From positions 1 through 33,475 of the forward strand of contig JAPPBT010000026.1 of NCBI GenBank assembly GCA_026702745.1: a stretch of 33,475 nt of DNA, read 5' to 3'. The position numbers and the translations under genes were made by a program. The notes beneath the pieces are model-generated. The model worked only from the letters and a program-made list of their open reading frames with translations. It had not been told where the DNA came from and searched no databases. Shown piece by piece: positions 1-33,475 of this stretch. Source of the DNA: Gemmatimonadota bacterium. GTDB lineage: Bacteria > JAAXHH01. Position 1 is the first letter of the stretch; each line of letters starts with the position of its first letter.

Positions 1-1
1 G

Positions 2-241
2 TTCGGCGACCAGCGCATGTCGCGACAGGAGGCGCTCAGGTCCTATACGCTGGACGCCGCCTACGGTTCGTTTCACGAAAACGTGCTCGGATCCATCGAG
101 CCCGGCAAGTTCGCCGATTTCACGGTGCTCTCGAAGGACATCATGACCGTGCCCGAGAACCAGATCCTGGAAACGGAAATCGTGTATACCATCGTGGACG
201 GCAAGGTTCGGTACGAGCGAGGACCGCCCGCGATGCCGTGA
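2..241 (+). CDS. C-terminal fragment of a YtcJ-type amidohydrolase (family 3), cut by the window start
   Basis: Only the last 79 codons are present; the reading frame is open through the left edge, so the start lies outside the window. The visible part reads FGDQRMSRQEALRSYTLDAA, then GSIEPGKFADFTVLSKD, then a hydrophobic strand and TIVDGKVRYERG. This is the typical end of metal-dependent amidohydrolases of the YtcJ/COG1574 group: the last barrel helix (EAL..YT..AA) followed by the return to the small beta-sandwich domain (GSIEPGKFADF). The metal ligands lie in the missing part, so the substrate cannot be named. The gene ends in TGA and is followed by a hairpin that looks like a terminator. 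Family assignment is fairly sure; exact function is open. Confidence 0.85.
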   Translation, partial: FGDQRMSRQEALRSYTLDAAYGSFHENVLGSIEPGKFADFTVLSKDIMTVPENQILETEIVYTIVDGKVRYERGPPAMP

Positions 242-276
242 CTGGTCGGTCGGGCTGAAGGACAACTGGCAGTGCA

Positions 277-320
277 GGGAACGGGGAGGGAACCCACGGG
301 GGCTTTCCCCGTTCTTTATG
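277..320 (+). terminator. Possible Rho-independent terminator after the YtcJ-type gene
   Basis: An inverted repeat GAACGGGGA (279-287) / TCCCCGTTC (306-314) encloses an 18-base loop and is followed by TTTATG. The stem is strong, but the T tract is short and the loop is long, so termination is plausible rather than certain. It lies 36 bases past the stop codon of the amidohydrolase and ahead of the next gene's ribosome binding site. Confidence 0.4.
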
Positions 321-428
321 TCAGGGCATTCATCCATGTGTAAAACTTGACGTGGACGCGTTTAGGATGCATATTTTCAGGCTTGCGAAGGACGTGATTC
401 GCATGGGTATCCCGCTAGAGGAGGCGGC

Positions 429-1187
429 ATGGCCGCACAACTCTGGGTCGGCCTGTTGACTGGCCTGATGGTACTGCCGGGCGTCGAAACGACGGGGGGC
501 GTCCGAACGCCGTGGAACGCTGGTGCGCCGGGAGACGTCGGACCGCTGCAGGGCTCCGTAGCGCCGGAGAAGCATCATACGGCGGAAACCGTCACCGGAA
601 AGATGCGCGAGCGCCTCGACGGCGTGCGGTCGCTGGCGGCCCGGTACGTCGTTATGACGTACGCGGCCGTGCTTGAAAGTCGGAGCGGGACCGAGGGAAA
701 CCTTTATCTGCAGCGGGACCGGAACCGCCTTCGCCTGGAGGAGGCCGGTCAGATCATCGTTTCAGACGGCGAAACGTTGTGGACTTATGTGCCCGGCAAC
801 CGGCAGGTCATCGTGTCGCCGGCGGGGGAAGAGGGGTCGGAGTCCGAACCCCGGCGTTCGGGCCGGCCAGGCCGACCAGGCCGACCGGACGATTTCATAT
901 TCAACTACTCGAACCGCTACCTGTACGCGCTGGAGGGCAGGGAACCGGTCGATGGCCTGCGGTGCTCCGTGCTCAGGCTCACTGCCGTCGAACCGGCCGA
1001 AGACCTTCCGGAGCTGCGCATCTGGGTGGACGAGGAAGACTGGCTTACGCGGAAAGTAATGTATACGGACGATATGGGGTCTGAAACCACCCTGCATTTC
1101 ATGGATTACCGTCTGAACGACCCACTCGATCCCGGCCTGTTCAAAATGATAGCGCCCGAGGGGGTCGAATGGGTCGACCTGCGCTGA
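429..1187 (+). CDS. LolA-like outer-membrane lipoprotein carrier protein
   Basis: This 252-residue protein fits the LolA/LolB-like half-barrel family, periplasmic proteins that carry lipoproteins from the inner to the outer membrane. Evidence is the order of features: a hydrophobic N terminus (about residues 4-20), the opening helix with L.GVRSLAARYV (about 62-74), GNLYLQRDRNRLRLEE, VSDGETLWTYVPGNRQVIV, and later RIWVDEEDWLTRKVMYTDDMG and a C-terminal strand ending in GVEWVDLR. The signal peptide lacks a clear basic n-region, so export is inferred. AGGAGG (419-424) stands 4 bases before this ATG and supports the start. Residues about 137-156 form a Ser/Arg/Gly/Pro-rich insert partly encoded by a 9-bp repeat (861-887), unusual for LolA. 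It lies 29 bases upstream of rimO and may be co-transcribed with it. Confidence 0.72.
   Translation: MAAQLWVGLLTGLMVLPGVETTGGVRTPWNAGAPGDVGPLQGSVAPEKHHTAETVTGKMRERLDGVRSLAARYVVMTYAAVLESRSGTEGNLYLQRDRNRLRLEEAGQIIVSDGETLWTYVPGNRQVIVSPAGEEGSESEPRRSGRPGRPGRPDDFIFNYSNRYLYALEGREPVDGLRCSVLRLTAVEPAEDLPELRIWVDEEDWLTRKVMYTDDMGSETTLHFMDYRLNDPLDPGLFKMIAPEGVEWVDLR
861..887 (+). repeat. In-frame 9-bp tandem repeat (3 copies) in the LolA-like gene
   Basis: Three copies of GGCCGRCCR stand in tandem (861-869, 870-878, 879-887) and encode the run GRPGRPGRP. The unit is a multiple of three and preserves the frame. It lies between the central strands of the LolA-like domain, in what should be a loop. Confidence 0.85.
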
Positions 1188-1216
1188 AGGACGGCGCGAA
1201 GAAGCGGAGAATGTAA

Positions 1217-2677
1217 TTGCCCAACATCAGTCTCGCCAGCCTGGGTTGTTCGAAGAACCTGGTGGATTCCGAAGTCATGCTGGGCCAGCTCACCCGGGCT
1301 GGATACAACGTGGTGGCCGACCACGGCGACGCGGACGTCATCATCGTGAACACCTGCGCGTTCATCGGTCCCGCCAAAGAGGAGTCCATCGAGACCATCC
1401 TGGACCTGGCACGGTTCAAGGAAGACGGCCGGTGCGATTCGCTCGTGGTCACGGGATGCATGGCGCAGCGGTATGCCCACGGCCTGGTCGACGAAATGCC
1501 GGAGGTGGACGCCGTGATCGGCGTGCATCAATACCCACGCATCGTCCAGTTGCTGGACCGACTACGGGGCCGGCGCGAGACCCTGCGGGAGATACGCAGG
1601 CAGCCCCTGCCCACCGACTATTCCTATCCGAGAGTCATTACCACGCCGCCTCATTCCGTCTACCTCAAGATCGCCGAGGGGTGCGACCGCCGGTGCACGT
1701 TCTGCATTATCCCGGCCATCCGGGGCGGCCAGCGGAGCCGGACCATCGATTCCCTGGTGGAAGAGGCCCGCACGATGGCCGGTCAGGGCGCCGTTGAGCT
1801 GAACCTGATCTCGCAGGACACCACCTGGTATGGAAAGGACCTGGAAGAACCGGCCCGGCTGGAGGACCTGCTCGCCGCGCTGAACGCCGTGGAGGGCGTG
1901 CGGTGGATCAGGGCGCTGTACAACCACCCCGTGCGGTTCACCGATTCGCTGATCCATGCCTTCGCCGACCTGGAACGGGTCTGCAACTACATCGACATGC
2001 CGCTGCAGCACATATCGGACCCGATGCTCGACCGCATGAACCGCGAGACGACGTCGAAGGAGACGCGCGCGCTGCTGAAACGGATCCGCGACCGGATGCC
2101 GGACGCAACGCTGAGGACCACCTTTATCGTGGGCTTTCCGGGAGAGACCGAAGAGGACTTCGAACAGCTCTACGACTTCGTCGAGGAAACGCGGTTCGAC
2201 CGCATGGGCGTGTTCATGTATTCGCAGGAAGAGCAGACGCCGGCCGCCCGGTACGACGAGCAGGTCCCCGAGCCCGTCAAGCAGGAGCGGCATGACCGGC
2301 TCATGGCGCTGCAGCGCGAGATATCCCTCGATCGCAACCGGTCCTTCGTGGGGAAGACGGTCGACGTGCTGATCGACGAACGGACCGATGAAGGGCACTA
2401 CACCGGGCGGACCGCCGCGGATGCGCCGGAGGTCGACAACGAGGTACTGGTCACCGGCGAAGGGCTGGCTCCCGAGGACGGTCTGGCCCCTGGAGACTTC
2501 GCCTCCGTGGACATCACCGACGCCATGGAATACGACCTGGTCGGCGTGGTCTCGACCGGCGCCTCACTGCCCGGTGAGCCAAACTCGCAGCGAGGGTCGA
2601 ACCCGCAGCGAGGGTCGAACCCGCAGCAAGGGTCGAACCCACAGACTTTTCCCGCTCAATTTGGAACACCGGCATGA
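1217..2677 (+). CDS. rimO: Ribosomal protein uS12 (S12) methylthiotransferase RimO
   Basis: RimO is a radical-SAM enzyme that adds a methylthio group to an aspartate of ribosomal protein S12. The 486-residue product shows all parts in order. The N-terminal MTTase domain starts SLGCSKNLVDSEVMLGQL, with auxiliary-cluster cysteines at 11, 47 and 81. The radical-SAM motif CDRRCTFC (Cys 156, 160, 163) and a C-terminal TRAM domain (about 375-445) follow. SLGCSKN.VDSE is characteristic of RimO rather than MiaB. The start is TTG at 1217 with GCGGAGA just upstream; an in-frame TAA directly precedes it, so no longer start exists. The C terminus carries an extra tail of about 35 residues made of (N-P/S-Q-R/Q-G-S) repeats. 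The TGA overlaps the bamD ATG (ATGA), indicating translational coupling. Confidence 0.95.
   Translation: MPNISLASLGCSKNLVDSEVMLGQLTRAGYNVVADHGDADVIIVNTCAFIGPAKEESIETILDLARFKEDGRCDSLVVTGCMAQRYAHGLVDEMPEVDAVIGVHQYPRIVQLLDRLRGRRETLREIRRQPLPTDYSYPRVITTPPHSVYLKIAEGCDRRCTFCIIPAIRGGQRSRTIDSLVEEARTMAGQGAVELNLISQDTTWYGKDLEEPARLEDLLAALNAVEGVRWIRALYNHPVRFTDSLIHAFADLERVCNYIDMPLQHISDPMLDRMNRETTSKETRALLKRIRDRMPDATLRTTFIVGFPGETEEDFEQLYDFVEETRFDRMGVFMYSQEEQTPAARYDEQVPEPVKQERHDRLMALQREISLDRNRSFVGKTVDVLIDERTDEGHYTGRTAADAPEVDNEVLVTGEGLAPEDGLAPGDFASVDITDAMEYDLVGVVSTGASLPGEPNSQRGSNPQRGSNPQQGSNPQTFPAQFGTPA
2582..2644 (+). repeat. 18-bp tandem repeat, 3.5 copies, at the 3' end of rimO
   Basis: Units start at 2582, 2600 and 2618, with a half unit at 2636. 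They differ by single bases (for example AACTCGCAGCGAGGGTCG, then AACCCGCAGCGAGGGTCG). All are in frame and encode the hexapeptide NPQRGS with small changes. The repeat forms the tail of RimO after the TRAM domain and ends 29 bases before the next gene's start. Confidence 0.92.
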
Positions 2678-3564
2678 TCATCCCGCCCTTACTCCGCTTC
2701 AGGATCCCCGTCACTGGGTTTTTCCTCGCCCTGCTCGTGCTCCCGGCCTGCAGCCCGCCCGGTTTCGAGTCCGACTGGACCGCGGAGGAGCTCTACGACT
2801 ACGCCATGGAGCGCGTGGAACAGGAGGACTGGCTCAATGCCCTGGACGCCTTCCGGGCCATCACCCTCGGCCATTCCGGCAGCGACATCGTGGACGACGC
2901 CTTGTACCACCAGGGGGAGATGCACATCAAACTGAAGGAGTACCCCCTGGCCACCCTCGTGTTCCGCCGGCTGATCAGTGATTTTCCCCAGAGCCCGTAC
3001 AGCGACGAGAGCCAGTACAAGCTGGCCTATGCCACGTTCCTCCAGTCCAATCCGACCCATCTCACGCAGGACAAGACTTTCGAAGCCATTCGCGAACTTC
3101 AGTTTTTCCTCCAGGAGTACCCCGACAGCGAATGGAGCGCGGAAGTCCACGAACTGCTGCAGCAGTGTTTCGACAAGGTGGCCGAGAAGGACTACCGGAT
3201 CGGCAACCTCTACTACAAGTTGAAGGACTGGGAAGCGGCCCGTCTCTATTTCGGAGAACTGCTGGAAACCTACCCCATGAGCAACTGGGCTTCCCGGGCG
3301 CAATTCGAAATCGCCGAAAGCTACGCGAGGGAGGGAAAATACCGGGAAGCCATCGAGCAGTTCGAGATCTTCATCCAGAGCTATCCCGAAAACGAACGGT
3401 CGGCGGAGGCCGGAAAGCGTCTTTCCGAACTGAGAAGCAGTTACGTGGCGCCATCCCTGGCTGAGGACGGTCCGGCTTCCAAGGACGGCCCGGCTTCCAC
3501 GGACGATCCACCTTCAACGGACGGATCCTCACCGGCCGAATCCGAGAGCGGCAACTCACCGTGA
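2674..3564 (+). CDS. bamD: BamD-like outer-membrane assembly lipoprotein
   Basis: The 296-residue product has a lipoprotein signal peptide (hydrophobic FFLALLVLPAC, lipobox LPAC, mature N terminus Cys26). TPR-like helical pairs follow (about 35-255), such as LYDYAMERVEQEDWLNALDA, YPLATLVFRRLISDFPQSPY and YREAIEQFEIFIQSYPENE. The motif SPYSDESQYKLAYA is typical of BamD/YfiO, the essential lipoprotein partner of BamA in outer-membrane beta-barrel insertion. The tail after about residue 258 is a low-complexity acidic Ser/Pro/Asp stretch encoded by degenerate 18-bp repeats. The start ATG overlaps the rimO stop, and the stop overlaps the nadD GTG. A generic TPR lipoprotein is the alternative, but length and motif positions favour BamD. 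Confidence 0.85.
   Translation: MIIPPLLRFRIPVTGFFLALLVLPACSPPGFESDWTAEELYDYAMERVEQEDWLNALDAFRAITLGHSGSDIVDDALYHQGEMHIKLKEYPLATLVFRRLISDFPQSPYSDESQYKLAYATFLQSNPTHLTQDKTFEAIRELQFFLQEYPDSEWSAEVHELLQQCFDKVAEKDYRIGNLYYKLKDWEAARLYFGELLETYPMSNWASRAQFEIAESYAREGKYREAIEQFEIFIQSYPENERSAEAGKRLSELRSSYVAPSLAEDGPASKDGPASTDDPPSTDGSSPAESESGNSP
3463..3534 (+). repeat. Degenerate 18-bp tandem repeat (4 copies) at the 3' end of bamD
   Basis: Four consecutive 18-bp units begin at 3463, 3481, 3499 and 3517. The first two differ at three positions (GAGGACGGTCCGGCTTCC and AAGGACGGCCCGGCTTCC); the last two are more diverged. They encode hexapeptides of the type (E/K/T)DGPAS/TDDPPS in the C-terminal tail of the lipoprotein. 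Confidence 0.8.
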
Positions 3565-4151
3565 AAATCCAACGGCTTGGTGTCTACGGGGGTACGTTCG
3601 ACCCGATCCACGCCGGCCACCTGGTCATTGCCCGGGGCGTGGTCGAACATTGCGCCCTCGACCGGCTCCTTTACATCCCCTCCGCCCGCCCTCCGCACAA
3701 GCGGGGACACGCCGTCGCCTCGCCGGAAGACCGGTACCGCATGGCGCAGCTGGCCGCGCGGAACGACCCCCGGTTCGAGGTGTCGGACGCTGAGATCAAA
3801 CGTCCCGGCCTGTCCTACACCGTGGACACGCTGGAAGCGCTGCGGACGATTTACGGCGAGTCCTGTGCGTTCCACCTCGTCATCGGGGCCGACAGCCTGC
3901 TCGAGATCGACACCTGGCATGCGCCGGACCGGGTATTCGAACTGGCGACGGTCGTAACGGTCCCAAGGCCCGGCAAAGACCTCACCGGGCTGGATCCCCG
4001 CTGGCGCGACCGGGTCGTCGCCATCCAGCTCCCCGAGATCGACATTTCCTCCACGGACATCCGCCGCCGCGCCGGTGCAGGGCTTCCCATCGCCCACCTG
4101 GTCCCGGAGGAAGTGGCGGGATACATCGAAGAACGCGGCCTATACAGGTAA
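3561..4151 (+). CDS. nadD: Nicotinate-nucleotide adenylyltransferase NadD
   Basis: NadD joins nicotinate mononucleotide and ATP to form deamido-NAD in NAD biosynthesis. The 196-residue product is full length for the family. It has the nucleotidyltransferase signature GVYGGTFDPIHAGHL at residues 7-21 and the C-terminal ISSTDIRRR motif (about 156-164) that contacts ATP; SYTVDTLE in the middle is also conserved in NadD. The start is GTG at 3561, overlapping the bamD stop codon (GTGA), so translation is probably coupled. It is the last gene of the plus-strand group; the next gene faces it across 53 bases. Confidence 0.95.
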   Translation: MKIQRLGVYGGTFDPIHAGHLVIARGVVEHCALDRLLYIPSARPPHKRGHAVASPEDRYRMAQLAARNDPRFEVSDAEIKRPGLSYTVDTLEALRTIYGESCAFHLVIGADSLLEIDTWHAPDRVFELATVVTVPRPGKDLTGLDPRWRDRVVAIQLPEIDISSTDIRRRAGAGLPIAHLVPEEVAGYIEERGLYR

Positions 4152-4204
4152 AGAGGCCCTGGCGGCCCGGCTGATCGACCAAGCGGCGTGGGCAGGCGGC
4201 CGCT

Positions 4205-4795
4205 TCAGGAAACGATGCGCTTCCAGATCGCTTCGGCCTTCTCGATCAATTCGTCCCGCGTACCGTTGTTTTCCAGGATAAAATCCGCCCACCGGCCCTG
4301 TTTCGCGTCGGGCTCCTGGGCGGAGATACGCGCTTCGGCCTCGGACCCGGTCAGGCCGCGATGGATGATCCGTTCTTTCCGCGTGGAGGCCGGGGCGGTG
4401 ACCAGGATGACCCGATCGGCCAGGTCGGTGGGTCCGGTGTCGACCAGCAGGGGGGCGTCCACCACGACGACCCCGTCGTAACCCTCGCCGCGCATCCCGG
4501 CGATCCGGCGGCGTATTTCCGCGCGGATGGCCGGCCGAACCAGGCGGTTCAGCCGTTGCCGGGCCTGCTCGTCGCCGAAGACCACGCGGCCGAGAGCCCG
4601 CCGGTCCACGTCCCCTTCGGCCGTCAGGACGTCCTCGCCGAAGGCCGACCGGATAGCGTCGCGCATCGGCTCGGTCCGAAGCAGGTCGTGGCCGATGGCG
4701 TCGGCGTCCAGGACGCGGGCGCCGAGCCGTTCGAAAACCCGGGCCACCGTGGACTTACCCGAGGCGATGCCGCCGGCTACTCCGATGACGATCAA
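4205..4795 (-). CDS. coaE: Dephospho-CoA kinase CoaE
   Basis: CoaE phosphorylates dephospho-CoA on the ribose 3'-hydroxyl, the last step of CoA synthesis. The 196-residue product begins MIVIGVAGGIASGKSTVA, with a Walker A motif GGIASGKS at residues 8-15. DADAIGHDLL (about 31-40), the conserved VVVDAPLLVDTG and a later RIIHRGLT/EAEARISAQ lid region follow, as usual in CoaE. The start codon is TTG at 4795, preceded by AGGTGAG close upstream. It begins only 7 bases after the smc stop codon on the same strand, so the two genes very likely share a transcript. Confidence 0.94.
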   Translation of the reverse strand: MIVIGVAGGIASGKSTVARVFERLGARVLDADAIGHDLLRTEPMRDAIRSAFGEDVLTAEGDVDRRALGRVVFGDEQARQRLNRLVRPAIRAEIRRRIAGMRGEGYDGVVVVDAPLLVDTGPTDLADRVILVTAPASTRKERIIHRGLTGSEAEARISAQEPDAKQGRWADFILENNGTRDELIEKAEAIWKRIVS

Positions 4796-4802
4796 GTCTC
4801 AC

Positions 4803-7800
4803 CTATACCCCGACCGTTCCGGCGCCGTTGGCCTCCTCGCCCGGAGCGGCCGCGGGTTCCAGCGCCTCCGATTCGGCATCCTCGAGGCGCACGGAGACCA
4901 TCTTGGACAGGCCGGGTTCTTCCATGGTAATGCCGTAGAGGTAATCGGCGGCTTCCATGGTCCGCTTGTTGTGGGTGACCACCAGGAACTGCGTGTCGCT
5001 GGTAAACTGGCGCAAGGCGCTGGCGAAACGCCGGACGTTGGCGTCGTCCAGCGGCGCGTCCACCTCGTCGAACACGCAGAAGGGGCTGGGCTTCACGAGG
5101 TAGATGGCGAAGAGCAGGGCGATGGCCGTGAGGGCCGTCTCGCCGCCGGACAGCAGGGCCAGGCTCTGCAGCCGCTTTCCTCCCGGCCGCGCCATGATCT
5201 CGATGCCCGTTTCGAGGGGGTCTCCTTCTTCGAGCATGAGGTCGGCTTCGCCACCTTCGAACAGCGTCTGGAACGTGGTCATGAAATTGGTCCGGACCTC
5301 TTCGAAGGTGGTCATGAAGCGGGACCGGGCGGCCTTGTTCATCTTGATGATGGTCTTCTCAAGGTTGTCCTTGGCCTCGATGAGGTCGTTCTGCTGCTGC
5401 TGGAGGAAGTCGAGCCGCTCCTTGCCCGCGCGGTACTCTTCCACCGCCGCCATGTTGATGGGCCCCAGGTCGTCCACCTTGCGCTGGATGCCGTCCCGCA
5501 GGGTCTGGGCGGCGTCGGTTGAGTATTCGTCCAGTTCCTCGATCCGAGGCAGTTCGTCCATGCCCTCCGGATCAGTGTCGTGCCGGTCCATCAACTGCCG
5601 GCGGATCTCGTTGCTCTTCATGTACAACTCGGCGTCTTCCAGTTCGGCCTGGTGCACCTGCTCCTGCACCTGGGTCAGTTCGTTCCGGTTCTCGCCGAGG
5701 TGCTGCTGCAGCTGGCGTTCGGCTTCCTGCAGGTTCTGGTGCTCTTCGAGGACGGCGTCGCGATCCACCGCGCGCTCCCGCCGGGTCGTGTAGTGCGTCT
5801 CCAGCTGCTTTTCATTCTTTTTCTGGGCCTTCTCCAGTTCCGTGGACTGGCTGCCGGCCTCCACCGCCTCGGACTTACGCTGCGTCAGGAGATTGGCCAG
5901 GCGCTCGTTCTCCTGGGTGAGGAATTCATCGGTGGTGCTCAGCTCGTTGCTCCGGCTCTCCATGGACACGAGGGCGACCCGGGCTTCGTTGGCCGCTTCG
6001 GCCAGGAGCTGGCGTTCCTCCTCCATCTCGTCCAGGGTCTGCTGGTTGGTCCGTTCTTCTGCTTCGGCCGATACCCGGTCGCGGGCGAGGGAATCCATCG
6101 CCTTTTTACGTTTCTCGCGCTCCCCGGCCGCAGCCTTCGCGTCCGCGGCCAGGGAATCCGCTTCACGGGCGAGTTCTTCGTCCTGTTCCGACATCCGGGC
6201 CCGTTCGAAATCCAACTGCCGTTCCCTGGACTCCGTTTCCATCAACTTGCGCCGGGACTCGCCGAGGACCTGCTCGACGGAGGCCTGCCGTTCAGCCAGC
6301 GCGGCCAGTTCCGTCTCCAGGCCTACCAGTTCGCCGGCGACCTTGTCCCGTTGCGCCCGGTCTTCCTCCAGTTCCCCTTCGATCTCCGCGATCCGCTCCG
6401 CGCGGCGCAGGAGGTCCGACTCGCCCGCCTCGGACGGTCCGGACGAACCACCGGTCAGTACGCCGGCCGGGTCCACGACCTCGCCGCCGGCCGTAAGCAG
6501 TTTCCAATCCTGGTCGGTGTCGAACAAGGGGGAAAGGCGCAGGGCCGTTTCCACGTCCTTCACGAGCACGACCCTGGAGAGCAGGTGGGTCACCGCCGGA
6601 GCCAGCGCCTTGTCGGACTTGACCATGGTGCTCGCGCGGCCGATGATGCCGTCGTCCTCGAAGGGCAGATCCGCGGGCGCGGGGCGGGACTTCATGCGGT
6701 CCAGGAGGATGAAGGAAGCCCGGCCGGCCTCCTGCTCCCGGAGGTAGGCCAGGCCCGCCTCGGCATCTTTTGTGCGGCCGGCCACCACGTACTGCAGCAT
6801 GTCGTCCAGGTAGGCCGCGATTACGGTTTCGTAATCCTTGTCGATGGTGATCCCGTCCGCCAGCACGCCGCGGAGCCCATCGACGTCCGCGCCGTTGGTG
6901 AGCAGTGTCCGGACGCCCTGGCCGTATCCCTCGTACTGCCGGTGCATGCGGTCGAGGAGCGCCCATTCCTTTTCCGCCGTCGCAATGGTCGTTTCGAGGC
7001 CGGACAGCTCGTCCCGGGCCGACTCGATGCACTGCTGCGCGTCCTGGACGGATTCCGTCAGGTTCGCGTGCAGCGACGCGTTCTCTTCCACCACACCACG
7101 GACGTCCCGCAGTTCTTTTTGCACGGTCTCGACGGCCGCCTTCTTCGATGTCAGTTCTTCGGCAAGTTTCTTACGGGCGGACTCCACCTCGGCGCTTCTT
7201 TCGCGCAGGGATGCTTCGCGGGCTTCAAGGGAACTGATCGCCGCCAGCTCGCTCGAGTGCTGCTGAATCGCCGCCATGCTGCGGTCCCGCAGCGCCTGGG
7301 TGGATTCTTTCTGCGCGGAGATCCGGCCGGCGTAGGTCCGGGACGCCTCATCCCGCTCCGCGAAGGTAGCGCGCGCCTGTTCCAGCGCCGTTTCCAGCGT
7401 CTTCCGGTCGTCCCCGATCCGGGCGAGCTGGGACCGGATGTTTTCCAGTTCGGTCTCTGCCTGTTCGGCTTCCCCCGACGCGGATTGGGCCCGCTGCTCC
7501 AGGCCGGTCCGACGCTCCTTGCTCACCAGGAGCTCCTCTTCCAGCGACCGGATCTGGTCGTCGATCTGGTTCACGGCGTCCTGCCGCTGCTGGAGTTTCT
7601 CCTCCTTTTCCAGCTGGACGGCCTTGCTCTTCTCGACCTCCGCCTCGGCGGTCCGAATGCGCGTCTGAATGGCTTCCTTCCGCTCCGCGAACTGCCGTAT
7701 CCGTTCCCGGACGGGCTCGGTCTGCCTCCGCAGGTCCTGGAAGGCGTGACAGGCGACCACGATCTCCACGTCCTTCATCTGCTGCATCAGCCGCTCGTAC

Positions 7801-8441
7801 CGCTCGTACTTGCGCACCTGCCGCCGCAGCGTGCTCACGCTCCGTTCGACCTCGTCCAGGAGGTCGGCGATGCGTACCAGGTCGTGCTCGGTGCCTTCGA
7901 GCTTGCGCTGCGCCAGGCGCCGCCGCGTCTTGTACTTGTTGATGCCGGCGGCCTCCTCGATGAGCTGGCGCCGTTCCAGGGGGCTGCCGTTCACCACCGA
8001 TTCCACCATGCCCTGCTCGATGATGGAGTAGGCGTGGGCGCCCATGCCCGTGTCCAGCAGGAGGTTGGTGATGTCCTTGAGGCGGCAGGGCACCTTGTTG
8101 ATCTGGTATTCGCTCGCGCCCGAGCGGAAATAGCGGCGCGTGATCGTGACTTCGCTGTATTCGACGGGCAGCTTCTGCTCGCTGTTGTCGATCGTCAGCG
8201 AGACCTCCGCCATGCCGAGGGGCTTGCGGGCGGCCGTTCCGTTGAAGATGATGTCTTCCATCCGGTCGCCCCGCAACGAGGTCGCGCGGTGCTCCCCCAG
8301 GGCCCAGCGAATGGCGTCGACGATATTGGACTTGCCGCAGCCGTTCGGACCGACCACGGCCGTGATGCCGTCGCTGAACTTCACCTTCAGCCGGGTGGAG
8401 AATGACTTGAAACCGATCATTTCAAGATGGGAGAGACGCAT
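4803..8441 (-). CDS. smc: Chromosome segregation protein SMC
   Basis: SMC is the ATP-driven condensin core that organises and segregates the chromosome. The 1212-residue product is normal length. It has an N-terminal ATPase half with Walker A GPNGCGKS (31-38), a long coiled coil (about 165-490), a hinge (about 505-660, with GVLADGITIDKDYETVIAAY), a return coiled coil, and the C-terminal half. That half holds the ABC signature LLSGGETALTAIALLFA and Walker B FCVFDEVDAPLDD. ATG is preceded by AGGA about 10 bases upstream. A sigma70-type promoter lies about 90 bases ahead of the start. The partners ScpA and ScpB are not in the window. Confidence 0.97.
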   Translation of the reverse strand: MRLSHLEMIGFKSFSTRLKVKFSDGITAVVGPNGCGKSNIVDAIRWALGEHRATSLRGDRMEDIIFNGTAARKPLGMAEVSLTIDNSEQKLPVEYSEVTITRRYFRSGASEYQINKVPCRLKDITNLLLDTGMGAHAYSIIEQGMVESVVNGSPLERRQLIEEAAGINKYKTRRRLAQRKLEGTEHDLVRIADLLDEVERSVSTLRRQVRKYERYERLMQQMKDVEIVVACHAFQDLRRQTEPVRERIRQFAERKEAIQTRIRTAEAEVEKSKAVQLEKEEKLQQRQDAVNQIDDQIRSLEEELLVSKERRTGLEQRAQSASGEAEQAETELENIRSQLARIGDDRKTLETALEQARATFAERDEASRTYAGRISAQKESTQALRDRSMAAIQQHSSELAAISSLEAREASLRERSAEVESARKKLAEELTSKKAAVETVQKELRDVRGVVEENASLHANLTESVQDAQQCIESARDELSGLETTIATAEKEWALLDRMHRQYEGYGQGVRTLLTNGADVDGLRGVLADGITIDKDYETVIAAYLDDMLQYVVAGRTKDAEAGLAYLREQEAGRASFILLDRMKSRPAPADLPFEDDGIIGRASTMVKSDKALAPAVTHLLSRVVLVKDVETALRLSPLFDTDQDWKLLTAGGEVVDPAGVLTGGSSGPSEAGESDLLRRAERIAEIEGELEEDRAQRDKVAGELVGLETELAALAERQASVEQVLGESRRKLMETESRERQLDFERARMSEQDEELAREADSLAADAKAAAGEREKRKKAMDSLARDRVSAEAEERTNQQTLDEMEEERQLLAEAANEARVALVSMESRSNELSTTDEFLTQENERLANLLTQRKSEAVEAGSQSTELEKAQKKNEKQLETHYTTRRERAVDRDAVLEEHQNLQEAERQLQQHLGENRNELTQVQEQVHQAELEDAELYMKSNEIRRQLMDRHDTDPEGMDELPRIEELDEYSTDAAQTLRDGIQRKVDDLGPINMAAVEEYRAGKERLDFLQQQQNDLIEAKDNLEKTIIKMNKAARSRFMTTFEEVRTNFMTTFQTLFEGGEADLMLEEGDPLETGIEIMARPGGKRLQSLALLSGGETALTAIALLFAIYLVKPSPFCVFDEVDAPLDDANVRRFASALRQFTSDTQFLVVTHNKRTMEAADYLYGITMEEPGLSKMVSVRLEDAESEALEPAAAPGEEANGAGTVGV

Positions 8442-8534
8442 CGGACACGGATCCTGATGGCGAATACAGCCGGTTTGAAATACGGTAAAGTCGGATCGGG
8501 TTGAAAATGGGTTTCAGGAGACTATTAAGGGGAT

Positions 8535-8562
8535 ATATTAGTATATGTAGGGGGCTTGTCAA
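8535..8562 (-). promoter_or_regulatory. Sigma70-type promoter for smc-coaE
   Basis: On the minus strand, a perfect -35 box TTGACA (8562-8557) is separated by 16 bases from TAATAT (8540-8535), which matches the -10 consensus at four of six positions. The surrounding stretch 8520-8580 is strikingly AT-rich for this part of the window. Transcription would start near 8528 and give a leader of nearly 90 bases before the smc ATG at 8441. Confidence 0.6.
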
Positions 8563-8646
8563 GCGAATTATACACTATGTACGGCGGGCCCGGACCGCTG
8601 GAGACCACTGTAAACACGGATCGAAAGGGATTTGGCGAGGCCAGAT

Positions 8647-9378
8647 ATGGCGATGCCGGATAGGGCGCGGTCGACGGACAGTAGGAACATCGTGGTCATC
8701 ATTCCCGTCCTGAACGAGGAGGACTCGATCGGGCTGGTCCTGGCCCATATCCCGGAACGGATGGCCGAGGCCGTGATCGTGGTGGACAACGGGTCGACGG
8801 ACGGGACGGCAGCCGTGGCCGAGGAGGGCGGTGCCGTCGTCGTGCGGGAACCCCGGCGTGGCTATGGAGCGGCCTGCCTGCGCGGCATGGCCAAAGCTGC
8901 ACGGTTCGCCCCGGACGTCATCGTGTTCCTGGACGGCGACTACAGCGACTACCCGGAAGAGATGGAGGACCTTGTACAGCCAATCACGGATGAGGGCTAC
9001 GACCTGGTGATCGGATCGCGGATGCTGGGCCACCGCACGCCGGGCTCCATGCCGGTCCAGGCCGTCATCGGGAACGTCCTCGTACCGCGGATCATCCGGT
9101 GGCTTTACGGCCATCGGTACACCGACCTCGGACCGTTCCGGGCCATACGCTACGACCGGCTGCTCGAACTGGAAATGGCGGATCAGAACTTCGGCTGGAC
9201 CGTCGAGATGCAGATCAAGGCAGCGCAGAAGGGGTATCGGACGCTTGACGTGCCGGTGCGGTATCGGAAGCGGGTTGGGGTTTCGAAGATTACGGGCACG
9301 CTGTCTGGAGCTGTCAAGGCGGGCGTGAAGATCCTGTGGGTGACGTTCAGGTATGCTGTGGGGAAGTTAGGAACTTAA
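8647..9378 (+). CDS. Family 2 glycosyltransferase (dolichyl/undecaprenyl-phosphate sugar type)
   Basis: A GT-A fold glycosyltransferase. The N-terminal strand NIVVIIPVLNEEDSIGLVL is followed by VIVVDNGSTDGT, then the DxD-like metal site VIVFLDGDYSDYPEEM, then DLVIGSRMLG and a C-terminal GWTVEMQIKAAQKGYRTLDVPVRYRKR. This pattern is common to GT2 enzymes that move sugars to or from polyprenyl phosphates for envelope glycans; the exact substrate is not readable. The ATG at 8647 has GGCGAGG 6-7 bases upstream and is preferred over an in-frame TTG at 8632, whose AAAGGGA is too close. There are no clear membrane helices, so it probably acts on the cytoplasmic membrane face. It is the last high-GC gene before the island. 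Confidence 0.85.
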   Translation: MAMPDRARSTDSRNIVVIIPVLNEEDSIGLVLAHIPERMAEAVIVVDNGSTDGTAAVAEEGGAVVVREPRRGYGAACLRGMAKAARFAPDVIVFLDGDYSDYPEEMEDLVQPITDEGYDLVIGSRMLGHRTPGSMPVQAVIGNVLVPRIIRWLYGHRYTDLGPFRAIRYDRLLELEMADQNFGWTVEMQIKAAQKGYRTLDVPVRYRKRVGVSKITGTLSGAVKAGVKILWVTFRYAVGKLGT

Positions 9379-9732
9379 GGAAATTAGTTGAAATTGCTCA
9401 CTCAGCAAATTCAGATGATGCAATAATCTGCCGATTAGACTTAGAATCGGTGGTAGCCGCTACCCAAACAAGTTTGATCGGAACCCTGTAACCCGGAACG
9501 TGAAATGAGCGTCTAAGTCTGTAGAAGACCGTAATCCGGCAAACCGTAGATCGAAGAATTACGAAAGATCCAGAGGCGGAACTTTGTATTTGATTTACAC
9601 CAAACTTAGTACCAAACTCGAAGTCCTCTGTGTCGACCTAGGGGTTAGGTTTAGGCCCTTAGTCAGTAGGTTTCCCGACTAGAGGATGTAAGCTCACCAG
9701 AAATACCCTGTAGGTCTACAGGAGTGCACCTC
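9379..9732. other. Non-coding stretch at the left edge of the island
   Basis: No convincing gene on either strand over 354 bases. Base composition drops relative to the preceding gene. Two small adjacent hairpins occur: CCGATT/AATCGG (9431-9436 and 9445-9450) and GGTAG/CTACC (9452-9456 and 9460-9464). A third, imperfect one lies just after the glycosyltransferase stop. They may mark the end of that transcript or a junction scar. I found no tRNA, integrase remnant or clear repeat of the right island edge here. Confidence 0.5.
9707..9722 (+). promoter_or_regulatory. 16-bp near-palindrome overlapping the ribosome binding site of the membrane amidohydrolase
   Basis: CCTGTAG-GT-CTACAGG (arms 9707-9713 and 9716-9722) ends inside the AGGAG (9720-9724) that serves the ATG at 9733. 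As DNA it could be an operator; as RNA a stem of six with a GGTC loop would hide part of the Shine-Dalgarno sequence. No trans-acting factor can be named. Confidence 0.4.
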
Positions 9733-11517
9733 ATGAGATTGGCCCGAATCATTATGGTCACCCTTTTGATTCTTGGCATGAATGGCCCCATTACCGCGCA
9801 ACAGGACAGAGTCGAGTCGCAGCCTGTCGTGGGCGACGTCGCCTTCGTTAACGTCAACTTGATCCGCATGAATGACGAGCGGATTGAGCCGGGGCAGACC
9901 GTGATAGTCAGGGGAAATCGCATTACCGCCATCGGCGTTTCTCCAGAGATCCAGATACCCCAAGGTGCGATCGTGATCGACGGTTCTGGTCGTTATCTAG
10001 TTCCCGGCCTGACAGATGCGCACGTACACCTTACTACCGATATGCCTTGGGCACCCGCCCGACCCGATTTCGGTGATGCGCCACTGTACCTGGCGTACGG
10101 CGTTACGTCTGTGATAAATCTAAGAGGCTCAATTACGCAACTCGAGTGGAGGCGACGCATCAAAGAGGGCGAACTCCTTGGGCCGACGATCTACTCGTCG
10201 GGGGAGTTCATCAACGAACCTCGCGTGAACACCGTGGAAGAAGTCGTGCAGGAAATTTCCGCTCAGCTTCGTGCTGGCTATGATGTCATCAAATTCCACG
10301 AAGTGTGGACGCCTGAAGCGGGTTTCCTCACGACGACTGGCTTGTCTCGTGAGGCCTATCTTAAGATGAATGACATGGCGCGCGAGGTCGGTATCCCACT
10401 CGTGGGTCACGCCCCGGTTAACCTTGATTTGGAGACTCTTCTTCTGGCCAGGCAACCCTTAGCACACCTGGGCATGTTGTCGAATATTCACTTCTTACCA
10501 CTGGCCAGCAACCTAGCGTGGCTGACTGCTACGGCAGCGGGATTAGTCTTTCTGACCATCATCGTCTTGACGAACGGTATTGCGGCAATAACTCGGAGGT
10601 TTCGGTCGACGGCGCCGCCGCCTCCACGCAGACTCACACGTATTCGCCGTTACTCTACCTTAGCGTGGCTAGCCGGCTTGCTCGCAGGTGTCAGTGCGGC
10701 CTTGTTCTTACCCGGTGGTCCTCTTTTTGAAAGCACCGCACTGCGTCTGGCGTTTACATTACTGATCTTCGTTCTGGCTGCCGCTTCGGTGATCATGTTG
10801 ATACTGACCGCAACGATGTGGCGCGACACGGGCACGCCTATCCTCTCAAACTGCCAAGCCACGCTGGCGTCCGTTTCCAGCCTTGTGGTCGTTGTCGCCG
10901 GTCTAACTTTCTGGGTACCGATCGCGTGGCGGAGTAGTGATGGCGGAATTGAACGTCTTGCAGAGCGAGTCTACGACGCGGATATCCCTGTGCAGTCAAC
11001 ACTGGTGGCGTACGAGGCCATCGGTGGTCCCGGAAGATCAAGGCTTACAGAAGATCCCATGATCGCGTATTTGAACGGTGAAACACGGGAGATATGGAGT
11101 CGGGTAGCGCAAAGGACTGGACCACCTGGATATCGTTATACGGATTTCATGAAAAAAGTAGCCAACGCGCTACATCGGGCGGGGGTGCCCCTGATGGCCG
11201 GAACAGACGCTATGGGGTTGTCGTTAGTCACACCGGGATCATCTCTCCACTATGAGTTGGAGTTGCTTGTCGATAGTGGTCTGACACCGTACGAGGCGAT
11301 ACGCTCGGCCACAGTTGTACCGGCTTGGTTCTTAGGTAAGCAAAATGAATTCGGCTCGATTACTACAGGATCCCGTGCTGATCTCCTTCTGATTGAGGAG
11401 AATCCCCTTGAGGACGTAACTCGGCTCAGGCGACCGATAGGTGTCATGGTTCGCGGGAAGTGGTTCACGCGCGAACAACTGGAAGAGATGTTGACAGATC
11501 TTACTGAGGAGCGATGA
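9733..11517 (+). CDS. Secreted/membrane amidohydrolase with a four-helix membrane insert
   Basis: A 594-residue metal-dependent hydrolase resembling the imidazolonepropionase-like amidohydrolases (COG1228). A signal peptide (MRLARIIMVTLLILGMNGPI) leads into the beta-sandwich start and LVPGLTDAHVHL (His 97, His 99). DVIKF with the likely carboxylated Lys 187, LVGHAP (His 226), LAHLGM (His 245) and VPLMAGTDAMG (Asp 492) follow, so all metal ligands seem present. Between His 245 and Asp 492 lie four hydrophobic segments (about 262-282, 310-327, 337-359, 380-398) with Arg/Pro-rich links, not part of the usual barrel. GSITTGSRADLLLIEENPLED closes the sandwich domain. The ATG at 9733 has AGGAG 8 bases upstream; an in-frame GTG at 9724 is too close to it. 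Substrate unknown. The gene lies at the island edge, convergent with the cysteine desulfurase. Confidence 0.75.
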   Translation: MRLARIIMVTLLILGMNGPITAQQDRVESQPVVGDVAFVNVNLIRMNDERIEPGQTVIVRGNRITAIGVSPEIQIPQGAIVIDGSGRYLVPGLTDAHVHLTTDMPWAPARPDFGDAPLYLAYGVTSVINLRGSITQLEWRRRIKEGELLGPTIYSSGEFINEPRVNTVEEVVQEISAQLRAGYDVIKFHEVWTPEAGFLTTTGLSREAYLKMNDMAREVGIPLVGHAPVNLDLETLLLARQPLAHLGMLSNIHFLPLASNLAWLTATAAGLVFLTIIVLTNGIAAITRRFRSTAPPPPRRLTRIRRYSTLAWLAGLLAGVSAALFLPGGPLFESTALRLAFTLLIFVLAAASVIMLILTATMWRDTGTPILSNCQATLASVSSLVVVVAGLTFWVPIAWRSSDGGIERLAERVYDADIPVQSTLVAYEAIGGPGRSRLTEDPMIAYLNGETREIWSRVAQRTGPPGYRYTDFMKKVANALHRAGVPLMAGTDAMGLSLVTPGSSLHYELELLVDSGLTPYEAIRSATVVPAWFLGKQNEFGSITTGSRADLLLIEENPLEDVTRLRRPIGVMVRGKWFTREQLEEMLTDLTEER

Positions 11518-11641
11518 GAATCAAGACGCCACGTGTTCGGTGTTGCACGGACAATAGCATCGCAACGAGTCCTGTCGATTAAACGCCTCGGCGATTGTAG
11601 TAAAACTCTTCAGAAGTTAACAAAATCAGTAGAGAATGAGA

Positions 11642-12814
11642 TCAGGAAATGTTCTTAGTGGAGAGATTAGCAAGGGCAATTACGACAAGATTCGCGGCAC
11701 TTTCAATATCGTCTTCTGATGTAAATCGTCCGAAACTGAACCGGATAGAGGCTTCGCTTTGTTCGGCAGTCAGGCCCATTGCACGAAGGACATGGGACGG
11801 CTCAGGAATGCCCGAAGAACAAGCAGCGCCCGTTGATGCAGCTAGTTTCGGCTGTAAGGAGGCAATGATATCACGGGCGTCGAATCCATCAAACCTTATG
11901 TTTGCGTTTCCAGGATGTCGTTGGTCGCTAGTAGGGCCGTTAACTTCAATGGTAAGTCCGGCCTCTAGTAAAAGTGCGATGAACATATCCCTTTGGTGAG
12001 CAATTCGATTACGTTCTTCACAACCTTCGGCTATAATTAACTCCGATGCCGCGGCCATGCCTATGCAAAGAGGTAATGGAACTGTTCCGGACCGGATACC
12101 ATCCTGCTGCCCTCCACCATAAAGCAAGGGTTCAATACGGTCATGTAATTCCCGATTAATGTACAGCGCACCAATGCCCTGTGGTCCGTACATCTTATGT
12201 CCGGATAGGCTGATGAGATCAGTAATGGTGGCTAAGTTCTCTAGATTCATAGCACAGGGTGCCTGTGCGGCATCGCAGTGAAACAGAGCACCGTAAGATT
12301 TAGCTTTATCGCAGATCGACTGAACGTCCTGTATCGTCCCCACCTCGTTGTTAACCGCCATTACAGAAACTAGCAGAACATCATTTGCGATCCGTTCTTC
12401 GAGTTCGGCGAGGTCGAGGTATCCATCACCGTCTACCGATACAGTCTCGACTGTAATTCCCTCATTCATAGACAGCTCTCTAGCGGCGCCCAAAACACAT
12501 TTGTGTTCGATCGCACTGACAAGGATTCGTCGACGCGTATTTGCATCGTGGCGTGCTAATCCCAAAAGGGCCAGGTTGTTCGCTTCCGTCGCACCTGAAG
12601 TAAAGACGATTTCGTTCTCATCGGACCCTATCATAGAAGCAATAGAGCCTGCAGCGTCTTTGACTGCCGAATCGGCGTGCCAACCGATGACATGATCGCT
12701 AGAATGCGGGTTTCCGAATGATTCGCCCCAAAATGGGACCATCCGTGCTAGGACCCGCGGGTCTACCGGGGTGGTTGCTTGGTAGTCAGTGTATATGGTG
12801 TCGGAGTTTTGCAT
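11642..12814 (-). CDS. sspA: Cysteine desulfurase (SspA/DndA role in DNA phosphorothioation)
   Basis: A 390-residue PLP enzyme of the NifS/IscS/DndA family that takes sulfur from L-cysteine and passes it on as a persulfide. Visible landmarks are YTDYQATTPVDPRVL at the N terminus, FTSGATEANNLAL (72-84), SAIEHKCV with the PLP-stacking His, the PLP lysine in SLSGHKMYG (Lys 207), and the mobile active-site cysteine in STGAACSSG (Cys 332). It is transcribed away from the DUF4007-ATPase-PP-loop genes across a 222-base AT-rich control region. DndA genes are often divergent from dndBCDE in the same way. The divergence and lack of IscU/HscA neighbours suggest service to DNA sulfuration rather than general Fe-S assembly, though it could do both. 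The SspA name rests on context. Confidence 0.85.
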   Translation of the reverse strand: MQNSDTIYTDYQATTPVDPRVLARMVPFWGESFGNPHSSDHVIGWHADSAVKDAAGSIASMIGSDENEIVFTSGATEANNLALLGLARHDANTRRRILVSAIEHKCVLGAARELSMNEGITVETVSVDGDGYLDLAELEERIANDVLLVSVMAVNNEVGTIQDVQSICDKAKSYGALFHCDAAQAPCAMNLENLATITDLISLSGHKMYGPQGIGALYINRELHDRIEPLLYGGGQQDGIRSGTVPLPLCIGMAAASELIIAEGCEERNRIAHQRDMFIALLLEAGLTIEVNGPTSDQRHPGNANIRFDGFDARDIIASLQPKLAASTGAACSSGIPEPSHVLRAMGLTAEQSEASIRFSFGRFTSEDDIESAANLVVIALANLSTKNIS

Positions 12815-12908
12815 GCCGGGTTACTATGCTGAGTCAGAAACAAACCGACAAAACATCGCTTTATGTAGTTACAATTCGGAATTAGATTGTTCTAGTAAAT
12901 TGACTGTG

Positions 12909-12914
12909 TATAAT
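12909..12914 (+). promoter_or_regulatory. Candidate -10 box for the sspBCD operon
   Basis: A perfect TATAAT stands on the plus strand at 12909-12914. The best matching -35 is a poor TTGTTC 16 bases upstream, so the promoter would be weak or activator dependent. It would start transcripts near 12921, leaving a leader of roughly 115 bases ahead of the DUF4007 gene. It overlaps the start region of the opposing promoter for the cysteine desulfurase. Confidence 0.45.
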
Positions 12915-12916
12915 AC

Positions 12917-12945
12917 TATATACTACAACACATATGTATTGTCAA
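12917..12945 (-). promoter_or_regulatory. Promoter for the cysteine desulfurase gene, with a palindrome in its spacer
   Basis: On the minus strand TTGACA (12945-12940) is followed after exactly 17 bases by TATATA (12922-12917), a strong sigma70-like arrangement. The start point would be near 12910, about 96 bases from the ATG. The spacer holds the near-palindrome CAACACATATGTATTG (12926-12941; 14 of 16 positions symmetric), well placed for a repressor. A DndB-family protein is encoded in the same island and DndB represses dnd operons in known cases, so autoregulation is a reasonable guess. Confidence 0.5.
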
Positions 12946-13036
12946 TTTGCTACAAATCGCCCATGAATTCGATCCTAACAGTCTGTGTAGTTAGTAGACT
13001 GGACCCAATGTAAACCCCACCTATTGACAATCACAA

Positions 13037-13975
13037 ATGAATAGAGGCCCGCTCTACGAAAAGGGTTACAGGCCCCAACTGTCCGGGCACGAAACGTTCC
13101 CGCTAAGGTATGGCTGGCTGAAGAAGGCCTACGATGCCGTCAAAATGGCCGAGGACACCGAAGATGATGTTTCGGTGTTTTCTGCAGATGACGCTATCGC
13201 CCGATTTGGAGTCGGAAAGAACATGGTCGCCTCAATGCGTCACTGGGCGAATGCAGCAGGCGTCATCAAAGAAAACCCGGGTCGTCCAATCACCACAACA
13301 TTCGGACACGTATTGTTCGATGACGAAGATGGTTTAGACCCCTTTATGGAGAACCCGAATACAGCATGGCTGATTCACTGGAAACTATGCAGTCATCCGG
13401 CTAAGACATCCTGGTATTGGGCGTTTAACTACTATCCTGCACTAACCTTTCATCGCGACATATTTGTTAGAAACATTGCAGCACTTGCTTATGACCGTGG
13501 ATGGACCCGAGCTTCCCAGGCTACGATCAAGAATGACGTAGCGTGTTTCGTACGAACCTATGTCGCTCATGGACCGAAAGGCAATGCTAGCCTCGAGGAT
13601 AGTCTGGAATCACCGCTCACGGAACTCGGTTTAATCAGATCTCGTGAAGATCACCATGGTCTTAGGTTCGTTCGTGGACGTAAACCATCTCTAGGGTCCG
13701 GCGTATTCACCTTTGCAGTTACCGAATTCTGGAGAAGCCACTCACCTTCAGCGCGAACGCTTTCGTTCGAAGCACTTGCCCACGAACCGGGAAGTCCAGG
13801 TCGGGTTTTTCAATTGGATGAAAACGACATGGCGGATCGTCTGTATGCTCTCGAGGATTCAAGTAAAGGTCGGTACACCTGGTCAGAAACAGCCGGTCTG
13901 AAGCAGATCGTGCGGGATTTCGAATTCGATGGGATCGACGGATCCGATTTTATCAGGTTAGACTATGGAACTTAG
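13037..13975 (+). CDS. sspB: DUF4007 protein, SspB-like
   Basis: A 312-residue protein matching the DUF4007 pattern: LSGHETFPLRYGWLKKAYDA at residues 16-35, then ARFGVGKNMVASMRHWANAAG, then FGHVLFDDEDGLDPFMENPNTAWLIHW. As I recall, SspB of the single-strand phosphorothioation system carries DUF4007 and acts as the DNA nickase; this gene holds the same place ahead of the ATPase and PP-loop genes. No Walker motif or known nuclease motif is obvious. The ATG at 13037 has no recognisable Shine-Dalgarno sequence, but the conserved GHETFPLRYGW begins only 17 residues in, so the start cannot be far off. The next gene starts 18 bases after its stop. The domain call is strong; SspB identity is inferred from context. 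Confidence 0.82.
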   Translation: MNRGPLYEKGYRPQLSGHETFPLRYGWLKKAYDAVKMAEDTEDDVSVFSADDAIARFGVGKNMVASMRHWANAAGVIKENPGRPITTTFGHVLFDDEDGLDPFMENPNTAWLIHWKLCSHPAKTSWYWAFNYYPALTFHRDIFVRNIAALAYDRGWTRASQATIKNDVACFVRTYVAHGPKGNASLEDSLESPLTELGLIRSREDHHGLRFVRGRKPSLGSGVFTFAVTEFWRSHSPSARTLSFEALAHEPGSPGRVFQLDENDMADRLYALEDSSKGRYTWSETAGLKQIVRDFEFDGIDGSDFIRLDYGT

Positions 13976-13993
13976 TTTAAAGGAATCCGACTA

Positions 13994-16900
13994 ATGGCAC
14001 TCGCCGATCAGGTGCGTATATCAAGACGGTTTCAACGTTCGATCCGCATCGACACGGATATCGGTAATCCAGCGGCGTTGGAAGGATTCGTCTGCCCCAG
14101 GTCGTATGCCGGAATTCTAGAAACTATGGTGGAGCACATTGATGAGAACGGTCAGGGTGCGTTCACCTGGACAGGTCCCTACGGCAGTGGAAAATCCAGT
14201 CTGGTAGTTGCACTTTCTGCGGCACTTAAGAGAAAGCAGCGTAACTCGGATCATACTAAGCAGATTCTTGGTGAGCGAACATATGAGAAAATTCGAAGAA
14301 CGCTAAAACCTCGGACCAGAGGCTGGCGTGTTTTACCGGTCGTCGGTCGCCGAGATCGCCCGGCACAGGTAATCGGAGAAGCAATTTGGTCAAGTAAACT
14401 GACCACCAGTCCTAAGACAGAGAATTGGACCGATGGAACTGTCCTCGACACGATTGAAGAAATAGCCGAAAGTGACCGACGCAGTTACGGTGGCCTACTT
14501 GTTTTTATCGATGAGATGGGGAAATTCCTTGAGGGCGCCGCGAACGACAATACGGATCTTTTTCTGTTTCAGGAACTTGCAGAACGGGCTTCCAGGAGTG
14601 GTAAACGGCTCATCGTCGTTGGTATCCTGCATCAAGCATTCGAGGAGTATGCCCACCGGCTTACCCGAGAATCACGCGACGAGTGGTCCAAAATCCAAGG
14701 ACGATTCGTTGACCTTGCGGTTAACGTTGACCTCGATGAACAAATAGACCTGATCAGTCGTGCAATCGAATGCGACCACAGACCCGTCACTGCGAGGATT
14801 CTTGCAGCAAATACAGCAGCCCTGGTAAAACGAGATACGATACCTGACTTCGAGCAGACGCTCGAAAAATGTTGGCCCCTGCATCCTATAGTCGCCTGTC
14901 TGTTAGGTCCCATATCACGCCGACGTTATGGCCAGAATCAACGCAGTATATTTGCGTTTCTCAATTCCGCTGAGCCGTTCGGTTTCCATGATTTCCTGAG
15001 AAACGCTGAACATCAAGCTGTCTACGAACCCGACAGGCTTTGGGACTACCTAAGGGTTAATCTTGAGCCATCCATCCTGGCATCACCCGACGGACATCGT
15101 TGGGCCCTTGCTGCTGAGGTTATTGAGCGATGCGAAGCAGTCGGTGGCGACGACGTGCATCTACGCATCCTCAAAGTGCTGGCAGTAATCGGTATGTTCC
15201 AGGACCGGTCCGCATTGGGCGGAAGTCTTGAACTGCTGAAGCTTGTATTTCCAGATTATATTGCCGAAATCGAGAACAAACTGGAAGATCTAGATAGATG
15301 GTCGTTTGTCATCTATCGAAAGTTTGCGGATTCGTTCTCCATATACGAAGGTAGTGATTTCGACATTGATACTGCCGTAGAAAACGCTCACCAGAACATT
15401 GGGGAGATGAATGCGTCAGTATTTAGAAAACAGTTCGAATTTCAACCCATCATTGCGAAACGTCACTATCACGAAACCGGTGCCTTGCGATGGTTCGATA
15501 CCACAGTTTTGCCTTTAGCTGAAGCGGACTGCGCGACTCGTGAGTATCAGCCTAGGAATGGCGCGATTGGATGTTTTATTCTGGCAATCGCAACCCAATC
15601 AGAGTCAGAGGAGTTGGCTGAAAAAGTTTGTGAAGAGATCGTTCAACAATCAAGGGATTGGGACATCGTCGTAGGTCTTTCCCAGCACAGTGGTGGAATC
15701 CCTACACAGTTGCGCGAACTCGTGGCATTAGAATGGGTCCGGGACCAGATGCCCGAACTCCAGGGAGACCGGGTCGCACGGATGGAAGTTCAAGCGCATA
15801 TAGACGAATTGCAGAATCGTTTGTCTGATTCGTTTGATCAAGCGTTTAACGGTGCACTGTGGTATCGTAATGGCGCTGTACCTGTCGAGCTTCCATACTC
15901 CAGGCTAAACATGGTCGCATCAAGTCTAGCTGACAGTCGTTTCAACTATGCTCCTCGCATATTTAACGAACTCCTTGGTCGTACGAAATCATCCAGTAGC
16001 GCTGTTGCTGCAAGAAACATCCTTATTCGTCTCATGGTAGCCAATGAAGGCAAAACCCGACTAGGCATTGAAGGGTACCCTGCGGAAGGTGGGCTTTTTG
16101 CGTCGGTGTTGGATGCTACCGGTTTGTACCATGAGACGATTGATGGTTGGCGATTTGTGGCTCCGAGTAACGACAGCGACGATCCGGGTCGCTTGTGGCC
16201 GGCCTGGAATGCAGCATTGAGTTTATTGACGGCAAACGCACATCGGGGAGTCACCGTGGAAGAGATTTATGAAGTATGGCGACGACCACCATTCGGTATA
16301 AAGGAAGGATTGTTGCCGGTGCTTTCCGTCGCTTTCTACATTTCGAATCAGCGTAATCTGGCACTTTACCGCGATGGGTTATTTCAGGTTAAAATCTCCG
16401 AACTCGATGTGGATTTTCTTGTTAGAGATCCAGCAGATATACAGCTACGATGGATGGAACTCTCAGATACTTCGCGCGCCCTCCTTGCCGATTTAGCTCA
16501 GGTCGTTCGCGAACTGGATGAAGAAAACCCACTGACCCATCTTGAACCCCTGGATGTAGCTCGTGGCCTGGTGGCGATATATGATCAGTTACCTCAGTGG
16601 GTCGGTAGAACCCAGCAACTCTCATCAAACGCCAAACGCATAAGACAGTTGTTCAAATTAGCTAATGACCCGAACAGACTAATCTTCGACGACATACCTA
16701 GTGTCGATGACGATGGCGTTGATACAAGTGAAGGTCCCACTGGACGGCAGGCTGCGAATCTTGTGGGTGAGGGGTTGCGGGAGCTAAAGCTTGCGTATCC
16801 CACGATGCTGAATCGTCTTCGAGATTTGCTTCTTGGCGAACTTCGTGTGCCCAATACTTCGACGTCCATGCTCTCCGAATTGCGCGACCGTGCCGAAAAC

Positions 16901-17383
16901 ATACGCGAAGTCAGCGGAGATCATCGTTTGGAGGCCTTTATCATTCGACTCGCGAGATTCCATGGCAAGAATGCTGAGATAGAGGATATCGCCGGAATGG
17001 CAGTCAATAAACCGACACGGAACTGGGTCGATTCCGACGTAGATAAAGCTGCGTTACAACTTGCCGAATTGGCGGAGCAGTTCGTCCATACTGAGGCTTT
17101 TGCCCGGGTTAAAGGTCGCCGCGACAAGAGACATTCAATGGCAGTTGTCGTTGACATAAGTCGCCGTGGGATGCCTCTTCATGATGAATTCGATGTCTCC
17201 GATATGGACGAGTCCGAAGTAGGGCAACTCATCGATCGCATCGATCAAGTTCTGGATGAAAGTGGAGAGAAACGGAGAAACGTTATCCTTGCCGCACTTG
17301 CGAGTTTGATGTCGAAACGGCTTGATCCCAGTGGTGATTCAAGACAAATGATGAAACCAAAAAAAAGGAAAGAAGTGTCGTGA
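13994..17383 (+). CDS. sspC: Large P-loop ATPase, SspC-like
   Basis: A 1129-residue ATPase. Walker A GPYGSGKSS is at residues 61-69, inside FTWTGPYGSGKSSLVVALSA. A likely Walker B follows in GGLLVFIDEMGKFLE (about 164-178), with RLIVVGILHQAFEEYA as a likely sensor strand downstream. The rest is long and helical without another motif I recognise. In Ssp phosphorothioation loci a large ATPase sits between the DUF4007 protein and the DndC homologue, as here. AGGA (13981-13984) precedes the ATG by 9 bases. The stop overlaps the next gene's GTG (GTGA). BREX BrxC/PglY proteins share this general design, but no PglZ, BrxL or methyltransferase accompanies it. ATPase activity is confident; SspC identity comes mainly from the neighbourhood. 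Confidence 0.8.
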   Translation: MALADQVRISRRFQRSIRIDTDIGNPAALEGFVCPRSYAGILETMVEHIDENGQGAFTWTGPYGSGKSSLVVALSAALKRKQRNSDHTKQILGERTYEKIRRTLKPRTRGWRVLPVVGRRDRPAQVIGEAIWSSKLTTSPKTENWTDGTVLDTIEEIAESDRRSYGGLLVFIDEMGKFLEGAANDNTDLFLFQELAERASRSGKRLIVVGILHQAFEEYAHRLTRESRDEWSKIQGRFVDLAVNVDLDEQIDLISRAIECDHRPVTARILAANTAALVKRDTIPDFEQTLEKCWPLHPIVACLLGPISRRRYGQNQRSIFAFLNSAEPFGFHDFLRNAEHQAVYEPDRLWDYLRVNLEPSILASPDGHRWALAAEVIERCEAVGGDDVHLRILKVLAVIGMFQDRSALGGSLELLKLVFPDYIAEIENKLEDLDRWSFVIYRKFADSFSIYEGSDFDIDTAVENAHQNIGEMNASVFRKQFEFQPIIAKRHYHETGALRWFDTTVLPLAEADCATREYQPRNGAIGCFILAIATQSESEELAEKVCEEIVQQSRDWDIVVGLSQHSGGIPTQLRELVALEWVRDQMPELQGDRVARMEVQAHIDELQNRLSDSFDQAFNGALWYRNGAVPVELPYSRLNMVASSLADSRFNYAPRIFNELLGRTKSSSSAVAARNILIRLMVANEGKTRLGIEGYPAEGGLFASVLDATGLYHETIDGWRFVAPSNDSDDPGRLWPAWNAALSLLTANAHRGVTVEEIYEVWRRPPFGIKEGLLPVLSVAFYISNQRNLALYRDGLFQVKISELDVDFLVRDPADIQLRWMELSDTSRALLADLAQVVRELDEENPLTHLEPLDVARGLVAIYDQLPQWVGRTQQLSSNAKRIRQLFKLANDPNRLIFDDIPSVDDDGVDTSEGPTGRQAANLVGEGLRELKLAYPTMLNRLRDLLLGELRVPNTSTSMLSELRDRAENIREVSGDHRLEAFIIRLARFHGKNAEIEDIAGMAVNKPTRNWVDSDVDKAALQLAELAEQFVHTEAFARVKGRRDKRHSMAVVVDISRRGMPLHDEFDVSDMDESEVGQLIDRIDQVLDESGEKRRNVILAALASLMSKRLDPSGDSRQMMKPKKRKEVS

Positions 17384-18222
17384 AGGCAGAAAACGAGATT
17401 CGACATGTACTCGGTTTGTCTGGCGGCCGGGATAGCGCCGCACTAGCCGTATTCATGCGGCAGAATCACCCAGATCTCGATATCGAGTACTTCTTCACCG
17501 ATACCGGCAAGGAACTCCCTGAGGTGTATGAATTCCTGGTTAAGCTGGAAGGATTTCTTGGCAAGCCCATCGTACGGCTTAACCCAGATCGCGACTTCGA
17601 TTTCTGGCTTAAACAATACAACGATTTCCTGCCGTCACCTCAAACCCGCTGGTGTACCCGCCAATTAAAGTTACGTCCTTTTGAGCAATGGATAAAGCCA
17701 TCGCTAGACGCCGGCACGACAATCTGCAGTTATGTTGCCATACGATCGGATGAACAATACCGGGAGGGGTATTCATCCAAACACGAGAATTTGATCGTTA
17801 AACTACCCTTCAAAGATGCCGGTATAGATAAACCAGGTGTATTGGAGATCCTCGATGGGGTTGGGCTCGGACTTCCCGCATACTATGAGTGGAGAACACG
17901 CAGCGGGTGTACATTCTGTTTCTACCAGCAGAAGATCGAGTGGGTACGACTCATGGAACGCCATCCTGATTACTTTGAGGAAGCCAAGCAGTACGAAAAG
18001 ACTGCGATGGACCACGGTTCGCCGTTTACATGGAGTCAAGGCGAGTCGTTAGATGATCTGTCAAGACCAGAGCGTATCGCGCAGATCAAAGAAGACCACC
18101 AAAGGCGACTTGAACGAATGTGTGAAGTTCGTCAAGTGAATCCACTCCGGCCGGATGCGGAGCCAATAGACATCGATGATTTGTATGGAAAATCCAAGGT
18201 GTGTCTAGCGTGTCACAAATGA
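17380..18222 (+). CDS. sspD: PP-loop PAPS-reductase-like DNA sulfur-modification protein (SspD/DndC-like)
   Basis: A 280-residue ATP-pyrophosphatase of the PAPS-reductase/DndC group. The PP-loop SGGRDS lies at residues 14-19, followed by EYFFTDTGKELPEV, typical of DndC-like enzymes. Candidate Fe-S or sulfur-relay cysteines are Cys92 (TRWCTRQLK), Cys177/Cys180 (SGCTFCF) and Cys275/Cys278 (CLACHK). In DndC and SspD, ATP activates the DNA phosphate and sulfur from the desulfurase replaces a non-bridging oxygen. It is much shorter than DndC of Dnd systems (about 500 residues), which fits a single-strand Ssp-type enzyme. GTG start at 17380, overlapping the ATPase stop. A metabolic PAPS reductase is unlikely given the neighbours. 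Confidence 0.85.
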   Translation: MKAENEIRHVLGLSGGRDSAALAVFMRQNHPDLDIEYFFTDTGKELPEVYEFLVKLEGFLGKPIVRLNPDRDFDFWLKQYNDFLPSPQTRWCTRQLKLRPFEQWIKPSLDAGTTICSYVAIRSDEQYREGYSSKHENLIVKLPFKDAGIDKPGVLEILDGVGLGLPAYYEWRTRSGCTFCFYQQKIEWVRLMERHPDYFEEAKQYEKTAMDHGSPFTWSQGESLDDLSRPERIAQIKEDHQRRLERMCEVRQVNPLRPDAEPIDIDDLYGKSKVCLACHK

Positions 18223-19841
18223 TAAAACTATCAAATGTGGAATCCCCTGGATATAGGCCTGCGCAAGTTTTTGCAAAACTGGATGATTATGCTGCCGCGA
18301 GCCTCTTGCCACCAGGTGTTCTGGATCTAATCAAAGCTGTCGATCCTGAAAGGTTAATTGGCACGAATAGAGATGATACACTTGGTAAAGCATTCTCGGT
18401 AGAACTCGCGGTTGACGATCTCGAACGCCGTAAGGTGTTAATTGAAGTACTGCCAGAATTGAAAATAGCAGAATTGGAAGCTCGAACTGATACCGGAATT
18501 GATCGCTTACTGTCGGTGGAAACCCTAGAACCAGCGGTACGGCGTGCGATTTTGGGCTTTTTCGGAGTACCGACAACACCTGAAGCATACACAGACGAAA
18601 CTGCAGCATCTGTAACCGTACGACCCAATAGAGGACTGTTTCCGCATCAGAAACGAGCTGCAGCGTCAGTAGAAAAATACCTATACATCGAAGATGGACG
18701 TGTAATGTTACATTTACCGACCGGTGTTGGCAAAACTAGAACCGCGATGAGCGTTGTTGCATCCCACCTTAGAAACCGTTCTTCAGGTCTTGTTTTGTGG
18801 TTGGCAGTAACTCGAGAACTACTCGAACAGGCGGCGATTGAGTTTATGAGTTTGTGGAATGTCGTAGGAGATCGAGAGGTTGAATGTATACGGTTCTGGT
18901 CCAATTATGATCCACCAATTGGAGAAGTCACAGATGGTGTTGTTTTCGCGGGTTTGGCAAAGCTACATTCTTACGGGTTAAATCGTAAACAGCTTTGGGA
19001 TCTCGGTGACAGAACTACCTTTGTAGTTTTCGATGAGGCTCATCAGGCGGTGGCAAACACTTATATGGACATTGTTGAGACCGTGACGACACGCGGTTCG
19101 AAGACACCGCTGCTTGGTTTAAGTGCGACACCAGGGCGCACTTGGGGTGATCCTGAGCAAGATGCGATTGTCGCAGATCTGTTTTTTGGAAACAAAGTAA
19201 CTATTGAAGTTGAGGGTGCAAATCCCATAAAGAAACTTACAGACGATCGTTACTTGGCCAAAGTTAGTTTCTCATTATTAAATGTGGAACCTGGGCTTCG
19301 ACTATCTGATCATGACGTTGCTGATATTAAACAGGCATTGGATTTACCAGACGCGATAGCCAATCGTCTAGGTGAAGACGAGGGTCGTAACCTTCGAATA
19401 GTTCAAAGACTAATTAACTTGTCTGACAACCATTCAAGAATCTTGGTATATGCTGCTTCCGTAAGTAATGCGGTGCTTTTAACAAGTATATGTCGAGGTG
19501 TTGGTCTTAATGCAGACGTGGTTACAGGCGGAACTCATGTCGTTGAACGGGATGTAATCATACAGCGCTTCAAACGTGTAGGAGGCCCCTCTCGGATTTT
19601 AATAAACTTCGGTGTATTAACTACAGGTTTTGACGCACCATCCGCTAGTGCAGCACTTATCGCGAGACCGACGAAATCACTGGTCTTATATAGTCAGATG
19701 GTGGGTCGTATTATTCGTGGACCGAAAGCTGGTGGTACGGAAAATTGTGAGGTCGTAACTGTTGTCGATACATCATTACCTGGTTTTGGAGACGTAGCAG
19801 AAGCCTTTATGAATTGGGAGGATGTATGGAAAGCCACGTAG
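18219..19841 (+). CDS. SF2 DEAD/DEAH-box helicase of the defence module (possible SspF role)
   Basis: A 540-residue superfamily-2 helicase. Q-like motif GLFPHQKRAAASVE, Walker A LPTGVGKTRTA (about 166-176), DEAH in VVFDEAHQAV (about 270-279), motif III LSATPG (about 301-306) and the C-terminal pair LTTGFDAPSA and YSQMVGRIIRG (arginine-finger motif VI, about 491-501) are all present. The first about 130 residues match nothing I know and may bind DNA or a partner. The ATG at 18219 overlaps the previous stop (ATGA); in-frame GTG codons at 18201 and 18210 are alternatives with AAGG upstream. Its stop lies 16 bases inside the next gene. In sspBCD-sspFGH cassettes restriction genes follow sspD directly; I assign the role by position only. 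Confidence 0.88.
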   Translation: MIKLSNVESPGYRPAQVFAKLDDYAAASLLPPGVLDLIKAVDPERLIGTNRDDTLGKAFSVELAVDDLERRKVLIEVLPELKIAELEARTDTGIDRLLSVETLEPAVRRAILGFFGVPTTPEAYTDETAASVTVRPNRGLFPHQKRAAASVEKYLYIEDGRVMLHLPTGVGKTRTAMSVVASHLRNRSSGLVLWLAVTRELLEQAAIEFMSLWNVVGDREVECIRFWSNYDPPIGEVTDGVVFAGLAKLHSYGLNRKQLWDLGDRTTFVVFDEAHQAVANTYMDIVETVTTRGSKTPLLGLSATPGRTWGDPEQDAIVADLFFGNKVTIEVEGANPIKKLTDDRYLAKVSFSLLNVEPGLRLSDHDVADIKQALDLPDAIANRLGEDEGRNLRIVQRLINLSDNHSRILVYAASVSNAVLLTSICRGVGLNADVVTGGTHVVERDVIIQRFKRVGGPSRILINFGVLTTGFDAPSASAALIARPTKSLVLYSQMVGRIIRGPKAGGTENCEVVTVVDTSLPGFGDVAEAFMNWEDVWKAT

Positions 19842-21700
19842 TTGAATCTCAGTCTATTCAACAGGAGTTGGATTTTTTAATTGTCTCAGCAAACCTAACT
19901 ATCGAGGCAATGCGCGATAGTGGATATAAGAACACGGATCACGCGTTAGCTGAATTAATCGACAACTCAGTTGAGGCTAAAGCTGATTTAATTGAGATTA
20001 TAGCTGTTGAGAAGCCACCAGATCCAAATGTATCATATTCCAGAGCTCGAATCAGTGAAATTGCGGTATCCGATAATGGCGAAGGAATGGACCAAACTAC
20101 CCTTAGGCGCGCCCTGAAATTTGGTGACGGGACACGAACTGATCGTCGCAAAAGAGGGATCGGACGTTTCGGTGTAGGGCTCCCACAATCTTCCATCTCA
20201 CAGTGTCGACGAGTTGACATATGGACCTGGCAGAACGGACCAGACAATGCGATCCATTGTTACTTGGACCTGGACGATATTAAGGGAAATGGCAGGCAGG
20301 ACGTTCCAGAACCAACGTCTCAGATCGTCCCCGATCGGTGGCGTAATGTTGTTCAGAATTCCCTATCACAAACCGGTACCCTTGTAGTTTGGAGTACCCT
20401 TGATCGAGTAAGGTGGATGGGCGGGGTAAAAACCCTTACGCGAACGGCGGACCTTTGCGGACGGATTTATCGAAAGTTCCTGGCGACGAATCAGGTACAA
20501 ATCAGCTTGGTCCTTGCTTCTGGTGACCAACAGTTGGATTGCCAAAGTAGGTTCGACTGTCAGCCAAATGATCCTCTCTACTTGATGGCACCATCTTCGA
20601 CACCTAAACCGTTTCAAGATCGACCAATGTTTCAACTGTTCAACGAGAGAAAATGGACAATTCCGGTCGATGATACTCAGGGAACGGTACATGTGCGTTG
20701 TACTCTAGCTTCACCGGACGCAATAAATGAATCACTGTCCCAAGTAAAGTGGCCACAGTCATACACAAGTCCAGGTAAGTCTCCGTGGGGTAAGCATGCG
20801 GATCGAAACAAAGGAATCTCAATTGTTCGCGCTAATAGAGAACTTGAACTCAGTTTGGACTGGGTGAACAACTATGAACCAGAGGAACGTTGGTGGTCCG
20901 TAGAAGTGGAATTTGATCCTATTCTCGACGAGATATTCGGTGTTGTAAATAACAAACAACACGCACACATTTTTACGGAGGGAGCTGGTTTCGAATGGGA
21001 GGAGATGGCGGCCTCCAATGAAACATATAGTTTGTTACTAGAACGATTAGAGTTAGAATCCGATCCCCGACATCACTTATTTGAGATCTGGACTTGGATC
21101 GATGACCAAATTAGAAGGATGAGACGTGAGCGTGGGAAAATACGGAAAGGTACCGGGACTTCACGCCATCCTACGACGGAAGAAGAAATAGAGGATGTTG
21201 CTACTAAGGTAATAAATGAACAGGCAGAACAGGGGGAGACTGGCGATAGTGATCTAGCGCCAAAAACGACTGACGAAGAGAAAATACATCAGATTGCACA
21301 GTCCATTGCTAAGTTTAAAGTCGATGAGCATACCGCTACAGAAACTGCACATAAAACAGTTTCTAGCGGTCGTCGTGTACTCATAAAGGGAGTTACATTG
21401 GATCATAAGGATGCTTTCTTTACTGTGGAGTCGGTAAGTGACGTGATCGAAGTATGGCTAAATGATAGACATCCTGTACATGAACACCTGATCGATGTCT
21501 TGAGAACTGAAAACGAAGTACAGGAAGTAGGAGAATTGGCTAAACGTTTAAATATAGCTGAATTCACCCTTCGCATGTTGTTGTGTGCTTGGGCAAGATA
21601 CGAAGATAAAGCCCCTGCGGGTATGAAGGAAACAATCAGCGATGTTCGCATGGATTGGGGCAGAGAAGCTCGTAAATTTCTAGATGTTATAGAACAGTAG
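19826..21700 (+). CDS. GHKL/Hsp90-fold ATPase of the defence module (possible SspG role)
   Basis: A 624-residue protein with an N-terminal Bergerat-fold ATPase: N box HALAELIDNSVEA (39-51), G1 box VSDNGEGMD (81-89), and G2 region KRGIGRFGVGLPQ (109-121). This resembles the Hsp90, MutL, MORC and topoisomerase VI-B family, proteins that clamp around DNA or partners when ATP binds. The middle (about 130-410) has no motif I can name. From about 410 it is charged, with RRMRRERGKIRKG and an acidic linker (about 450-490). GGGAGG (19816-19821) stands 4 bases before the ATG at 19826, which makes an upstream in-frame TTG at 19814 unlikely. It abuts the PLD gene (TAG directly followed by ATG). The ATPase fold is sure; the role is inferred from its place. 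Confidence 0.85.
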   Translation: MESHVVESQSIQQELDFLIVSANLTIEAMRDSGYKNTDHALAELIDNSVEAKADLIEIIAVEKPPDPNVSYSRARISEIAVSDNGEGMDQTTLRRALKFGDGTRTDRRKRGIGRFGVGLPQSSISQCRRVDIWTWQNGPDNAIHCYLDLDDIKGNGRQDVPEPTSQIVPDRWRNVVQNSLSQTGTLVVWSTLDRVRWMGGVKTLTRTADLCGRIYRKFLATNQVQISLVLASGDQQLDCQSRFDCQPNDPLYLMAPSSTPKPFQDRPMFQLFNERKWTIPVDDTQGTVHVRCTLASPDAINESLSQVKWPQSYTSPGKSPWGKHADRNKGISIVRANRELELSLDWVNNYEPEERWWSVEVEFDPILDEIFGVVNNKQHAHIFTEGAGFEWEEMAASNETYSLLLERLELESDPRHHLFEIWTWIDDQIRRMRRERGKIRKGTGTSRHPTTEEEIEDVATKVINEQAEQGETGDSDLAPKTTDEEKIHQIAQSIAKFKVDEHTATETAHKTVSSGRRVLIKGVTLDHKDAFFTVESVSDVIEVWLNDRHPVHEHLIDVLRTENEVQEVGELAKRLNIAEFTLRMLLCAWARYEDKAPAGMKETISDVRMDWGREARKFLDVIEQ

Positions 21701-22615
21701 ATGAAACTAGGCGACGAAGTATCCTCAATACTAAATGGAGCTAAATACAACGTATTGATAGCCGCTCCGTTTATCCGCTCTGAAGCACTGATACGGTTGA
21801 TAGACGTTATTCCGACTGATATAGAAACAACCGTGGTTACTAGGTGGCGGCCATCGGATCTGCTCAGTGGCGTTTCAGATTTAGCTGTTTACGATCTCAC
21901 TGTGTCGCATGGGATTCCATTGTTCGTTCGGCAGGATCTTCATGCGAAGTATTTTGCAGTCGACGACGAATGTTTGGTTGGCTCTGCGAATGTTACCCTA
22001 ACTGCTCTTGGCTGGAAAACCCCTGCAAATCTAGAATTACTAACAACGGTTTCGCGTAATTCAGACCGTATGAAAGAATTTGAAAGTTCATTGATGTCTG
22101 GAGCGGTAAAAGTAACGGCAGCACACCACGCGAGGCTAGAGCACTTACTCAAGAAGCTAAAAGAATCGTCAGTGGATTTTACCAATGCCCAGATGATCTC
22201 AGCATTGAAACCACTACCACCCAACTGGGTTCCAAAGTCAAGAAATCCTGAGGAACTTTATAGTGTCTATTGCGGAAATCTGGATGTCATCCGATCCGCG
22301 TTGAATACAATGAAAGATGAACTTTTAGTTATTGGAGCTCTCCCAGGTTTAGATGAAGACGGGTTTCGTGCAATTGTAGCAGCTACTATTGCTCAGTCCC
22401 CACTAATTGACCGGGTTATTCGTCAAATCGATAGTGAAGGTCAAGTTTCGGAAACAGAACTGCATGCGATTTTGACGGCAGTCGGAATTGAGGAAGGTAA
22501 ATACAATCCTCGTGACGTACTCCAAGTACTTGAGAGATGGTTTTCGTACTTTCTTTCAGATCACTACGAAACAGCTAGCGATTCCATCAAGCTAATAAAA
22601 GCCCAAAAGATATAG
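21701..22615 (+). CDS. Phospholipase-D-like nuclease, single HKD motif (possible SspH role)
   Basis: A 304-residue protein with one phospholipase-D active-site motif: DLHAKYFAVDDECLVGSANVTLTAL, with His81, Lys83 and GSAN at 94-97. Single-HKD proteins act as dimers and include nucleases such as Nuc, BfiI and many defence nucleases. The N-terminal strand YNVLIAAPFIRSEALIRLI is the usual opening of the PLD fold. The C-terminal half (about 125-304) is helical and unassigned. It starts immediately after the stop of the GHKL ATPase with no Shine-Dalgarno of its own, so its translation depends on the upstream gene. The likely role is cutting or nicking invading DNA, with helicase and GHKL ATPase as motor and clamp. 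Confidence 0.85.
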   Translation: MKLGDEVSSILNGAKYNVLIAAPFIRSEALIRLIDVIPTDIETTVVTRWRPSDLLSGVSDLAVYDLTVSHGIPLFVRQDLHAKYFAVDDECLVGSANVTLTALGWKTPANLELLTTVSRNSDRMKEFESSLMSGAVKVTAAHHARLEHLLKKLKESSVDFTNAQMISALKPLPPNWVPKSRNPEELYSVYCGNLDVIRSALNTMKDELLVIGALPGLDEDGFRAIVAATIAQSPLIDRVIRQIDSEGQVSETELHAILTAVGIEEGKYNPRDVLQVLERWFSYFLSDHYETASDSIKLIKAQKI

Positions 22616-22795
22616 ATACTGAGAAGGCTTAGACAATGAGCCGACCTTTGTGCAATGAACTGCCAGAATGTATGATCTTGCACGGCTCAATTCACTCATT
22701 TCTAAACTTCTATTTCTAATACCACAGCGGGATCATAAGCAGTTTCAGTTAAATCCCCATTTACTTAGAGCGTTATTCTGGATTGAGTAAACTGA
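22616..22795. other. 180-base gap separating the two blocks of the defence island
   Basis: No gene is visible. An imperfect inverted repeat, GAGCCG...TGCAA (from 22639) against TTGCACGGCTC (to about 22688), could fold into a stem with a 7-base bulge, but no clear T tract follows it. The gap interrupts an otherwise unbroken series of overlapping or abutting genes, and the genes after it have lower G+C. It may hold a terminator and a separate promoter for the GIY-YIG/DGQHR pair. Confidence 0.4.
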
Positions 22796-23275
22796 ATGAG
22801 AGACACAGACCTTATTGAGGAACAGAATCAACTTAAAGCTCATCATCGTTGTTTCTATCTTTGGCCCCGCCAGTGGAAGGCATGTGAATTGCAAGAACCC
22901 TTTTCTTGGGTCACGCATCCATTTAAGAACGACCAAATAGAAAACATACCTAGCAGTCCTGGTATCTATAGTTTCGTAATTCGACCGGGACTCGTTTCAC
23001 ATCCTGCATGTTCATATCTGATGTACATAGGTAAAACTGAACGAACTCTTCGCGAGAGGTTTAGCGAGTACTTTGTCGAACAGAACAATGATTCTAGACG
23101 TCCGAAAATCGTTCGACTACTTAGAATGTATCGGGGGTATTTGTATTTCTGTTGTTCCGTTATAAGGGAAGCGGAACAAATCAACAAAATAGAGGAGGAA
23201 CTAATTAATGCGTATTTACCACCTTGCAATGATCAATTTCCTGCTAGAATACGTCGCGTGATTGGGGCATTCTGA
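22796..23275 (+). CDS. Small GIY-YIG nuclease
   Basis: A 159-residue protein whose second half is a GIY-YIG endonuclease domain: GIYSF at 56-60, MYIGKTERTLRERFSEYF with YIG at 77-79 and catalytic-type Arg86, then KIEEELINAYLPPCND with the metal-binding Glu (133-135) and terminal Asn145. The first 50 residues contain a WPRQWK...W stretch of unknown role. GIY-YIG proteins cut DNA with one metal ion. No strong ribosome binding site is seen. The stop TGA shares its A with the ATG of the DGQHR gene, so the two are made together. That pairing, after a phosphorothioation locus, suggests a defence nuclease rather than a homing or repair enzyme. Confidence 0.85.
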   Translation: MRDTDLIEEQNQLKAHHRCFYLWPRQWKACELQEPFSWVTHPFKNDQIENIPSSPGIYSFVIRPGLVSHPACSYLMYIGKTERTLRERFSEYFVEQNNDSRRPKIVRLLRMYRGYLYFCCSVIREAEQINKIEEELINAYLPPCNDQFPARIRRVIGAF

Positions 23276-24537
23276 TGAAAAAGAATAGAGAGCTTATTAT
23301 ACCAGCCCTTAAAGCTCATATGGGAGACTGGGTATACTACGTGACTATTTTGAGATTTGAACAAGTAGTTGGTATGATAGACATTGCAGAAGAAATACAT
23401 ACAAGCAATGTATTAAAAGACATGATACAACGTCAGATTACAAATAGAGCGAAACAAATTTCTGATTACATATTGAACCAACCTCAACGTTTTTTTAACT
23501 CAATAGTCGTAGGTGTATATGGTGGATCCCCAGACTGGTATGAACTAGCTATAGGTACGAACCCTCAGTATGTTGGTGATGAGATACCCGAAGAGTACGA
23601 TGGGATTGTTGGGTTTCTAAGGTTTGATGGTACTCAGAAACTATATGCAATCGATGGACAGCACCGAGTTATGGGCATACGTCAGACTCTAAATAAGAAC
23701 GTACAGTTCAAAGAAGAGGAAGTAAGTGCTATATTTGTTGCACATCGTAATGATGCTGAAGGCATGGAGAGAACCCGACGGTTATTTACAACACTAAATC
23801 GCTATGCCAAACCTGTTAGTAAAAGTGATATAGTTGCTCTAGATGAAGATGATATAGTTGCTATAGCGACTAGAGAACTGGTCGAGAACCATCCCTTGTT
23901 TCATGAGAAAGTTTCGCTAGTAAAAACAAAAGCAATAGGAGTACGGGACAACAGAAGTTTCACAACCATAATTACGCTTTATGATGTGTTGGACATCTTG
24001 TTCCGACTTGAAGGTCGAAAGTGGAATGAATTCAAACGTCTTCGACCTTCGGATGACGTCATATCCGAGTTTTACGGTAACTGTGTGGAATTCTGGGACC
24101 GTATGGCAGAGCATTTTAACCCGTTGAGAAGTGTACTAGAGAGTCAAACGGGTGACAATACTGCCAAACTCTATCGACATAGAGAAGGGGGACACCTACT
24201 ATTCCGGCCTATTGGTTTGATTATTGTTGCACATGTGGTTAGAAAAGCAAAGGAAACTGGTCTGTCGGAAGACGAAGCGATTAAACGGATTTCCGGGGTC
24301 TCAATGGAAATATCAAATTCACCATGGGTTGGTTTACTCTGGGACAAAACAAACCAACGTATGATCGGCGGACCTACTCAGCAGAAAGTAGCAAGACAAC
24401 TACTTTTTTATATCATTGGTGGTGATTTAAAAAGCATGAAAACTAGCTATGAGAATGTACTTCAAGAATATGCAGGGCTATTAAATAGAGACGTATCAGA
24501 GCTTGTTTCTGTCTTCAACCAAGGTACTGAGTGGTGA
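23275..24537 (+). CDS. DGQHR-domain protein of the DndB family
   Basis: A 420-residue protein with the signature YAIDGQHRVMGI (DGQHR at 127-131) and the second conserved block RRLFTTLNRYAKPVSKSD (about 168-185) found in DndB and DGQHR-domain proteins (ParB/sulfiredoxin-like fold). DndB represses dnd operons, and DGQxR-type domains in restriction proteins such as SspE sense modified DNA and hydrolyse nucleotides. Here it overlaps the GIY-YIG gene by one base, so it could be the sensing subunit of a two-protein nuclease, the regulator of the island, or both. It is among the most AT-rich genes in the window. No DNA-binding helix-turn-helix is evident. Family is confident, role inferred. Confidence 0.85.
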   Translation: MKKNRELIIPALKAHMGDWVYYVTILRFEQVVGMIDIAEEIHTSNVLKDMIQRQITNRAKQISDYILNQPQRFFNSIVVGVYGGSPDWYELAIGTNPQYVGDEIPEEYDGIVGFLRFDGTQKLYAIDGQHRVMGIRQTLNKNVQFKEEEVSAIFVAHRNDAEGMERTRRLFTTLNRYAKPVSKSDIVALDEDDIVAIATRELVENHPLFHEKVSLVKTKAIGVRDNRSFTTIITLYDVLDILFRLEGRKWNEFKRLRPSDDVISEFYGNCVEFWDRMAEHFNPLRSVLESQTGDNTAKLYRHREGGHLLFRPIGLIIVAHVVRKAKETGLSEDEAIKRISGVSMEISNSPWVGLLWDKTNQRMIGGPTQQKVARQLLFYIIGGDLKSMKTSYENVLQEYAGLLNRDVSELVSVFNQGTEW

Positions 24538-24556
24538 TGTAGAAGATACATCGTTT
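24536..24556 (+). terminator. Weak terminator-like hairpin at the end of the island operon
   Basis: GATGTA (24536-24541) and TACATC (24547-24552) form a 6-bp stem with a GAAGA loop, followed by GTTT. The left arm overlaps the stop codon of the DGQHR gene. The stem is short, so efficient termination is uncertain, but the location between two convergent genes fits. Confidence 0.3.
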
Positions 24557-24591
24557 AAGTCCTTGGCTGTTGTTAATGGGGTTTAGGTACC

Positions 24592-25443
24592 TCAACCCTC
24601 ACCCGTCCCAATCGGCCGGTCCTCGTCGGTAATCCATTCGCTCCAGGAACCGGGGTAAAGTACGGCATCGCCCAGGCCCGCGTGGGCGATAGCGAGCAGG
24701 TTGTGGCAGGCCGATACGCCCGATCCGCAGTAGTTTATAGCGCGGTCGGCCGGCACCCCGCCGAATAACTCTTCAAATCTCTGCTTTAGTTCCTCCGGCG
24801 AGCGAAAGCGTCCGTCTTCCCCCAGGTTCGCATCGAAAGTCGCGCATGTGGCGCCCGGGATATGGCCGGCTACGGGATCGATGGGCTCTTGTTCGCCGCG
24901 GAATCGTTCCGGCGTGCGGGCGTCCAGGACGGCCCAGTCCGCGTCCTTCCGGTGTCGGTCGACGCCGTCCACGTCGGTGACCAGGTGTGCTCGGACGTTG
25001 GGCACGAAGGTGCGCGGCGCCACTTCCCCTACTTCCTGCGTAACCGGCAGTCCCGCCCCGGTCCAGGCCGGCCAGCCGCCGTCCACTACGGCGACGGCGT
25101 CGTGGCCCAGCCAGCGGAGCATCCACCACACCCGCCCGGCCACCGAACCGCCCGCACCGTCGTAAACCGCGACCTGCACGCTTCCGTCGATCCCTAACCG
25201 CGAGAAGACCTCGGCGGCCCGGTCTACCGATGGCAGCGGATGCCGACCGGTCACTCCACGCACGATAGGACCGGACAGATCGTCGTCCAGGTGGGCGTAC
25301 AGGGCGCCGGGCACGTGGCCTTCACCGTACTCACGAGCGCCCTGCCCCGCGTCGGCCAGGGAAAACCGGGCGTCGATCACGCGCCAGTCCGGGTCCTGGT
25401 GATGGCGGTTCAGCGTGTGTGCGTCGATCAGCGTGGTATGCAT
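24592..25443 (-). CDS. sseA: 3-mercaptopyruvate/thiosulfate sulfurtransferase (tandem rhodanese)
   Basis: A 283-residue protein with two rhodanese domains: an inactive N-terminal one (about 5-125, with VIDARFSLAD and EGHVPGALYAHLDDDLSG) and an active C-terminal one (about 160-280) with the loop CGSGVSACHN, catalytic Cys239. The CGSGV(T/S)A loop is typical of 3-mercaptopyruvate sulfurtransferases, while classical thiosulfate enzymes have CRKGVT. It would move sulfur from mercaptopyruvate to thiols or cyanide in the cytoplasm. GGAGG lies 7 bases before the ATG. It follows the WYL-containing gene by 25 bases on the same strand. Composition is host-like, so it belongs to the flank rather than the island, although its sulfur chemistry is suggestive next to a DNA sulfuration locus. 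Confidence 0.92.
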   Translation of the reverse strand: MHTTLIDAHTLNRHHQDPDWRVIDARFSLADAGQGAREYGEGHVPGALYAHLDDDLSGPIVRGVTGRHPLPSVDRAAEVFSRLGIDGSVQVAVYDGAGGSVAGRVWWMLRWLGHDAVAVVDGGWPAWTGAGLPVTQEVGEVAPRTFVPNVRAHLVTDVDGVDRHRKDADWAVLDARTPERFRGEQEPIDPVAGHIPGATCATFDANLGEDGRFRSPEELKQRFEELFGGVPADRAINYCGSGVSACHNLLAIAHAGLGDAVLYPGSWSEWITDEDRPIGTGEG

Positions 25444-25468
25444 GGTTGATCCTCCGGCCGGCGGCCGT

Positions 25469-27634
25469 TCAGCTGCCGCCTGCCTGTTCCTCGTACTCGT
25501 ATACGATCCGGATCGCCCGGATGTTCGCGATCTTGAAGGCGTGCACGTCGCCCTCGGGTATGCGGTGCGCCTCGATGAAGGGCGTGCCCCGGGTCCGTTC
25601 GATGCGGATGGGCTTGATCCGGTGCAGGAAGCTGCGGCTTCGGTTGCCCAGGTAGTATTCGATGACGGCCCGGTGGTTGTTCTTCACCGCCATTTCCAGG
25701 AGTTCTTCGGTCTGCCCGGGGGACAGGTACTGCAGGTTGGCGGCCTGCTCGATGTGCGGTGCGTTCCGGTCGGCCCCGCTCGATCCCCTGTGCAGCTGAT
25801 AGCCGGGCAGGCAGTCCCCGAATCCGAGGACCGGCTTTTGTTCGGATTCAGGGGGTGCAGGCTGCGCGCCGTCCGCGGGAGGATCGTTTCGGTCGGAATG
25901 ATCGCTTCGATCGGAATGAACGCTTCGGTCGGAATGGCCGCCTCGCTCGGAATGATCGCTTCGGCCAGGTTGACCGCTATGCTCCCGCGGTTCTTTTGGG
26001 TCTGAACGCAGGCCGTTCCCACTGCCGGGCCGGGCACGCTGTACCGCATCTCCGGCGTTGGGACCCGAAACGGCCTCCGCGGGTCCGACGATCCCCGATC
26101 TCGGCATGTAACCCTGTTTCTGAAGCAGGTCCATCAGCTCCCGGTACATCTTGCGTTCCACGATAAGCGCGTCGGGCGCTACCTCGCCCTTGATATATGG
26201 CGCGAGTTCCCCGTGGGCCTTGATGTGGCTGGCGATTTCTGCGCTGGCGGTCCGGAGGAGGAAGGTCTCCATGAAGTACACCTGGCCGTACGCATCGCCC
26301 CACGACTGGATCGAGTACGCGACGTTCTGCGGCACGTCCTTCTCGGAATGGTCCGCCAGGAAACCGTTGACGTCCGCGCCGGACATGTCCGTGTTGGCGG
26401 CCCGATAGATGGTATCGCGGGTAACCCGGTAGGTCAGGGTGAGATCGACCTTTTCGAGGTCGGCGAAGCGTTCGAGTTTTTCCCGGATGTTCAAGTCCAG
26501 GTCCCGGGGCGCGATGATCTCGAAGGTGGGCTGGACGACGAATCGCGTGCTCCAGGCCTGCTCGTCCGACCAGCCCTCCCCGCCGAACACGTGCCGTCCC
26601 GCCGGCGTGATCACCAGGCCGCCTCCGGCCCCGTTCTTGCCGTCATACTGACGCAGGAGACCGATCCATTCGAGCTCGCGGAGCGCGGCGAGGATTTCCG
26701 CTCTTTCCTCGTCACTGAAGGCATCCGTCCGCACGTGGGGAGACGAACAGGTCAGCACGCAGCGCAGGATCTGGTCCAGGTCCACCTGGGCGAAACCCAC
26801 GCACAACTGAAGGATGCCCGGCAGCGCGGATATAGCGGGGGAACGGACCCGGTCCCGTGCGTGCCAGAAGGACAACAGGTTCGCCAGTTTTTCGGTGGTG
26901 GGCAGCTCGAGCCACGATTCGAATTCGTAGTCGGCGCGAAGGCGTCCGTCCTCTACACACGTCAGTCCGCGCCACTGCGCATAGTCCATGACGAAGCGCA
27001 TCTGCCCGGTGATCTCCTCCGCCGAATCCGGCAAGCCGTTCGTCGCGGCTTCCTGACGATCCATCATGGCATCGAGCGCCCGTTTGTAGGGCATGCCCCG
27101 GTCCGTAAGCCGCGCCGGGTTATGGCGCAGTCCGTTCACGAGGGCGAAGACGTTTCGGACCGCGGTGAGATCCCGGCTTTCGGCGTCTTCCGATTTCCCC
27201 GCTTCCGTCGAGAAAAACCCCGCCAGCCGGTCCGTGAAATTTCGAATCAGCATGTCGCGGAGGTCTTCCGGCACCGTGAAGTCGACCGTGCGGTACGCCG
27301 GTCGCCGGCCGATCACAAGCCCCCGATTCAACAGTCCGTGGAGTTGTTCGATCAACCCGTCATTGGAGGGGTTTCTCGTGTCGTAGACACGGCCCGCCTC
27401 TCCGGCCGACAGTATGGCCAGGAGAATCTCCCGGGCTTCTTCGTTCAGTTCGTCCACGCACTGATCGATGTATCCCGGCTGGAAGACCTGGTCCGTGATC
27501 TCTCGGATCAGCCGGGCGCGGGAGATCATGCCGGGCTGCACGCCGAGGGTGACGGCCATGGATTTCAGGTCGCCCATGGGCAGGGCGGCGAGGTATTCCT
27601 GGAGGATCAAGGGATCATTCCCACTCGATGGCAA
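25469..27634 (-). CDS. Helicase-associated (XPB-N-like) protein with C-terminal WYL-like domain
   Basis: A 721-residue protein. The N-terminal about 480 residues resemble the 'helicase XPB/Ssl2 N-terminal' or helicase-associated domain (LQEYLAALPMGDLKSMAVTL; later TRFVVQPTFEIIAPRDLDLN), but no Walker A, DEAH or other helicase motor motif is present. The last about 85 residues (AVIEYYLGNRSRSFLHRIKP, then GTPFIEAHRI, then VHAFKIANIRAIRIV) look like a WYL ligand-binding domain, suggesting a regulatory or DNA-related role. Between them is a low-complexity His/Ser/Asp/Arg linker encoded by 18-bp repeats. The start is uncertain: TTG at 27634 is the most upstream start codon in frame and lacks a clear Shine-Dalgarno sequence. 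It lies directly upstream of sseA. Confidence 0.72.
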   Translation of the reverse strand: MPSSGNDPLILQEYLAALPMGDLKSMAVTLGVQPGMISRARLIREITDQVFQPGYIDQCVDELNEEAREILLAILSAGEAGRVYDTRNPSNDGLIEQLHGLLNRGLVIGRRPAYRTVDFTVPEDLRDMLIRNFTDRLAGFFSTEAGKSEDAESRDLTAVRNVFALVNGLRHNPARLTDRGMPYKRALDAMMDRQEAATNGLPDSAEEITGQMRFVMDYAQWRGLTCVEDGRLRADYEFESWLELPTTEKLANLLSFWHARDRVRSPAISALPGILQLCVGFAQVDLDQILRCVLTCSSPHVRTDAFSDEERAEILAALRELEWIGLLRQYDGKNGAGGGLVITPAGRHVFGGEGWSDEQAWSTRFVVQPTFEIIAPRDLDLNIREKLERFADLEKVDLTLTYRVTRDTIYRAANTDMSGADVNGFLADHSEKDVPQNVAYSIQSWGDAYGQVYFMETFLLRTASAEIASHIKAHGELAPYIKGEVAPDALIVERKMYRELMDLLQKQGYMPRSGIVGPAEAVSGPNAGDAVQRARPGSGNGLRSDPKEPREHSGQPGRSDHSERGGHSDRSVHSDRSDHSDRNDPPADGAQPAPPESEQKPVLGFGDCLPGYQLHRGSSGADRNAPHIEQAANLQYLSPGQTEELLEMAVKNNHRAVIEYYLGNRSRSFLHRIKPIRIERTRGTPFIEAHRIPEGDVHAFKIANIRAIRIVYEYEEQAGGS
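25888..25977 (-). repeat. 18-bp tandem repeat, 5 copies, inside the WYL-containing gene
   Basis: Consecutive 18-bp units start at 25888, 25906, 25924, 25942 and 25960 (plus-strand form TTCGGTCGGAATGATCGC and close variants). The first four are very similar and the last is diverged. In the coding frame they give hexapeptides of the HSDRSD/HSERGG type. There are no unique spacers, so this is not a CRISPR array. Confidence 0.92.
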
Positions 27635-27696
27635 ACGAGCGATGCTTGCACTGCGAATTCAGTGGCTTACTTGCTTGTGGCCGGAGCGAACGAGGC

Positions 27697-27720
27697 CGGC
27701 CATCCGCCGGCGGATGGCCG
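27697..27720. repeat. Perfect 24-bp GC-rich palindrome between two minus-strand genes
   Basis: CGGCCATCCGCC (27697-27708) is followed directly by its exact reverse complement GGCGGATGGCCG (27709-27720). It lies in the 151-base gap between the [2Fe-2S] protein gene and the WYL-containing gene. No T tract follows on either strand. It could be a Rho-aided terminator or mRNA-stabilising hairpin for the metal operon, a repressor site, or a REP-like element. Confidence 0.85.
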
Positions 27721-27785
27721 CCGCAAAGGTACCATGAACCCGGAAAAGTGGCACTCATATAGACACAGGAAGTTATACGTGTCCA

Positions 27786-28226
27786 CTAAACCGGGTCAAC
27801 TCCATTCTCATGGTGGTGGGAAACGGCGAACCGTTCAAACCGGTGGAGGTTCAGTTCGGCAGGCAATTCGAGCAGCACACCCGCATCCCGGGAGGCTTTG
27901 GCCCATGCCAGAAGCAGGTCGTAATGCCACTGTTCCTGGAGGCCGCCAAACCACTGCATCCCCCCGGGCGAGATGACGCAGAAGACATTGGCCAGGTCGC
28001 ACGGACCAAGGCATCCGGAGATCGTCAGTTGCACCGACCTGTTCAGTTTTTCTTCTTTCCACTGCTGCTTGAGCCAGTCGCGGGGAAAGGACGGGAACCC
28101 CTTGTCTGTCTGACCGCAGCAACAGCCTTCGCAGCACATGACCTGGCCAAGCACATCGCCTCGGCCCGTAGCCAGTGCGTCGTGCCTGCTGAGCTTTTCG
28201 CGGATGCGTTGGGTCTGAGCATTCAT
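27786..28226 (-). CDS. Thioredoxin-like [2Fe-2S] ferredoxin, CobW-operon associated
   Basis: A 146-residue protein with an early cysteine cluster MCCEGCCCGQTDKG (about 30-43) and a later GCLGPCDLANVF (about 72-83). The spacing and the CLGPC motif match thioredoxin-like [2Fe-2S] ferredoxins, including those found with cobalt or zinc GTPases and cobaltochelatases. The rest contains GGMQWFGGLQEQWHYDLLLAW, conserved in this small family as I recall it. The ATG overlaps the stop of the PepSY gene (ATGA). It is the last gene of the operon, followed by the 24-bp palindrome. It probably supplies electrons, or acts as a redox or metal sensor, for the PepSY reductase-like protein. Iron-sulfur binding is inferred from the cysteines. 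Confidence 0.75.
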   Translation of the reverse strand: MNAQTQRIREKLSRHDALATGRGDVLGQVMCCEGCCCGQTDKGFPSFPRDWLKQQWKEEKLNRSVQLTISGCLGPCDLANVFCVISPGGMQWFGGLQEQWHYDLLLAWAKASRDAGVLLELPAELNLHRFERFAVSHHHENGVDPV

Positions 28227-29908
28227 GCTTTTCTTGCACGATGACGTTTACGGATACGTAGCAGGCGCCGCCAGGACACGATGACGGCGGTTGATGAGAA
28301 CAGGAAACCGGCGCTGCACAGCACGATCACCACCACGTCCCAAACGGGGCGATTGTCGATGAGAAAGCCGAAGTCCAGGCTGTGAAGACCGTTGTAAAGC
28401 CAGCGTTTCGTGCGTCCGGTCTCCGTGAGTTGATTGATCAGCTCACCGGTGGTGAGGTCGATGTGGTACCAGGTTGCGTTGGCATCATCGAAGCGCACTC
28501 GCAACACGGGCAGTGGACGCCACCGCTGGTGATGGGAGTAATAATAGAGATCGTAATCCGTAAGCCGTTCGATAGAGACGGTCCGGTGACCGGCCATTCC
28601 CCTCTTTATCTGTGCGAGGACGGATACCTCGATACTTCCCTGCTCCGATGAAGTCAGCAATTGGCGTCGGCCGTCGCCGGTGACGGCATAGGCATAGGGT
28701 GATCCACCCAGCCATTGCCACACCAGTTCGCGCGTTTCTGGCGGGAACTTCAGGCCGCGGCCAGACGGCATTTCCAGTCCGAGACCGGGTGAAGGGAAGA
28801 CCACCCCGGCCAGGTGGCCGCGGACGGTAGCGGCGCCGACGGCGAGCGCACCGACATGGGTCGTGCCGCTGGAGACCGCATCGACATGGAACGTACCGAT
28901 GGAGCCAGCACCGACCTGGGTGGCGCCGACGTTGAGTGCGCCGATGGTGGGCGTGTCCAGATAGGCGGCGAGGGCGCCGACGGTGGGCGTGTCTCGGTAG
29001 GCGGCGAGTCGATCGCCGAAGGGAATGTCATCGTCAAACACCCCCCAGGGGTTCATCGACAGGAGGCCGCTGAGCAGGAAGGTGGTCAGGGGTACCAGGA
29101 AAATCAACCCCAGCACATGGTGTAGTTTCAGCGTGCCCCGGTAGGGGGTCACATCGCTGCCGCGGTAACGCCTGCGGAATCTCAGGCGCATGACGCCGAC
29201 AACCGCGCCGGTGACGATGGATACCAGGCCGGCGATTGAGAGCACCACGATCACCCAGTGCCAGATAGAGACATGCTGGCGGAGCTGTACCGGGTAGATC
29301 CAGTGAAGATTCGCTCCCAGCCAGTTCCAGCCGCGTTCCAGCGCGCTGGTATCCCGCACCACTTCCCCGGTCACCGAGGAGACATAGAGTTCCGTGCCCG
29401 CTGGATCGTTAAGCGCCACCGAATATAGCGGCCGGTGAGGATGGAGGCTGCTGGACACGGACCACTGGTCCACGAGCAGGAGCGCCTTGAGCGCCGGTTG
29501 CGCCGACGAGAGGCCGGTTGCGTGGGCGTAAACCCGGCTTGCCTGAAGAGCGTCTTCTGCTTCTATCTTGCCGATCGCACCGCCGGTGTCGGCAAATAGG
29601 CCATGGTGCGTGCCATCACCCGTTCGCATGAGCCAGGCGGGCCGTCCAAGCACGGAGGTAAGGCGCAGTTCCTCGATGGTCTGCGCAGGATCAAGGCGCT
29701 GCAATAGTTCGCCAGGTCCGACCCGCAGTTTGTCCTGTTCAAGTTCCGGCAGTGCAACGAGGCGTTCCGCCCGTGTCAATGACGGAAAACCGACATACAT
29801 CATCACCACGCCGGAGAAAAACCACATGGCCACGAGCAGGCACATGGAGATCCCCAGCCAGCGGTGGCCGAGATAGAGCCAGCGGCGGAAGCTTCGTGCG
29901 GGCCTCAC
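28223..29908 (-). CDS. PepSY-associated transmembrane protein (ferric reductase-like)
   Basis: A 561-residue membrane protein of the PepSY_TM family. The opening YLGHRWLGISMCLLVAMWFF holds a conserved His before the first helix. Further helices are at about 217-239, 264-284 and 518-540, with a large periplasmic loop containing PepSY-like stretches (SSLHPHRPLYSVALND, GTELYVSSVTGEVV). LHWIYP and KLHHVLGLIF carry the typical histidines that bind haem in FoxB/PiuB-type siderophore reductases. Residues about 307-364 are an unusual low-complexity run of VGA-type pentads. GTG start at 29908 overlaps the WD40 stop (GTGA). A role in metal-siderophore reduction or metal stress fits the operon but is inference. 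Confidence 0.82.
   Translation of the reverse strand: MRPARSFRRWLYLGHRWLGISMCLLVAMWFFSGVVMMYVGFPSLTRAERLVALPELEQDKLRVGPGELLQRLDPAQTIEELRLTSVLGRPAWLMRTGDGTHHGLFADTGGAIGKIEAEDALQASRVYAHATGLSSAQPALKALLLVDQWSVSSSLHPHRPLYSVALNDPAGTELYVSSVTGEVVRDTSALERGWNWLGANLHWIYPVQLRQHVSIWHWVIVVLSIAGLVSIVTGAVVGVMRLRFRRRYRGSDVTPYRGTLKLHHVLGLIFLVPLTTFLLSGLLSMNPWGVFDDDIPFGDRLAAYRDTPTVGALAAYLDTPTIGALNVGATQVGAGSIGTFHVDAVSSGTTHVGALAVGAATVRGHLAGVVFPSPGLGLEMPSGRGLKFPPETRELVWQWLGGSPYAYAVTGDGRRQLLTSSEQGSIEVSVLAQIKRGMAGHRTVSIERLTDYDLYYYSHHQRWRPLPVLRVRFDDANATWYHIDLTTGELINQLTETGRTKRWLYNGLHSLDFGFLIDNRPVWDVVVIVLCSAGFLFSSTAVIVSWRRLLRIRKRHRARKA
28817..28990 (-). repeat. Degenerate VGA pentad repeat inside the PepSY gene
   Basis: The coding strand encodes DTPTVGALAAYL followed by the near copy DTPTIGALNVGA, then pentads such as QVGAG, SIGTF, HVDAV, HVGAL and AVGAA. 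At DNA level this gives a 36-bp duplication and imperfect 15-bp units (GCGCCGACGGT-like on the plus strand). It falls after the third membrane helix, in a predicted extramembrane loop. Confidence 0.7.
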
Positions 29909-30951
29909 CAGTTCTTCACTCTCCAGACCGTCACGCCGCCCTGCGCATCGAGCGCGGCGAGGGCACCCCCGTCCGGCCGCCAGTACACGTCGGAAACGAC
30001 ATCCGCCAGTAACCCGCTCCCTATGGAACGACCTTCGCCGTCATGCTGAAGCGACCAGGCAACGACGGCCCCATCGCGGCCTCCCGATGCCAGCCACATC
30101 GCGCCGGGAGCAAAGGAAAGCGTCGTGATGGGTTGAACATGATATTCCAGTACGCCGGGCCGCGTGCCTTCCGGACCCTGTCCCCGAAAGCTCCAGACCG
30201 TCACCGTCTCCCCTCCGCCCGTGGCAAGGAGGGTACCGGTGCCATCGAAAGCCAGGGCCGACGGCTTGCCCGGGTATCCGGACATCATGGAGTCCTTCCC
30301 CGTGTCGCGGCGCCAGAAGTGCACCGAATTGTCCTGGCTGCCGCAGGCCACGATGTCCCCGTCCGGGCTCAATACCATGGACACCAGGGACCCTTGCCAT
30401 TCCAACTTCTGGTGAGACTCGCCGCTGGACGCGTCGAAGAACGTCACGCGACCGTAACAGGCCGTCGCCAACTCATCTGCGCCGGACCACGCGATGGCGC
30501 TGACGGTGCTGGGATGGGCATCCGATCTCCAGACCTCCGTGCCGTCCACGGTATATACGAATACCTGCCTGGAGCAGGAGACCGCCAGCCACCGGCCGTC
30601 CGGCGACCACGCCAGGTTTTCAACCCAACTGTTTCCGACTTCGATAGACTGGCTTGCCTGGCCTTCGGCGGCACGCCAGATCAAGGCTCGACCGTCCTGC
30701 CCGGCCGTAGCGAAGGCGGTTCCTCCCGGGTGGATCGCCACCGCGAGCAAACCGCCCTCATGAACTTCGTTAATTGTCCACCGGGTCGCGCCGGACTTGC
30801 CGTCGAAGGCATACACGCTACCCGCGGAGTCACCGATCACCAGGGCTTCACCGCGAAGGATCCAACCCCCGGCAATGGCGTAATCACCGACCGACGCAGA
30901 CCAACCGTCGCGAATCACACCGCTCGGGTTGCCGACGTTCAGACCAGACAT
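29905..30951 (-). CDS. WD40-repeat protein of the CobW operon
   Basis: A 348-residue protein composed of WD40 blades, about seven: WILRGEALVIGDSAGSVYAF, then AIHPGGTAFATAGQDGRALI, LAWSPDGRWLAVSCSRQVFV, IAWSGADELATACYGRVTFF, LSPDGDIVACGSQDNSVHFW, LAFDGTGTLLATGGGETVTV, LSFAPGAMWLASGGRDGAVV and VYWRPDGGALAALDAQGGVT. No signal peptide is seen, so it is probably cytoplasmic. WD40 proteins are scaffolds; this one overlaps the CobW GTPase gene by 13 bases and the PepSY gene by 4, so it may dock the GTPase to its target or to the membrane partner. Specific function unknown. Confidence 0.85.
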   Translation of the reverse strand: MSGLNVGNPSGVIRDGWSASVGDYAIAGGWILRGEALVIGDSAGSVYAFDGKSGATRWTINEVHEGGLLAVAIHPGGTAFATAGQDGRALIWRAAEGQASQSIEVGNSWVENLAWSPDGRWLAVSCSRQVFVYTVDGTEVWRSDAHPSTVSAIAWSGADELATACYGRVTFFDASSGESHQKLEWQGSLVSMVLSPDGDIVACGSQDNSVHFWRRDTGKDSMMSGYPGKPSALAFDGTGTLLATGGGETVTVWSFRGQGPEGTRPGVLEYHVQPITTLSFAPGAMWLASGGRDGAVVAWSLQHDGEGRSIGSGLLADVVSDVYWRPDGGALAALDAQGGVTVWRVKNW

Positions 30952-32285
30952 GCATTGAACCCTTGCCGCATGTCCTGCTCATCGAGGTTGCGGCCGATGA
31001 AAACGAGTTGATTGTGTCGGGGATCGTCCCCCCATTCGCGATCCGGCTGACCGTCAAAGAGCATATGAACTCCTTGAAAGACGAACCGGCGAGACTCGCC
31101 CGCGAGGCTGATGAAGCCCTTCATCCGGAAGATGTCCACCCCCCGTTCGCGGAGCAGTTCACCCAGCCACATATTGAGCCGGTCGGGATCGACATCGCCC
31201 TCATGCTCGATGGCGATCGAGCCCACTTCGTCGTCATGCTCATGCTGTGCGACCCAGGTGCGCTCGACCTCATGCGCGATGGTCACGCCGTCTGCGTTCC
31301 TCAGTTGGATATCGAATTCATCCGCGGTGTGCTGGGCGAAGAGGCCGACCCGCGTCTGCCTGTCAACCTCCAGGAAGAAGGACTTGCGCCCCGAGGAGTC
31401 GAGCTCGAGGTTTACATGCTTTCCAACAGGAATCTCTTCGCCCGGACCAAGGTCCTCCGCGGTTTCGGCGTACCTGCGCACACACCACTCCGCGCCTTCA
31501 CGGAGGGCGGCGTCATCCGTGCCCTGGTCCGGCACGACGACGAGTGACATGGCCGGATCGGGCCCCTCGGCGAGGCTGAGCTCGTACCGGCCGGCACCGA
31601 GCGTATAGACGCCCGTCCATTCGAAGGGGTATTCGGGCTCGAGGAAAGTGGGACGACGCTCAAGCACATCGTCCAGGTCGAAGGCTTCGAGGTTGAGCAC
31701 CGTGTCGACGGGAACCTCCGCCCGCTCGCTGCGCACGACTCTGGCCATTCGGTTCATTTCCCGGAGCCGCGATTCGAGCCTGTCGAGAACCTCGTCGTCG
31801 ACAAGGTCCGTCTTGTTGAGCACCAGGACGTCCGCGAAGGCGATTTGCTCGGTGCTTTCGTCGCTTCGACCGAGCTGCTGCTCGATGTGGGCGGCATCGA
31901 CGAGCGTGACGATCCCGTCGAGGGCGTATTCGTCGCGGATTTCGTCGTCCATGAAGAAAGTCTGGGCCACCGGACCGGGATCGGCGAGCCCCGTGGTCTC
32001 CACCAGCACATAGTCGAACTTGTCGCGGCGCTTCATGAGATTGCTGAGCACGCGAATGAGGTCTCCGCGCACCGTACAGCAGATACAGCCGTTCGACATC
32101 TCGAAGATTTCTTCGTCAGCGTCGATGACGAGGGCCTGGTCGATACCGACCTCTCCGTACTCGTTCTCAATGACGGCGATACGTTTGCCGTGCTCCTCGG
32201 TCAGGATCCGGTTGAGCAGGGTCGTCTTCCCGGAGCCGAGGAAGCCGGTGAGGATGGATACAGGTACTTTTTGCGGCGAGATCAT
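30939..32285 (-). CDS. COG0523/CobW-family metal-handling GTPase
   Basis: A 448-residue G3E-family GTPase. Walker A GFLGSGKTT is at residues 14-22, the family's metal-binding GCICC at 66-70, ETTGLADPGPV as switch-like region, and VLNKTDLV as the base-recognition motif. The C-terminal CobW domain contains KSFFLEVDRQTRVGLF and FRMKGFISLAGESRRFVFQG. COG0523 proteins insert or deliver zinc, cobalt or iron to client enzymes and are often Zur-regulated under zinc shortage. The middle contains an acidic, His-poor stretch (about 165-290). The ATG at 32285 is 12 bases after the previous gene's stop. Metal and client are not readable from sequence; zinc is the most likely. Confidence 0.93.
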   Translation of the reverse strand: MISPQKVPVSILTGFLGSGKTTLLNRILTEEHGKRIAVIENEYGEVGIDQALVIDADEEIFEMSNGCICCTVRGDLIRVLSNLMKRRDKFDYVLVETTGLADPGPVAQTFFMDDEIRDEYALDGIVTLVDAAHIEQQLGRSDESTEQIAFADVLVLNKTDLVDDEVLDRLESRLREMNRMARVVRSERAEVPVDTVLNLEAFDLDDVLERRPTFLEPEYPFEWTGVYTLGAGRYELSLAEGPDPAMSLVVVPDQGTDDAALREGAEWCVRRYAETAEDLGPGEEIPVGKHVNLELDSSGRKSFFLEVDRQTRVGLFAQHTADEFDIQLRNADGVTIAHEVERTWVAQHEHDDEVGSIAIEHEGDVDPDRLNMWLGELLRERGVDIFRMKGFISLAGESRRFVFQGVHMLFDGQPDREWGDDPRHNQLVFIGRNLDEQDMRQGFNACLV

Positions 32286-32297
32286 CAGGTTTCTCCT

Positions 32298-32603
32298 TTA
32301 TGGGTTTGCTGGGTATTCAGGGACGGCTGACGGCGCGTCGAAACCCCATGTCCTGCAGACCCGGACCAGGTCAGCGGCGTCAACGGCGTCCATGGGTTTG
32401 TGCAGCTTGCACTGAAGTTGTGGCGCATCGGGCCGAAGCAGGCCGATCACGGTTTCGACGGGCGGACAACCTTCTTCGAGGCACGCCAGTTCGGTGACCG
32501 TGACTGTAATATCATCGGAAAGGCTCAGCGCTTCGCGCAACGCCTCCTTGATGTATCGAACCCGTTCGCGATCCGGGCGACGGGGCGATGTGTTAATCAA
32601 CAT
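32298..32603 (-). CDS. Small Cys-containing protein between two CobW GTPases (unknown function)
   Basis: About 101 residues starting MLINTSPRRPDRERVRYIKE. I do not recognise a named family. It contains ELACLEEGCPPVETVIGLL with two cysteines five residues apart, then QLQCKLHKPMDAVDAADLVR and VCRTWGF, so four cysteines and a histidine could bind a metal. GGAG stands 5 bases before the ATG at 32603; an in-frame GTG at 32609 overlaps that GGAG and is less likely. It lies between two COG0523 genes on the same strand, which suggests a small metal-chaperone partner or client. Confidence 0.75.
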   Translation of the reverse strand: MLINTSPRRPDRERVRYIKEALREALSLSDDITVTVTELACLEEGCPPVETVIGLLRPDAPQLQCKLHKPMDAVDAADLVRVCRTWGFDAPSAVPEYPANP

Positions 32604-32643
32604 GTACACTCCTTTTCCTGCGACAGGAATGAGGCCGAGTCGG

Positions 32644-33475
32644 TCAGGCCGGCTCTTCGGCCATTTGAAGTTCCGGAAACGGATTTGGTGCCTCTGCCCA
32701 GACCTTGCTGTCCGCAGCGGCGAGGTGTTCGTCGAGCAGGCACGCGTCGAGGCGGGCGCGCATCGCCTCCTCGTTCATCTGCTGTCCGATGAAGACCAGT
32801 TGCTGCGCGCGGTCGCCGAAGCGGGGATGCCAGCCCGGCTGCCGGTCTGGTCGCTGATCCTCCGGATGCCCCCAGTGTTCGCGAGGGATAGCCGCCCACC
32901 ACATCCCCAGGGGTTTCACGGTGCTGCCGCCGCCGGCCTGCGCCCATTCGTAGGCGACCCGATGGTCCGCGGCGACCCAGAAGAAGCCCTTCGAGCGGAG
33001 CACGCCGTACCAGTTCTCGTCGTCGTGCAGGAAAGCCCACAGCTTCTCGGCGTCGAAGGGCTGCGACGTCCGGTAGGTGAAGCTCGAGATCCCGTACTCC
33101 TCGGTCTCCGGCGTGTGCTCGCCCTGAAGCTCTCGAATCCAGCCGGCGGAACTCTCCGCCTTCTCGTAGTCGAACAGGTTCGTATCGAGCACGCGTTTGA
33201 GCGGGACCTGTCCGTGCGTCGTCCTGAGGATCTCGGCGCCGGGGTTGAGCGCTTTCACGATGGCCTCGACCTCGAGCGCCTGTTCGTTGCTCACGAGATC
33301 AAGCTTGTTGAGCACGATGACGTCGGCGAACTCGATCTGGTCGGTGAGCAGATCGGTTACCGTCCGGTGATCATCTTCGCCCAGGGACTCACCGCGTTCC
33401 TGGAGCGCATCGGCGGCGGCGTAGTCCCGCAGGAAGCTCGCCGCGTCCACGACCGTGACCATCGTGTCGAGGCGC
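32644..33475 (-). CDS. Second COG0523/CobW-family GTPase, N terminus beyond the window
   Basis: The frame is open through the right edge, reading RLDTMVTVVDAASFLRDYA at the boundary, so the P-loop and CxCC motif lie outside the window. Visible parts are the LITDQIEF-like stretch (TDLLTDQIEFADVIVLNKLD) with the NKLD base-recognition motif, and a long C-terminal CobW domain. That domain has FWAFLHDDENWYGVLRSKGF-type sequence (KLWAFLHDDENWYG, then SKGFFWVAADHRVAYEWAQA) and WWAAIPREHWG. The longer, Trp-rich C-terminal domain resembles YciC/ZagA-type zinc-starvation GTPases. It differs clearly from the downstream CobW gene, so the two are paralogues rather than a recent duplication. The next gene starts 40 bases after its stop. 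Confidence 0.9.
   Translation of the reverse strand, partial: RLDTMVTVVDAASFLRDYAAADALQERGESLGEDDHRTVTDLLTDQIEFADVIVLNKLDLVSNEQALEVEAIVKALNPGAEILRTTHGQVPLKRVLDTNLFDYEKAESSAGWIRELQGEHTPETEEYGISSFTYRTSQPFDAEKLWAFLHDDENWYGVLRSKGFFWVAADHRVAYEWAQAGGGSTVKPLGMWWAAIPREHWGHPEDQRPDRQPGWHPRFGDRAQQLVFIGQQMNEEAMRARLDACLLDEHLAAADSKVWAEAPNPFPELQMAEEPA

Follow-up and report, generated by a model that had tools for sequence, protein, structure and literature searches.

A GIY-YIG nuclease gene coupled to a DGQHR gene beside DNA phosphorothioation systems: a candidate two-subunit restriction module

Gene order in the window

The window analysed here is a 33,475-nucleotide stretch of contig JAPPBT010000026.1 from a Gemmatimonadota bacterium (assembly GCA_026702745.1). 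It carries a phosphorothioation (PT) locus of the Ssp type, a separate helicase-GHKL-PLD module and, downstream of both, a pair of genes encoding a GIY-YIG protein and a DGQHR protein:

11642-12814, minus strand: sspA, cysteine desulfurase and sulfur donor, divergent from sspBCD (PADLOC SspA, E = 2.9e-129)
13037-13975, plus strand: sspB, DUF4007 (PADLOC SspB, E = 9.3e-105; PF13182, E = 3.6e-85)
13994-17383, plus strand: sspC, ATPase (PADLOC SspC, 1258 bits, E = 0)
17380-18222, plus strand: sspD, PAPS-reductase-like sulfurtransferase (PADLOC SspD, E = 1.6e-136)
18201-19841, plus strand: SF2 helicase of the helicase-GHKL-PLD module, outside the pair (PF04851, E = 9e-19)
19814-21700, plus strand: MzaB-like GHKL ATPase of the same module (PF13589, E = 1e-21; MzaB, E = 9e-17)
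21701-22615, plus strand: PLD-family nuclease of the same module (PF13091, E = 1e-5)
22616-22795, plus strand: 180-bp spacer between the PLD gene and the pair, with no promoter-like or terminator-like match
22796-23275, plus strand: predicted GIY-YIG nuclease subunit, 159 aa (catalytic Y58, Y77, R88, E133 and N145)
23275-24537, plus strand: predicted DGQHR subunit, 420 aa, DndB superfamily, ParB/Srx-like (QR at 52-53, DGQHR at 127-131, F171 and N175, all invariant or nearly so)

The two open reading frames of the pair share a single base at TGATG (...TTCTGATGAAA...), as the first-pass annotation of this DNA had described. It had also placed the pair after the modification genes, which is correct for the window, but not in the sense of direct succession, since the helicase-GHKL-PLD module intervenes. 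The promoter and terminator sites that we found in the window were at chance level and lay outside the 180-bp spacer, and a search against Rfam gave no matches. Between positions 11642 and 25443 the GC content steps down from 50% in sspABCD to 44-46% in the helicase-GHKL-PLD module and 40-42% in the pair, rising to 67% in the rhodanese gene past the pair; this stepwise profile suggests, on base composition, separate acquisition of the modules.

The block formed by the helicase, the MzaB-like GHKL ATPase and the PLD nuclease (18201-22615 in the window) recurs beside sspBCD in L004, L006, L038, L045, L053, L084 and L091, and a helicase-GHKL block with no PLD gene is present in L060. The block corresponds neither to SspE nor to SspFGH and may represent another uncharacterised Ssp restriction arm.

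Family assignment of the two proteins

Taken alone, the window GIY-YIG protein falls under every curated cut-off. The profile of its 76-member family matches the GIY-YIG domain of UvrC in the PDB (1ycz, E = 4e-4), and the motifs G56-I-Y58, Y77-I-G79, R88, E133 and N145 are in register with GIY-YIG. The top Foldseek match of the AlphaFold2 model (pLDDT 90.9) is the GIY-YIG domain of I-TevI (1ln0, probability 0.89); as the E-value is 0.18, which is weak alone, we treat this match as supportive, to be read alongside the profile and the motif. In the family alignment catalytic Y58, Y77 and R88 are found in 76/76 proteins and E133 in 75/76, with the fifth catalytic position occupied by N (52/76) or S (20/76), and this at a mean column identity of 24% across the 76 proteins. 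Judged by its catalytic residues and predicted fold, the window protein is a member of the GIY-YIG nuclease superfamily. The first-pass annotation had considered that it might group with repair or homing enzymes, and the scores lead away from both. With the UvrC repair nuclease model it reaches 19.7 bits against an equivalog cut-off of 285, and at only 159 aa it does not have the full-length architecture; with the homing endonuclease model grpIintron_endo it reaches 17.9 bits against a cut-off of 56, and its gene is free-standing within a conserved two-gene unit. The Pfam GIY-YIG model is matched by just nine of the 76 family members, and the plasmid records that we examined label the gene hypothetical; existing surveys would therefore overlook this family.

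The DGQHR protein scores above the cut-offs of both TIGR03187 (110.8 bits against 58.85) and the DndB family PF14072 (103.8 bits against 29.1). Its DGQHR motif, at residues 127-131, is conserved in all 77 family members, Q52, F171 and N175 are invariant and R53 is kept in 75/77. These residues make up the QR, DGQxR and FxxxN motifs, which the family has in common with GmrS/DUF262 (PMC4619093). If the motif equivalence proposed in that study, which our profile alignment did not recover, is taken as a guide, the Y-Q-R patch for PT sensing keeps its QR and has I or L in place of Y in 75/77 proteins. The structural model (pLDDT 90.1) matches viral DUF262, GmrSD_N, ParB-like and DNA-sulfur-modification proteins at E-values of 1e-5 to 1e-4; a fold search of the PDB with the same model gave nothing significant. 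This DUF262/GmrSD_N/ParB superfamily is the one to which the PT-sensing domains of SspE and DndI belong (PMC9646914, PMC11662687). On the strength of these model-based matches, the DGQHR protein is a ParB/Srx-fold predicted NTPase with a DGQxR motif.

We asked whether it is simply DndB, and four lines of evidence argue that it is not. The DndB equivalog TIGR03233 gives 58 bits against a cut-off of 328; true DndB sequences lie across a branch with 100% support, which the long-branched pair member L079 adjoins; a separate true dndB gene accompanies the pair in L003, L018, L042, L049, L066 and L083, and Salmonella L102 likewise has both a true DndB and a pair-type DGQHR protein; and the pair-type proteins carry [IL]QR and RRLF where DndB has [AS]QR and QQMF. 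Score, tree and coexistence thus keep the protein apart from the pure repressors with which, in the first-pass annotation, it might have grouped. Cyanobacterial DGQHR matches (E of about 1e-28) were set aside as a different protein of ~540 aa, which covers only approximately positions 146-413.

By analogy with the logic of SspE and DndI, we read the pair as a two-subunit PT-dependent restriction module, a reading to which we assign a probability of roughly 60%. It is weakened by the comparison with SspE itself: when profiles were compared, the DGQ[HQ]R motif was the single stretch of the DGQHR family that could be aligned to SspE (E = 0.008, probability 5%), which places the kinship at the level of the superfamily.

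Pairing across genomes and linkage to phosphorothioation genes

Searching one genome per species with the DGQHR alignment, and making no use of the GIY gene, yielded 80 loci, to which we added four obtained earlier (three plasmids and the window). In 81 of these 84 DGQHR-subfamily loci a GIY gene lies directly upstream on the same strand. The adjacency that the first-pass annotation had proposed to look for is thus general, and at this frequency it goes beyond chance. The two genes mostly overlap, by 4 nt in 30 loci and by 1 nt in 14 (up to three entries in these counts are duplicates from the window clade). Outside the window the pair was first met, in plasmid searches, on Rhizobium and Roseobacter plasmids with a like overlap, and it spans many bacterial phyla and one archaeon (L014, an archaeal MAG).

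Three loci, L060, L081 and L008, have a DGQHR gene with no intact GIY gene, and they count against a two-subunit module. In L060 the last ~175 bp of a GIY gene are recognisable by blastn to L063, which looks like GIY loss. The cyanobacterial locus L081 (8024-9953) shares sspBC and DGQHR-sspA with its close relative L063 (5509-9262) at 83-89% nucleotide identity, and has other nuclease-type genes, HSDR_N-like and HNH_4, where L063 has sspD-sspE-GIY. In L008 (7796-11236) a DncV-like nucleotidyltransferase gene and a CBASS-like HNH-SAVED effector gene are followed by a pair-type DGQHR gene, possibly a different use of the same sensor. We do not claim either L081 or L008 as a clean nuclease swap at the GIY position, as the segment replaced by HNH_4 in L081 takes sspD with it and the HNH-SAVED gene of L008 belongs to a CBASS-like context. 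It also counts against a two-subunit module that no fused GIY-DGQHR protein was found among 99 GIY and 111 DGQHR ORFs.

In 28 Ssp loci, pairwise distances correlate at r = 0.90 for GIY and DGQHR, 0.93 for SspC and SspB and 0.46 for GIY and SspD; the GIY-DGQHR correlation is 0.82 after removal of SspC. A high correlation within the pair combined with a low one between GIY and SspD indicates that the two genes form one evolutionary unit, to some extent uncoupled from the modification genes. The active sites of both proteins are moreover conserved across widely diverged members, which supports the two-subunit module.

The GIY gene follows sspD directly on the same strand in 24 loci other than the window, and one could imagine from this placement that the pair is an accessory to modification: the DGQHR protein would, like DndB, regulate the PT enzymes, and nicking by the GIY-YIG protein would aid sulfur insertion or the trimming or recycling of modified strands. 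Membership of the DGQHR protein in the DndB superfamily and its persistence in the GIY-less loci L060 and L081 fit this picture, whereas the separate true DndB in the seven loci named above, the fact that most PT systems function with no such pair, and the frequent location of the pair on the other strand or by restriction genes (sspFGH in L002, a dndI-type gene in L102) speak against it. We consider an accessory role unlikely.

Whatever its role, the pair keeps close company with PT genes. Profile annotation of the flanks places ssp, dnd or BREX-4 genes beside it in 72/84 loci, and where at least 9 kb of sequence is available on both sides, PT genes lie within ~10 kb in 38 of 42 loci. The four exceptions are L031, with dndC ~14 kb away, L051, whose contig carries dndC at a distance of ~27 kb, L069, where the GIY gene is truncated and dndC lies far off, and L054, where no PT genes were found. 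A scan from the GIY side, blind to both DGQHR and PT genes, covered sets of 385, 369, 395 and 339 genomes (~1,490) with the GIY profile and returned nine new matches below 1e-10, all nine with an adjacent DGQHR gene and with PT genes. Assuming that a PT locus takes up a few tens of kb of a genome several megabases long, general clustering would have a negligible chance of producing 9/9. The pair therefore sits near PT genes almost always, if not in every locus, and is not widespread in genomes devoid of DNA-sulfuration genes, as would have been expected had the first-pass annotation been mistaken about its PT connection.

All three known PT chemistries are represented: Ssp, Dnd and BREX type 4. 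The last appears in Bacteroidales in the order BrxP/DndC-like, BrxC, PglZ, BrxL, GIY and DGQHR, and has been described as PT-based (PMC12839542). On the DGQHR tree the Ssp, Dnd, BREX-4 and mixed labels form clusters, yet at least 12 changes are required. Two virus-labelled loci, L104 (P2-like with Phage_GPA, 7456-12749) and L105 (7390-10199), combine the pair with a PAPS-reductase-like gene and no full PT operon, and having just this gene nearby they count against a two-subunit PT-dependent module. The exchange of PT-type labels on the tree, the occurrence of the pair on plasmids, an ICE and P2-like prophages and its GC content below that of its neighbours could also be accounted for by a self-contained mobile defence or selfish unit whose proximity to PT genes reflects no more than shared residence in defence islands. 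The PT link, however, is far tighter than island clustering would give (38/42, 9/9) and persists when the PT type changes, making such a unit a very improbable explanation.

Other effectors often share the neighbourhood. The pair coexists with SspFGH in eight loci, adjoining sspFGH in L002, with the helicase-GHKL-PLD module in eight and with Pbe in 19; an SspE-type gene stands beside it in L063 and L010. In the integrative element of Salmonella Infantis SARB27 (L102, 11300-20222) the GIY gene and a frameshifted pair-type DGQHR gene are followed by a DndI-type gene, the group being convergent to dndBCDE. Since SspE- or DndI-type effectors sometimes adjoin the pair, it would add to them rather than replace them, and the notion of a second restriction arm in the first-pass annotation sits well with pairs beside SspFGH, Pbe, helicase-GHKL-PLD, SspE and DndI. 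The loci with SspE or the DndI-type gene also mean that the pair could be accessory, and we count this against our main reading. At the other extreme, L014 is a minimal locus, sspBCD-GIY-DGQHR-sspA, in whose vicinity no further restriction module was recognised, and in L077 the pair is the only recognised effector (on a search for effectors other than DndFGH).

A protein of ~818 aa that matches HATPase_c_3 weakly and nothing in PADLOC is encoded beside the pair in 12 loci (L007, 7041-9497; relatives in L010, L016, L017, L039, L046, L065, L071, L073, L078, L095 and L096), eight being the count by flank annotation, and is possibly a third component or another effector.

GIY-YIG nucleases have been noted in dnd neighbourhoods before: the main text of PMC10853773 treats URI (GIY-YIG) nucleases at Dnd locus boundaries as standalone suicide backups. 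Carried over to the pair, this would have the GIY-YIG protein destroy host and phage DNA once the main PT restriction is inhibited, with the DGQHR protein as its leash or trigger. The frequent presence of other restriction modules alongside the pair is in line with such a backup; against it stand the minimal loci L014 and L077, with nothing else recognised to back up, and an obligate partner with the superfamily fold of PT readers. We hold a suicide function to be less likely still than a role in modification.

Proposed mechanism and relation to known PT effectors

In the two-subunit restriction module that we favour, the DGQHR protein would be the reader, a ParB/Srx-fold NTPase akin to DndB yet distinct from it, which would bind NTP and DNA and respond to PT marks made by whichever modification machinery is encoded next to it (Ssp, Dnd or BREX-4). 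Cutting would fall to the GIY-YIG protein: in a physical complex its partner would keep it inactive or away from marked self DNA, and it would nick or cut invading DNA that bears no marks, a task that SspE and DndI perform within a single chain; NTP hydrolysis would be part of the cycle and protection from phage its outcome. We propose PT sensing by the DGQHR protein and its control of the cutter by analogy with these two effectors. SspE contacts PT through Y30-Q31 by its NTP pocket, hydrolyses GTP and opens as a nickase (PMC9646914); ATP hydrolysis by DndI is stimulated by PT and followed by release from self DNA (PMC11662687); and a DndB-like protein is able to bind ATP and GTP (PMC12704722). 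Such a module could act as a plug-in, compatible with different modification systems and supplementing other restriction arms. That the pair is a previously unrecognised PT restriction arm, a modular reader and cutter plugging into Ssp, Dnd and BREX type 4, has in our estimate an even chance of being right.

SspE offers the closest parallel, as a PT-linked effector by sspBCD that couples a ParB/Srx-fold NTPase with DGQxR to a nuclease. However, SspE carries its sensor, DUF262 (GmrSD_N), and its cutter, HNH (DUF1524), on a single polypeptide, while the pair consists of two genes, for a DGQHR protein of the DndB family and a predicted GIY-YIG cutter, and neither window protein matches the DUF262 (GmrSD_N) or DUF1524 HNH Pfam models. 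With sensor family and nuclease fold both different, and with SspE coexisting with the pair in L063 and L010, the split SspE of the first-pass annotation does not hold in the strict sense and survives as an analogy. DndI, a PT-sensing NTPase-nickase acting with Dnd marks (IscS-DndBCDE-DndI), is likewise a single-chain DUF262-HNH protein, encoded by a gene separate from the pair in L102. DndB shares PF14072 and the DGQHR, QR and FxxxN motifs with the pair-type protein, whose gene, in contrast, is not the first of dndBCDE and is almost always beside a nuclease gene. SspFGH also couples to sspBCD as a restriction arm able to co-occur with another arm, but is made of three unrelated proteins and adjoins the pair in the eight loci mentioned, hence a different module. 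TIGR04172 (DNA phosphorothioation-associated DGQHR protein 1) is another DGQHR protein restricted to PT genomes; the window protein scores 23.7 bits against its cut-off of 450.

The GIY-DGQHR pair is undescribed in the main texts of the papers searched. The main text of PMC10853773 mentions neither DGQHR pairing nor an Ssp or BREX-4 presence of URI nucleases, and PMC12839542 does not mention URI (GIY-YIG) nucleases. What is new here is the two-gene form, PT-dependent restriction effectors being the nearest known kind. The pair is probably an undescribed defence unit that uses sulfur marks to tell own DNA from invaders.

A survey of sspBCD loci found both sspE and sspFGH missing from 2,211 of 2,678 (given as 83.9%) and raised the question of unknown restriction partners (PMC8092258); at such numbers a further partner is to be expected, and the pair provides a concrete, testable candidate for it. 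If our reading is true, the pair would explain some of the sspBCD loci, more than 80% of those surveyed, that lack both sspE and sspFGH. The modification enzymes of Ssp, Dnd and BREX-4 differ, and the pair occurs with all three systems; should it read PT in each of them, PT sensing would be separable from the modification chemistry and its sequence context, and the pair would represent SspE in two parts, with sensor and cutter open to separate study.
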